DNA of 64,000 bases, taken from positions 1,488,001 through 1,552,000 of the forward strand of contig OZ025249.1 of the NCBI GenBank assembly GCA_964019135.1, given 5' to 3'. The notes under the pieces were generated by a model. It saw only the letters and a program-made list of their open reading frames with translations, did no database searches and had not been told where the DNA came from. How positions within the stretch are numbered: position 1 is the first letter of the stretch; each line of letters opens with the position of its first letter. The stretch comes from Arenicola marina. Taxonomy: Eukaryota; Annelida; Polychaeta; Arenicolidae. Below are positions 1 through 64,000 of this stretch, one piece after another. Both the position numbers and the translations under genes were made by a program.

Positions 1-3000
1 ACCAGCCACGTCGGGGACCAGAGGAGGGGTGGGTCTATATCAGGGGATGAGAACCAGCCACGACAGGGGCCAGTGGAGGGGTGGGTCTATACGAGGGGAT
101 GAGAACCAGCCACGTCGGGGGCCAGTGGAGAGGTGGGTCCATATGAGGGGATGAGAGCCAGCCACGTCGGGGCCCAGTGGAAGGGTGGGTCTATATAAGA
201 GAATGAGAACCAGCCACGTCGGGGGCCAGTGGAGGGGTGGGTCTATATCAGGGGATGAGAACCAGCCACGCCCGGGGCCAGTGGAGGGGTGGGTCTATAC
301 GAGGGGATGAGAACCAGCCACGTCGGGGGCCAGTGGAGGGGTGGGTCTATATGAGGGGATGAGAGCCAGCCACGTCGGGGGCCAGTGGAGGGGTGGGTCT
401 ATATCAGGGGATGAGAACCAGCCACGTCGGGGGCCAGTGGAGGGGTGGGTCTATACCAGCTGATGAGAACCAGCCACACGGGGGCCAGTGGAGGGGTGGC
501 TCTATATCAGCTGATGAGAACCAGCCACGTCGGGGGCCAGTGGAGGGGTGGGTCCATATCAGGGGATAAGAGCCAGCCACGTCGGGGGCCAGTGAAGGGG
601 TGGGTCTATATGAGGAGATGAAAGCCATCCACGTCGGGGGCCAGTGGAGGGGTGGGTCTATGTCAGAGGATGAGAGCCAGCCACGTCGGGCGCCAGTGGA
701 GGGGTGGGTCTATATGAGGGGATGAGAACCAGGCACGCCGGGGGCCAGGGGAGGGGTGGGTATATATCAGCTGATGAGAACCAGCCACGTCGGGGGCCAG
801 TGGAGGGGTGGGTATATATCAGCTGATGAGAACCAGGCACGCCGGGGGCCAGTGGAGGGATGGGTCTATATCAGGGGATGAGAACCAGCCACGTCGGGGG
901 CCAGTGGAGGGGTGGGTCCATATGAGAGGATGAGAGCCAGCCACGTCGGGAGCCAGTGGAGGGGTGGGTCTATATCAGGGGATGAGAACCAGCCACGTCG
1001 GGGGCCAGTGGAGGGGTGGGTCTATATCAGCTGATGAAAACCAGCCACGTCGGGGGCCAGTAAAGGGGCGGGTCTATATAAGGGGATGAGAGCCAGCCAC
1101 GTCGGGGGCCAGTAAAGGGGTGGGTCTATATAAGGGGAAGAGAGCCAGCCACGTCGGGGGCCAGTGCAGGGGTGGGTCAATATAAGGGGATGAGAGCCAG
1201 CCACGTCGGGGGCCAGTGGAGGGCTGGGTCTATATAAGGGGATGAAAGCCAGCCACGTCGGGGGCCAGTAGACGGGATGGGTTTGTATGAGGGGATGAGA
1301 ACCAGTCACGTCGGGGGCTAGTGGAGGGGTGGGTATATATACGGGGATGAGAACCAGCCACGTCGGGGGCCAGTGGAGGGGTGGGTCTATACGAGGGGAT
1401 GAGAACCAGCCACGTCGGGGGCCAGTGGAGGGGTGGGTCTATATCAGGGGATGAGAACCAGCCACGTCGGGGGCCAGTGGAGGGGTGGGTCTATACGAGG
1501 GGATGAGAACCAGCCACGTCGGGGGCCAGTGGAGGGGTGGGTCTATATCAGGGGATGAGAACCAGCCACGTCGGGGACCAGTGGAGGGGTGGGTCTATAC
1601 CAGCTGATGAGAACCAGCCACACGTGGGCCAGTGGAGGGGTGGTTCTATATCAGCTGATGAGAACCAGCCACGTCGGGGGCCAGTGGAGGGGTGGGTCTA
1701 TATCAGGGGATAAGAGCCAGCCACGTCGGGGGCCAGTGAAGGGGTGGGTCTATATGAGGAGATGAAAGCCAGCCACGTCGGGGGCCAGTGGAGGGGTGGG
1801 TCTATATAAAGGGATGAGAACCAGCCACGTCGGGGGCCAGTGGAGGGGTGGGTCTATATAAGTGGATGAAAGCCAGCCACGTCGGGGGCCAGTAGACGGG
1901 ATGGGTTTATATGAGGGGATGAGAACCAGCCACGTCGGGGGCCAGTGGAGGGGTGGGTATATATAAGGGGATGAGAACCAGCCACGTCGGGGCCAGTGGA
2001 GGGGTGGGTCTATACGAGGGGATGAGAACCAGCCACGTCGGGGGCCAGTGGAGGGGTGGGTCTATATGAGGGGATGAGAGCCAGCCACGTCGGGGGCCAG
2101 TGGAGGGGTGGGTCAATATCAGGGGATGAGAACCAACCACGTCGGGGACCAGTGGAGGGGTGGGTCTATACCAGCTGATGAGTACCAGCCACACGGGGGC
2201 CAGTGGAGGGGTGGGTCTATATGAGGAGATGAAAGCCAGCCACGTCGGGGGCCAGTGGAGGGGTGGGTCTATATCAGAGGATGAGAGCCAGCCACGTCGG
2301 GGGCCAGTGGAGGGGTGGGTCTACATGAGGAGATGAAAGCCAGCCACGTCGGGGGCCAGTGGAGGGGTGGGTCTATATCAGAGGATAAGAACCAGCCACG
2401 TCGGGAGCCAGTGGAGGGTTGGGTCTATATAAGGGGATGAGAACCAGCCAGGTCGGGGGCTAGTAAAGGGGTGGGTCTATATGATAGGATGAGAGCCAGC
2501 CACGTCTGGGGCCAGTGGAAGGGTGGGTCTATATGAGGGGATGAGAACCAGCCTCGTCGGGGGCCAGTGGAAGGTGGGTCTATATAAGGGGATGAGAGCC
2601 AGCCACGTCGGGGGCCAGTGGAGCGATGGGTCTACATGAGGGGATGAGAACCAGCCACGTCGGGGGCCAGTGGAGGGGCGGGTATATATCAGCTGATGAG
2701 AACCAGGCACGCCGGGGGCCAGTGGAGGGGTGGGTGTATATGAGGGGATGAGAGCCAGCCACGTCGGGGGCCAGTGGAGGGGTGGGTCTATATCAGGGGA
2801 TGAGAGCCAGCCACGTCGGGGGCCAGTGGAGGGGAGGGTCTATACCAGCTGATGAGAACCAGCCACACGGGGGCCAGTGGAGGGGTGGGTATATATCAGC
2901 TGATGAGAACCAGCCACGTCGGGGGCCAGTGGAAGGGTGGGTCTATATGAGGGGATGAGAACCAGCCTCGTCGGGGGCCAGTGGAGGGTGGGTCTATATA

Positions 3001-3948
3001 AGGGGATGAGAGCCAGCCACGTCGGGGGCCAGTGGAGCGATGGGTCTACATGAGGGAATGAGAACCAGCCACGTCGGGGGCCAGTGGACGGGTGGGTCTA
3101 TATAAGGGGATGAGAGCCAGCCAAGTCGGGGGCCAGTGGAGGGGTGGGTATATATCAGCTGATGAGAACCAGGCACGCCGGGGGCCAGTGGAGGGGTGGG
3201 TATATATCAGCTGATGAGAACCAGGCACGCCGGGGGCCAGTGGAGGGATGGGTCTATATCAGAGGAAGAGAACCAGCCACGTCGGGGGCCAGTGGAGGGG
3301 TGGGTCTATATGAGGGGATGAGAGCCAGCCAGGTCGGGGGCAAGTGGAGGGGTGGGTCTATATCAGGGTATGAGAACCAGCCCCGTCGGGGGCCAGTGGA
3401 GGGGTGGGTCTATATCAGCTGATGAGAACCAGCCACGTCGGCGGCCAGTAAATGGGTGGATCTATATAAGGGGATGAGAGCCAGCCACGTCGGGGGCCAG
3501 TAAAGGGGTGGGTCTATATAAGGGGAAGAGAGCCAGCCACGTCGGGGGCCAGTGCAGGGGTGGGTCAATATAAGGCGATGAGAGCCAGCCACGTCGGGGG
3601 CTAGTGGAGGGTGGGTCTATATAAGGGGATGAGAGCCAGCCACGTCGGGGGCCAGTGAAGGGGTGGGTCTATATAAAGGGATGAGAACCAGCCACGTCGG
3701 GGGCCAGTGGAGGGGTGGGTCTATATGCGGAGATGAAAGCCAGCCACGTCGGGGGCCAGTGGAGGGGTGGGTCTATATCAGAGGATTAGAGCCAGCCACG
3801 TCGGGGGCCAGTGGAGGGGTGGATCTATATGAGGGGATGAGAGCCAGCCACGTCGGGGGCCAGTGGAGGGGTGGGTCTATATAAGGGGATGAGAACCAGC
3901 CACGTCGGGGGCCAGTGGAAGGGTGGGTCTATATGAGGGGATGAGACC
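1..3948. repeat. 52-bp minisatellite, about 75 copies (intron 5 of NWD-like gene)
   Basis: A unit of 52 bp (core GTGGGTCTATATGAGGGGAT plus the CCAGCCACGTCGGGGGCCAG part) repeats from the first base to within about 25 bp of the splice donor at 3,974. Units vary by single substitutions and 1-bp indels. Multi-unit blocks recur: the variant pair around 1,131-1,190 appears again around 3,519-3,580. The array fills the visible part of the intron downstream of the exon at 3,975-4,116. Open frames across it are by-products of the repeat and are not genes. Confidence 0.97.
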
Positions 3949-3974
3949 TACCTGAGGGGACGTGTCTGGCCTAC

Positions 3975-4116
3975 CTGAGAGTAGTAGCTGGTCGGCCTCG
4001 GCCGGATCCATGGTGGCGTCCTGGACACAGAGCTCGGTGGCCTTCTGGATCAGTCTGCACACGGCCGGCCGAGACTCGCTCCAGGAGGCCTCGCCACGCT
4101 CGCCATAGATCGCTTT
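3975..4116 (-). CDS. NWD-like gene, coding exon 5 (partial gene, continues left of the window)
   Basis: This exon is bounded on the minus strand by an acceptor ending CTGCAG at 4,117 and a donor GTAGGC at 3,974. It encodes about 47 residues starting KAIYGERGEASW and ending AEADQLLLSG. The stretch VCRLIQKATELC aligns in style with the helical segment that follows the conserved N-terminal block of NACHT/WD-repeat proteins. The exon enters in phase 0 after the exon at 8,468-8,695. A second donor-like GTAGGT lies 23 bp further into the intron; using it would shift the frame. The NACHT and WD40 parts would lie beyond the left edge. The exon borders are confident; the family call rests mainly on the upstream exons. 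Confidence 0.8.
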
Positions 4117-4183
4117 CTGCAGTCACAACAAACACTAGATATGTCACTCCATCGGTAGATATCACAATGGTAGCACATAGCAT

Positions 4184-4885
4184 TGACTGGCACAACACTG
4201 ACTGGCTGGCATAACACTGAGTGGCATAACACTGAGTGGCAGAACACTGTCTGGCATAGCACTGAGTGGCAGAACACTGACTGGCATAACACTGACTGGC
4301 ATAACACTGACTGGCATAACACTGTCTGGCATAGCACTGAGTGGCAGAACACTGACTGGCATAACACTGACTGGCATAACACTGACTGGCATAACACTGT
4401 CTGGCATAGCACTGAGTGGCAGAACACTGACTGGCATAACACTGAGTGGCATAACACTGACTAGCATAACACTGACTGGCATAACACTGACTGGCATAAC
4501 ACTGACTGGCATAACACTGTCTGGCATAGCACTGAGTGACAGAACACTGTGTGGCATAACACTGAAGGACATAACACTGACTGACATAACACTGACTAGC
4601 ATAACACTGACTGGCATAACACTGTCTGGCATAGCACTGAGTGGCAGAACACTGACTGGCATAACACTGAGTGGCATAACACTGAGTGGCATAACACTGA
4701 CTGGCATAACACTGACTGGCATAACACTGACTGGCATAACACTGACTGGCATAACACTGTCTGGCATAGCACTGAGTGACAGAACACTGTGTGGCATAAC
4801 ACTGAGTGACATAACACTGACTGGCATAACACTGACTAGCATAACACTGACTGGCATAACACTGACTGGCATAACACTGAGTGGC
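4184..4885. repeat. 15-bp minisatellite, about 46 copies
   Basis: The unit ACTGGCATAACACTG (15 bp) is tandemly repeated with variants such as GAGTGGCAG and GTCTGGCATAG. The variants recur in larger blocks of several units. It lies near the 3' end of NWD intron 4, and about 65 bp of unique sequence separates it from the acceptor at 4,117. It abuts the 29-bp array directly, so two unrelated repeat families fill the same intron. As 15 is divisible by three, several frames stay open; these are not genes. Confidence 0.97.
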
Positions 4886-7800
4886 TGGGTCAGGCTGGGT
4901 CACCATACGCCAGGGTGGCCAGGCTGAGTCACCATTCGCCATGGTGGCCAGGCTGGGTCAGACTGGGTCACCATACGCCAGGGTGGCCAGGGTGGCCAGG
5001 CTGGGTCACCATACGCCACGGTGGCCACGGTGGCCAGACTGGGTCACCATACGTCAGGGTGGCCAGACTGGGTCACCATACGCCAGGGTGGCCAGGCTGG
5101 GTCACCATACGCCAGGGTGGCCAGGGTGGCCAGGCTGGGTCACCATACGCCAGGGTGGCCAGACTGGGTCACCATACGCCAGGGTGGCCAGGCTGGGTCA
5201 CCATACGCCAGGGTGGCCAGGCTGGGTCACCATACGCCAGGGTGGCCAGGCTGGGTCACCATACGCCAGGATAGCCACGGTGGCCAGGCTGGGTCACCAT
5301 ATGCCAGGGTGGCCAGGGTGGCCAGGCTGGGTCACCATACGCCAGGGTGGCCAGGGTGGCCAGGCTGGGTCACCATACGCCAGGGTGGCCAGGGTGGCCA
5401 GGCTGGGTCACCATACGCAAGGGTGGCCAGAGTGAGTCACCATACGCCAGGGTGGCCAGGGTGGCCAGGCTGGGTCACCATACGCCAGGGTGGCCAGGGT
5501 GGCCAGGCTGGGTCACCATACGCCAGGGGGGCCAGGGTGGCCAGGCTGGGTCACCACACGCCAGAGTGGCCAGGCTGGGTCACCATACGCCAGGGTGGCC
5601 AGGCTGGGTCACCATACGCCAGGGTGGCCAGGGGGGGCCAGGCTGGGTCACCATACGCCAGGGTGGCCAGGCTGGGTCAGACTGGGTCACCATACGCCAG
5701 GGTGGCCAGGGTGGCCTGGGTGGCCAGACTGGGTCACCATACGCCAGGGTGGCCAGGCTGGGTCACCATACGCCAGGGTGGCCAGGGGGGGTCAGGCTGG
5801 GTCACCATACGCCAGGGTGGCCAGGGTGGCCAGGCTGGGTCACCATACGCCAGGGTGGCCAGGGTGGCCAGGCTGGGTCACCATACGCCAAGGTGGCCAG
5901 GCTGGGTCACCATACGCCAGGGTGGCCAGGGTGGCCAGGCTGGGTCACCATACGCCAGGTTGGCCAGACTGGGTCACCATACCCCAGAGTGGCCAGGCTG
6001 GGTCACCATACCCCAGGGTGGCCAGGCTGGGTCACCATACGCCAGGGTGGCCAGGCTGGGTCACCATACGCCGGGGTGGTCAGGGTGGCCAGGCCGGGTC
6101 ACCATACCCCAGGATGGCCACGGTGGCCAGGCTGGGTCACCATACGCCAGGGTGGCCAGACTGGGTCACCATACGCCAGGGTGGCCAGGCTGGGCACCAT
6201 ACGCCAGGGTGGCCAGGCTGGGTCACCATACGCCAGATTGGCCAGGCTGGGTCACAATACGCCAGGGTGGCCAGGCTGGGTCACCATACGCCAGGGTGGC
6301 CAGGCTGGCTCACCATACGCCAGGGTGGCCAGGCTGGGTCACCATACGCCAGGGTGGCCAGGCTGGGTCACCATACGCCGGGGTGGTCAGGGTGGCCAGG
6401 CTGAGTCACCATACGCCAGGAAGGCCTACGGTGGCCAGGCTGGGTCACCATACGCCAGGATGGCCACGGTGGCCAGGCTGGGTCACCATACGCCAGGGTG
6501 GCCAGGCTGGGTCACCATACGCCAGGATGGCCAGGGTGGCCAGGCTGGGTCACCATACGCCAGGGTGGCCAGACTGGGTCACCATACGCCAGGGTGGCCA
6601 GGCTGGGTCACCATACGCCAGGGTGGCCAGACTGGGTCACAATACGCCAGGATGGCCAGGCTGGGTCACCATACGCCGGGGTGGTCAGGGTGGCCAGGCC
6701 GGGTCACCATACGCCAAGATGGCCACGGTGGCCAGGCTGGGTCACCATACGCCAGGATGGCCACGGTGGCCAGGCTGTGTCACCATACGCCAGGGTGGCC
6801 AGACTGGGTCACCATACGCCAGGCTGGCCAGGCTGGGTCACCATACGCCGGGGTGGTCAGGGTGGCCAGGCCGGGTCACCATACGCCAGGATGGCCACGG
6901 TGGCCAGGCTGGGTCACCATACGCCAGGATGGCCACGGTGGCCAGGCTGGGTCACTATACGCCAGGGTGGCCAGACTGGGTCACCATACGCCAGGGTGGC
7001 CAGGCTGGGTCACCATACGCCAGGATGGCCACGGTGGCCAGGCTGGGTCACCATACGCCAGGATGGCCACGGTGGCCAGGCTGGGTCACCATACGCCAGG
7101 GTGGCCAGGGTGGCCAGGCTGGGTCACCATACGCCAGGGTGGCCAGGGTGGCCAGGCTGGGTCACCATACGCCAGGGTGGCCAGACTCGTTCGCCATACG
7201 CCAGGGTGGCCAGGGTGGCCAGGCTGTGTCACCATACGCCGGGGTGGCCAGGGTGGCCAGGCTGGGTCACCATACGTCAGGTTGCCAGGGTGGCCAGGCT
7301 GGGTCACCATACGCCAGGGGGGCCAGGGTGGCCAGGCTGGGTCACCACACGCCAGGGTGGCCAGGCTGGGTCACCATACGCCAGGGTGGCCAGGCTGGGT
7401 CACAATACGCCAGGGTGGCCAGGGGGGCCAGGCTGGGTCACCATACGCCAGGGTGGCCAGGCTGGGTCACCTTACGCCAGGGTGGCCAGGGTGGCCTGGG
7501 TGGCCATGCTGGGTCACCATACGCCAGAGTGGCCAGGGTGGCCAGGCTGGGTCACCATATGCCAGGGTGGCCAGACTGGGTCACCATACGCCAGGGTGGC
7601 CAGGCTGGGTCACCATACGCCAGGGTGGCCAGGGGGGGTCAGGCTGGGTCACCATACGCCAGGGTGGCCAGGGTGGCCAGGCTGGGTCACCATGCGCCAG
7701 GGTGGCCAGGGTGGCCCGGCGGGGTCAAAATACGCCAGGGTGGCCAGGCTGGCTCACCATACGCCAGGGTGGCCAGGCTGGGTCACCATACGCCAGGGTG

Positions 7801-8452
7801 GCCAGGCTGGGTCACCATACGCCAGGATGGCCACGGTGGCCAGGCTGGGTCACCATACGCCAGGGTGGCCAGGCTGGGTCACCATACGCCAGGGTGGCCA
7901 GGGTGGCCAGGCTGGGTCACCATACGCCAGGGTGGCCAGGGTGGCCAGGCTGGGTCACCATACGCCAGGGTGGCCAGACTGGGTCACCATACGCCAGGGT
8001 GGCCAGGCTGGGCACCATACGCCAGGGTGGCCAGGCTGGGTCACCATACGCCAGGGTGGCCAGGCTGGGTCACAATACGCCAGGGTGGCCAGGCTGGGTT
8101 ACAATACGCCAGGGTGGCCAGGCTGGCTCACCATACGCCAGGGTGGCCAGGCTGGGTCACCATACGCCAGGGTGGCCAGGCTGGGTCACCATACGCCGGG
8201 GTGGTCAGGGTGGCCAGGCTGGGTCACCATACGCCGGGGTGGCCGCGGTGGCCAGGCTGGGTCACCATACGCCAGGATGGCCACGGTGGCCAGGCTGGGT
8301 CACCATACGCTAGGGTGGCCAGACTGAGTCACCATACGCCAGGGTGGCCAGGCTGGGTCACCATACGCCAGGGTGGCCAGGCTGGGTCACCATACGCCAG
8401 GGTGGCCAGGCTGGGTCACAATACGCCAGGGTGGCCAGGCTGGGTCATCCCA
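4886..8452. repeat. 29/38-bp minisatellite (intron 4 of NWD-like gene)
   Basis: The basic unit is 29 bp (CTGGGTCACCATACGCCAGG plus GTGGCCAGG). Many units carry one extra 9-bp GGGTGGCCA step, giving 38 bp. Since 29 and 38 leave the same remainder on division by three, reading frames stay in step through mixtures of the two, which explains the very long spurious open frames on the plus strand. The array starts about 16 bp inside the intron, next to the donor at 8,467. It is about 3.57 kb long. Confidence 0.97.
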
Positions 8453-8467
8453 CAGAGGGGGACTCAC

Positions 8468-8695
8468 TTGGACCGCGGTCTGGGGCTGGAGTCGGCGGCG
8501 CACCCCCTCAGCGCTCTGGAGCACGTAGACCGGGGAGTCTCCGTTATAGTCGCACTGGTACCACTGATCCAGGATGCCCGCGTCCCGGGTCTCTCGGTTT
8601 CTATGGCGACTGAGTGCCTCTCTGAGGCGGATGAACTGGTTGCTGGTAAGGGACCGTGGCGCCGCACAGTCGCCATACTTCTGACCCAGAAGTAT
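8468..8695 (-). CDS. NWD-like gene, coding exon 4
   Basis: This is a 228-bp exon (76 codons, phase 0 at both ends) between an acceptor ending TTTGCAG at 8,696 and the donor GTGAGT at 8,467. It begins ILLGQKYGDCAAPRSL and contains ILDQWYQCDYNGDSPVYVLQ. These match the NWD family pattern LLGxKYG ... LLxxWYxxDxNxVPPxYVLQP. In NWD proteins this block lies ahead of the NACHT NTPase, and the family is thought to act in signalling or scaffolding. Together with the neighbouring exons it makes a continuous family-typical protein, so the gene call is secure, though which NWD paralogue it is cannot be said. Confidence 0.9.
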
Positions 8696-9026
8696 CTGCA
8701 AATCAAAACGCATTTATTAGTCAAAACGGAAATATTTATTACAGGAATGAGCATAAAAAAGAAAGTAAACACTGTTACCAGAGCAACTTAAGCAATGAAA
8801 ACAAAACGAAAAATTTGATTACATGATATTTATAAGGTGTGGGAGGTGCGGAAGTAGGCGGGGGGGGGGAGGCGGGATTAATCGAAAGCCTCAACACGTT
8901 TTGACCTTTGACCGGTCATATAAACCGACCAGAAGTTCAGCTTGTTAATGTCACGACCACATCATAAAGAGATTCATCATGTTGGTTTTTCAAATTCGAC
9001 TTGGTTTTTAATCGATTAATACTTAC
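8696..9026. other. NWD-like intron 3 (331 bp, no array)
   Basis: This is the only intron of the gene in the window without a minisatellite. It holds an A-rich stretch near the acceptor side and a G-rich tract (about 8,850-8,875). Nothing else is seen. Confidence 0.8.
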
Positions 9027-9143
9027 AAGACAAGCTGGGCCAGCCGAGAGCATTTGACAGCGCTGAAGGTCGTCAAAACACAGCTTGCGAGAGTCACTGG
9101 TGTCCTCCCAGTCAGTTGTAACACCGAAACGAGGGTCAACTAC
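9027..9143 (-). CDS. NWD-like gene, coding exon 3
   Basis: This is a 117-bp exon (39 codons, phase 0) with an acceptor ending CAACAG at 9,144 and a donor GTAAGT at 9,026. It encodes VVDPRFGVTTDW through CFDDLQRCQMLSAGPACL. It matches the NWD family motif VVDxRWGV ... LCxxEIxxCQxxSxGPxFV, with DPRFG in place of the usual DMRWG. It joins directly to LLGQKYG in the next exon, as in family members. Confidence 0.93.
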
Positions 9144-9240
9144 CTGTTGAACACAAAAATAGCTCCCTTATTGTATCCATCCGTCACTTAGAGCAGGGGA
9201 TGAGCACTTTCAAATGTTTTCCTTCCCTAAGTATTACTGA

Positions 9241-12200
9241 GTGCATATGACGTCATACTCACCTAGAATTCCAGTCCATACTGATGGCGTGTCTATTTCT
9301 GTAACTGTGATGTCCTACTCACCTAGAACTCGAGTCCATACGGATGGCGGGTCTATTCCCGTAACTGTGATGTCATACTCACCTGGAACTCCAGTCCATA
9401 CTGATGGCGGGTCTATTCGCGTAACGGTGATGTCATACTCACCTGGAACTCCAGTCCATAATGATGGCGGGTCTATTCGCGTAACTGTGACGTCCTACTC
9501 CCCTAGAACTCGAGTCCATACTGATGGCGGGTCTATTCGCGTAACTGTGATGTCATACTCACCTGGAACTCCAGTCCATACTGATGGCGGGTCTATTCGC
9601 GTAACTGTGACGTCCTACTCCCCTAGAACTCGAGTCCATACTAATGGCGGGTCTATTCGCGTAACTGTTATGTCATACTCACCTGGAACTCCAGTCCATA
9701 CTGATGGCGGGTCTATTCGCGTAACTGTGACGTCCTACTCGCCTAAAACTCGATTCCATACTGATGGCGGGTCTATTCGCGAAACTGTTATGTCATACTC
9801 ACCTGGAACTCCAGTCCATACTGATGGCGGGTATATTCCTGTAACTGTGATGTCATACTCACCTGGAACTCCAGTCCATACTGATGGCGGGTCTATTCGG
9901 GTAACTGTGATGTCCTACTCACCTGGAACTCCAGTCCATACTGATGGCGGGTCTATTCGCGTAATTGTGACGTCCTACTCGCCTAAAACTCGATTCCATA
10001 CTGATGGCGGGTCTATTCGGGTAACTGTGATGTCCTACTCACCTGGAACTCCAGTCCATACTGATGGCGGGTCTATTCGCGTAATTGTGACGTCCTACTC
10101 GCCTAGAACTCGAGTCCATACTGATGGCGGGTCTATTCCTGTAACTGTGATGTCATATTCACCTGGAACTCCAGTCCATACTGATGGCGGGTCTATTCGC
10201 GTAACTGTGACGTCCTACTCCCCTAGAACTCGAGTCCATACTGATGGCGGGTCTATTCGCGTAACTGTGATGTCATACTCACCTGGAACTCGAGTCCATA
10301 CGAATGGCGGGTCTATTCGCGTAGCTGTGATGTCATACTCACCTGGAACTCCAGTCCATACTGATGGCGGGTCTATTCGCGTAACTGTGATGTCCTACTC
10401 ACCTGGAACTCCAGTCCATACGGATGGCGGGTCTATTCCCGTAACTGTGATGTCATACTCACCTGGAACTCCAGTCCATACTGATGGCGGGTCTATTCGC
10501 GTAACTGTGATGTCATACTCACCTGGAACTCCAGTCCATACTCATGGCGGGTCTATTCGCGTAACTGTGATGTCATACTCAGCTGGAACCCCAGTCTATA
10601 CTGATGGCGGGTCTATTCGCGTAACTGTGATGTCCTACTCACCTGGAACTCGATTCCATACTCATGGCGGGTCTATTCGCGTAACTGTGATGTCATACTC
10701 AGCTGGAACCCCAGTCTATACTGATGGCGGGTCTATTCGCGTAACTGTGATGTCCTACTCACCTGGAACTCCAGTCCATACTCATGGCGGGTCTATTCGC
10801 GTAACTGTGACGTCCTACTCGCCTAAAACTCGATTCCATACTGATGGCGGGTCTATTCGCGAAACTGTTATGTCATACTCACCTGGAACTCCAGTCCATA
10901 CTGATGGCGGGTCTATTCCTGTAACTGTGATGTCATACTCACCTGGAACTCCAGTCCATACTGATGGCGGGTCTATTCGGGTAACTGTGATGTCCTACTC
11001 ACCTGGAACTCCAGTCCATACTGATGGCGGGTCTATTCGCGTAATTGTGACGTCCTACTTGCCTAAAACTCGATTCCATACTGATGGCGGGTCTATTCCT
11101 GTAACGGTGATGTCATACTCACCTGGAACTCGAGTCCTTACTGATGGCGGGTCTATACCCGTAATTGTGACGTCCTACTCACCTAGAACTCCAGTCCATA
11201 CTGATGGCGGGTCTATTCCCGTAACTGTGACGTCCTACTCCCCTAGAACTCGAGTCCTTACTGATGGCGGGTCTATACCCGTAACTGTGACGTCCTACTC
11301 ACCTAGAACTCGAGTCCATACTGATGGCGGGTCTATTCCTGTAACTGTGATGTCATATTCACCTGGAACTCCAGTCCATACTGATGGCGGGTCTATTCGC
11401 GTAACTGTGAAGTCCTACTCCTCTAGAACTCGAGTCCATACGGATGGCGGGTCTATTCCTGTAACTGTGATGTCATACTCACCTGGAACTCCAGTCCATA
11501 CTGATGGCGGGTCTATTCGCGTAACTGTGACGTCCTACTCGCCTAAAACTCGGGTCCATACTGATGGCGGGTCTATTCGCGAAACTGTGATGTCCTACTC
11601 ACCTGGAACTCCAGTCCATACGGATGGCGGGTCTATTCCTGTAACTGTGATGTCATACTCACCTGGAACTCCAGTCCATACTGATGGCGGGTCTATTCGC
11701 GTAACTGTGATGTCCTACTCACCTGGAACTCCAGTCCATACGGATGGCGGGTCTATTCCTGTAACTGTGATGTCATACTCACCTGGGACTCCAGTCCATA
11801 CTGACGGCAGGTCTATTCCCGTAATTGTGACGTCATACTCACCTGGAACTCCAGTCCATACGGATGGCGGGTCTATTCCCGTAACTGTGATGTCATACTC
11901 ACCTGGAACTCCAGTCCATACGGATGGCGGGTCTATTCCTGAAACTGTGATGTCATACTCACCTGGAACTCCAGTCCATACGGATGGCGGGTCTATTCCT
12001 GTAACTGTGATGTCATGCTCACCTGGAACTCCAGTCCATACTGATGGCGGGTCTATTCCTGTAACTGTGACGTCCTACTCACCTGGAACTCCAGTCCATA
12101 CTGATGGGGGGTCTATTCCTGTAACTGTGATGTCCTACTCACCTGGAACTCCAGTCCATACTGATGGCGGGTCTATTCGCGTAACTGTGACGTCCTACTC

Positions 12201-13500
12201 ACCTAGAACTGGAGTCCATACTGATGGCGGGGCTATTCCTGTAACTGTGCCGTCCTACTCACCTGGAACTCCAGTCCATACTGATGGCGGGTCTATTCCT
12301 GTAACTGTGACGTCCTACTCACCTGGAACTCCAGTCCTTACTGATGGCGGGTCTATACCTGTAACTGTGACGTCATACTCACCTGGAACTCCAGTCCATA
12401 CTGATGGCGGGTCTATTCGCGTAACTGTGACGTCCTACTCACCTGGAACTCCAGTCCATACTGATGGCGGGTCTATTCGCGTAACTGTGACGTCCTACTC
12501 ACCTGGAACTCCAGTCCATACTGATGGCGGGTCTATTCCTGTAACTGTGACGTCCTACTCACCTGGAACTCCAGTCCATACAGATGGCGGGTCTATACCT
12601 GTAACTGTGACGTCATACTCACCTGGAAATCCAGTCCATACTGATGGGGGGTCTATTCCTATAACTGTGATGTCCTACTCACCTGGAACTCCAGTCCATA
12701 CTGATGGCGGGTCTATTCGCGTAACTGTGACGTCCTACTCACCTAGAACTCGAGTCCATACTGATGGCGGGGCTATTCCTGTAACTGTGCCGTCCTACTC
12801 ACCTGGAACTCCAGTCCATACTGATGGCGGGTCTATTCCTGTAACTGTGACGTCCTACTCACCTGGAACTCCAGTCCTTACTGATGGCGGGTCTATACCT
12901 GTAACTGTGACGTCATACTCACCTGGAACTCCAGTCCATACTGATGGCGGGTCTATTCGCGTAACTGTGACGTCCTACTCACCTGGAACTCCAGTCCATA
13001 CTGATGGCGGGTCTATTCCTGTAACTGTGACGTCCTACTCACCTGGAACTCCAGTCCATACTGATGGCGGGTCTATTCCTGTAACTGTGACGTCCTACTC
13101 ACCTGGAACTCCAGTCCTTACAGATGGCGGGTCTATACCTGTAACTGTGACGTCATACTCACCTGGAACTCCAGTCCATACGGATGGCGGGTCTATTCCT
13201 GTAACTGTGATGTCATACTCACCTGGAACTCCAGTCCATACTGATGGCGGGTCTATTCCTGTAACTGTGACGTCCTACTCACCTGGAACTCCATTCCATA
13301 GTGATGGCGGGTCTATTCCTGTAACTGTGATGTCATACTCACCTGGAACTCCAGTCCATACTGATGGCGGGTCTATTCCTGTAACTGTGACGTCCTACTC
13401 ACCTGGAACTCCAGTCCATACTGATGGCGGGTCTATTCCCGTAACTGTGACGTCCTACTCACCTGGAACTCCAGTCCATACTGATGGCGGGTGTATTCCC
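9241..13500. repeat. 60-bp minisatellite built from an exon end plus splice donor, 71 copies
   Basis: This is a strict 60-bp period for 71 units. Read on the minus strand, each unit is about 43 bp of the end of NWD exon 2 (ending GGAGTTCCAG) followed by about 17 bp of intron start (GTGAGTATGACATCACA). The outermost unit, 13,441-13,500, supplies the real exon end. Most units keep GTGAGT; those with TCCCCT or TCGCCT on the plus strand have lost the GT. Blocks are duplicated: markers at 9,721-9,790 recur 1,080 bp (18 units) later, and the GTGCCGTCC variant recurs 540 bp (9 units) apart (12,248 and 12,788). The 1,400-codon plus-strand open frame is an artefact of the 60-bp period. Confidence 0.97.
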
Positions 13501-13551
13501 GTAACTGTGGATAGACTCGCTCTGCAAGTGCATTGCGTTCCACCACAGTGT
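13463..13551 (-). CDS. NWD-like gene, coding exon 2
   Basis: This is an 89-bp exon with an acceptor ending TTTGCAG at 13,552 and a donor GTGAGT at 13,462. With the G left over from exon 1 it encodes DTVVERNALAERVYPQLR, then EYTRHQYGLEFQ. The family pattern is sDTxxERNxLxxxVYPxLxxYCxxxYGLEFQ, so this is a near-textbook match. The last 43 bp of the exon form the first unit of the 60-bp array. Only this unit has TAC (Tyr) where nearly all other units have TAG in the same frame. That singles out this donor as the functional one. Confidence 0.95.
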
Positions 13552-13690
13552 CTGCAAATAAAACTTGGGGTCTTAAGCCAGACTGAAAAAAAATAATTGG
13601 TTCGTGTCTACGACTTGTTTAGAGCACGCAAAGTAATCTGTCTAGATTTTTGGATAGGATTAACAAAGTAATTTGTTTGGTATGTAAACA

Positions 13691-16372
13691 TGGACCGCCT
13701 AAATAGAACGCCTTAGTACTCGGACACTATGGACCGCCTAAATAGGACGCTTTAGTACTCGGGCACCATGGAACGCCTTTATAGAACGCTTTAACACCCA
13801 GGCACCATTGGCCGCCTTTACGCTTCACTACTCGGACACTATGGACCGCCTTTATAGAACGCTTTAACACCCAGGCACCATTGGCCGTCTTTACGCTTCA
13901 CTACTCGGACACCATGGACCGCCTTTATAGAACGCTTTACTACTCGGGCACCATTGGCCGCCTTTACGCTTCACTACTCGAACACTATGGACCACCTTTA
14001 TAGAACGCTTTACTACTCAGGCACCATTGGCCGCCTTTACGCTTCACTACTCGGACACTATGGACCGCCTTTATAGAACGCTTTACTACTCAGGCACCAT
14101 TGGCCGCATTTACGCTTAACTACTCGGACACCATGGATCGCCTTTAATGACCGCTTAACTACTCAGGCACCATTGGCCGCCTTTACGCTTAACTACTCGG
14201 ACACCATGGACCGCCTTTATAGAATGCTTTACTACTCAGGCACCATTGGCCGCCTTTACGCTTTACTACTCGGACACCATGGACCGCCTTTATAGAACGC
14301 TTTATTACTCAGGCACCATTGGCCGCCTTTACGCTTAACTACTCGGACACCATGGACCGCCTTTATAGAATGCTTTACTACTCAGGCACCATTGGCCGCC
14401 TTTACGCTTTACTACTCGGACACCATGGACCGCCTTTATAGAACGCTTTATTACTCAGGCACCATTGGCCGCCTTTACGCTTCACTACTCGGACACCATG
14501 GACCGCCTTTATAGAACGCTTTACTACTCGGGCACCATTGGCCGCCTTTACGCTTCACTACTCGGACACTATGGACCGCCTTTATAGAACGCTTTACTAC
14601 TCAGGCACCATTGACCGCCTTTACGCTTCACTACTCGGACACCATGGACCGCCTTTATAGAACGCTTTACTACTCGGGCACCATTGGCCGCCTTTACGCT
14701 TAACTACTCGAACACTATGGACCGCCTTTATAGAACGCTTTACAACTCAGGCACCATTGGCCGCCTTTACGCTTCACTACTCGAACACTATGGACCGCCT
14801 TTATAGAACGCTTTACTACTCAGGCACCATTGGCCGCCTTTACGCTTAACTACTCGAACACTATGGACCGCCTTTATAGAACGCTTTACTACTCAGGCAC
14901 CATTGGCCGCCTTTACGCTTAACTACTCGGACACCATGGACCGCCTTTAATGACCGCTTTACTACTCAGGCACCATTGGCCGCCTTTACGCTTAACTACT
15001 CGGGCACCATGGACCGCCTTTATAGAGCGCTTTACCACTCGGACATCATGGACCGCCTTTATAGAACGCTTTACTACTCAGGCACCATTGGCCGCCTTTA
15101 CGCTTTACTACTCGGACACCATGGACCGCCTTTATAGAACGCTTTACTACTCAGGCACCATTGGCCGCCTTTACGCTTCACTACTCGGACACCATGGACC
15201 GCCTTTATAGAACGCTTTACTACTCGGGCACCATTGGCCGCCTTTACGCTTCACTACTCGGACACTATGGACCGCCTTTATAGAACGCTTTACTACTCAG
15301 GCACCATTGGCCGCCTTTACGCTTAACTACTCGGACACCATGGACCGCCTTTATAGAATGCTTTACTACTCAGGCACCATTGGCCGCCTTTACGCTTAAC
15401 TACTCGGACACCATGGACCGCCTTTATAGAACGCTTTACTACTCAGGCACCATTGGCCGCCTTTACGCTTAACTACTCGGACACCATGGACCGCCTTTAT
15501 AGAACGCTTTACTACTCAGGCACCATTGGCCGCATTTACGCTTAACTACTCGGACACCATGGACCGCCTTTATAGAACGCGTTACTACTCAGGCACCATT
15601 GGCCGCCTTTACGCTTAACTACTCGGACACCATGGACCGCCTTTATAGAACGCTTTACTACTCGGACACCATGGACCGCCTTTATAGAACGCTTTACTAC
15701 TCAGGCACCATTGGCCGCCTTTACGCTTAACTACTCGGACACCATGGACCGCCTTTAATGACCGCTTTACTACTCGGGCACCATTGGCCGCCTTTACGCT
15801 TCACTACTCGGACACCATGGACCGCCTTTATAGAACGCTTTACTACTCGGACATCATGGACCGCCTTTATAGAACGCTTTACTACTCAGGCACCATTGGC
15901 CGCCTTTACGCTTTACTACTCGGACACCATGGACCGCCTTTATAGAGCGCTTTACTACTCAGGCACCATTGGCCGCCTTTACGCTTTACTACTCGGACAC
16001 CATGGACCGCCTTTATAGAGCGCTTTACTACTCAGGCACCGTTGGCCGCCTTTACGCTTTACTACTCGGACACCATGGACCGCCTTTATAGAACGCTTTA
16101 CTACTCAGGCACCATTGGCCGCCTTTACGCTTTACTACTCGGACACTATGGACCGCCTTTATAGAGCGCTTTACTACTCGGGCACCATTGGCCGCCTTTA
16201 CGCTTTACTACTCGGACACCATGGACCGCCTTTACAGAACGCTTTACTACTCAGGCACCATTGGCCGCCTTTACGCTTAACTACTCGGACACCATGGACC
16301 GCCTTTATAGAACGCTTTACTGCTCGGACACCACGGACCGCCTTTATAGAACGCTTTACCACTCGGACACCT
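13691..16372. repeat. 73-bp composite minisatellite, about 36 copies (intron 1)
   Basis: The 73-bp unit is a head-to-tail dimer of two related halves: about 40 bp (GGACCGCCTTTATAGAACGC...) and about 33 bp (GGCCGCCTTTACGCTTAACT...). Both halves carry a CGCCTTTA core and an ACTACTC...CACCAT tail. At the left edge (13,691-13,790) only the first half is repeated, suggesting the dimer arose later. The array fills most of NWD intron 1, leaving about 140 bp of unique sequence at each end. Confidence 0.96.
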
Positions 16373-16508
16373 CTGCGGCACCTCTGTGTGAGGACTGTGG
16401 TAATCAATATTGAGTTGTGGTGCTCTATGGTGAGCGATGCCATAATGATATCGACAGGATAAATTGGACGCTCCTGGGTACAGTGGCTTAACTAACTCAC
16501 AAGCTTAC

Positions 16509-16619
16509 CTGAACATGTGCAGCAGACATATACACTGATGACCTTGCATTCCTCGTCCGGTAACGCTTCAAGGTCAACATTGCCCGTGAGCAGAGACCTC
16601 GTGTACTCCATGGCTGGGG
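16509..16619 (-). CDS. NWD-like gene, first visible coding exon (start ATG at 16,611)
   Basis: The exon runs from a pyrimidine-rich acceptor ending CCCCACAG at 16,620 to the donor GTAAGC at 16,508. The first ATG after the acceptor is at 16,611-16,609 and gives MEYTRSLLTGNVDLEALPDE, then a stretch ending KVISVYVCCTCS. This resembles the N-terminus of NWD proteins (a GNLxxLP stretch followed by VRVFISSxxxDT). The usual ISSTF is CCTCS here. The coding part is 103 bp and leaves one base that completes the Asp codon of exon 2. Because a good acceptor precedes the ATG, a non-coding 5' exon is likely further right. An upstream in-frame ATG at 16,749 is less likely. Confidence 0.85.
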
Positions 16620-16917
16620 CTGTGGGGTGGGAGAAGGGGAGGGTGAGCCGGTCAGCCTCAGGGGTTTGTCTGTGGGACCTGGGCACTGTCTTATGTTGTC
16701 GCAGACACACTAACGTCCTTGACCTCAGCATCGGTGTCCATACTGCCACCCGGTGATGCCATTAACTGGTGACGTCATGGCCCCGGGGTCCGGTCAGGCT
16801 GTCCTCCCCAAGCCGCTGCTCCCTGCATAGCAAATACTTTAGTTAACATTGCAGTTAATAAAGGAAGGACAAACCCCACCTGGGTGTACAGGTGGGGGGA
16901 GGGGGTGGCAACAAGTG

Positions 16918-19905
16918 ACGCACTGCCAGGGGCAGACAGACCTTTCCCACTGCCAGGGGCAGACAGACCTTTCCCACTGCCAGAGGTAGACAGACCTCTC
17001 CCACTGCCAGGGGTAGACAGACCTCTCCCACTGCCAGGGGTAGACAGACCTCTCCCACTGCTAGGGGTAGACAGACCTATCCCACTGGGGGTAGACTGAC
17101 CTCTCCCACTGCCAGGGGTAGACAGACCTGTCCCACTGCCAGGGGTAGACAAACCTGTCCCACTGCCATGGGTAGACAGGCCCCTGCCACTGCCAGGGGT
17201 AGACAGACATCTCCCACTGCTAGGGGTAGACTGACCTCTCCCACTGCCAGGGGTAGACTGACCTCTCCCACTGCCAGGGGTAGACAGACCTCTCCCACTG
17301 CCAGGGGTAGACAGACCTGTCCCACTGCCAGGGGTAGACAAACCTGTCCCACTGCCATGGGTAGACAGACATGTCCCACTGCCATGGATAGACAGACCTG
17401 TCCCACTGCCAGGGGTAGACAGACCTGTCCCACTGCCAGGGGTTGACAAACCTCTCCCACTGCCAGGGGTAGACAGACCTGTCCCACTGCCAGGGATAGA
17501 CAGACCTGTCCCACTGCCAGGGGTAGACAGACCTGTCCCACTGCCAGGGGTAGACTGACCTTTCCCACTGCCAGGGGTAGACAGATCTCTCCCACTGCCA
17601 TGGGTAGACAGACCTGTCCCACTGCCAGAGGTAGACAGACTTGTCCCACTGCCAGGGGTAGACAGACCTGTCCCAATGCCATGGATAGACAGACCTGTCC
17701 CACTGCCAGGGGTAGACAGACCTGTCCCACTGCCAGGGGTTGACAAACCTCTCCCACTGCCAGGGGTAGACAGACCTGTCCCACTGCCAGGGGTAGACAG
17801 ACCTGTCTCACTGCCAGGGGTAGACAGACCTGTCCCACTGCCAGGGGTAGACAAACCTGTCCCACTGCCATGGGTAGACAGACCTGTCCCACTGCCAGGG
17901 GTAGACAGACCTTTCCCACTGCCAGGGGTAGACAGACCTGTCCCACTGCCAGGGGTAGACAGACCTGTCCCACTGCCAGTGGTAGACAGACCTGTCCCAC
18001 TGCCAGGGGTAGACAGACCTCTCCCACTGCCAGGGGTAGATAGACCTCTCCCACTGCCAGGGGTAGACAGACCTGTCCCACTGCCAGGGGTAGACAGACC
18101 TCTCCCACTGCCAGGGGTAGACAGACCTGTCCCATTGCCAGCGGTAAACAGACCTCTCCCACTGCCAGGGATAGACAGACCTGTCCAACTGCCAGAGGTA
18201 GACAGACTTGTCCCACTGCCAGGGGTAGACAGACCTGTCCCAATGCCATGGATAGACAGACCTGTCCCACTGCCAGGGGTAGACAGACCTGTCCCACTGC
18301 CAGGGGTTGACAAACCTCTCCCACTGCCAGGGGTAGACAGACCTGTCCCACTGCCAGGGGTAGACAGACATGTCCCACTGCCAGGGGTAGACAGACCTGT
18401 CCCACTGCCAGGGGTAGACAAACCTGTCCCACTGCCATGGGTAGACAGACCTGTCCCACTGCCAGGGGTAGACAGACCTTTCCCACTGCCAGAGGTAGAC
18501 AGACCTGTCCCACTGCCAGGGGTAGACAGACCTGTCCCACTGCCAGTGGTAGACAGACCTGTCCCATTGCCAGGGGTAGACAGACATGTCCCACTGCCAG
18601 GGGTAGACAGACCTGTCCCACTGCCAGGGGTAGACAAACCTGTCCCACTGCCAGGGGTAGACAGACCTGTCCCACTGCCAGGGGTAGACAGACCTTTCCC
18701 ACTGCCAGGGGTAGACAGACCTCTCCCACTGCCAGGGGTAGACAGACCTCTCCCACTGCCAGGGGTAGACAGACCTGTCCCATTGCCAGGGGTAGACAAA
18801 CCTCTCCCACTGCCAGGGGTAGACAGACCTGTCCCACTGCCAGGGGTAGACAGACATGTCCCACTGCCAGGGGTAGACAGACCTGTCCCACTGCCAGGGG
18901 TAGACAAACCTGTCCCACTGCCATGGGTAGACAGACCTGTCCCACTGCCAGGGGTAGACAGACCTTTCCCACTGCCAGAGGTAGACAGACCTGTCCCACT
19001 GCCAGGGGTAGACAGACCTGTCCCACTGCCAGTGGTAGACAGACCTGTCCCATTGCCAGGGGTAGACAGACATGTCCCACTGCCAGGGGTAGACAGACCT
19101 GTCCCACTGCCAGGGGTAGACAAACCTGTCCCACTGCCAGGGGTAGACAGACCTGTCCCACTGCCAGGGGTAGACAGACCTTTCCCACTGCCAGGGGTAG
19201 ACAGACCTCTCCCACTGCCAGGGGTAGACAGACCTCTCCCACTGCCAGGGGTAGACAGACCTGTCCCATTGCCAGGGGTAGACATACCTCTCCCACTGCC
19301 AGGGATAGACAGACCTCTCCCACTGCTAGGGGTAGACAGGCCTGTCCCACTGCCAGGGGTAGACATGCCTGTCCCACTGCCATGGGTAGACAGACCTTTC
19401 CCACTGCCAGGGGTAGACAAACCTCTCCCACTGCCAGGGGTAGACAGACCTCTCCCACTGCTAGGGGTAGACAGGCCTGTCCCACTGCCAGGGGTAGACA
19501 TGCCTGTCCCACTGCCATGGGTAGACAGACCTTTCCCACTGCCAGGGGTAGACAGACCTCTCCCACTGCCAGGGGTAGACAGACCTTTCCCACTGCCAGG
19601 GGTAGACAGACCTCTCCCACTGCCAGGGGTAGACAGACCTCTCCTACTGCCAGGGATAGACATGCCTGTCCCACTGCCATGGGTAGACAGACCTGTCCCA
19701 CTGCCATGGGTAGACAGACCTGTCCCACTGCCATGGATAGACAGACCTGTCCCACTGCCAGGGGTAGACAAACCTCTCCCACTGCCATGGGTAGACAGAC
19801 CTCTCCCACTGCCAGGGGTAGACAGACCTGTCCCACTGCCAGGGGTAGACAGACCTGTCCCACTGTCAGGGGTAGACAAACCTGTCCCACTGTCAGGGGT
19901 AGACA
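16918..19905. repeat. 27-bp minisatellite, about 110 copies
   Basis: The unit is CACTGCCAGGGGTAGACAGA plus CCTGTCC. As 27 is nine codons, all six frames can stay open over 2-3 kb, producing the spurious long frames. Blocks are duplicated at several scales: a GCCATGGATAGACAG variant recurs about 567 bp (21 units) apart, a CCAGTGGTAGACAG/ACATGTCC pair about 486 bp (18 units) apart, and a CTGCTAGGGG block 135 bp (5 units) apart. The array lies just upstream of the first visible NWD coding exon, probably inside a 5' intron. About 300 bp of unique sequence separates it from that exon. Confidence 0.96.
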
Positions 19906-20011
19906 TACCCGTCATGTCTGCTATCCCGGGACCTGTTGGATGCAGACAGTCAGTGTAACAGGGTATCCTCCAGTGCCAGTTCAGTCGGTGACCTGATGAC
20001 ACCGTGTTATA

Positions 20012-20155
20012 GGCCTGCCCGTGACGGTAGCCGTGACAATGACCTGCCCGTGACGGTTACGGTAGCCGTGACAATGACCTGCCCGTGACGGTGACGGTAG
20101 CCGTGACAATGACCTGCCCGTGACGGTGACGGTGACGGTGACGGTAGCCGCGACA
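20012..20155. repeat. Short minisatellite with nested GACGGT hexamer, about 4 copies
   Basis: Four tandem copies of a 29-41-bp unit (GCCCGTGACGGTAGCCGTGA plus CAATGACCT) differ in length by whole GACGGT or GTTACG steps. The last copy has four GACGGT hexamers. Confidence 0.85.
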
Positions 20156-21717
20156 AGCAGGACACTCGAGGAACACTGTATGCCACCAGTTTTGAGCTGT
20201 TGTCGTGGTCACGAGTCCCGGGAAGGTTTGGCACAGCGCCTGGCGTTGGTGATGGGTCGGCCCCCTGGGTGGCCAGTGTCTCCAGGCCCCGTCCCACGAC
20301 ACTCAGCCCAGCCATACACAGCCGTTACCTAGCAACCGGGACGCGACTTCTCCACGCCCCGCCCGCTGTGACCGACCAGCCACAACGATTATCAATAGCT
20401 GCCAGCCCTCCACCCTTCAGGTCCACGCCCCCCCCCCCCCCCACCGAGACTGAGCACTCCAGCCACGATACTGCCAGCCCTCCACCCTTCAGGTCCACCA
20501 ACCCTGCCACGCGCCCCCCCCCCCCCCCCTTTCATTCTTAGCTTTCCACTGTACTTGCCATCAATACTGGTGTTGAGCTGTGGCTCCCTTTGGGCCCTTT
20601 ACCTCCCCCGCCCCGCCAGCCCGGCAGTGCCCGACAAATGCTCCCCCACAGCGACTTAAGTCTCAACAGGCATACGCAAATAACACACACGTCGGCGCGT
20701 GAAGTATATAGGAGACCGTAGAGTGGGGTGTGGAGGGCAGCCGGGGGAGGGCACAAGCTTGCTGGCACGGCTGGCTGTGGTTTTGACCCTGTCGACTGCT
20801 AGGCGGGCCCGCTCCGTGCCAGCCAGAACGTGTCAGGCTGCTACCAACCCAGGGCCAGTTCGGGTATGCGACCATAATCTCCGCGCTCGGTTATGCTCTC
20901 CGCGGAGTTGGACTACTCCGCTCGCATACTCGAACTCACCCTAAGATCACGAGGACTTTCAACATGGCATCCTGGCCCCACAATACATCATGTATATATA
21001 TATAAAGTAGTATTTCTGCTTGCAACAAATCTGTCAATAATATTATAACAACCAGAACAAATAATTAACACAACACGTATCCGTTGATTTATTTTAGGGT
21101 ACTGTTTAACGATCTTCATGATTTGTGCAGTTCAACAAGTACAACATCCGCACATAAGCGGAAAGAATGAGTGCGCATGCTCCAAATATCTGCGCCGATT
21201 ACTCTGGTCGCATATCCGAACTCAGCCCCCACTGACTGACGGTACCCCGACAGTGGCGCCCCAGGCGGCAGGCCGGGAACCAGGACAGTGCCACGCCATG
21301 GAGGTGAGGATTGATTTTTGACACGGCGATTTTTGAACATATTTTCCTTGACGGGGAATACAATTCAACATTGTTTTATAACGTCTCTAGAGGTCAATAT
21401 TAAGGGCATCGCGAATGTCGTAAAGGTTCATTTGTCATGACTCGTGACGTCATAATCGCTCGTCCGCTTTTGCTAAATTGTTGCTAAAGTTTTATAGAAT
21501 GCAAACGTCAAAAATTGGAACTCCATTGTCAAAAGTCGAATTCGAACCCCCAACTTCCCGGTGCTGTAGCACGGCCCATTTGCGCACTTTGAGTTCGAGC
21601 TAAGGCCAGATTGGGTATATGCTACACCACCTCTATCCACCAGGACAAGATGTTGTCAAGTTTTCGTGCCACAGCCGAGCACTGAACATCAACGATAGTT
21701 TAGTTTAGTTTAGATTA
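20156..21717. other. Non-coding interval between NWD-like gene and LINE
   Basis: No convincing exon is seen. The interval holds two long C tracts (about 20,425-20,445 and 20,514-20,529), each next to a copy of CCACCCTTCAGGTCCAC. There is an AT-rich stretch around 20,990-21,020. A weak tRNA-like block may lie on the minus strand at about 21,535-21,590 (a GGTTCGAATTC box) and could be a SINE remnant. If the NWD gene has a non-coding first exon, its promoter should be in the right part of this interval, but nothing in the sequence fixes it. Confidence 0.5.
20858..20935. repeat. Small palindromic element with a third copy of its arm nearby
   Basis: The left arm GTTCGGGTATGCGACC is matched in inverted form by CTCGCATACTCGAAC at the right end, and CTCCGCGGAG lies near the centre. 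A further inverted copy of the arm (GGTCGCATATCCGAAC) lies at 21,206-21,221. This may be a tiny palindromic MITE, or the inner half of a 360-bp one ending at the third arm. Confidence 0.5.
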
Positions 21718-23883
21718 GTGGTGTGCTCCCTCCCATCTGTAACTTAGATCATAGTATCATATACTGTGAGATATCTAATGTGGTAACGCCAAGACTCGCT
21801 ATAAAGCGGAAAATTTATAACTATAAAAGAGTAGATTTCGAAGGCTTAAGATCACAGCTAACACATGCACCATGGCATGTTGGTCAAGGTGTATTTGATG
21901 ACGTTGAAGATTTTGTCACTTACTGGTACGCTCTCTACGGAGAACAACTGAGTGTTTTATTCCGAGTAAGGAAATAGTTATTAATTCGAGAGACAAACTT
22001 TGGATGACGGCAAATATCAAGCGCCTTATCCATAAAAGAAACAGGCTGTTTAAACGCTATGCTAAGTCTAAAACAGAATTGGCACACAATCGGTATTTGT
22101 TAATCAGGCGTGAAGCTCATTTGGAAATCGACAAAGCCAAACAACAATATTTCCGTAGGCTCACTGAGCGACTGCAGGATCCCGCAACGGTAAGCAAAGA
22201 ATATCACAACATTGTGAAGTGTTTTTTCTCTGGTAAGGTAGATAAAGGCATACCATCTATCATCCATGATGGGGTGAGCCACGCGGACGCACGATCCAAG
22301 GCCAATGTCTTTAATGAGTATTTTGCGTCAAATTCTACGCTCCCGAGTGTTGAAGAGGGTTTCGCACTTCCCCCACTCAACTTGAGTAGAATGCCCACCT
22401 TATGCACCATAAGCTTTACTCCTGTCAAAATTTTCGGTGTCTTGAGACAGCTTGATCAAAACAAAGCAAATGGCCCTGACAATATTAGCAATAGGATGTT
22501 AAAGGAGACCGCGGAAGTTATATCTGAGTCGCTCTCCAACCTGTTTAGCAAAAGCATGTGTGATTTTACATTTCCTGCTCAATGGAAAGATGCCAATGTT
22601 ACGCCAGTTTTTAAGAAAAAAGACAAGCAACGAATAGAAAATTATCGCCCCATATCTCTGCTCTCATGCGTGGGTAAGGTTATGGAACGGGTAGTTTATA
22701 AGGAGTTGTACGAATTTTGCCTCAGTAATAATCTCCTGACATGGCCTAATGCCGGCTTTAAAAAGCTAGATTCCACTACAAATCAGCTGATATATATTAC
22801 TCATAACATTTACGAATCGTTAGAGCACAACCGCGATTGAGTTATGGTTTTTATTGATGTGTCAAAAGCATTTGATAAGGTGTACCTCGAGCGTCTATTG
22901 CATAAAGTCGAATCATTGGGTATCAAAGGATATTTGTTGAGGTGGCTCAAAAGTTACCTATACTGTAGGCGGCAGAGAGTGGTCATAGAGCGTTGCACCT
23001 CGGAGTGGAAATTATAAATGCCGGAGTGCCTCAGGGCTCTATACTGGGGCCGCTCCTGTTTCTCATCTTAGTTAACGATATTGTCGAGGGCCTTGAATGC
23101 GAGGCTTATTTATTTGCAGATGACACGTCTCTATTTTTTGTACTAGATTTTAATAACGATGTCAAAATCATTAATCATGATCTAGAACGACTATCTCAGT
23201 GGGCCAAACAGTGGCGGGTAACGTTCAATCCTGATAAAACTGAATACATGGTATTTAGCAAAAAGTTATCGCGACCAAATGAGCTCGATCTATATCTGGA
23301 CCATTCGAAACTCCGGCAAGTAAGAGATCACTGTCACCTTGGTGTAACCCTATCAGACTCAATGTGCTGGGACCTGCATATAAATAACACTATTATTAAG
23401 GCCGAGAAATCTGTTGCTCTACTAAGGCGTCTTCCTAAACAGGTAGGACCCAGAACTAAATTAAATGTTTATAAAACATATGTTCGACCTAAAATGGAAT
23501 ACTGTACTGGTGTCTTCCATGGCAATCTTTCCAAAACCCAATCAGAGAGGTTGGAAATTGTACAGCGGCAAGCCCTTTGATCTGTTACTGGGGCATACAA
23601 GAGTACGTGACATACCGAACTGCTGAAAGAAGTTGGCATTGAACCACTCGCTCTCAGACGTAAATACCTAAGTCTGTGCATTTTGTATAAAATGGTTAAT
23701 AGTCTCACTCCGATATATATGTCTTCTCTATTACCTGATTTGATTTGGAACTCAATCAGAGAGTGAAACTCCTTGCCAAGCAACGTCATTATCTCTTTTT
23801 AAGTCACTGTATAGGAAGTCATTTTTTTACCCCCTGAGGCTGTTTACCACACCAGACTCCGCTTAGGCCTGAGCGCACTTAAT
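21718..23883 (+). mobile_element. LINE (CR1/Jockey-type), 5'-truncated, main part
   Basis: The visible sequence begins inside the end of the endonuclease domain (LPPICNLDHSIIYCEIS, then YKRVDFEGL) and runs through the reverse transcriptase. RT motifs in order are NKANGPDNISNRMLK, ENYRPISLLSCVGKVMERV, FIDVSKAFDKV, AGVPQGSILGPLLFLI, YLFADDTSLFF (catalytic FADD) and the WRVTFNPDKTEYM region. ORF1 and most of the endonuclease are missing. The frame is damaged by a shift near 21,960, TGA for an expected Trp at 22,838-22,840, a shift near 23,015, and TGA at 23,578-23,580 plus later stops. It is a dead copy. The clade is judged only from motif style. The last base belongs to the target duplication of the Polinton inserted after it. 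Confidence 0.9.
23878..23883. repeat. Target-site duplication, left copy (CTTAAT)
   Basis: The 6-bp CTTAAT directly precedes the Polinton and is repeated directly after it (38,781-38,786). Polintons make 6-bp duplications. With one copy removed, the flanking LINE frame reads on without a break (LGLSALNGPRKRYGF), confirming the exact insertion point. Confidence 0.95.
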
Positions 23884-25195
23884 AGTAGTGAGAGCTGAGG
23901 GATTAGCTACCCCCATGACCCACTCCCCCCCCCCTCCCCCCCCCCCGTGGTCGTGCTATAGCGCGACCGAAAATTTTGAAATATCGGTTTGGAAATGCCC
24001 GCTCACGAGTTAATGAGGTCATTAATTTTTGTCAAAAGTCTTTGTTTCCGTGCTATAGCATGGGGTATAATTAGCATAAATTAGTATGTAAATAGGTATA
24101 TTCAACAAGGTTATTAATCATTGTGTGTCTTATGTTCTCGTGCTATAGTACGAGTGAATGAAGAAGACATGGGTGGTGGAAGAGGCAATTAAGGTGTTAA
24201 CTATGTCATTAATCATTGTTTGAAGTCTGCGATCAAGTACTATTATGAATAGGTAATAGATGAACAAGTCATTTTCCTTTGATGAAACGGTAAATCATTT
24301 AATTGCTATAGATATCGCCATGTAAACTGTATATTCTCGCGTTACAGTACGATTATTCGTCAACGACACGTGTATATAATCAATGTTTGCGTTGAACAGG
24401 CCATGTGAGATCCTATAAGCTGTGTAATATGTTTGTTTGTTTGTAAAAACCTAAGGATATATATCGAGTAAACCATATTAACGCAAATACAATCATCCAT
24501 TTTGCAAAGTTTTTTTATTCCTATATCACTACAATACATGAATACCATTACCCGCTACAACATCTATCATGGTCAAAAACTGAGTATCACAAAAGCATAC
24601 ACCTTGATATCATATTATTATACATGACAATTTAGACCATGGGTAAAGAGGTCTTGCACGCGGTTTGCATAAAACGCGGGGACTGCCGGCGAGTGATACG
24701 TCATCCATAAATACATCAAATGTAACTTAGTGGATACATAAACATTTAGGATAGATGTATCTTATCCAAACCTTTCGGGCAACATTCAACACAGTCGAAG
24801 TACCCCTCCTGATTTTGGTGAGATGACATACAATCAACCAACTCGGTGAGTTCCGGAACACACTTATCATGGATCGTGTTGAGATGGAACTTAAGTAAAT
24901 TCCACTGCTTTAAATCGAGAGTAATTCCTTTTCGGGTCGGCACGGGCGTATCTTGTGTATCCGGCAACCAGTATTTTCGAATACTAGAAACTGGCCACGG
25001 GGCAGGACCTCGGCCATCACCAAACCTCCGAGATGATATTTCCGTGGATTGGTGGTCTCTTGCAATTCTCGATCTATGGTGTTTGTCAATGTCTGCAACA
25101 TCTTCCAGCGGGTTGCGATGAGATTGACACCCACTTTTGTAGGGTAATCACGGCCGTTGTCTTGACATACCCACTTTCTAATATCAAAGCGTAAA
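23884..25195. repeat. Polinton left terminal inverted repeat, about 1.31 kb
   Basis: This matches the reverse complement of 37,460-38,780. The match stops at the sequence ATCAAAGCGTAAA. Just inside the end is a long C-rich tract (about 23,927-23,946), where most of the length difference between the two ends lies. Three near-palindromes centred on TGCTATAG sit at about 23,949-23,968, 24,048-24,063 and 24,137-24,154, spaced 90-97 bp. The rest is AT-rich, followed by the 3' part of the PC4-like gene. Confidence 0.95.
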
Positions 25196-25449
25196 ACGTC
25201 TTTGAAATACTGAACAGTTAAATAGACATCCTCTCCGATGCACTCTTGACAGCGTATATCGTGAGTTTGCTCGGAAGTACACTGCGTATTCTCCCATTTT
25301 CTTTTCTTGGCCAGCGGGATGAGTGGTAGCCGATTGGAGGGAGCGAAGCCCGCTGTTGTCTTGTGGGAAGTCATGTCGTTGTGGTGAAAAGATGGAGACC
25401 GCCCGCAAATTATATTCACAACGCCCCCCTCCCCCTCCTCGTCATCCAC
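24910..25449 (-). CDS. Polinton PC4/Sub1-like protein, left copy (relic)
   Basis: The N-terminal part has a cysteine cluster (IRCQECIGED), followed by a PC4-type domain: VYLTVQYFKDVLRFDIRKWV, then YPTKVGVNLIATRWKML. PC4/Sub1 domains bind single-stranded DNA and act in transcription or replication; the match is to the pattern Y..V..F...L.iDIR.w ... P.k.Gi.L....W..L. Coding sequence continues towards 24,746. The gene's end lies inside the terminal repeat, so it is present twice in the element. This copy is broken. Confidence 0.7.
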   Translation of the reverse strand: MDDEEGEGGVVNIICGRSPSFHHNDMTSHKTTAGFAPSNRLPLIPLAKKRKWENTQCTSEQTHDIRCQECIGEDVYLTVQYFKDVLRFDIRKWVCQDNGRDYPTKVGVNLIATRWKMLQTLTNTIDRELQETTNPRKYHLGGLVMAEVLPRGQFLVFENTGCRIHKIRPCRPEKELLSI

Positions 25450-27056
25450 CCACTTGGGACGTGTCTGAACATGCTTTGGCGAGGTGTAAAAATAACATCA
25501 CGACTGACGTCATACATCGGCGTGGCTTTGTCATCTGTTTAAAGATAAACAGAGAGGGGTAGGGACAACGGGCTTTGTACGCACGGGTAATCGCTGTAAA
25601 TGAGCGATCAATCACTTTTTTTAAATCCCAACAACTCAAACCCGCGTTATAATAAGTCTGAGTCGCTTCACTACGTTTTCTAATAATTGGTTCATGCACT
25701 ACTGTGTGTGAATTGTGTGATTGATGTTCAAGGTCACAGAAAAGGGCCGTGGATGTTTTAAAACTCATCAAAATGCTACCTTTGTGAAAGAGCGGTGACT
25801 TTAATTACTTGTCTGCGAGCGACAGATGTTTCGTGGTCTTTGTCTTGATGTGTAGAGTTGCAGCGACAATTATTTATTTTCGGTCGGTTATTTTTTTAAA
25901 TGCGCGTTTGAATTCACCGGTGGGAGGGCAGTGAGTCGAGCCCGCGGGCGCGCGAGCGCGCTGGACGGTGGGGGGCGGGGCTTCGACCGTGACAAATATC
26001 GATTTTTTTTTTTTTTCAAGCCCCTCAACACAGAGCCCGCTGGCCGTCACGACCTAGTGATTTTCAAAAGTTCGGGCCAGCGAGCGAGTCAGAGTCAGCG
26101 GAGCGTCATGTGGTTTTTGGCGGGGTATTGGCCGACGGTCTGTGTACGCACAAGTTTGGGAGTGTCGCTGTGATATATTGTGAAATATCGGAAGGAATAA
26201 TCACCTTAATTTTAGTTTCGGTTGTAACATTATTCAACTGTCGCCGATGTAATAAGGATGCATCTATAAACGTTCGAACAAACAAGTCGTGGAGACAAGC
26301 GCTCGGTTGGCGTCCTTTTGTCGCGAGGGAGAAGAGTTATGACAGTTGTTTGATGAGTCAGTCTATTATTTCGATAGTAATAAGCGGGCTTTATGCTCTT
26401 CACCTCAGGTATTATTTATCTGCAAGCCATTAATACGTCGGCCGGAAAGGTCAATGGGTTAACCTCTTCAACAACCGCCTGTGGGCATTTAATTATACCT
26501 TCCCCTCCCGAATGGTTAGAAGAATCATCGTTACATGTACGGCACGCCAATCCGTGGCAGCTGGTTCGCTGAAGCTATTTAAATCATGATGGTATAAATG
26601 AGTTTGACGAGGCCGACGGGATTTGTACGTATAACTTTGGAGTGTCCCTATGATATGCTCTTTGTGAACTATCGGGGAGAATAATCAATTTATTATCGTT
26701 TCGGTTGTAACATTATTCAACTGTCGGTCCTTTTGTCGCGAGGGAGAAGAGTTATGAGAGTTGTTCGATGAGTCAGTCTATTATTTCGATAGTAATAAGC
26801 GGGCTTTATGGCCTTCACCTCAGGTAGTTTTTCATCTGCAAGTCATTAATACGTCGGCCAGAAAGGTCAATCGTTTAATCTCTTCAACAACCGCCGACAT
26901 TTAATTATTCCCTTCCGCTCCTAGATGACTAGACAAAGAAAAAGCCGTTACATGAACGGCACGCTGCAACAATAATCGCATGCCAGTGGTGATGACTCAT
27001 TTATATTTTGCTGCCGTCTGCAAAACCAAAGTGAGCGCGTCCCCTGCGTTGCGTAT
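25450..27056. other. Polinton internal non-coding region with a direct duplication
   Basis: No credible gene is seen on either strand. A block at about 26,120-26,520 is repeated at lower identity at about 26,610-26,940. Both contain GGTTGTAACATTATTCAACT, the run GTCCTTTTGTCGCGAGGGAG, and a stretch around GTCTATTATTTCGATAGTAA. It may be a control region ahead of the polymerase gene. There is also a poly-T run at about 26,003-26,016. Confidence 0.6.
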
Positions 27057-27064
27057 TATAAATA
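27057..27064 (+). promoter_or_regulatory. TATAAATA box before Polinton polymerase gene
   Basis: TATAAATAG lies 51 bp before the polymerase ATG at 27,108. The same octamer recurs ahead of other genes of the element. Confidence 0.55.
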
Positions 27065-27107
27065 GTGGGGATACCCACCGGCTTAACATCATTCGAAATC
27101 AGTCATC

Positions 27108-30100
27108 ATGGAGAACGACGCTACCTGCTCGCTGTGTCAAAGATTCTGCGGCAACCGCCATAATCTGGATCAACATATGAGAGCCAAACATACTGTTTGT
27201 GAAAGAGAGAGTTTTAAATGTAAAGACTGTGGAAAAGAAATGGATAATGGCCATAATTTGCGTGTGCATGAAAATACTCACGCTCAACGCAGACCCAAAC
27301 ATACTGTTTGTGAAAGAGAGAGTTTTAAATGCAAAGACTGTGGAAAAGAAATGTATAATGGACATAACTTGCGTGTGCACGAAAATACTCACGCTCAACG
27401 CAGACCCAAACATACTGTTTGTGAAAGAGAGAGTTTTAAATGCAAAGACTGTGGAAAAGAAATGTATAATGGACATAACTTGCGTGTGCACGAAAATACT
27501 CACGCTCAACGCAGACCCAAACATACTGTTTGTGAAAGAGAGAGTTTTAAATGCAAAGACTGTGGAAAAGAAATGTATAATGGTCATAACTTGCGTGTGC
27601 ACGAAAATACTCGCGCTCAATACAGACCCGCGGTGACATTTCCGTGCTCACAGTGTGGGAAAATAATGTCAAACGAATACAACTTGCGGGTTCACGAAAA
27701 TACTCATCGTCATCCCTACCATTGTGGACAGTGTGGTCTAGGAGTGAAAACTGCTATTGATCTTCGGGCTCACCAACATCAAGAACATGGAGATCACACT
27801 TGTTCACGTTGTAACGTAAAGTTTATGACTGTCCAACATTTAAGAGAACACACATGTCACAAAGAGGTTGAGTCTACCGCACAGGCTTGTCAACAAGGCG
27901 GTGGATCTACCGCCAAACGACAGAAATCAACCCACATCAAATGTCGTATATGTGGATGTATTTGTGATAATTGGAAAGAATTGTTTGCTCATCGACGTGA
28001 GCTACATCAAAGCGGTGCTGGCTTGCAAGACCTCCCTTTTCCGACAGAAGGTGCTCCATGGATAGAAGAAGGTACGATCAATAATTCGTTACATGATGTC
28101 TATAATAGACACTCTTCCGTCATATTGGAGCAGCATCGTATGAATCCTGAAAGGATGACCGATACCTTTAACTTTCCTGTTGACCCTTCCCATTTTCACG
28201 AACGTGATTTAATGGAACATTTTCGATTGATTATGGAACGTGAGGAGAAGGCTGTAAAAGTCAATGCTGCCGCTGGATTCATTTTACGTCACCGTGAGAC
28301 TGGAGAACTAAGATATTATTATCCTCATCTAAATAATCAACTTTTTGAAACTCCACTCACGCTCAGTACGCCGTCTGATCTCGCTCGTATTCAGCGAGTG
28401 GTTCATCGGTTACACTTGTTGGATCTTTTGTTACGAGACCGACCTGATACCAAATGGACTTTGGTTTGTATAACGAACATTCGTTATACTGTAACCAAGA
28501 TGGCTTACACCATGGGAGCAGCTCTTGAGTTACCAGAATACCTCATCAACAAGCGGAGTATTTTAACGATGACATGCAATGCCAAGACTGGAAAACCATA
28601 TGAAGATGACAAATGCTTCTTTCGTTGTTTGGCTTATCTTCGTCAAAATTCGATGCGTTCTACTATCGCCTCGACGGATCACTTACTGAAACAATGGTGT
28701 GAGTGGCAGCGCCAACACGATCCCGATCACGCTCAAACCCCTGAACAATTCACAGGCATAGACCTAGATCTCCCCGCTTTGGAATCGTTGTTTCATGTAA
28801 ATATTTACGTTTACGATCTCTCGAGGGAAGATATCGCTACATCTATCTATAGGAGCTGTGGACAGCATGGAATGGATGGACAGCGTAATGATTTATATCT
28901 AAACATGCACGATCATCATCTGTCCTACATTAACGATATGAAAGCCTTCGCAAGAAAATTTACATGCGACATGTGTCAACGTCATTTTGATCGGGCGGAT
29001 AATTTTAAACGTCACCAACGCACATGTACGTCCAAAAGCAAGTATATGTACCCAGGAGGTTACTATAAACCGTCAGAGACTTTGTTTTCACGTCTGGATG
29101 AACTCGGCATTTCAGTAAGTGAGCGTCAGTTTCCTTGGTTCGCGACATTTGACTTTGAAGCAGTATTGAAGCGATCCGAAAACAATTCACCCAGTGGCAA
29201 ATTGCATTTTCAGTCCACACATGAAGCCATCTCTGTCGCGGTGGCATCTAATGTCCCAGGTTATACGGAACCCGTATGTTTTGTAGACAGTCACCCGGAT
29301 AACTTGGTGGAACGGATGTTTCAATATTTAATCGACATGCAAGAGAAAAGCAACGAACTTGCTCGAAAAAAGTGGGACGATGTATTTCAAGAACTATCGC
29401 AAATGATGGAAACATATGAGTTGATGCAACCAGATATGGAGAGTGACGATGAAGACAGAACAGCAGATGGAGAGGAATCTGAGAGACGTGGCGAGAGCAA
29501 TCCTTTTATCGCTGCTATAGGTGAAGTCACGGGAAAACTGAATAACTTTTGTCGTCAACTCCCAGTGATCGGCTTCAATTCCGGCAAATACGACTTGAAT
29601 CTAATTACACAAACAGCTTTCCTGAATCATATGTTTAACGACGAATATAAGGGTGAAGATATACCTACAACAAATGTTGATGAGGAAGGAGAGGAGAGAC
29701 CTAAAGGGTTTGTTGTTAAGCGTAATAACGCTTACATGTGCATGTCTAATGACAGATTCCGCTTCCTGGATATGACACAGTTTTTGCCACCAGGAACATC
29801 CTATGATAAATTTCTAAATACGTTTGGAACTGAACAAAAGAAGTCATATTTTCCATACGAATGGTTGGATGATTTTAGTAAATTAAGCCACACCTGTCTT
29901 CCCGAAGCCGATGCCTTTTATTCAAACTTAAAAGGACGAAATATACTTGGAACTACGCCACAGGAAATAGAAATAAATTACTTATCTTTGCAAGCTGTTT
30001 GGGAAGAAGAAGACATGAAAACCATGTCCGACTTTTTACAATGGTATAACAAGTTAGATGTAGGACCATTCGTCGAAGCAGCCGATAAGTTACGACAGAT

Positions 30101-32372
30101 GTTTTGTGCACAAGGAATTGATCCTTATAAGGAATGCATATCAGTTCCCGGCGTTGCACGACGACTGTTAGACAAATGTGCGCAAGGACTCAACGCGTCT
30201 TTCGCCATCTTCGGTACGCGAGATAAAGATATGTACGACAAGGTTCGCGCAAACCTCTTTGGGGGATTGTCTGTTATCTTCACGAGATACCATGAGGCAG
30301 ACAAGACCCACATACGCTCAAACCCAGAATTTACTTGTAAAAGTATTTTCGGGTACGACGCAAACGCACTCTATTTGTCATCATTTATGGAAGAATTCCC
30401 CGTGGGACCCTTTTACCGCCGGCGCATGGAGGATAATTTCAAGTGTCAACGCTCCACCAGATATCTCAGCATGTTCCGATGGATGGATTGGTTGCAGAGA
30501 GTCAACCCTGAACTCCACATTCATCACCAACTGAACCAAGGCCGAGAAGTGAGAGTCGGAAACTATAGACTGGATGGTTTCAACCCGACGGACAATCAAG
30601 TGTATGAATTTCACGGTGAGTGCACTCGTGTGAATGGGTTATGGTTATGTGTGGATAGGTTGACTCGGCTAGCTATCTGTACTCAAAAACTTGATGAGTA
30701 ACGACAAGTTAAAGTACAGTTTTTACTGTGTAACTAAAGATGATGCATCAGTATATAACGTGTTGCAGGCATTGTAAAATAGAAACTGATGTTAGTTATT
30801 ATTTTGTTCCTTTCTACAGGCTGTTACTACCACGGACATGACTGCGTCACCTACGCTGATGACGGAAAGGAGACAGAGAGACGAATTCGTTTAAAGAAAA
30901 CGGAAAAACGCACCCGAATGCTAAGGAAGTTAGGTTATGAAGTTGTTGAAAAGTGGGAGTGTGACTTTCAGAAAGAGATAAAGCAGTCTGAAAGGTTACG
31001 TGCTTTTGTCGCCGAACCTCATCCCCCATTTACAAAACAACACGGAGATGGTGTGGTGTCAACAGAGACTCTGTTGGCGGGTGTACGAGACCAGACTTTC
31101 TTCGGGTTCATGGAGGTGGATATTGAAGTACCCTCAACATGGACAGATCCCTCCATGAAGATCAAGGCGGGGGGAATGAGTCCTAAGACGTATTTTTCAG
31201 AGTTTCCACCATTAATATGTACAAGTAATATTGAATTCGAGCACTGGGGACAACACATGCAGAGTTTTGTGGAGGAACATGACTTACCGAAAACTAGCAA
31301 ACGGTTATTGGTGAGTGGATTGAAAGCTAAGCGATTGCTCATTACATCTCCCTTACTTAAATGGTATTTGGATCACGGACTGCACGTCACCAAAATTTAT
31401 GACGTGGTGGAATATGCCCGTATGAAGTGTTATCTTCCCTTTGCAGAGAAAGTAACAAAAGCCAGACGTGCGGGTGATTGTGATCCCAAATTTGAATTAT
31501 TGGCTTCACTGCACAAGTTACAAGGAAATGCGGCTTATGGGTGTTTATTGTTAAACAAAACAAAATTCCGAAACGTGATGTTTTCCTTTGAAAAGGTAAA
31601 AGCGTGTCAAAAAGTGAATGATCCACTGTTCAGAAACTTGAATGAGATCACATCAGACATGTTTGAACTGGAAATGGCTAAAGGTAAAATCTCCATGGAT
31701 TTACCCATTCAAAACGCCAGGTTTGTTCTACAAAACGCTAAGAAGCGAATGTTGCAGTTTTATTTCGACTTTCTACGAGTTAGAGTAGATTATAGAAAAT
31801 TTGAACTGTTAGAGACGGATACAGACAGTCTATATTTTGCACTATCCGAGAAGGGTTTGCAAGATGTTCTTCTTCCCGAACACAAAGAGAGTGTGTTGAA
31901 TGATTTGTATGGACACTGCGGTGAAGAAGACATCAATGCCGATCGGTTCTATTTTCCGAGAGAGTGTTGCGATAGACACAGAAAACACGACAGTCGCACA
32001 CCGGGTCTGTTTAAAGCGGAATACTGCAACGGTCATGTATTTTATGGCTTGTCATCCAAGACATATCTTGTTGTTGGAGATGATGGTTCTTATAAAATGT
32101 CATGTAAGGGCATCCAAAAGAGCAGAGTGAACAATCCTCGAGAAATATTTCAAGATGTGATAGACAACAAAGCAACCCGTTCTATTACCAATCGCGGTTT
32201 CCTTGTTAAAAAGAATCAGATTTTGACTTACTCGCAAGATAGAGCCGGATTTGCTTATCTGTATGTCAAAAGGCAGATACAAGCTGATGGAATACATAGC
32301 CTTCCCCATGACATCACGCTATGTCCATATAGTGATGCGAAGCCAGAAACATGTGAAGACGTTTTAGTGTGA
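27108..32372 (+). CDS. Polinton protein-primed DNA polymerase B with zinc-finger N-terminus (two adjacent frames)
   Basis: The gene lies in a 1,197-codon frame (27,108-30,701) and a 527-codon frame (30,789-32,372). It starts with C2H2 fingers, four of them in nearly identical 111-bp (37-residue) tandem units between 27,187 and 27,630. More fingers follow, then the DDKCFFRCLAYLR block common in Polinton polymerases. Exonuclease-type motifs come next (TFDFEAV and GFNSGKYDLNLI), then polymerase motifs FGYDANALYLSSF, NAAYG and TDTDSLYF. The interval between the frames has intron-like borders, and some Polinton polymerase genes are reported to contain introns. Role: replication of the element from its inverted ends. 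Confidence 0.93.
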
Positions 32373-32619
32373 AGCCATTGATGAATGTATTGCATCGGAA
32401 TAAGTTCGTAAGATAAGATCGTAGTATACACATGTGAGTAATTTTAGTTATAATGCTGGAATGTTATGTATCGCGAATTGTATGTTATATATCATCTTGG
32501 TAGATATAAATGTTAGTTTGTATGTTTTGTGTCGAATGTTTTGTGGTACATAATAAATATAATCTACTCTTTATTTGATTCTTTATTTCACATAATCGCA
32601 TAGACATAACTTCACTTAT

Positions 32620-33018
32620 TTAATGGTACTCTTTGGCCAATTGCTCAATGACATCAGTCAACCACATGTAATCGGGCGTTGTCGAAGGTGGTTCTTCATT
32701 CGTGGGTTCAACTTGTGGCATTTTATTCGTCTTACATACGGGTGAGGAAACTTGTACTGTCTCACATCGGGTTGGGACGACATTTGTCTGAGAAGGGGGC
32801 GGGTCCACTTCTACCGTCTCGCGTCCAATCAGATTTAGGGCTCTGTCGATGGCCGCCGCGTTGTCCGCTACAGCTCGCCACGCTTGAGAAGTTAATTTTA
32901 CGCGACGGCCTGATGGTAAAGAGATGTATACCAGAAAGCCATTTTTGCTATTTCTTTCAATCTCCGCAAAATGGTCTTCGCCTAAAGGCAACTTTATACG
33001 ATGAAACTTGACCTCCAT
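32620..33018 (-). CDS. Small PC4-like Polinton protein (132 aa)
   Basis: The N-terminal half carries NGFLVYISLPSGRRVKLTSQ followed by AWRAVADNAAAIDRAL. This matches the shape of a PC4-type DNA-binding domain (basic strand, G.r..Lt...W, then a helix). The second half is Pro/Thr-rich and probably disordered. It ends convergently with the polymerase gene. A TATAAAA on its own strand lies about 50 bp upstream (33,067-33,074). The frame is intact. The fold assignment is inference. Confidence 0.55.
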   Translation of the reverse strand: MEVKFHRIKLPLGEDHFAEIERNSKNGFLVYISLPSGRRVKLTSQAWRAVADNAAAIDRALNLIGRETVEVDPPPSQTNVVPTRCETVQVSSPVCKTNKMPQVEPTNEEPPSTTPDYMWLTDVIEQLAKEYH

Positions 33019-33188
33019 GATGTGTGTGATGCTTCAAACTGCTGTCACATGCGTTATTGTCAAGCGTTTTATAACCAACCAACTACGACGCTTCCATTTG
33101 TGCTGACATCTGCGATATTTTCCATTATTTCATAACGATGACTCATCTCGAACCTGCTAGAAGCACGCTCATATAGTGATGTCAGTTC

Positions 33189-33196
33189 TATAAATA
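33189..33196 (+). promoter_or_regulatory. TATAAATA box (Polinton)
   Basis: TATAAATAGC in the spacer between the minus-strand PC4-like gene and the rightward genes. A second copy follows 69 bp later within a partly duplicated context (GATGTCA-TTCTATAAATAGC). Confidence 0.45.
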
Positions 33197-33257
33197 GCAC
33201 ACGGTGACTCATCATCTTTTGACTGTAACGGCAACATATTACAGGTGATGTCACTTC

Positions 33258-33265
33258 TATAAATA
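33258..33265 (+). promoter_or_regulatory. TATAAATA box (Polinton)
   Basis: Second copy of the duplicated TTCTATAAATAGC context. It lies 66 bp before an ATG at 33,324 that starts a small relic gene. Confidence 0.45.
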
Positions 33266-33323
33266 GCTTATAACCAACTGAGCGTTTGACGCGCTCAGTC
33301 CACACCATCTGTTACATTTTGAA

Positions 33324-33605
33324 ATGGGCTTGCTCTGGAGTCAAAGTAGTGAAAACACTTTTCAGTCTCACGCCCAATGGAAGGAAGGTGTTAAAATTAC
33401 AAATTCATTGAAAGAGTACCAACACATTCTAAAAAAATTTTAGCAGACAATACTTGGCATGATGGACGTCGCGAAATATTGAGAATATTTACCCATGATG
33501 TGTGTGAATCTTTGAAACAGAAAGGACGCATGCGCGTTGCCGAACAAATTCAAGCGTACTATATAACCTTCTTGAAAGATCAGAATGAAAAGCATCACGA
33601 TGAGT
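33324..33605 (+). pseudogene. Small Polinton gene relic before the ATPase
   Basis: An ATG 66 bp after a TATAAATA box opens a short frame beginning MGLLWSQSSENTFQ. The start MGLLWS would fit an N-myristoylated small protein. Coding-like sequence goes on up to the ATPase start. It is broken. The family is not recognised. Confidence 0.4.
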
Positions 33606-34286
33606 GAGCAGATCGTCCTTCCGTGGAAACCCTACTCTACCTATTTCCTCGCTGGTCCTTCCAAGTGTGGGAAGACTCAATGGATACAAAGATTTATACA
33701 TCATAAGAATAAGATGTTTCAAGATCCCTCACCCGGGAAAGTTATTTATTTCTACGGGGTTTGGCAACATACTTTTGAACAGATGGAACGTGACGGTATC
33801 ATATTTGTTAAAGGCTTACCGACGATGAAAGAAGTGGATACTTATGGAGATGGAGAACATACGCTGTTGGTGATTGATGATCTTTATCTAGAAGCGGCGG
33901 CTTCTACTCTCGTCAGCAACTTATTTACGCGTGAATCACATCACAGAAAGCTAAGCGTCGTCTTAGTGAGTTAAAATCTATTTCACGCGGGACGCTATTC
34001 GAGAACTATACAACTGAATACAGAGTATTTAGTATTATTCAAAAGCCCAGGTGACGCCAATCAGATTCAGTATCTGGCGAGGCAGTTATACCCTCATCAC
34101 GTACAGGCTTTCATGAGTGCCTACCAGGATGCAACGTCTGGGATGCATGGGTATTTAGTGGTGGACGCCACCGTTAACGCTTTGGAGACTACCGATTGCG
34201 GTCGCGCGTGTTTCCTGGTGAAGACATGTGGATCTACACCTATAAATAGCGTGTCTCCCGCATTGTTTCGGCAGACAACTGTGGAA
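33585..34286 (+). pseudogene. Polinton FtsK/HerA-type packaging ATPase (relic)
   Basis: The protein start has YFLAGPSKCGKTQWIQRF, a Walker A motif, and later HTLLVIDDLYLEAAAS, a Walker B motif. The order and spacing fit the A32-like genome-packaging ATPases of Polintons and related viruses. The tail of the gene (around residues LARQLYPHHVQAFM) is also recognisable. The gene is broken. It lies between the small relic gene and the small conserved protein at 34,287. Confidence 0.85.
34241..34248 (+). promoter_or_regulatory. TATAAATA box (Polinton)
   Basis: TATAAATAGC inside the ATPase tail, 46 bp before the ATG at 34,287 of the next gene. Confidence 0.5.
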
Positions 34287-34637
34287 ATGTCCAACAAAGT
34301 GAAGGAAGAGAGCGATTTTCTCAGCTTAGTGGCCAAGGCAGATCCCCAACAAAGACAAGCACTCCTTTCAACAGCTACATCCAACCAAGTTCTTGTTTTG
34401 CGTGAAATCATTATAAATATTTTACGTAGACGTTTTGCATTGTCAGCTGAACAGATTCAAGCGCTGAATCCATTCAAACGCTTTTTACGACTTTTATCTC
34501 AATCCTCATCAACATTGTCAGCCTCCAGGACTCTTTTGAGACGACATAGTAAACATATTCAGATACTTCTTCAGACGGTGTGGTCTCACTTGCATCCACT
34601 GCTACGCGATGAAGAAAGCCGTTCTGATACCTATTGA
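34287..34637 (+). CDS. Small conserved Polinton protein (116 aa)
   Basis: Starts MSNKVKEESDFLSLVAKADP and includes QQRQALLSTATSNQVLVLRE and FKRFLRLLSQ. Helical proteins with an 'LL..a.p.QrkaLL.t.t..Q...L.Ei..Nil' pattern recur in Polintons. Their role is not known to me. It starts at its own ATG 46 bp after a TATAAATA box, and its end overlaps the next gene by 29 bp in another frame. It looks intact. Confidence 0.6.
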   Translation: MSNKVKEESDFLSLVAKADPQQRQALLSTATSNQVLVLREIIINILRRRFALSAEQIQALNPFKRFLRLLSQSSSTLSASRTLLRRHSKHIQILLQTVWSHLHPLLRDEESRSDTY

Positions 34638-35094
34638 GAAATACGACCGATGGATGAAACTCATACAACAAGAGACGCCACAACCCGAGGGAGAAATCTC
34701 TCCTCGACATGATATCACTGTTGTTCGTGCCGCTTCGCCTATTCCCACTGAGGATAAAGTGACACATAAGCTGAATGAAGCAGTTATTGTCAGTGCGTTA
34801 CCGAAAAATTGTCAACATAAAATGAAGTCGTTGTTGGATTTGATAGAATCTGACATAAAATGGAATGAACGAGGGGAAGTCTTCATTCGAGAATCGTTCA
34901 TCCCCGGAAGCCACATCGTCGATCTTTTGAAAGACGTCTGCCGCCAATCTACACGGTTTACCCCGAGAGGAGCGAATGAATTTTACCAGCTTCTGCGGGA
35001 AAGAAATGTCCCCTTAAGTTTCATCACCAACACACAACGACTTCGGGGATTGAGAGCTGAGGAGCATCCCCCTTCGCAGTGGATTACATTATAA
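34609..35094 (+). CDS. Small conserved Polinton protein (161 aa)
   Basis: Begins MKKAVLIPIEKYDRWMKL. The C-terminal half has a conserved-looking core: IKWNERGEVFIRESFIPGSH, then IVDLLKDVCRQS and NEFYQLLRERNVPLSFITN. Proteins with this core commonly sit next to the integrase in Polintons. Function is unknown. It looks intact and ends 3 bp before the integrase ATG. Confidence 0.6.
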   Translation: MKKAVLIPIEKYDRWMKLIQQETPQPEGEISPRHDITVVRAASPIPTEDKVTHKLNEAVIVSALPKNCQHKMKSLLDLIESDIKWNERGEVFIRESFIPGSHIVDLLKDVCRQSTRFTPRGANEFYQLLRERNVPLSFITNTQRLRGLRAEEHPPSQWITL

Positions 35095-35097
35095 ACG

Positions 35098-36179
35098 ATG
35101 GAAGATGTTTTGTCTCGCATATACTTTGATCCTAACCACCCCGCAGCCTTCAGCGGTCCATCGCGATTGTACAATACATTGAGAGCGGAAGGTTTACAAG
35201 TGACGCGTTCACAAATCCGACAATTTCTACGAAGTCAACAAGTGTACACTCTCCACCGTCCCATCAGGAAATCATCACATGAACGTCAAGTGGTGGTGGG
35301 GGGCTTAGGCTACCAATGGGATGCGGATTTGGCGGATATGGTAAAATACAAGGACAGTAACGACAAGTACATCTATATTCTAGTAGCCATCGACATCTTG
35401 TCCAGATACGCATATACACGAGCTCTCCCATCAAAGAAAGGAACAGATGTAGCGGCAGCTTTTGAAGATATTTTTCAACACGCGCAAGCCCCCTCCCATC
35501 TTCGCACTGATAAAGGACAAGAATTCAAAGCCAAGACGGTGCAGCGTGTGTTGAGAAAGCACGAGTGTAAACATTTTGTCAGCCATTCCGTTACCAAAGC
35601 CAATTACGCTGAACGTTTCATTAAAACGTTGAAAGGACATATTACTCGTTATTTCTTCACAAACAATCGCACCGATGGATCGATGTACTGCAACCCATGA
35701 CGGAGAGTTACAACAGTTCCTTTCACCGATCCATACAAATGTCACCACGAGAGGTCAATATGGATAATGAAGTAGAGGTGTGGCAGAGAGTTTATCATCC
35801 CGCTATCCCTCGTCCACTTCGTTCATCGGTATTCATATTCCCCATTGGCAGTCACGTACGCGTATCTTACATCAGAGGGATATTTTCTAGAGAATACGAT
35901 GAAAAATGGTCGGGAGAAGTGTTTAAAGTTCACAGTCGTCAAATGCGAGAAGGAATTCCTTCGTATGAGATTGAAGATCTTACCGGTGAACGCATCGTAG
36001 GTTCTTTTCGACAAAGTGAACTGCAACGAGTCAAGTATGACCCCGAGGGATTATTTCACGTGGAAAAGATCTTAAAAAGAAGACGACGCGGTCGCCGTCA
36101 AGAAGTATTGGTTCGCTTCCGTGGTTGGCCGTCAAAATTTGATACGTGGATGGACGCACGACAAGTCGAAAAAGTATAA
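35098..36179 (+). pseudogene. Polinton integrase with chromodomain (relic)
   Basis: The retroviral-type integrase core shows the D,D-35-E triad in YQWDADLADM, HLRTDKGQEF and NYAERFIKT. An N-terminal part (FDPNHPAAFSGPSRLY) precedes it. After the core come an SH3-like segment (GSHVRVSYIRGIFSREYDEK) and a C-terminal chromodomain (FHVEKILKRR ... VLVRFRGWPSKFDTWM). Chromodomain integrases are standard in many Polintons and direct insertion into chromatin. The gene is broken in this copy. Confidence 0.92.
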
Positions 36180-36195
36180 ACCCAGTAGCAGCATA

Positions 36196-36203
36196 TATAA
36201 ATA
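36196..36203 (+). promoter_or_regulatory. TATAAATA box (Polinton)
   Basis: TATATAAATAG just after the integrase end, 70 bp before the ATG at 36,266 of the membrane protein gene. Confidence 0.5.
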
Positions 36204-36265
36204 GTTGTGAAAGCATGACAACTACAATAGTCGTCACTGAGCGATACACACACGTCGCACCCAAA

Positions 36266-36826
36266 ATGAATTTTACCACTTACATCCTGTTGTGTGTGTT
36301 TTGCGGGAGAGGATTGTGCGGTTGTCATACCTCCATGTTTATGAACACCATATCTTGCATGGGACTTGAGATAGAACAGTTTCCCGATGTCACCGAATCC
36401 GTTCGACTACAAACCAGTCACATCGACATCTTGAATACATCCCTTACCACGTTGCCAACTCTGTCGCGAGAGGCGTGGCCCAACTTGTGGACTATGGAAG
36501 TGCGAGATAACAGATGGCTTGCGTGTGAAAAAGTTTTGTCATTTCAAAACTACTCGCAAGACTGGTTGCTTTTGGTGACAGACTGCGACGATGCAAATGT
36601 AAATTATCCCTGTCTACAAAGTCTGCCTTCTTACGACAACCGCTGGACTGGACTTGTTATAATATTATTTGCCTTGACAATCGTAGCCACGATTGTCTAC
36701 TTGCGTTATCATTCAGCTACACGTCATCAGAGAAGAACATCAAGTCGTCCTATAAATACGAGAACAGTCGTGCGGACTGTTTCAGTTGATGATGCAGAGG
36801 CAACCTTTTCACATCTATCTCACTAG
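36266..36826 (+). CDS. Polinton type I membrane protein with LRR-like ectodomain (186 aa)
   Basis: The start MNFTTYILLCVFCGRGLCG looks like a signal peptide. A cysteine-containing ectodomain follows with a repeat-like run (ESVRLQTSHIDILNTSLTTL, then WTMEVRDNRWLACEK), resembling one or two leucine-rich-repeat turns with a C-terminal cap. Residues around 131-150 (GLVIILFALTIVATIVYL) form a transmembrane segment. A basic, Ser/Thr-rich tail of about 35 residues ends the protein. The frame is intact, and the next gene overlaps its end. I do not recognise a close family. It could be a virion membrane or receptor-like protein. Confidence 0.55.
   Translation: MNFTTYILLCVFCGRGLCGCHTSMFMNTISCMGLEIEQFPDVTESVRLQTSHIDILNTSLTTLPTLSREAWPNLWTMEVRDNRWLACEKVLSFQNYSQDWLLLVTDCDDANVNYPCLQSLPSYDNRWTGLVIILFALTIVATIVYLRYHSATRHQRRTSSRPINTRTVVRTVSVDDAEATFSHLSH
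36751..36758 (+). promoter_or_regulatory. TATAAATA box (Polinton)
   Basis: CCTATAAATACG inside the tail of the membrane protein gene, 38 bp before the ATG at 36,789 of the next gene. Confidence 0.45.
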
Positions 36827-37187
36827 CGCCGATTCCAAAGAGTATTATCCAGGAAATACTCCGAGCGACTTCACCTTTCGTTGCAAGAATCCCATTCCCC
36901 TACCCGGACATTGGGTGTGCACACTATTGGATGCCACGACACCTAAGGGGTGGCGAAAAGAATCATTGATTTGTGCGAACGTCTCCTTTACTCCCCACGG
37001 AAACCTTTCCATTTTAAGACGGGGATTCTACCGCGCCATTTTAAATTTGCAATATATTCCTGTAGTGAAACAGGAATTAACTGACTTGAGAATATTTCTA
37101 CTTTCCAACTCGGGTGTTGCATTTAAACAATCTCCCACCGACGAGTGGTCGTGCGTTTTATATTTCGTACCCACTCCCGGTCCCTGA
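36789..37187 (+). CDS. Short Polinton structural-type protein (about 132 aa)
   Basis: The start FHIYLTSADSKEYYPGNTPS followed by DFTFRCKNPIPLPGHWVCTL resembles the opening of Polinton proteins with the pattern 'f.vyLpSn.S...fp.Nt.s.Ftt.l..pi.L.g.wevaL'. I associate that pattern with a structural, beta-rich protein. The protein is short and may be only the first domain. It overlaps the membrane protein gene by 38 bp. Confidence 0.45.
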   Translation: MMQRQPFHIYLTSADSKEYYPGNTPSDFTFRCKNPIPLPGHWVCTLLDATTPKGWRKESLICANVSFTPHGNLSILRRGFYRAILNLQYIPVVKQELTDLRIFLLSNSGVAFKQSPTDEWSCVLYFVPTPGP

Positions 37188-37262
37188 TCATCATGAGATA
37201 TATCCCATTTACCCTCGACGTGGAAAAGTTGAAACGATATTACATGGCGCAGGCCAAAGGAG

Positions 37263-37910
37263 ATGAAACTCACCAAAGAGGTTCGGGTGGAGCGAGAGGC
37301 AACGTTACTTTTGTCTCCCCCGTGGCGCAAACTGTGTCTCGCGCCAGATCTCACACGCCAGCCTGTAAAGAAACGGATGTACACACATCAAAACATATCA
37401 TCCACATCCATGACCCTGACAACCATATACGAGGGGAGTTTGGGTGTGGGCGGTGGGTATTTACGCTTTGATATTAGAAAGTGGGTATGTCAAGACAACG
37501 GCCGTGATTACCCTACAAAAGTGGGTGTCAATCTCATCGCAACCCGCTGGAAGATGTTGCAGACATTGACAAACACCATAGATCGAGAATTGCAAGAGAC
37601 CACCAATCCACGGAAATATCATCTCGGAGGTTTGGTGATGGCCGAGGTCCTGCCCCGTGGCCAGTTTCTAGATATTCGAAAATACTGGTTGCCGGATACA
37701 CAAGATACGCCCGTGCCGACCCGAAAAGGAATTACTCTCGATTTAAAGCAGTGGAATTTACTTAAGTTCCATCTCAACACGATCCATGATAAGTGTGTTC
37801 CGGAACTCACCGAGTTGGTTGATTGTATGTCATCTCACCAAAATCAGGCGGGGTACTTCGACTGTGTTGAATGTTGCCCGAAAGGTTTGGATAAGATACA
37901 TCTATCCTAA
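37263..37910 (+). CDS. Polinton PC4/Sub1-like protein, right copy with two PC4-type domains
   Basis: The frame runs into the right inverted repeat, where it matches the left copy. It contains one PC4-like unit (LRFDIRKWV ... YPTKVGVNLIATRWKML) and, 50 residues on, a second one (GQFLDIRKYWLPDTQDTPVP, then TRKGITLDLKQWNLLKFHL). The C-terminus has a Cys/His set (MSSHQNQ, GYFDCVECCPKG). The first about 65 residues differ from the left copy because they lie outside the repeat; which N-terminus is ancestral cannot be told from this window. Confidence 0.65.
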   Translation: MKLTKEVRVEREATLLLSPPWRKLCLAPDLTRQPVKKRMYTHQNISSTSMTLTTIYEGSLGVGGGYLRFDIRKWVCQDNGRDYPTKVGVNLIATRWKMLQTLTNTIDRELQETTNPRKYHLGGLVMAEVLPRGQFLDIRKYWLPDTQDTPVPTRKGITLDLKQWNLLKFHLNTIHDKCVPELTELVDCMSSHQNQAGYFDCVECCPKGLDKIHLS

Positions 37911-38780
37911 ATGTTTATGTATCCACTAAGTTACATTTGATGTATTTATGGATGACGTATCACTCGCCGGCAGTCCCCGCGTTTTATGCAAACCGCGTGC
38001 AAGACCTCTTTACCCATGGTCTAAATTGTCATGTATAATAATATGATATCAAGGTGTATGCTTTTGTGATACTCAGTTTTTGACCACGATAGATGTTGTA
38101 GCGGGTAATGGTATTCATGTATTGTAGTGATATAGGAATAAAAAAACTTTGCAAAATGGATGATTGTATTTGCGTTAATACGGTTTACTCGATATATATC
38201 CTTAGGTTTTTACAAACAAACAAACATATTACACAGCTTATAGGATCTCACATGGCCTGTTCAACGCAAACATTGATTATATACACGTGTCGTTGACGAT
38301 TAATCGTACTGTAACGCGAAAATATACAGTTTACATGGCGATATCTATAGCAATTGAATGATTTACTGTTTCATCAAAGGAAAATGACTTGTTCATCTAT
38401 TACCTATTCATAATAGTACTTGATCGCAGACTTCAAACAATGATTAATGACATAGTTAACACCTTAATTGCCTCTTCCACCACCCATGTCTTCTTCATTC
38501 ACTCGTACTATAGCACGAGAACATAAGACACACAATGATTAATAACCTTGTTGAATATACCTATTTACATACTAATTTATGCTAATTATACCCCATGCTA
38601 TAGCACGGAAACAAAGACTTTTGACAAAAATTAATGACCTCATTAACTCGTGAGCGGGCATTTCCAAACCGATATTTCAAAATTTTCGGTCGCGCTATAG
38701 CACGACCACGGGGGGGGGGGGGGGGAGGGGGTGGGGGTGAGTGGGTCATGGGGGTAGCTAATCCCTCAGCTCTCACTACT
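37460..38780. repeat. Polinton right terminal inverted repeat, about 1.32 kb
   Basis: Inverted copy of 23,884-25,195 with only scattered single-base differences by eye and a different G-tract length (38,708-38,730 region). It carries the same three TGCTATAG near-palindromes. Confidence 0.95.
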
Positions 38781-38786
38781 CTTAAT
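38781..38786. repeat. Target-site duplication, right copy (CTTAAT)
   Basis: Directly follows the Polinton and matches 23,878-23,883. Confidence 0.95.
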
Positions 38787-39170
38787 GGACCTCGCAAAAG
38801 ATACGGCTTTATTAAGGATTCTACTTGTAGCAAATGTAACGGGAAATCTGAAGACGAACTTCACTATCTGTTAAAATGTCCAGAGTATGAGATGTATCGC
38901 GAAATCCTCATGTCAGACTTATCGTTTTTAAAATTGTATGGTATCAATATATATCCAGAAAGCAGGAATGAATTTAATATCCTTTGTGAATTGTTGCTGT
39001 TCGGTAGTCCCGAGCTGTGTTTTGAAGACAGCGTCGCTATATTTAGGGCAGTTCATTTATTTATCCGCAACTCAGCCAGGTTTTCTAGTTAAGGGTCATG
39101 GCAAACTCATTAATTATGTATTTGGTATTTATCTTAGCTTGTAACATGCACTTCATTTGTTGACATTACT
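38787..39170 (+). mobile_element. LINE, 3' part displaced by the Polinton
   Basis: Continues the LINE frame with GPRKRYGFIKDSTCSKCNGK, SEDELHYLLKCPEYEMYR and onward to a stop at 39,090-39,092. The CxxC...H....C pattern is the zinc-knuckle-like end typical of CR1/Jockey-type ORF2. A short 3' UTR probably follows; its end is uncertain and no clear terminal repeat was found. Confidence 0.85.
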
Positions 39171-39726
39171 ATATTTATAGCGAGCGTAGCGAGCTCTTTA
39201 GATAACACACACGTAAAAAACTGACAAAATCTGTATCTCAATCCCATACTGTAAAGCGCGAAAAAAAATCAACGGGAAGTCGACCCCCAGTGGTGTGACA
39301 TGCGCATGCGTTTAAATGCATTCTGGGAAATTTTATGTTTTTTTTTTTTTTCAAAAACTTATATGCAGCTCAAACCCCCACATTAACAAACAAATGTACA
39401 TAATTGGTAGATAATTTACATACAAAAACATAATTCCAACTGATGAAACGCTGATCATAGCGACAACATGCATGTTTCCTCCTCTCTCCTGACAGAGGGC
39501 GCTCAACACGCGCGCGCGATGCATTCGCTTGGTGGCAGCACAAGTCGAACGCGCAGACGACAGTTTCAGATTTGTCAGCAGTTTACCAGGCTTCGTTGAT
39601 GTTACAACATTTCCACGTCTAGTCTAGCTTTTGTCAATTTATATCAAGGTTGGTGATACATTAAAGTGCTAAGGTAACTTATTTGTGTAATATTTAGATC
39701 TAGCCTAGGAGTTAGATCTATTTGAC

Positions 39727-41110
39727 AGTTCATCAGGCGCCAGTGTAGGATCCATAGAACAGTTTTGACCCTGACCAGGGGACCATTTGACTCTTTTAGC
39801 TAATGTTTACTGAGCCTTTCAGCAACATAGACTTCTAATTGACTAATATAGATCTAGCTGGAAGTTAAGTTAATGTAAGTTCCCTAGATCTAGTTTAAGT
39901 TGGATCTAAGCTTTAAACAATTTGAGGCAAAAATTGCTTCGTTAACACGTTACATGTTCTAGATCTAAGCTTAGGCCTAGATCCAGATCTAGATCCGTTA
40001 GGTCTACAATCTAGTTCAGCTTTTGTAAATATAGATCAAGGTTGGTGATCCAAAAGGTGCTAGATCTAACGTCACATTTAGGCTATAATCATATGACTTT
40101 CACCACTTATTTGTGTCACATTTAATTAACTGGGTTATTTGACAGTTCATCAGGCATCCGTGCAGGATCCGTCAAGAAATTTGTACTGGTTCCTGGACAA
40201 GCTAAGGGAACCATTTGATTGGGACAACCGTCTTTTAGCCTTTCATTAAAATAGACTTCTAATGCAGATCTAGCATAAAACATAACATAAACATAAACAT
40301 AAACAGGAAATGTTACCTTTGACCACAAGCAGTGTCAACGGCCACCGCCAAAGAAAAAGTGGCGCTCCGGACGCTTCTATTGTCTCATATAATTTATCGC
40401 TTGGGCCCCCTGTCGGAGGCACCGGTAAACGACTTGCTTACACACGTTTATGACGTTTCAAATCAGCACAAGTTTTCATTTTTGTGGCGGACAATTCATG
40501 AATTTGAAATGTTTTGCTCATTGGCAGATAATTGGTGAGCGATATGGTAGGTGTTTATTGTCTGTTATGAACCTTAAGGCCTTAGGTTTGTGTTCTTATA
40601 CGCAAATTTGGCATTCAAAAACAGCGAAACAACTCCACATGCAACTTTAAGTTGGATCAAAGCTTTAAAAAAAATTGAGGCAAAAATTGCTGTTGTTTGG
40701 CGGATTTTTAACAAAATTTTAATTAAGCTTAGTCTACATCTAGAGATAAGTTAGATCTATTAAGATCTTCGAACATCTATCCATTGGCAATTTCTTTAAT
40801 ATAATTAAGCTTCCTTTAAAAAGTAACCTTACTCTAATTATCGAATCAAAGCAACATCTGTGTTCATACAAACAGGTTGTTTGAAAGTTCATTAGGCGTC
40901 CGTGTAGGATTCGTCAAATAACTAACTTCTAATATAGATTAGCTAGAAGGTAATATATAAAGCTGGATCCAAGCTTTAAACAATTTGGCGCAAAAATTGC
41001 TTTTTTTTGGTTTATAACAAACCCTTCAGTTAAAATTAGCCTACATCTAGAGATAAGTTATCAAGATCTTCGAACATCTATCCATTAGCATTCTTCATTA
41101 TATTTAAAAA
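39727..41110. repeat. Diverged direct repeats, three copies
   Basis: Three motif sets recur in order. AGTTCATCAGGCGYC...GTAGGATCC is at 39,727, 40,144 and 40,876. AAGCTTTAAACAATTTGAGG with CAAAAATTGC is at about 39,910, 40,662 and 40,972. TCTAGAGATAAGTTA with AAGATCTTCGAACATCTATC is at about 40,740 and 41,046. This looks like an old tandem or segmental duplication of a 300-750-bp unit with unequal spacing. Confidence 0.65.
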
Positions 41111-42204
41111 GTAGTAAGTTCTTACAGTAGTCCAATTATCAAATCAAAACAAGTTGTGCTCCCCTTCTTTAGCACATCTACTTAAAAAATAAAAGCTTCA
41201 ATCACAGCTGCGTGTCATTTGGGATCTCTGTCTATCGTAGACTACTTCTTGCTGGTTTTGCTGCGTTGAATGAGGGCGGACCACCCTTACTTAAAAAAAT
41301 ATTCACAGTACTTTGCTTCACACTGGGTAACCGTAACACAACCCAGTCAACCAGTCGTCCAGTTTCAAATTCTAGAGATCTTGAGCATAATTACTCACGC
41401 TCATTACATGAGCTGAGTCGTGAAGTTACAAATCCAAATCGGGGAGCAGGAAGGCAGGAACATAACTATTGCCGGCCACATCTATCTGACCATGGCACTC
41501 CACCTACACCATGCAATGATCCCTCCCCATAAAACACGGCACTTTTAAACTTTGAGAACAAACATTTTCGGTCAGTCAATGTACCAGGGGATGGAAATTG
41601 ATTTCATTGCCTTAGCCTATTTTTAGATGGCAATTTCTCTCGAACAAAACTTTACAGATCACAAATAAAGCAACCTAGGGTAATAGGAATCTAAATCATG
41701 ACAGATTCGATCAGGGGCAGGTCACTTGACTACAAATCAAATGTACTACTAGACTACTAGATTTACTTTTTCAGTACCAAAACTTTGATATTAAATATAC
41801 AAAATAGCATATTATGTAAAACTTCACCTTTAAAAAGAACAAGTCATAACTAAGGTTATGAGAAACAGTTTAGCCCAGTTATCATCAGTGGGGGTCCAAA
41901 AAATTGCTTCACAACAAAGTCAAAGTCTACGCTCGACTTCTAGGTTTTACCTACAACATATTAGTATTACTTATTACCGTCCTTTGCTGTACATCCAATT
42001 AAATTTTTCTTTTTTTATGTTGAGGTGAGCATTAATATGTGTATTCGCTATTGCAAACCTCCAGAAATAAATGATATTTAAAAAAAAAAAACGATAGTCA
42101 AGGTCACGACCTTGACCGAGGTCTAGGTCACTCTAGAGATACATTATACATGCAGCTGACCCCTTGAAGACCAGTACCAGTGGCATACTTCGGCGTACAT
42201 AGTT

Positions 42205-42280
42205 TAGCCGACTACGGGGCTTAGACGGCTAAAATCGTCCATCATGGTAACTTTAGTCGACTATGTCCCGTAGTCGGCTA
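42205..42280. repeat. Perfect 14-bp inverted repeat (hairpin)
   Basis: TAGCCGACTACGGG at 42,205-42,218 pairs exactly with CCCGTAGTCGGCTA at 42,267-42,280. A further weaker TAGACGGCTA lies within. It could be a small foldback element or a structured transcript. Confidence 0.6.
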
Positions 42281-42600
42281 ACTTGCGTTCGTGAACTCCG
42301 CCGTGAGTAGCGTGAGAGGGACTTACATGGACTGTCTAACTGCACAAAAACTAAAACAAAATCAAACTTCCATATGTATCGTCCATAAGGGGAATCCAAC
42401 AGAAAACTAATCCAAATGAATGAGAATAGAATCCCATTGTAGGCAAAAAGACCTGGCAATTGGTCAGCCGCGGCCATGGATGTCGGGAGCTAGTCCATGT
42501 CAGGGCCCACCCCACCCGCCAATTGTGGCAACAATCACAGTACCATATCTGTACTTAAGTTTTGAGACGTCAATGACGTCGACGTATTTATTTTGTTGCG

Positions 42601-43340
42601 TGGTTACACCAGATACGCCAGGCCGTAACCTGTGGTGGTTACACCATATACACCAGGCCGTAACCTGCAGTGGTTACTAAGCAGAGGTGGTTACACCAGA
42701 CCGTAATCTGCGGTGGTTACCCGAGATACACCAGGCCCTAACCTGCGGTGGTTACACCAGATACAACAAACCGTAACCTGCAGTGGTTACACCAGATACA
42801 CCAGGCCGTAACCTGCTGTTTTTACAGCAGATACACCAGGCCGTAACATGCGGTGGTTACACCAGATCCACCAGACCATAGCCTGCGGTGGTTACACCAG
42901 ATACACCAGGCCGTAACCTGCTGTTTTTACAGCAGATACACCAGGCCGTCCCCTGCGGTGGTTACACCAGATACACCAGGCCGTGACCTGCGGTGGTTAC
43001 ACCAGATACACCAGGCCGTAACCTGCTGTTTTTACAGCAGATACACCAGGCCGTAACCTGCGGTGGTTACACCAGACCGTAACCTGCGGTGGTTACACCA
43101 GATCGTAACCTGCGGCGGTTACAGCAGATACACCAGGCCGTAACCTGCGGTGGTTACACCTGCCGTGGTTACAGCAGATACACCAGACCGTAACCTGCGG
43201 TGGTTACAGCAGATACACAGGACTGTAACCTGCGGTGGTTACAGCAGATACACCAGGCCGTAACCCGAGTTAGTTACAGTAGATACACCAGGCCGTAACC
43301 TGCCGTGATTACAGCAGACACACCAGACCGTAACCCGAGG
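42601..43340. repeat. 35-bp minisatellite, about 21 copies
   Basis: The unit is TGGTTACACCAGATACACCA plus GGCCGTAACCTGCGG. Each unit boundary forms an imperfect palindrome GTAACC-TGCGGT-GGTTAC, so a single strand could fold into a row of small hairpins. Some copies are short (TGGTTACACCAGACCGTAACC) or have TGTTTTTACAGCAG in place of the usual step. Confidence 0.95.
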
Positions 43341-43548
43341 TGGGTCGGAGTGCAGACAGTGTTGGGCAGGGGGTGGGTGGGGGATGGGTGCATGCAGCCG
43401 CCACCCCAATGAGGGTTAATAACCTATCGGCTGCTGCATAATAAGGACGCCAAGGGGCGCTGCGAGGGGAGACTTTCCGCCTCGGTCGATATCGCCATCT
43501 ACCGGGATTACTGGGTACCATCCCCGTCATCCCGTCCCTCGCCACGGC

Positions 43549-43800
43549 TCGCCCCCACCCTCCAACCTCTACTCTCCGCCCCCACCCTCCAACCTCTACT
43601 CTCCGCCCCCACCCTCCAACCTCTACTCTCCGCCCCCACCCTCCAACCTCTACTCTCCGCCCCCGTCCCTCCACCCGGCCCCATTCACCTCCCGTCCTCC
43701 ACCCTCCACCCCTCACTTTCCACCCCCCAACCATAACCCTCCACCCTCCAATCCCCGCCCTCCAGCCCCCGCCCTCCACCCTCCACCTTACGCCCCACAC
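43549..43800. repeat. 27-bp pyrimidine-rich repeat and CT-rich flank
   Basis: Four near-perfect copies of CGCCCCCACCCTCCAACCTC plus TACTCTC (43,551-43,660) are followed by degenerate CCACCCTCCA-type sequence to about 43,800. One strand is almost purely pyrimidine over 250 bp. Confidence 0.9.
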
Positions 43801-44251
43801 CCGACAGGCAGCCGTATAGCAAAGCAATAGTATTGGTCATGTCAGTCTAGGAGAATCGGACCCGGGGAGTGTGTGTCGGGGTGTGAGGTGGGAAGGGGGT
43901 GTTATGGCATGGCTGTCTCTGTCACCCTGCTAACGTATCTGCCCACGTAGTGAATCTTGCCATCCCGGATGTATGCTGTCGGAACCTGGTTGTTCGCGGC
44001 AGACCTGGCCAGCATTCCGGTCAGGACGCATCTTCGGGATGTTGCCATGGAAGAGAACAACGGCGGGAGACGGAAGCTGGAGTGGGGGTGGCGGGGGGGA
44101 GGGCCTGCTGGGGGGCCTGCGCGAGGGGTGGCGCGGGGTGCGTGGGGCCCTGTCCGCTGTATGGGACACTCTCACGGCCCGTGCGCGGGCAGCGCCCTCT
44201 GGTGGCAGGGTCAGCCCCACGGCCGGCGGCTGCGGCTCCGGATACGATCGC

Positions 44252-46903
44252 ATGGCCCCCAGCCCAGCGGGAGATCCCGATCAAGGCCAAGGGGATGCAC
44301 CAGGGTGGATCCAGAATCCTGCGCCTGATGGGTATCCTGCCAATACCAGTGTCCTGGAGGGACCGAGGGTTGACTTACCCCAGCCTGGCACTGTCCACGG
44401 GATCCTGGAGGACGCCATCTCGCGGGAGCCGGCCAGGGCGCGAGCCACCGGACTCCTCAGCGACGACCACTTCCTGTCTTACACAGACCTCAACCGGCGA
44501 GCCAACGCACTCGCCAGGGGGCTGCACCGTCGGCTGAACCAGCTCACCTCACGCGGGGCGGGGTCCGGTGGGGCGGGGTCAGGTGGGGCGGGGTCCGGCG
44601 GGGCGGGGTCCAGTGGGGCGGGGTCCGGCGGGGCGGGGTCCGGTGGGGTGGGGTTCCGGGGCACCAGGCCGCCGGGCTGCCCGAGCCCCGTCATCGCCGT
44701 GGACATGGAGCCGGGTCCAGACCAGCTGGCCGTGGTGCTGGCCGTGTTCAAGCTGGGCGCCGCCTACATGCCGGTGGACGCGCACTCGGCCATCAACAGG
44801 GTGCGCTACACGCTGAACGAGGCCTCACCCGTCTGTATCGTGGTCGATGCCGCGTCGGCCTTTACCAAGGACGCCGACACGGTGTGGTCCAGCTTCCGCA
44901 TCCTCCAGGCTGGCGAGCTGCAGCAGGCTGAGCGGCCTGAGGGCCTCCTCCACACAGTCGGACTGGACAGCGAGACGATGGTGGCTCGCCCTCTGGTAGC
45001 CAGTGTCATCTACACGTCGGGCAGCTCTGGGCGACCAAAGGGAGTAATGCTGAGTCACCGTGCCATCATCAACCGCTTGGCCTGGCAGTGGGAGACCTTT
45101 CCTCTCCGCCCCACGGACATCGGATGCTTCAAGACCTCGGTGTTGTTCGTCGACTCGTTGGTGGAGATGTTGAGCTGCGTGGTGCGCCTGGTCAGCCTGA
45201 CGATCGTGTCCCGCGCGGCCACGGCAGACCCGAGAGTCCTGATCCCTGTCCTGCAGCGTCACGGCGTCACGCGCCTCACCGCCGTGCCCTCCCTCCTCCG
45301 CAATCTCCTCTCCTACCTGTCGCTAGAGAGCTCACAGTCGCCACTTCCGGCGCTCACGCTTTGGATTAACAACAGCGAGGCTCCCAGACTCTCATTGGTC
45401 GACCAGTTCTATGAAGTCTTTCCGTCAGGCAGGACATTGTGCAACTTCTACGGCAGCACCGAGACGATGGCTGACGTGACCTACGAGGTGTTTGAAGGTC
45501 GCGAGCACGTGGCCGCCATGGTGGTAGAGGGCAACTTATCCATTGGCCGTCCGATCTGGAACTCGCGAGTCTATGTCGTCGACGACAGCATGGAGCTCCT
45601 GTCTAAGGGGGACCCGGGCCAGATATGTGTCAGCGGCTACAACGTGGCAGATGGTTACCTTGACGACCAGCTGGTGGACGGGGCCTTCATGCCCAACCCG
45701 TTTAGCTCGGATCCCCGCCACAGAGTGCTCTACAGGACCGGGGACATCGGGCGGGTCGTGGGCGGGCGACTGTTCTTCGAGGGGCGTCGGGACAGCCAGA
45801 TCAAGGTGCGCGGCCAGCGGGTCAACACGACCGAGGTGGAGAGGGTTGTCAGCGGCTGCCGTGGCGTGGAGAAGGCCGTCGTCCAGTGCCAAACCTTCGG
45901 CGACACCTCCGCTGTCATCGTCGCCTACTACACCACAGGGGCCGGCGCGGACCGCCACCTGGAGGCAGAGATTGCCGGTGCCTGCCAGAGGGGCTTGCCG
46001 TCCTATATGCGCCCCAAGCTGGTGCGAGTTGACGAGATTCCGCTGCAGATCCACACGGGGAAGGTGGACCGCCAGGCACTCAGACGACTGTACGAGAAGT
46101 CCTTCAACCGCCAGAGCTCATTGGAGCTCTCTGTCCTCGACGAGAAGTGTCGCAAGGCGCTCAACATCATCGCTCTCAGTCTAAACCTTCCCAGTGGCGC
46201 CATCTGCGGGAGGAAGTCTTTCATGGAGCTGGGGGGAGACTCGGTCAGCTTGGTGTCGGCCTTGGTGCAGCTCCATCAGTACGGACTCCACATCCCGCTC
46301 AGCGCCTTCAGCGGCAGCCGCTCGGTCCAGGACGTGGTTGATCACGTGGTCCAGCTGCGCCACAGCCCGCCGCTGGGCCACACGCTGCACACGGACCGCT
46401 ACGAGGTGCGCATGCTCAGTGAGCTGGGCGCCGACGACGCCATCGTGGGTGTGCTGGCCGACAGCTTCGTGGACAAGGAGCCCTTGCACGTGCTGCTCGG
46501 GGTGACCAGGGACGAGATCCTGCCCTTCGCCTGGAGTCTGTACCGGGAGGCCTGCGCGCGCCGCCCCCGGGACCTGTCCCTCGTCGTTCTGGATCGCGCC
46601 TCGGGGCACGTGGTCGGCGGCGACTTCCTGTTCGAGATGGTGCCTGGGGTGCGGGTGGAGCACCACCCCAGCATGTCACCCATCCTGGGTCTCCTCACGC
46701 AGTTCGAGTCCCCCATCAAAAACGACCTTCTGCGGAGGGGCCCCCAGCCTCTCGTCTACAACTTCTGTCTCTGTGTCCACAAGGACCTGCCCCACACCGA
46801 CCAGGTCAAGATCTGCCACCTGATTGAGGGACGTGTGCTGCTCGTTGCCAAGCAACACGGCTATCGAGGGGTGCTCACCAACAACACCAATCCCGTCACA
46901 CAG
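44252..46903 (+). CDS. ebony: Ebony-type beta-alanyl amine synthase, main exon
   Basis: An NRPS-like protein with three modules. The adenylation domain shows YTSGSSGRPKGV, the segment CFKTSVLFVDS (with the Asp that contacts the amino group of beta-alanine in fly Ebony), NFYGSTETMADVTYE, YRTGDIGRV, GRRDSQIKVRGQR and GKVDRQAL (catalytic Lys about residue 604). A carrier domain has FMELGGDSVS (phosphopantetheine Ser about residue 664). The C-terminal GNAT-like amine-selecting domain ends GYRGVLTNNTNPVTQ, close to fly Ebony's AGIFTTNTSPLTQ. Fly Ebony joins beta-alanine to dopamine or histamine in cuticle and glia. The exon ends at the donor GTGAGT (46,904). The ATG at 44,252 is chosen because it leaves about 45 residues before the adenylation domain; the frame is open further up (to 43,973) in GC-rich sequence, so a 5' exon is possible. 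Confidence 0.9.
44553..44657 (+). repeat. In-frame 15-bp coding minisatellite in Ebony (Gly/Ala/Ser-rich insert)
   Basis: About seven units of GGGGCGGGGTCCGGT encode a (GAGSG)n run at about residues 101-135, inside the adenylation domain between the NRRANALARGLHRRL helix and the strand starting VIAVDME. Fly Ebony has a loop at this place. The unit length keeps the frame, so copy number can change without breaking the protein. Confidence 0.9.
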
Positions 46904-46919
46904 GTGAGTGAGACAGGAG

Positions 46920-47515
46920 ATCGCGTGACGGGTGTAGATGTTGAAAGGGTGATCACGTGACGGGTGTAGATGTTGAAAGAGAGATCACGTGACGGTTGTA
47001 GATGTTGAAAGAGAGATCACGTGACGGTTGTAGATGTTGAAAGAGAGATCACGTGACGGTTGTAGATGTTGAAAGGGAGATTGCGTGACGGTTGTAGATG
47101 TTGAAAGAGAGATCACGTGACGGTTGTAGATGTTGAAAGAGAGATCACGTGACGGTTGTAGATGTTGAAAGAGAGATCACGTGACGGTTGTAGATGTTGA
47201 AAAGGAGATTGCGTGATTGTTGTAGATGTTGAAAGGGAGATTGCGTGACGGTTGTAGATGTTGAAAGAGAGATCACGTGACGGTTGTAGATGTTGAAAGA
47301 GAGATAACGTGACGGTTGTAGATGTTGAAAGGGAGATCACGTGACGGTTGTAGATGTTGAAAGGGAGATCACGTGACGGTTGTAGGTGTTGAAAGGGAGA
47401 CCATGTGACGGTTGTAATGTTGAAAGGGGGATCACGTGTCGGTTTTAGATGTTGAAAGGGAGATCACGTGACGGTTGTAGATATTGAAAGGGAGATTGCG
47501 TGACGGTTGTTGCTG
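46920..47515. repeat. 32-bp minisatellite with TCACGTGA box, about 18 copies (last Ebony intron)
   Basis: The unit is GTGACGGTTGTAGATGTTGA plus AAGAGAGATCAC. It begins about 16 bp after the Ebony splice donor and fills the 688-bp intron up to about 75 bp before the acceptor. Most units contain ATCACGTGAC, an E-box of the TCACGTGA type; a few have GCGTGA or AACGTGA instead. Confidence 0.95.
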
Positions 47516-47591
47516 TGAAGTAGACGCTAGGACACTATGGCCGCTAAAAACGGCAGTTTTCCTTCGGCGACAATCGGTTTTCTTTTTTCAG

Positions 47592-47765
47592 AACATATGC
47601 GAGTATTACTACAACTATGAGGTGCTGTCGACGTTGTTGGTTCGAGACTTTGAGTATGACGGGCGCAGAGTGTTCGCCCACGCCCCAGAGGACTACCACA
47701 TAAAGATGATGGTCAAATACGTGCAACGTCAACGAGACACAAGATCAGAAACGTCTCCATTATGA
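47592..47765 (+). CDS. ebony: Ebony-type beta-alanyl amine synthase, last exon
   Basis: The exon follows an acceptor ending TTTTTTCAG at 47,591 and joins in phase 0 to the main exon (VTQ then NICEYYYNYEVLSTLL). It ends MMVKYVQRQRDTRSETSPL and TGA. The segment matches the end of fly Ebony (LADVYHYKTLLN ... DAPDEQRAIVHWK), which completes the GNAT-like domain. The total protein is about 941 residues, compared with 879 in Drosophila. The difference is mostly the N-terminus and the GAGSG insert. Confidence 0.9.
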   Translation, partial: NICEYYYNYEVLSTLLVRDFEYDGRRVFAHAPEDYHIKMMVKYVQRQRDTRSETSPL

Positions 47766-47825
47766 CAAAACAACCATTTTATCATTCACTTCGCTCCGAC
47801 CTATTGCGACATCAGATCAAACATA

Positions 47826-47831
47826 AATAAA
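47826..47831 (+). terminator. Polyadenylation signal of Ebony gene
   Basis: AATAAA 61 bp after the stop codon, in AT-rich sequence. Confidence 0.7.
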
Positions 47832-48056
47832 CTTGAAAACTACTGGTTATTTAATAGTTTTTTATAGCATTTTCGCGCATTGATGACGTTTACGCGACAC
47901 AATGGATTTGTCAGGATTTCTCGTGCGACACTTAATCAAATTTCCTATCCAGGGTTTAGCATGCAGAGCCTGGGGTGAGCATTGTATTACACCAACTACT
48001 GCTGGCCTATTGCCCATACACCCAAGAACTGAGGCCCAGATGTCATCCCTTGTGCT

Positions 48057-48515
48057 AGAAGCCGGTAAGGGCGTCAGATGTCATCCCTTGGTGTCCTAGA
48101 AGCCGGTAAGGGCGTCAGATGTCATCCCTTGGTGCCCCAGAAGCCGTTAAGGGCGTCAGATGTCATCCTTTGGTGCTCCAGAAGCCGGTAAGGGCGTCAG
48201 ATATCATCCCTTGGTGTCCTAGAAGCCGGTAAGGGCGTCAGATGTCATCCCTTGGTGTCCTAGAAGCCGGTAAGGGCGTCAGATGTCATCCCTTGGTGCC
48301 CTAGAAGCCGGTAAGGGCGTCAGATGTCATCCCTTGGTGCCCTAGAAGCCCGTAAGGGCGTCAGATGTCTTCCCTTGGTGTCCTAGAAGCCGGTAAGGGC
48401 GTCAGATGTCATCCCCTGGTGTCCTAGAAGCCGGTAAGGGCGTCAGATGCTTTCCTATGGTGCATTAGGCGTCAGATGCTTTCCTATGGTGCACTAGAAG
48501 CCGGTAAGGGCGTCA
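48057..48515. repeat. 41-bp minisatellite carrying the EXOSC3 stop codon, about 11 copies
   Basis: The unit on the plus strand is GCCGGTAAGGGCGTCAGATG plus TCATCCCTTGGTGTCCTAGAA. On the minus strand every full unit repeats the last codons of EXOSC3 (GACGCCCTTACCGGCTTCTAG, that is D-A-L-T-G-F-stop) followed by about 20 bp of 3' UTR. The unit at the right edge is the functional coding end. The array would lie in the EXOSC3 3' UTR unless transcription ends early. Confidence 0.93.
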
Positions 48516-48707
48516 GAGAGTCGACGGACCGTGGTCTTGACCTTGCTATTGTCCATGAACTCAGCGCTACAGAGGAGGTTGGCGACGGCGATGGTCTCCT
48601 TGGTTGAGCGTCCCTTCACCCACACACGACCATTCATCCCTAGAGCTACCTCAAAGGGCAGCGAGGCGCCCAGTGTCTTCAGCAAGGGACACTCAGGGGA
48701 AAGGAGC
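48494..48707 (-). CDS. EXOSC3: EXOSC3 (Rrp40), last exon
   Basis: Begins after an acceptor ending TTGCAG at 48,708. With two bases from exon 3 it encodes KLLSPECPLLKTLGASLPFE, then VALGMNGRVWVKGRSTKETI and a helix ending RRLSDALTGF before TAG at 48,496-48,494. GMNGR(V/I)WVK is the KH-like signature of Rrp40. The protein is a cap subunit of the RNA exosome. The final 18 bp overlap the first unit of the 41-bp minisatellite. Confidence 0.96.
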
Positions 48708-48893
48708 CTGCAATACAATGCAATAACTAACATCAGGCACAAAAATAATATGTTACAGCACCAGTAACAAACGAAAGAAAATACAAAACCCTCAACCAAT
48801 AATGAGAAATCTTACCAGTGTTATTCTAAAATATACCATTGTTATATGTTATCCCACACTCCATTCAACAGTTAACACTGAGAGCGGACTTAC

Positions 48894-49045
48894 TTCCTGA
48901 CAAGGTTGACAGGACAGGTGACGAGGAGTCCCCCATCCCTGATGACCCCCATCCCTGCACTGCGCCCCAAGCTGTCGACACACACCAGCTCAGGCTCCAC
49001 ATCCTTGTTGGCAGCCAGCAGGCGTGCATACACCAGGTCTCCCAC
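48894..49045 (-). CDS. EXOSC3: EXOSC3 (Rrp40), exon 3
   Basis: Acceptor ending CTGCAG at 49,046 and donor GTAAGT at 48,893. Encodes VGDLVYARLLAANKDVEPEL, then VCVDSLGRSAGMGVIRDGG and LLVTCPVNLVR. This is the end of the S1 domain and start of the KH part, nearly collinear with human EXOSC3 ([20 protein letters not shown]). It leaves two bases (AA) completed by the G of the last exon. Confidence 0.97.
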
Positions 49046-49153
49046 CTGCAAGGTCCACACATACCATGACAGATACATCAAGAATCTAACCTTCACAACA
49101 TAATGTAGGTCTTAGGTAGGTGTAACCGGTCAGCCATATTCATCTATAACTAG

Positions 49154-49415
49154 CTGGGTGTGCTCTAGCAATTCATTTCATTTAGCCACTGTGGCTAAAC
49201 ATCTTCAATTTTCTTTAGCCACACACATATCCCATCATCCACATATGTGCTGTAGTTTTCCTTTCAGCATCACTGCGGGCAATCAGTTTAGCAAAATTGT
49301 GTTTCGACCATTGATCGCAAAACCAGTTCTTTTTTTCTTTTTTTTAAATGTGGCTACATGCCATATACAGTTGGCTTTAGCCACTGGTGATGTGGCGAAT
49401 GGCTAGCGCACCCAG
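49154..49415. mobile_element. MITE-like element, 262 bp, copy A (in EXOSC3 intron 2)
   Basis: Ends CTGGGTGTGCT and AGCGCACCCAG form inverted termini. The 5-bp ACTAG flanks it on both sides (49,149-49,153 and 49,416-49,420). It contains TTTAGCCACTGTGGCTAAA, a perfect palindrome, and several TAGCCAC motifs. A relative with the same kind of ends is at 53,102-53,381. No coding capacity. The superfamily is not assigned. Confidence 0.8.
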
Positions 49416-49465
49416 ACTAGTAGGCTACAAAGGGAGACATTTATCTTAAGTCCATTAATAGTTAC

Positions 49466-49615
49466 CTTTACATCCGGTCTGTTTTTCTTTGTAGCTCCTT
49501 CAAATGCCAGAAAAGACAATGTTGCCTGTTCGCTACTTCCTATATCAACTCTGAAGACGTCACCAGCTTTAACAGTCATAATTCCAAGGACATACTCTCC
49601 CTTTATTGGCACATA
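49466..49615 (-). CDS. EXOSC3: EXOSC3 (Rrp40), exon 2
   Basis: Acceptor ending TTACAG at 49,616 and donor GTAACT at 49,465. It is 50 codons in phase 0: [20 protein letters not shown], then [20 protein letters not shown] and [10 protein letters not shown]. This is the S1 domain of Rrp40, matching human YVPVKGDHVIGIVTAKSGD and FEGATKRNRPNVQ. Confidence 0.97.
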
Positions 49616-50417
49616 CTGTAATTAAACAAATGTCATTGTCAATTCCATTTGCATGTTTTTATATAACAATCCAACTGATGCTCTTGTGATGGTGGCTTCA
49701 CTACCAGCTCACTGCTTGATGCCAATTTTAAACAGGCCTTTTTATCTCATTTAAAATTTGAAACTGAGGTAAGTCCTTGTAACATTTACAAAAAAATACT
49801 AGATAACTATACTCTATCAATTAATAAATTGTTATCAGTCATTATTTCATTGTTAGAAAATGCAATTAAAGTCAGTACTATATAAAGTATACTGTTATAC
49901 TGGGCGACCAATGGGGGGTAGAATTTCACAAGTATAAGGCCAAACTAAATACACAAGCTGACAAAGGGCTAGGGCTAGAGTTGTTTTAGCCTGAAAACCA
50001 CATATTACTGTTGTAACACAGATACAGTAAAAATGTTAATTTATGCAGTCATCTTGTATAAATCTTATCTCCCCACGCTTTAATTTATATTGAAGGAAGA
50101 AATCTGTTATTTTGAAATAAGGCTGCAAGTAAATGTTTTAGTCAAGATGGGAAAATAGATTTCTTAAACACTGACCAAGTGCACAATAGTTCAGAAGTTA
50201 CTTGTCATCTCATTGCCAACAATCTAATGACAGTAACATCTGATAAGTAATAAGGGGCCAGTCATGGTACCAAAATCAACAAGGGCCAAAGTCCATGCAA
50301 TTCATGCATGATATGGACTGACCTAGCATGAGATGTAAAGTCAAATTTGGTAATGCAGTGCCAGTGGAGTCAAGTTTCCAGTGTGGAATGCAGGATTGTC
50401 AGATGTCCCCATGTATC

Positions 50418-50879
50418 TGTAACGGCCAGGCCTCTTCTTGCGCCGATTTACAAGTTTAGTGGCGCCATCTAGCGAATAGTGGCAGCATAATTCAGGATAG
50501 GTAGAAGAGCACTCGCTAGGGTGAGTTAGGGTAGCAGGACAGGAAGTACAACGGTAGCTTGGTAGGGGTGCGTCTGAGGGGCTCGAGACAGAAGCTGCGG
50601 CAGACTCTAGGGGTTATACTTACTATAAGATGGCCGCAGTAGCTACGGCTATAGTGAGTGTAATTTCTGGGTCTGGTACCTTAGATGTATTCTTTATATG
50701 CGAGGTGCTCTCCTTTCCTATTAGTTACAGTGAGGTTCTGTGAGGTGTTATCATTGGTTGGGATCAGCAGTGTATTATTTGCCTTTTATAACCTGTATTT
50801 TCGCAAGAGCTGATGTCTATAAATAAATACTGGAAGAGTATATTTGCATTTTCTTTATCTTGTATATTTGCTGGTTACA
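50418..50879. mobile_element. Solo LTR, 462 bp (in EXOSC3 intron 1)
   Basis: Starts TGTAACGGCC and ends GCTGGTTACA, so it has TG...CA ends within a TGTAAC/GTTACA inverted pair. It contains ACTATAAGA as a TATA-like box and AATAAA in the last 60 bp, as expected of an LTR read on the plus strand. Length and ends fit a Ty3/Gypsy-type LTR. No internal part is present. No clear flanking duplication was found, so it may be old or the ends slightly altered. Confidence 0.65.
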
Positions 50880-51155
50880 ATATGGAAATTTGTTTGAATG
50901 TGAAAAACTGTTAAACCGATAACCGAGTAGTGAACATGCTGAACTGAAGAATTTAAACCCCAACCCCTACCAAGACAAGTATATCTGCGCAGTCACCACA
51001 ACCTTGGCACGTTACATATCTATCATAATGGCACAGTACAAACACATGGAGCGGAGAGGGACCCAATATCATGTATTTTATATACGGGGGACAGCTGCGC
51101 AAGGGGGAACACTTCTGCATGCCACAGCGGCCAGATATTCATGAATTAGCCATAC

Positions 51156-51344
51156 CCGTTTTTGCAAGCAATCCACCCAATAAACATTGGGCTCCCGATG
51201 TCTCAGTTTTCCAGGCTTGGTGACAACGATGTCTTCACAATCCCTACGGAGGCCAGGCCCGAGAATAGTTTTACCCGTAGTTTCTGATTCCTTTAAATGC
51301 GAAATCTGTTCTCCAGGAAGTACAAAGTCCCCTACAGAAACCAT
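51156..51344 (-). CDS. EXOSC3: EXOSC3 (Rrp40), first coding exon
   Basis: ATG at 51,344-51,342. Encodes MVSVGDFVLPGEQISHLKES, then ETTGKTILGPGLRRDCEDIV and VTKPGKLRHREPNVYWVDC, ending LQKR before the donor GTATGG at 51,155. Human EXOSC3 has GPGLRR, LVTKCGRLRHKEP and VYWVDSQQKRYVPVKG at matching places. The four exons give a complete 234-residue protein; human is 275, the difference being a longer N-terminus. Confidence 0.95.
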
Positions 51345-52565
51345 TCCAAAATCGTTACGTCTTTATTCGTTCAACGCACAATGTCATGCTTGCGCCCCAT
51401 GCTTGTTATGTTTTAGTTTTGGCCTCGTGCGCAGAAGCTTTTTACGGGTTCATAATAATACCGAATCGCACCGGAAAGGAATCGAATCAGTCAATCTGGA
51501 CATTATACATTTGTACTTACCATGTCATATATATATATATGCTAATGCCTTCCATTTCTGTTTTAGTGAAAAACAATAAAAAAATAATCGGTTTCAGCCC
51601 TTAGGGGAACGTGGGGCAGAAAATATACCAGCAACTTACGTCATTTGGCACGCGGGGAATCGGTAAGAAACAACATGAGTATAAAGCAAGATTCGTTATT
51701 TTTCTAAGTTTTGATCTAATTTCTCAGCTCGTCTCGATGGTATATGACAAAATATGCTTGTTAATTGATCTTGAAGTCCCAAGGACATGGGAAACCTTTT
51801 TTATTAACTGACTGAACTTAGCGACGACCGAATGGCATAAGTCCTATTTTAATTGCTTCACGTTAAACAATGGCCCCATGTTGCCTCTGATAATTTAGAG
51901 GCATCTCAATATATCCCTGCATTAAAAAAAGAGGTAAAAAACGGGATGGAATGGACCGGAAGAATGGAACCGAACCGGACCGGAATCCAATTTCAAAGAG
52001 ACAAGTAAAACAATTTAAAAGCATCGATCTCAATATAACAAAAAGTTGTAAAAACAGAAGGTGTATATTTATAGACATATAATAGTATCGTATTTGATGA
52101 AAACAGACACTTCTCGGAGTGTCACCAATAACTCAGCATTAAAAAAACAGAACTTGTAAGTATTTATCGGTCATTGTATTTGATGTTCCGTAATAAAAGT
52201 TTTGAAAATATAAACTTTTTGCATATTATTTATTATTATTTTTCCCTTAAAACAAGTGCCAGCATAATTTACATTGGCGTATATATTGCAAGTATAATGT
52301 TCAGATTGACCGCTTTCGTTCCGATTCAGCTCCTTTTCCGTCCGATTTGGTTCCGTTTCGTTCCGGTATTTTTATGGACCCACTTTGTACCTTCGTCACA
52401 CCCCGCTAGGGGGTTCCAAAACAAGTTGCTGGCTGGGCGACCCCCCACGATGAGAGGGACGGAGCGATTCCAAAAGAGTGAAAGGGTATTCTAATTACCG
52501 AACTTTATGTAGGATAGCTGCTTGGACGTGCCCGCTCTGGGGAATTGCAACATTTTTCAAAATAC
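51345..52565. other. Region upstream of EXOSC3, no gene seen
   Basis: The EXOSC3 promoter should lie in the first few hundred bases; no TATA box is evident close to the ATG. Further right the sequence is AT-rich, then has repeated GAACCGGA/CCGTTCC-like fragments (51,950-51,990 and 52,310-52,370) but no clear element. Confidence 0.5.
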
Positions 52566-52890
52566 CGTCTCGGTATGGAACTAGCATTAGTCGGATACCG
52601 ACTTGGTATGGACACAGCATTAGCCCGATACCATCTCGGGATGAAACCAGCATTAACCAGATACCGTCTAGGTATGGAACCAGCATTAACCCGATACCGT
52701 CTAGGTATGGAACCAGCAATAACCCGATACCGTCCAGGTATGGAACCAGCATTAACCCGATACCGTCTAGGTATGGAACCAGCATTAACCCGATACCGTC
52801 TAGGTATGAAACCAGCATTAACCCGATACCGTCTAGGTATGAAACCAGCATTAACCCGATACCGTCTAGGTATGAAACCAGCAGCGACTC
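52566..52890. repeat. 33-bp minisatellite, about 10 copies
   Basis: The unit is GGTATGGAACCAGCATTAAC plus CCGATACCGTCTA. Left copies are more diverged (ACTAGCATTAGTCGG) and the right ones nearly identical. As 33 is eleven codons, it opens frames on both strands, none of them a gene. Confidence 0.95.
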
Positions 52891-53101
52891 TGATCGGTAG
52901 ATGCGGTGGGAGGTAACCGTTGGATTTGATCCAGTGCGCCGTTGAATTCCCTGACATGCCGAGAAAAACCCGCTACTTTAGCGACCGGACGCCCCCCCCC
53001 CCCCCCCCCCCCCCCTATGAACCGGGTCCCCCTGTCAGCACCCCATTAATTCTCTGCTACCTCCCGGCCGGCGGGCGCAGACCGTACACACGTACGGTCC
53101 G

Positions 53102-53381
53102 CTGGGCTCGCGCCACGATATTTTTTTCAGTAACCAATTTGGCTAATTCCGTGGAAAAACATTAGCCAAAATTAGCCAAATATATTGGTTATAAATTCGT
53201 TATAAATCTCATAATTGGAGACGAATGTAGTAGATCTACCATGTAATGTGAACTTGAAAAAAAATGTGTTTGTAGTTGAAATTTTATATTCGCCATTTTG
53301 GCGAGTGTCCAGGAAGTTCTTATCGCCAAATCCCGAATTTTCTCGCCAAATGGCTATTGGCGAATGCTAACGCGAGCCCAG
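53102..53381. mobile_element. MITE-like element, 280 bp, copy B
   Basis: Perfect 11-bp inverted ends CTGGGCTCGCG / CGCGAGCCCAG, flanked by the 5-bp GTCCG (53,097-53,101 and 53,382-53,386). The interior is AT-rich with AGCCAAA and GCCAAAT motifs and an inner end GGCGAATGCTAACGCGAGCC, close to GGCGAATGGCTAGCGCACCC of copy A. No coding capacity. A C tract of about 24 lies just before it (52,992-53,015). Confidence 0.85.
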
Positions 53382-53386
53382 GTCCG

Positions 53387-54849
53387 TGTTCCTGCCGCAC
53401 GCTGACTCTGGAGAGGTCGCCTAGCGTGTACAATGGCCAGGACTCGCGGCTGTGACAACGGACGCGACAGATCCAGCTGAGGTTGATGCTAGGAGTTACC
53501 CCCAGTGTATCTATTCATAGAGTGAAATTGAATGTCAGCGGGACTAAAGCAGGCTGTAACTTATTCGATTTTATTTAGCGTTTCTAATATGAAACCATTG
53601 AAAACTTTTTATTTGTTGGGGATCAAGTATGTGACAACATCGCCATAGCAACTCTTGTCTAACCTCAAAATTAAGCGCCCGAGCGAGGAAGTTATCACAT
53701 TAGAGCTATATATTTCCATACTTCGCATGCGGATTTTTCACGAACCGTACATATTAAAAGTGTCAGTGGAATTCATTACATGTATTGATACACACTTAAA
53801 TATGCGTGAACCATAGTTTGAGGCTATAGCTATGACCAAGCATGAAAGTGAGTCAACGATGATACTGTAGATGGGTGCCCAGTTCGGGCCCCAGCATAAA
53901 AGGACAAATCTCATTCACCTAGGTAGTAGGGCACTTTTTGGCAAGGTGAACAGATGCCTGGAATAAAACATTTTTGCCGAGCGTTGTCCAATTCTGTGTG
54001 TATGATAAATGCCAGGGATGAGATAATAACTCCATCGTCGAGTCCACGCAACCCGGGTCAAACGGTCCGATTTCGACACCCTAACACCTGCTGATCACTT
54101 ATTCTGAATAAATGACTGGAACACGTATACACTGTTCGATTAAATTCACAAATGTGCCTATGCTTTAAACAGTGACTCTGTGGTACGCCAGTGGTACGCC
54201 AGTGGGTGGGTTCCAGTGTCCTAGAACTCCCTAACATTATGGAACATACGACAAATAATGTGATATTAATTTAAACGAAACGTGGCATGGTCCGTATGCT
54301 ATATTATTTGAAGGAAAACCCCTAAATACCCGGGTTAGTCTTTTCTAGAGCGTAAAACCTGAATTATCAGCTGGTGATCCAGGGTGACCATTGCTAATCT
54401 GCTCCTGTCGTGTTGTGTAAGGGTCTGATTCTGGACCCCCCGCCCACCCCTTACACCTAGCTGTTTGCACCGCTAGTGTAATCCCCAGTTAATTAATACA
54501 GATGGGAGCTAGCTTCCCTATCCGTTCTTTATAACTTGCTAAGTTACAAAGTACTGATAGGGATAACTGAAATTATCTAGCAGATTTTGGACTTCGGGTG
54601 CAATCCGCAGTACTACTGCACACTATGTATTTACCATGTGTCCCGATGCCCCCTCACAGTTCAGTGAAATATGTCATTTGAAAGTTTTATGCGACAAATG
54701 GCTCAAGACCCGTACCGAGTCGCTGTGCTTAGCGAAGAAACATTCTGTTAATATCACCACTGAGGAGATCAGTGACATTCCTGTGCCAGGTTGTTCGCTT
54801 GCCAAGTCGCCCATCTACATGGCACATGTGTGATATCTCGGCCCAGGCC
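53387..54849. other. Non-coding interval, nothing recognised
   Basis: No exon-like stretch or repeat array is seen. A short open frame at 54,636-54,833 (MCPDAPSQFSEICHLKVLCD start) has no recognised family and no splice context that supports it. Confidence 0.5.
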
Positions 54850-54884
54850 CGGTGGATAAAAGACACCAAGCGCCTCGGGCCAAT

Positions 54885-54950
54885 TCCCATTTGGCCTAAC
54901 GTGTAAGGTGTTCGCTCGGGATGCGGAAGGTCGCCGGTTCGAAACCCGCC
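54885..54950 (+). other. tRNA-like sequence with Pol III A and B boxes (SINE head type)
   Basis: TGGCCTAACGTGTAAGG resembles an A box and CCGGTTCGAAACCCG holds a B box (GGTTCGAAACC, 54,936-54,946). The spacing is about 45 bp. The flanks do not pair as a tRNA acceptor stem, so this is a tRNA-derived fragment and not a functional tRNA. It sits about 60 bp before the likely 5' LTR end. Confidence 0.55.
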
Positions 54951-55395
54951 TAGAACGTTCTAGGGTAGAACCGGCGTCCATTCGGGCCTGGGACCAGAAA
55001 TACTACATTTGGTGCTGTCACCAGGAGCGGTGCCTCAGAAGCAACGGGTGACACATCGTCACTGCAGATCCCTGTTCCGCAGCCGGACGCAGGGCGGTGT
55101 CACTCCCCGGTTGTGAGGGAGAGGGCTCCTCACGCTGTAGCTGGACGGCCTCAGCTCCCTTGACGAAGGGGGTTGTTGCCCCCAGCACGGTAGGATGAGG
55201 AGTAGTAGTCGTCTGCGGGGGTTCATTGCCGCACCAACCGGGGTAACCCCCGAGACCCATCGGTAAGTGCGGGAGGGGCTCTGGGTCTGGCCTCGGTCGA
55301 GTGTCATAAGGTGTGTCCCGGGTACGGTTAGCGCGATGTGTGTCAGGCATGAGGTCAGGTGGTGACTAATTATTGATATGCTTTCTCCCCAGTAG

Positions 55396-57693
55396 ATGAG
55401 CGAGAACCCGGCCGTCGCGGAGACGACGGACCCGGAGGCAGACCGGGACGACCAGGAAGCCAGGAGGACCAGCCGGGGGACGTCACCGGATGGATCGGTC
55501 ACCGCTGGCCTCACGTCGGTGACAGCGGGCCTAGCGGCCATGTTGAAGGAGGAACCTTCAAGTGATGTCGAGCCAATGGAGGTAGCGAGTGTACCTGCCT
55601 CCACCGGCGCGACCGCAGTAGCGGCCTTTGGGGTGGTCGCTCCGACGGGTGTCATCATAGACATACCGGACGGGGCGACTCGTGAGGGCGAGGGACCGAT
55701 GGTAACGGTCTCCTCGGGGTCGCATGGCTTTCCTGGGCCGGTGCTAGCAGCCATGCTCCGGCGGGACGACTTGTTCGGGGGTATGGTGCAGCCCGGCAGC
55801 TCACAGGCGAGAGAGAGCCTGTTACAGCATAAGAGAGAGGCGAGTGGGAAAGTCCTGCCCTTGGATCAGTGGGGTAAAGGGGCAACGTTCACGTGCCAGG
55901 TGACGGGGTGCCCGCAGGCGGAAGACGTCTTTCGGCTGCGTAGGCTCAAGTCCCACTGGCACGCGACACACATGGACGTCGTGACGTACTACGTGTGTCC
56001 GGCGGGCGACCGTTGGTACCTGCAGGCGGCTGCGGCCCGGCACCACCTGAGGCGAGAACATGGCGACGAGTTCCGGCCGGAACAAGTCTGTGCTGTTCTG
56101 GGCCGGAACCTCCGCTATGTGAGGCCTGATGTGCGTGTGCCCCTAGTCGACCCACTGGCCGGAGCGACGGTAGCGCCCCTGCGTGCCGGCGCTGCTGCCG
56201 AACATACCGCTAAGCGGAAACGGGAGCGGCAGCCGTCCCCCCCACCACCGACAGAGCGTAGGGAGCGACGTCGTTCCCCGCCCTGTTCGGCTGGCGCTAA
56301 CCGAAGAGCGGGGACGAGCGAGCAGGGTGAGGGGACCCGTAGACCCACAAAGGAGGCGTCCTGGGATGAATCCTATGACAAAGCCACGAGGGAGGACTTG
56401 GTGAACTATGCGGCCCAGCTGCAATTGAAAAACCGTGTCATCACGGCTTCCGGGGTGCACCTATGCACCCCTTCATACCTGGGCCTCGTAGACCACGATG
56501 CTCTCCCCGTCCATAACGGCCCCCATACTTATGACAGCCTGGGGCGGCCTAAGGCCTCCATCAGGGTGTCGACGGGTCTGGGCAGCTCCCTCGCCACGTG
56601 CCTGGTTCAGGGGGTGATCGAACTGAACCAGGAACGGATCCGGAAGCGTTACAACGAGGCAACGGCCCGAGAGGGCGCGCCCTCGCTGTACTCAGGCAAG
56701 AGGCCGCTGGCGGACGTGGCCGATATTATGGCGTACGCTGTCCCCGATGGCTATTATCGGGGCTGGCAACAGCACCATAAGGACACGACCGGTGTTTGGC
56801 CTACGCCTTCGGGCAGGCCGTCGGGCGCGAAGCGTACGAAGGCAGGGGCCTGCATGCGTTCGCTAACGTCCACGGCCTCCGGTTCCTTTGCCTCGGTTGA
56901 CATCCGGTATAAGGCGAGGAAGAAAGGCGCCACCAACGGGACAGCCCCCGAGCTGGCAAGGGCCGCTGGGACGGCTGAACCGAAGGTGGCCGCCAAGTCC
57001 CTCGCCTCGGCCGAACCGTCGGTCAAGGCGACGACTGCCATGCGGGCCTCAGGGCCCTTGTATTCAGAGATGGCTGCGGGTGTTTCTCCTTCCTCCTTGC
57101 AGGTGCGGCTACCGGCGAGCTCGGGGACTACAGCAGGGGTGCGAGAGGTGCGGGCGGTCTACCCTGGGCCTTCTTTTGAGTACAAGAAGCCAACGGAGAC
57201 GGCCACCGCTGGGCCCCCTGCCGCCCCGAGCGATGACGTCCCGCCGGCCCAGGCAGAGCAGCTCCGAGAGGTGCAGACCCTGGTGGGACGTCTCTGCCGC
57301 CACAGTCTACAGGTGGGCGGCCAGCAAGCAGCCGAGCGGCACCGAGCGAAGGAGGCCGCCTGGGGTGCACAGCTCCAGTCGCTGCAGGCGGAGGTTACCG
57401 CCTTGAAGACCCAGCTGCAGGCGGAGCGGACAGCCCGAGGGACCTTGGACCAGAGAACGGCGTCGGCGCCAGCCGACTCGCCGACGCCGGCCTACAACCC
57501 CCTTCGGCAGTTCCGGGTGGCCTGCAAGGCCCTGGAACTAGGCGGCGCTCCAGTGCCGAACTTCCCGGACTCCCGGCTGTCGGCCACCGGTCACGAGTTA
57601 GACCGGAATGTGTTCGACCGGCTGGCAGCCGACTACGGGCGCATGCGACGCCTGTGGAACCACGTAGGCGAGGCGCGACGTACTGACACATAG
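55396..57693 (+). CDS. Large zinc-finger/coiled-coil protein of the LTR-type relic (gag-like, 765 aa)
   Basis: Intact frame directly after a TAG. Features in order: acidic, low-complexity N-terminus; at about residues 155-220 two C2H2-like fingers (FTCQVTGCPQ...H.HATH and YVCPAGDRWY...HHLRREH); a basic Arg/Pro stretch (about 270-330); a globular part about 335-480 (SWDESYDKATREDLVNYAAQ ... GYYRGWQQHHKDTTG); an Ala-rich linker; a coiled coil at about 610-690 (QLREVQTLVGRLCRHSL ... ALKTQLQAERTAR); and a C-terminal block ending RMRRLWNHVGEARR. GC content is much higher than the flanks. I do not recognise the family. Position between a primer-binding-like site and a purine tract suggests a gag role. 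Confidence 0.5.
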   Translation: MSENPAVAETTDPEADRDDQEARRTSRGTSPDGSVTAGLTSVTAGLAAMLKEEPSSDVEPMEVASVPASTGATAVAAFGVVAPTGVIIDIPDGATREGEGPMVTVSSGSHGFPGPVLAAMLRRDDLFGGMVQPGSSQARESLLQHKREASGKVLPLDQWGKGATFTCQVTGCPQAEDVFRLRRLKSHWHATHMDVVTYYVCPAGDRWYLQAAAARHHLRREHGDEFRPEQVCAVLGRNLRYVRPDVRVPLVDPLAGATVAPLRAGAAAEHTAKRKRERQPSPPPPTERRERRRSPPCSAGANRRAGTSEQGEGTRRPTKEASWDESYDKATREDLVNYAAQLQLKNRVITASGVHLCTPSYLGLVDHDALPVHNGPHTYDSLGRPKASIRVSTGLGSSLATCLVQGVIELNQERIRKRYNEATAREGAPSLYSGKRPLADVADIMAYAVPDGYYRGWQQHHKDTTGVWPTPSGRPSGAKRTKAGACMRSLTSTASGSFASVDIRYKARKKGATNGTAPELARAAGTAEPKVAAKSLASAEPSVKATTAMRASGPLYSEMAAGVSPSSLQVRLPASSGTTAGVREVRAVYPGPSFEYKKPTETATAGPPAAPSDDVPPAQAEQLREVQTLVGRLCRHSLQVGGQQAAERHRAKEAAWGAQLQSLQAEVTALKTQLQAERTARGTLDQRTASAPADSPTPAYNPLRQFRVACKALELGGAPVPNFPDSRLSATGHELDRNVFDRLAADYGRMRRLWNHVGEARRTDT

Positions 57694-58060
57694 TCAGGAC
57701 GTCGGGCTGGGTGAGGCCACCCCAGGACTGGCCGCCCAGTCGTTTGTGACGTCACTCAGGACCGTATTAAGCGTGACGTCACGGACCGCTTCACTGCTGC
57801 GTCGGAGCAGGGAGCCGTCTCCGGGGAGCGACGCGACAGCAGACGGGAGGACCGTCGTCCGGACGTCATCCCAACGACATCGCGGAGACGCCGGATGTAG
57901 ATAGACTTAGCTACCTCATTAGAACATTCCTCACTAGTCATTCCGTGTGTAGGGGAATTTAATTCTTATGGGTAAGTGATGTTAAAGTTATAGTAGAGCT
58001 AGGACCGTTCGTGGGCGAACGGCTTAAAGGGAGGGGGAATGTAGTATTTTCTAGAATTAA

Positions 58061-60150
58061 CGAAAATTGTTTTGGATAGCTAGGCCGTCGGCTTGCCATA
58101 GGTAGGGGCCGGACTGGTCACGTGACTGGCTTGATTGACTGGCTTGATTGATGTCTTGGGGCCGAGCCTCGAGTCCTGTTTTTACCGGCCAAGTTTTGGC
58201 GCCAAACTTTGATTTTGGTTCCTGCTCTATGTAACGCTGGCGCGCTGCTATAGACAATCCTACTGTGGCCCATAGGTACAACGGTTGCGCTGAGGGTATT
58301 TCTTCGCTCCGCGCGGTATTTCTTCGCTCCGCGCGGTGAAACGGCTCCGCGCAGTACATTTCTCCGGGCAGTTGTTGTTTTTTGGTTTTTTTGTTGAGTG
58401 TCAAAATCCATTCGTCAATGCTTGTTTTTCATTCGTTGATGTTCTTTTTCATTCGTTGATGTTTCTTTTTCATTCATCGATGCTCATATTATGAAGCGGT
58501 TGGCATTTATATCAGCTGTTTTCCCGGCGTGTATGCTTCCATATCTCATCATTGAAATGGTATCGTTTGATAGTCAGGATATTAAAGATTTTTTTACGGA
58601 GAACACAAAATGTTAACCGATGATAAACGTTTGAAAATATGTCTGACCGTTCAACCCCTTGTTTCCTCGCTCTATGCCTCTATATTACATTACTTTTTAT
58701 CCGATCTGTACCCATTATAACTTTTATCCGATCTGTACCCATTATAACTTCTTATAAAGCGATGATATCGGCCACTATGCACAGTCTTCGCGCTTGAGAC
58801 AGGACTGTTAAACTGTTCATAATCAAGCTAAATATAAGCTGTTAACATAAAGGAAAGACATCTCTCTTGTTTGTAATGGTAAATAACAATACAATATAGT
58901 CAACCTAACCCTGCATACGCAAGCGGTTTTCTGATCCGGAACACGTGTTTGTTTTGGACGATAGATGTCGCCAGGGAATCTAGAACTTTTACTCCCCCTA
59001 CTCCCCACCGCCTAAACTTAATCCGACCCCTCTCCTGTCCCGCCTCTGCAACCAACACCTGCACTGGCTTTGCCGGTAACTTTTACCTTTAACGTTTTTC
59101 AAAATTCTCCGTGTCGAATGTCGATTTTTCACGACGTTCCGTGTCGCTTTTTTGGCTAATTTCAGTGTCGTTTTTTTCAAAAAAATCAGTGTCGCTTTTT
59201 CAGATCCCCAGTGTCGTGGGGTGGGGCGGGGTAATAAACCGGTCAACTCAGGGCCATCAGGAGGGATTAGCGTTAGGCGGGCGGACGCTCTCGGGTAGGA
59301 GAGGGGAGAAGCCCCAATTAAGGAGGTTCCCGGCATCACTGTGGCGCCATCTGGTGGACTATGCCGCTGCGATCTGGCGATAAGCTGGTACTGCCGCTCA
59401 TACTCATACTTGCACCGTGAGCGAGCGAGCGAAGTTGGGCCGGGGAACCAGGCTAATCTGGCGAATGCTCTATTGTCCGCAGCGCGTCATCGTTTATTTC
59501 TTGTTTATGTAACAAAGTCGCGAAAAGGGAAATTGATAGGCAAACGCAAGTCCTAGCAAACTAAAGAACTTATTAGGATGTATAAATATAACTGAACGAA
59601 CTGGCACTAGAAACAAGCCGGCAAATTGCATAGCGTTGACAACACAGGCACAGTAAATCAGTGGGGGAGGCGGGGGGGTGGGGTGTAGGGATCCCCCACA
59701 TCATCGTATCATCGCAGGCCTATATGCTTACACGTTTGGTTGCTTAAATGTTTTCATGTAAATTTGATAACACCAAGTATCTTATTCACTTGTGTCTCTA
59801 GTTCAGCATGTTTCCCATTCCGACCCTCAGAATTACCGGCACAATTTCCATGTTCAGGGTCATTTTACCGAAAAACGAGGTAGAAGACCCATATTTTTTT
59901 TCTTTTATTTGAACAAACAAGGAGCAAGCTTGTTAGACAAATTTTTATTAACTTTGTCTGAGCCGTTTTTTTTCTGTTGAATATTTCGTGTCGAAATTTC
60001 AAAATTCTCCATTGACGGCCATTATAAAATTAGATGTGACCCCCTACCTATTCAACGTCATTTTGACAGAAAAGTAGGTAGAAGACTATAAGTTGAAAAA
60101 ATGTCAAGAAGTTTGTCTGAAAAAAATGTAATCTATGCATCTACCTTAAG
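58061..60150. other. Non-coding interval with small direct repeats
   Basis: The first part may be the remaining 3' LTR, but its far end was not found. Small tandem duplications: GTATTTCTTCGCTCCGCGCG twice (58,298-58,337), TTTTCATTCGTTGATG-type units (58,425-58,480), a 29-bp doublet with TTTATCCGATCTGTACCCAT (58,697-58,752), and CAGTGTCGTTTTTT-type units (59,110-59,215). No gene is seen. Confidence 0.5.
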
Positions 60151-60325
60151 TTGGGGTGGTACCCCCAACTTACGGACGGGGAGAACTTCGGTCGGGTTGG
60201 GGTGGTACCCCCAACTTATGGGAGGGGAGAACTCCGGGTTGGGGTCGTACACCCAACTTACGGAAGGGGAGAGCTCCGGTGGGTTGGGGTGGTACCCCCA
60301 ACTTAGTTATGGGAGGGGAGAGGCA
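60151..60325. repeat. 42-46-bp minisatellite with palindromic core, 4 copies
   Basis: Each unit starts with TTGGGGTGGTACCCCCAACT, a near-perfect palindrome around GGTACC, followed by TACGGACGGGGAGAACTCCG-type sequence. Confidence 0.85.
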
Positions 60326-60693
60326 CCAATGTAAGCATGCACTGGACCAGCAAGCATATATAGAGGGAGAGAGCGAGTAAACAAGGGGTTGAACGGTCAG
60401 ACAGAGAGAGGGGTTAAACTAGGAGACAGAAGCGGGATGAGACAGTGAGAGGTGGGTAACAATGGAATAGACTGAGAGACAGATAGATATATAGACCAGA
60501 CACACGGGATTACGATGCATGAATATTATAGCGAAATAAAGAGAAAACAAGGAACAACAAATGTTGAATGATTCACTGTGCGACCGTGCGACCCGGAAAA
60601 GAAATACAACAATATTACAATCATAAGAATATGCATCAACAATATGTTTTTTTAAATATATGTTGAACATCCGTCTAAACTATGGGTTTGTAC

Positions 60694-60854
60694 CTTTTGA
60701 AGGTGTCTTTTGAGTTTGGCCCGTGTTAGTTTTGGCACCTTAACTTCGGCCCCCGCCTCGGCCCCATGCATGCTGCCCGTAGTGACGGGCGGCTCGCAGG
60801 CAGTGCTCGGCCCCCACGTGCTGCGTGCTTTCGGCCTAGTCGGAGGTTGGGAGT
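60694..60854 (-). CDS. Candidate internal exon, unidentified host gene
   Basis: A GC-rich 161-bp island in AT-rich surroundings lies between an acceptor-like TTTTTCCAAG and a donor-like AAAGGTACAA on the minus strand. One frame is open and reads DSQPPTRPKARSTWGPSTAC through to EVKVPKLTRAKLKRHLQK. No family was recognised. It could also be a fragment of an unknown element. Confidence 0.25.
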
Positions 60855-61905
60855 CTTGGAAAAATGACTGACAACAATCCGTCAATTGATCTATTAAATG
60901 TTTTATTCACAGACAAATAAATGCATATTAAAGGCAACAATTTACACACTTGGTCGATCCGTAGAGTCGAGAACACGTTTTCAGCAGATGCATGGCTGAA
61001 ATTGCACCACCATTATATCTCTCCCAAGCTGCGAACACCTTGGCTAAAGGTCGAGAGCGGGTGGGGGGGTCCAAAAAAATTCGTTGACAGATTTCTTTTA
61101 TTTTTTCTCTAGATCAGTATCATGTATGGATCTACCTGAAAACGTAATAAAAAATATATGTCACTTCACTAAAAAAAAATGTTTGGGGCATTTTTGTGAA
61201 ATTGGCTTTAACATGGCGGTCAATGGGAAAATAATATAAATGTGTTTTTTTCTCAATGTTTTGAATTCCCCTATAAAACTGGTCGACAGACTTCCCAAAA
61301 AAACTGCCTGCTAAAGCCTAGCGTCATGGTGAATAAAAAAAACAAAAAAAAACGATATGTTACTGAACTAACTTTTGTTCTATAAGCTCTTTTGTAACCA
61401 AAATCGGCTATAAAATAGGCCAAAAATGAGGAATTGTCACAATTGTGCCGTTCGGCGCATATATGCAATCACTAAATATCTTGGTATTTGCTTGTAATAC
61501 ATCAAATACATGCAAATTTGGTGGAGGAAATATTATTTGATGTGACATAGATTGATATTGGTTGCCATTTAATTCTAAAAATTGAAAAAAAAAAATGAAT
61601 TTAGTTCTGAAAAAATCCGCCAGGCGCCACCTCTCGCTCTTAAATTCAATGAGTTCAAATATTGATATTGAAGATTTCAACCAGACTATATCTTATAAAT
61701 TTAGTAACAATTGCATGCTGGGCTGGGGTGGGAATAGTAGTTTCGGTAGCGAGTAACACGAGTGTGCACTTCGTCATTTCGAATCATGGACAGCCTTGGG
61801 CTACTTGGCCTGCAAAGCACTTTCTGTATTTAGAAGACTTGGAATCGCATGCGTACCGCAGACAAAGTATGAATTGCGCGGAGTGCCTCGTTCTGAGTTC
61901 AAATC

Positions 61906-62038
61906 ATGGCGACTGTTTTTGAAAACGTGCACCTTGCTACTTTGACAGAAAATGGGGAACTGAGAAGCCACAAAGCTTCCCCTGTCCGAGTAGAGTTATG
62001 TTCAGAAAAACACAGCGCGTCGATTAATATTTTAAATG
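61906..62038 (+). CDS. Candidate first coding exon, unidentified host gene
   Basis: ATCATGGCG is a good start context. The frame reads MATVFENVHLATLTENGELR, then SHKASPVRVELCSEKHSASI and NILN, and ends at a perfect donor GTAAGT (62,039). This looks like the start of a real protein continuing to the right, but no second exon was found before 64,000 and I do not recognise the family. Confidence 0.4.
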
Positions 62039-62154
62039 GTAAGTTGATGACATCAGACACACCAGTTCCTACAAAAGTTATTCGTTATAAGCTTAACAGG
62101 AGACCAGCATGGCGGATTAGCGGTGTGTCATGTCACATGTCGTGTTAGTTCCAT

Positions 62155-62209
62155 AGATGTAACGTAGTCCGCTCCGATATGGGTCCAGTCGCGGAACTAC
62201 GTTACATCT
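62155..62209. repeat. 18-bp inverted repeat (hairpin)
   Basis: AGATGTAACGTAGTCCGC pairs with GCGGAACTACGTTACATCT (one extra base in the right arm) around an 18-bp loop. It lies about 115 bp after the candidate exon donor. Confidence 0.7.
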
Positions 62210-62212
62210 CCT

Positions 62213-64000
62213 AGCAATCTCTTTCCATTAGCAGAATCCCGCCCGAAATCTGGTCAGCCTTTACATGGTCATAAAACTACATTTTCACCTAGATGTTTAG
62301 CAATGAATTACATATTTACATAAAGTAACCTATTCTCTGTTGATTTGTTACCAATTTGGCATATGACGTTGCTTGATGCTTGTGTTTTGATAACTTTTCC
62401 CTCTGCTGTGTGATTTCTGAGCTTTTTTGGCTGTCGCGGGTGCCATGTTTTGATTGGGGGTCAGGTGTAACTTACCAGAAGAAATAATCGTTGGGCGCGC
62501 GCACATTTTTGGTTGGGAAATGTAAAGTACAGATTTTACATCACATCAAACAGCATGTCATGGTAGTTTAATGGTCGTTTGTTTCAAATGGTCTAACTTT
62601 ACGAGATCAGTGACATCGTAGCATTAAAATCTTTGAAAGCATAACTTAAGTGGAAGTTTTTTCAGCGTTCCATTGATGTTTAATTTGCATTCAAGACCAT
62701 CTCACCAAGCAAATGACAGCGGGATGGGTCTGGATCTCGGAATATTTTAAACCGTCAGCAACCCAGCGGCCGGGAGGAGGGGAGACCTCGTATACAAAGT
62801 TGGTGGGAGGGTTCAGTAAGGTGCCTTGATATCTGAGAGAGTGGATATTTGAGATGAAAAAGATATCCCTATAGTTATAGAGCCGATGTTTAAAAACTTC
62901 TTACCGGGATGGGAGGTGGGGGGGTGGGTAGCTCTGAAAATGTGCGCAAAAGATTAATACACTCTGACCGAGCGAATTTCGATGGTAAAACCTCGACCAA
63001 GCGGATGGCAGGGGACTTTACCGCTTTATGCCTCCTCCCCCACCCCAAACCGAGCAATCAATTAAGTACCCCCCCCTCCCAGAGCCCAGCGGCTACCCCG
63101 GCCCGTCACGGTGACAGAGCATGCGCGGGCCAACGGTAACGGCCAATGGCAAGTGGTTTGTGCAGTTCTTGGTTCAACGCGACGAGTACGTAATTTTAGC
63201 TTCCGCGGTTATGCTTGTCAGTCTTGCACCCCCCCGCCCCATCCCCACCTCCCGAGCTTGATACCAACAAAGTAGGGGATCCAGTACAACAGGCGGGGGG
63301 CATCAAATTCATTGTTGCTTAGGGACGTTTCAGAAAAGCGGGCGGGTGAGGACTCTGTGTCAGCCCCTGCTCTCACTAATTTGTGGGTTTTGGCGGCATC
63401 AGGTGTATTCCCCTCCCTCGGAAATGGATGGGGAATGATGAATAGTTAAGACGAGCATCCACCTTTCGAAAATGCTGGAAAAGTAGCAATTGATCCCGCT
63501 CCGACCATCAGCTATCTTTATTCCCGCCAGAGGGGGGGGTAGGGGGGGGGTATTTTTCATCAAAATACACCTTCAGAAATAAAATATTCCTAAATAAAAG
63601 TAAATCCACAAAACCCACATTTCATATGAAAAGCAACATTAGAAGAGAACGTCTGGAAATTTTGGCTACATTTGGGCGGGTACCCCATCAACCCCCTCCA
63701 TACTATTCATCACGCAGGGGGGACCCCGTGGCACGAAGCCAGCGAGGAGTCTTTCAGTTACGGCGAGTACGCAATTACATTAGTGCCCACCTCTTCTCGG
63801 CAGGAAGAGCAACTGCAAACATGGCTGAGCTTGATTCGTTTTCGGTTGTTACTGGTGCAAAGATGTTGTTTCTCGTGCTCCAGAATGTCTGACAACAATT
63901 CTACCGCACAAAAATAGACGCTAATACCTTTTCCTGCATATTGCTAAGAGAGCGCTGTACAATGTGTACATTCACTTAAGCGATGCAAAACGTCCCGGGT
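62213..64000. other. Non-coding right end, nothing recognised
   Basis: Several G and C tracts (63,070, 63,225, 63,532-63,551). Short open frames at 62,909 and 63,626 have no splice or family support. Confidence 0.45.

Follow-up and report, generated by a model that had tools for sequence, protein, structure and literature searches.

The window, a stretch of 64,000 nucleotides of contig OZ025249.1 from Arenicola marina, carries on its minus strand five exons of a DUF4062/NWD-like gene. Exon 1, whose coding part from the ATG lies at 16,509-16,611 (MEYTRSLL...VYVCCTCS; donor TTCAG/GTAAGC), was located by its sequence and by tblastn placement. Exon 2 (13,463-13,551, 89 nt) encodes (D)TVVERNALAERVYPQLREYTRHQYGLEFQ and is bounded by a TTTGCAG acceptor before 13,551 and a CAG/GTGAGT donor at 13,463/13,462; the introns that flank it are 2.96 kb and 4.3 kb long. 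Three further exons were also placed by tblastn: exon 3 (9,027-9,143, 117 nt), which encodes VVDPRFGVTTDWEDTSDSRKLCFDDLQRCQMLSAGPACL (VVDPRFGV...GPACL) between the acceptor TTCAACAG and the donor GTAAGTA; exon 4 (8,468-8,695, 228 nt; ILLGQKYGD...LQPQTAVQ), with acceptor TTTGCAG and donor GTCCAA/GTGAGT; and exon 5 (KAIYGERGEAS...DQLLLSG), with acceptor GACTGCAG and two possible donors, CTCTCAG/GTAGGC and, 23 bp on, CCCTCAG/GTAGGT, the first of which would give an exon of 142 nt at 3,975-4,116. Exons 1 to 5 join in frame, with splice signals at every end as read from the sequence. The joined peptide of 227 amino acids matches DUF4062 (PF13271) at 22.7 bits, just below the Pfam cut-off of 24.7, over residues 27-123, a region that spans the exon 2/3 junction. 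The original prediction gave the family name NWD, a type with DUF4062 at the N-terminus and NACHT and WD repeats further on, of which this gene is a candidate member. Intron 5 (at least 24 kb) holds a 52-bp array whose consensus has no donor motif, and beyond the window 20 kb consist entirely of one 52-bp array.

Between exons 2 and 3 lies a minisatellite of 71 units of 60 bp on the minus strand (9,246-13,505). TRF places it at 9,248-13,509, with a period of 60, 71.0 copies, 91% matches and 0% indels, in agreement with the predicted copy number and unit length; such an array is far beyond chance. In all 71 units the repeat straddles the exon-intron boundary, combining the last 43 bp of exon 2 with the first 17 bp of intron 2, so that the predicted composition of 43 bp of exon end, GTGAGT and 11 bp of intron is exact in the unit listing. 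That most units keep a donor also proved correct: counted over all units on the minus strand, the intact CAG/GTGAGT (CAGGTGAGT) is present in 49 of 71, GTGAGT in 55 (edge unit included) and GT in 58; among the inner units alone the full CAGGTGAGT is found in 48 and GT in 57. The observation of an array of exon ends with their donors is thus confirmed. No second haplotype and no dispersed copies of the array were found among the best candidates scored, which put it at one place in the 867-Mb genome.

Only the unit at the edge of the array runs on, by sequence, into exon 2. The prediction that this unit forms the end of the exon held, although its register was about 5 bp off, 13,446-13,505 (minus strand) rather than 13,441-13,500. 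The edge unit is also the sole unit free of an in-frame stop, with TAC (Tyr) at the critical codon, and we infer that the real 5' splice site, and with it the genuine exon-intron junction, lies here. As had been proposed, it would supply the true end of the exon, with exons 1 to 5 joining in frame across it. Exon 2 itself is supported by its acceptor, by the continuity of its frame with exons 1 and 3, which reads GLEFQ/VVDPRFGV across the exon 2/3 boundary, and by a paralogue on C14 that is intronless at this junction and reads through it (LDFQLVDLRWG).

Paralogues elsewhere in the genome provide a further view of this junction. The original prediction made its reading depend on homologous genes not ending exon 2 elsewhere, and the four paralogues that were read give a divided answer: two keep the junction, whereas those on C14 and C19 are intronless there. 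These mixed structures do not contradict our reading of the window gene. Among the tblastn matches listed, two terminate at the junction and four continue through it, including one with a stop; four weaker paralogous matches (C13:4.75M, C5:15.20M, C19:34.69M and C2:21.34M) have NACHT matches nearby, a few kb away at most and in the same orientation. The 450 bp read of the paralogue at C13:14,516,312 (L072), which has the same junction, contain no array. At C12:3,447,052 (L071), the homologous exon of the paralogue ends at the same codon (REKHGLEFQ/GTAACA) and is followed by an array of its own at the GLEFQ/ junction, whose 89-bp unit is present in at least 5.5 copies, as far as the sequence was read. 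Between the window and C12 units the exon parts are similar (0 of 500 shuffles scored as high), whereas the intron parts are not (88% of shuffles scored as high). Since the exon parts are alike and the intron parts are not, the two arrays probably arose independently at the same junction, although an old array shared by both genes, with its intron sequence since replaced, would also account for the sequences.

The inner units retain the reading frame of the exon through the array, 60 being 3 x 20, and every one of the 70 contains an in-frame stop in that frame on the minus strand. In 69 of them the edge-unit TAC codon is replaced by TAG; the last has TAT there and TAA further on. Translation that continued past the edge donor would end after nine codons, and since all inner units carry such a stop, only the edge donor would yield a usable protein. 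We looked for selection on the inner donors in the conservation of columns across units and saw none, the donor columns having 3.9 non-consensus units per column compared to 4.5 for the rest of the unit. All 13 units that lack GT fall in the distal 39 units (a probability of 1.4e-4 on the assumption of independent units, which does not hold), and the mean pairwise difference per unit is 5.9 in these distal units versus 3.9 in the proximal 32. Blocks of five units recur almost unchanged when the array is shifted by 9 units (540 bp; 1 mismatch per 300 bp) or by 18 units (1,080 bp; 4 mismatches), against a median of 27. Near-identical blocks at these two shifts fit unequal exchange or slippage, in keeping with the suggestion that one or other of these processes built the array.

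Minisatellites of similar anatomy, termed mirages, have been described in amphioxus, in the globin genes BflGb6 and BflGb9 (PMC3087553) and in PGBD5 (PMC3902484), with those of Adh and troponin C cited in the same two papers. The comparison with amphioxus made in the original prediction is borne out by the anatomy given in these reports: the unit runs across an exon-intron boundary, the copies adjoin the genuine junction, many copies keep AG/GT, and both 5' and 3' boundaries are open to copying; the PGBD5 repeat is likewise 60 bp long and located at a splice site (PMC3902484). As reported there, mirages do not disturb splicing, and they vary between alleles and somatically (PMC3087553, PMC3902484). 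On the grounds of its boundary-spanning unit, edge junction and retained splice signals, the window array, which is known here from DNA alone, would qualify as a mirage. The size differs, since BflGb6 has 6 and 3 units in its two haplotypes (PMC3087553) whereas the arrays considered here have 71, ~103 and ~168.

The host differs as well, a cephalochordate there and an annelid here. C762 (15,942 bp) is the mitochondrial genome and holds cox1. Its protein genes, named by eye from the reading frames between tRNAs, and its rRNAs give the order cox1, cox2, atp8, cox3, nad6, cob, atp6, nad5, nad4L, nad4, rRNAs, nad1, nad3, nad2. Of the 25 tRNAs called by ARAGORN, three are misplaced and likely to be spurious. 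Two rRNA-sized spaces lie between tRNA-Met and tRNA-Leu, split by tRNA-Val, and about 1 kb separates tRNA-Arg from tRNA-His. The same placement of the rRNAs and trnV is described for clitellates (PMC4866719). By its mitochondrial gene order the genome is that of an annelid, not of an amphioxus, and the amphioxus mirages therefore serve as an analogy.

Closer relatives offer a partial parallel. Intron 1 of earthworm metallothionein contains long minisatellites with mean monomer lengths of 178 and 181 bp (PMC12783039), so that here too an annelid gene bears a long intronic minisatellite, and exon-4 duplications in one clone are absent from the transcripts (PMC12783039). However, the monomers lie inside the first intron, and the account in PMC12783039 describes none that consists of an exon end plus donor. 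Searches of the open-licence literature for reports outside amphioxus listed no annelid mirage.

The genome was searched for further arrays with patterns of three CAGGTRAGT motifs. With gaps of 20-50 bases there were 6,768 matches compared to 1,426 for the reversed control, and with gaps of 51-81 there were 4,802 compared to 2,065. Since these numbers refer to positions and not to arrays, a handful of long arrays contribute disproportionately; near genes, moreover, a donor 9-mer should anyway occur more often than its reverse. The control counts are themselves not small, which weighs against the argument from recurrence. Among the matches listed, in the first 22.5 Mb of C1 (first 1.8 Mb for the 20-50 pattern), nine other donor arrays were identified, arrays bearing the control motif being left out, and the exon side of all nine was checked. 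Six begin at the end of a likely coding exon, one lies ~140 bp from such an end, and two (L058 and L066) have their edges beyond the stretch read. An ALDH1L1-like array (L056-L057; 39-bp unit, ~168 units) sits at the end of an exon matched at E 2.2e-25, and a HUWE1-like array (L059; 53-bp unit, ~103 units) at the end of one matched at E 1.5e-18, where the alignment is continuous across the inferred splice. The exon at the L063 array encodes a TSP1_ADAMTS domain (1.8e-6, over the cut-off). These three exon identities, ALDH1L1, HUWE1 and the TSP1 domain, can be regarded as firm from sequence matches. At L060, also a likely exon end, the unit includes only the last three exon bases and the Pfam match is below the cut-off; at L062, a third likely exon end, the only match, to a cupredoxin, is likewise below it. 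The L065 array begins at the end of a likely coding exon tentatively named DSTYK, an identity confirmed by neither the Pfam nor the PDB search. The exon near the L064 array, whose similar 3' end is the one ~140 bp away, has no identity.

Three additional mirages came to light that had not been chosen for their donors: a second one in HUWE1 (L059 1-3393; 78-bp unit, 43 units, donor CAG/GTACGT), one on the acceptor side in ALDH1L1 (100-bp unit, 65 units, 98%), whose exon matches residues 359-400 of 10-formyltetrahydrofolate dehydrogenase, and an acceptor-side mirage of few copies in the NWD paralogue on C19 (L005 35-185). Of 43 TRF arrays, 38 remain as unpicked when the window array and four donor-chosen ones are left out, and at least these three of the 38 are mirages, although two of the three lie in genes already chosen for another mirage, so that the sample is not neutral. 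TRF arrays occupy ~43% of the 152 kb examined, itself a biased sample, and at that density some must cross junctions by chance. A strict acceptor-side pattern showed no excess (181 matches compared to 353 for the reversed control), and the matches listed all fall in one stretch of C1. A stricter donor pattern had 7 genome-wide matches at two places, versus 1 for its control, and gave no firmer figure. The matches listed for the gap 51-81 pattern comprise 8 arrays in 22.5 Mb, of which 3 lie within the first 1.8 Mb; extrapolated, they suggest, as a rough estimate, that there may be a few hundred strict donor arrays in the genome. Judged by the sequences of these loci, arrays at exon ends are recurrent in this genome and not a one-off.

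We consider it highly probable that the window array is a mirage that originated by tandem duplication across the 3' end of an exon, that the edge donor is the one used, and that the array grew by exchange or slippage. Its breakpoints suggest that a 60-bp duplication would have joined intron position +17 to a point 43 bp before the exon end. The founding junction reads TATCCA/CAGTT on the exon side and GACGTCA/TATG on the intron side, with only CA in common, so that the event may have involved a microhomology of 2 bp. The duplication would have been tolerated because the copy on the exon side leaves both exon end and donor intact and any further copies fall into the intron; if the exon-side donor is chosen, a duplication across the donor is nearly neutral. 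Growth and homogenisation would then have proceeded by unequal exchange or slippage of blocks of several units, for which the block matches give partial evidence. Under exon definition the upstream acceptor would be paired with the donor closest to it, the edge donor at a distance of 89 nt, and the inner donors would largely be passed over. Should splicing slip to one of them, the transcript would reach a stop after nine codons and be expected to undergo nonsense-mediated decay.

Published experiments bear in two ways on the predicted use of the edge donor. When minigenes offered two identical donors separated by 52 nt, exon definition favoured whichever lay closest to the upstream acceptor (PMC9225289). 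Exon 2 and the eight other mirage exons with readable ends (87-166 nt) all fall within the 50-250-nt class of that study. Under intron definition, however, the favoured site is the downstream donor (PMC9225289), which here would be an inner donor, and this counts against use of the edge. As for the in-frame stops, a stop-codon lock as a general safeguard of mirages was considered and rejected, since the ALDH1L1 array and the HUWE1 78-bp array are open far past the donor, the former for ~190 codons and the latter to the end of the stretch read.

The same stops might instead be put to use. If inner donors were used appreciably, the stop-bearing transcripts would decay, and a copy number that varies between alleles could tune the output of the gene. 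Full CAGGTGAGT in 49 of 71 units and a stop in each of the 70 inner units are what such regulation would call for, but the donor columns are hardly better conserved than their surroundings, GT has been lost from 13 distal units, two other mirages run without a stop for many units, and the 69 identical TAGs are explained by one ancestral stop spread by homogenisation. We therefore regard this reading as improbable. We give still less credence to a role for the inner donors other than as splice sites. Binding of U1 protects long introns from premature cleavage and polyadenylation, a process known as telescripting, and 55 GTGAGT sites (edge included) over a 4.3-kb intron could shield it in this way or otherwise steady exon definition. 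The donor columns show no visible selection, however, and a donor motif is missing from the consensus of the gene's other long arrays, among them the 52-bp one in intron 5. That the array is an ordinary intronic minisatellite with a donor-like 9-mer by coincidence is very hard to credit: arrays are abundant in the (biased) sequence examined and reversed-motif arrays do occur (1,426 matches), but in every unit the coding exon end is matched over 43 bp, right up to the junction itself, and the same pattern is found at other exons. Translation of the array as a tandem peptide of 20 amino acids per unit, for which a unit length divisible by three would be suitable, was rejected on the in-frame stops and can practically be discounted, the exon frame being closed in all 70 inner units and the other two frames in 59 and 42 of them.

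Origin of the array by tandem duplication recalls the model of Rogers for intron gain by duplication around AG/GT proto-splice sites, as discussed in PMC3087553. In both cases a tandem duplication around an AG/GT junction provides extra splice signals; in the array described here, in contrast, the end of an existing intron has been multiplied and no new intron position is shown. A more sweeping proposal is that exon-intron junctions are hotspots for the birth of minisatellites in this annelid, through a recurrent process tied to transcription or splicing that has affected hundreds of genes, and twice independently one junction of the NWD paralogues, so that much splicing would rest on exon definition among dozens of donors. 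This we put forward tentatively, as a possibility that is rather less likely to hold than to fail.

In the papers considered here mirages are reported from a few amphioxus genes (PMC3087553, PMC3902484), and their presence in several genes of an annelid, with up to ~168 copies, suggests a general process. Such arrays may have escaped notice, since their resolution calls for long reads, and they could mislead gene annotation. In one pre-mRNA the correct 5' splice site would have to be picked among dozens that are nearly identical, and arrays of this kind are a natural experiment in spliceosomal choice among equal 5' splice sites. They also bear on how splice junctions can be copied harmlessly, and on whether the copies may seed new introns.

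Donor-like sequence is present in the units of two neighbouring arrays at positions 5-9997 of L058, a stretch read elsewhere in the genome. One array has a 27-bp unit carrying the donor-like CACCG|GTAAGT; the other, with about 213 copies of a 42-bp unit within the stretch, carries GACAG|ATAAGT or GACAG|GTAAGT. The stretch that was read does not extend as far as an exon edge. Another NWD paralogue, on contig C19 (L005, 35-185), has an acceptor-side mirage, that is, a minisatellite whose unit spans the acceptor boundary of an intron; this intron position is absent from the window gene.

At 46840-47510 the window contains part of a second gene, which lies on the plus strand; one of its exons probably ends near 46,903, where the sequence reads ...NTNPVTQ|GTGAGT. 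A 32-bp array starts approximately 13 bp after this exon end, and the donor GTGAGT is not part of the array unit.

By eye, open frames at 27087-36800 resemble a Maverick/Polinton-type element, with a zinc-finger ORF, a packaging-type ATPase and a DDE integrase, and plus-strand frames at 21714-23577 resemble a LINE reverse transcriptase fragment.

Intron 5 of the window gene contains a 52-bp minisatellite (window 1-3946) that continues through C2:1468001-1488000 (L013, L012), filling all 20 kb read past the window edge; it comprises about 385 + 76 copies and is at least 24 kb long. Intron 1 carries a 73-bp array (13689-16371 and 16280-16400), whose unit appears to resemble part of a tRNA-Ser/Leu (CCGAGTGGTAAAGCG). 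This array is possibly an amplified tRNA-derived element.
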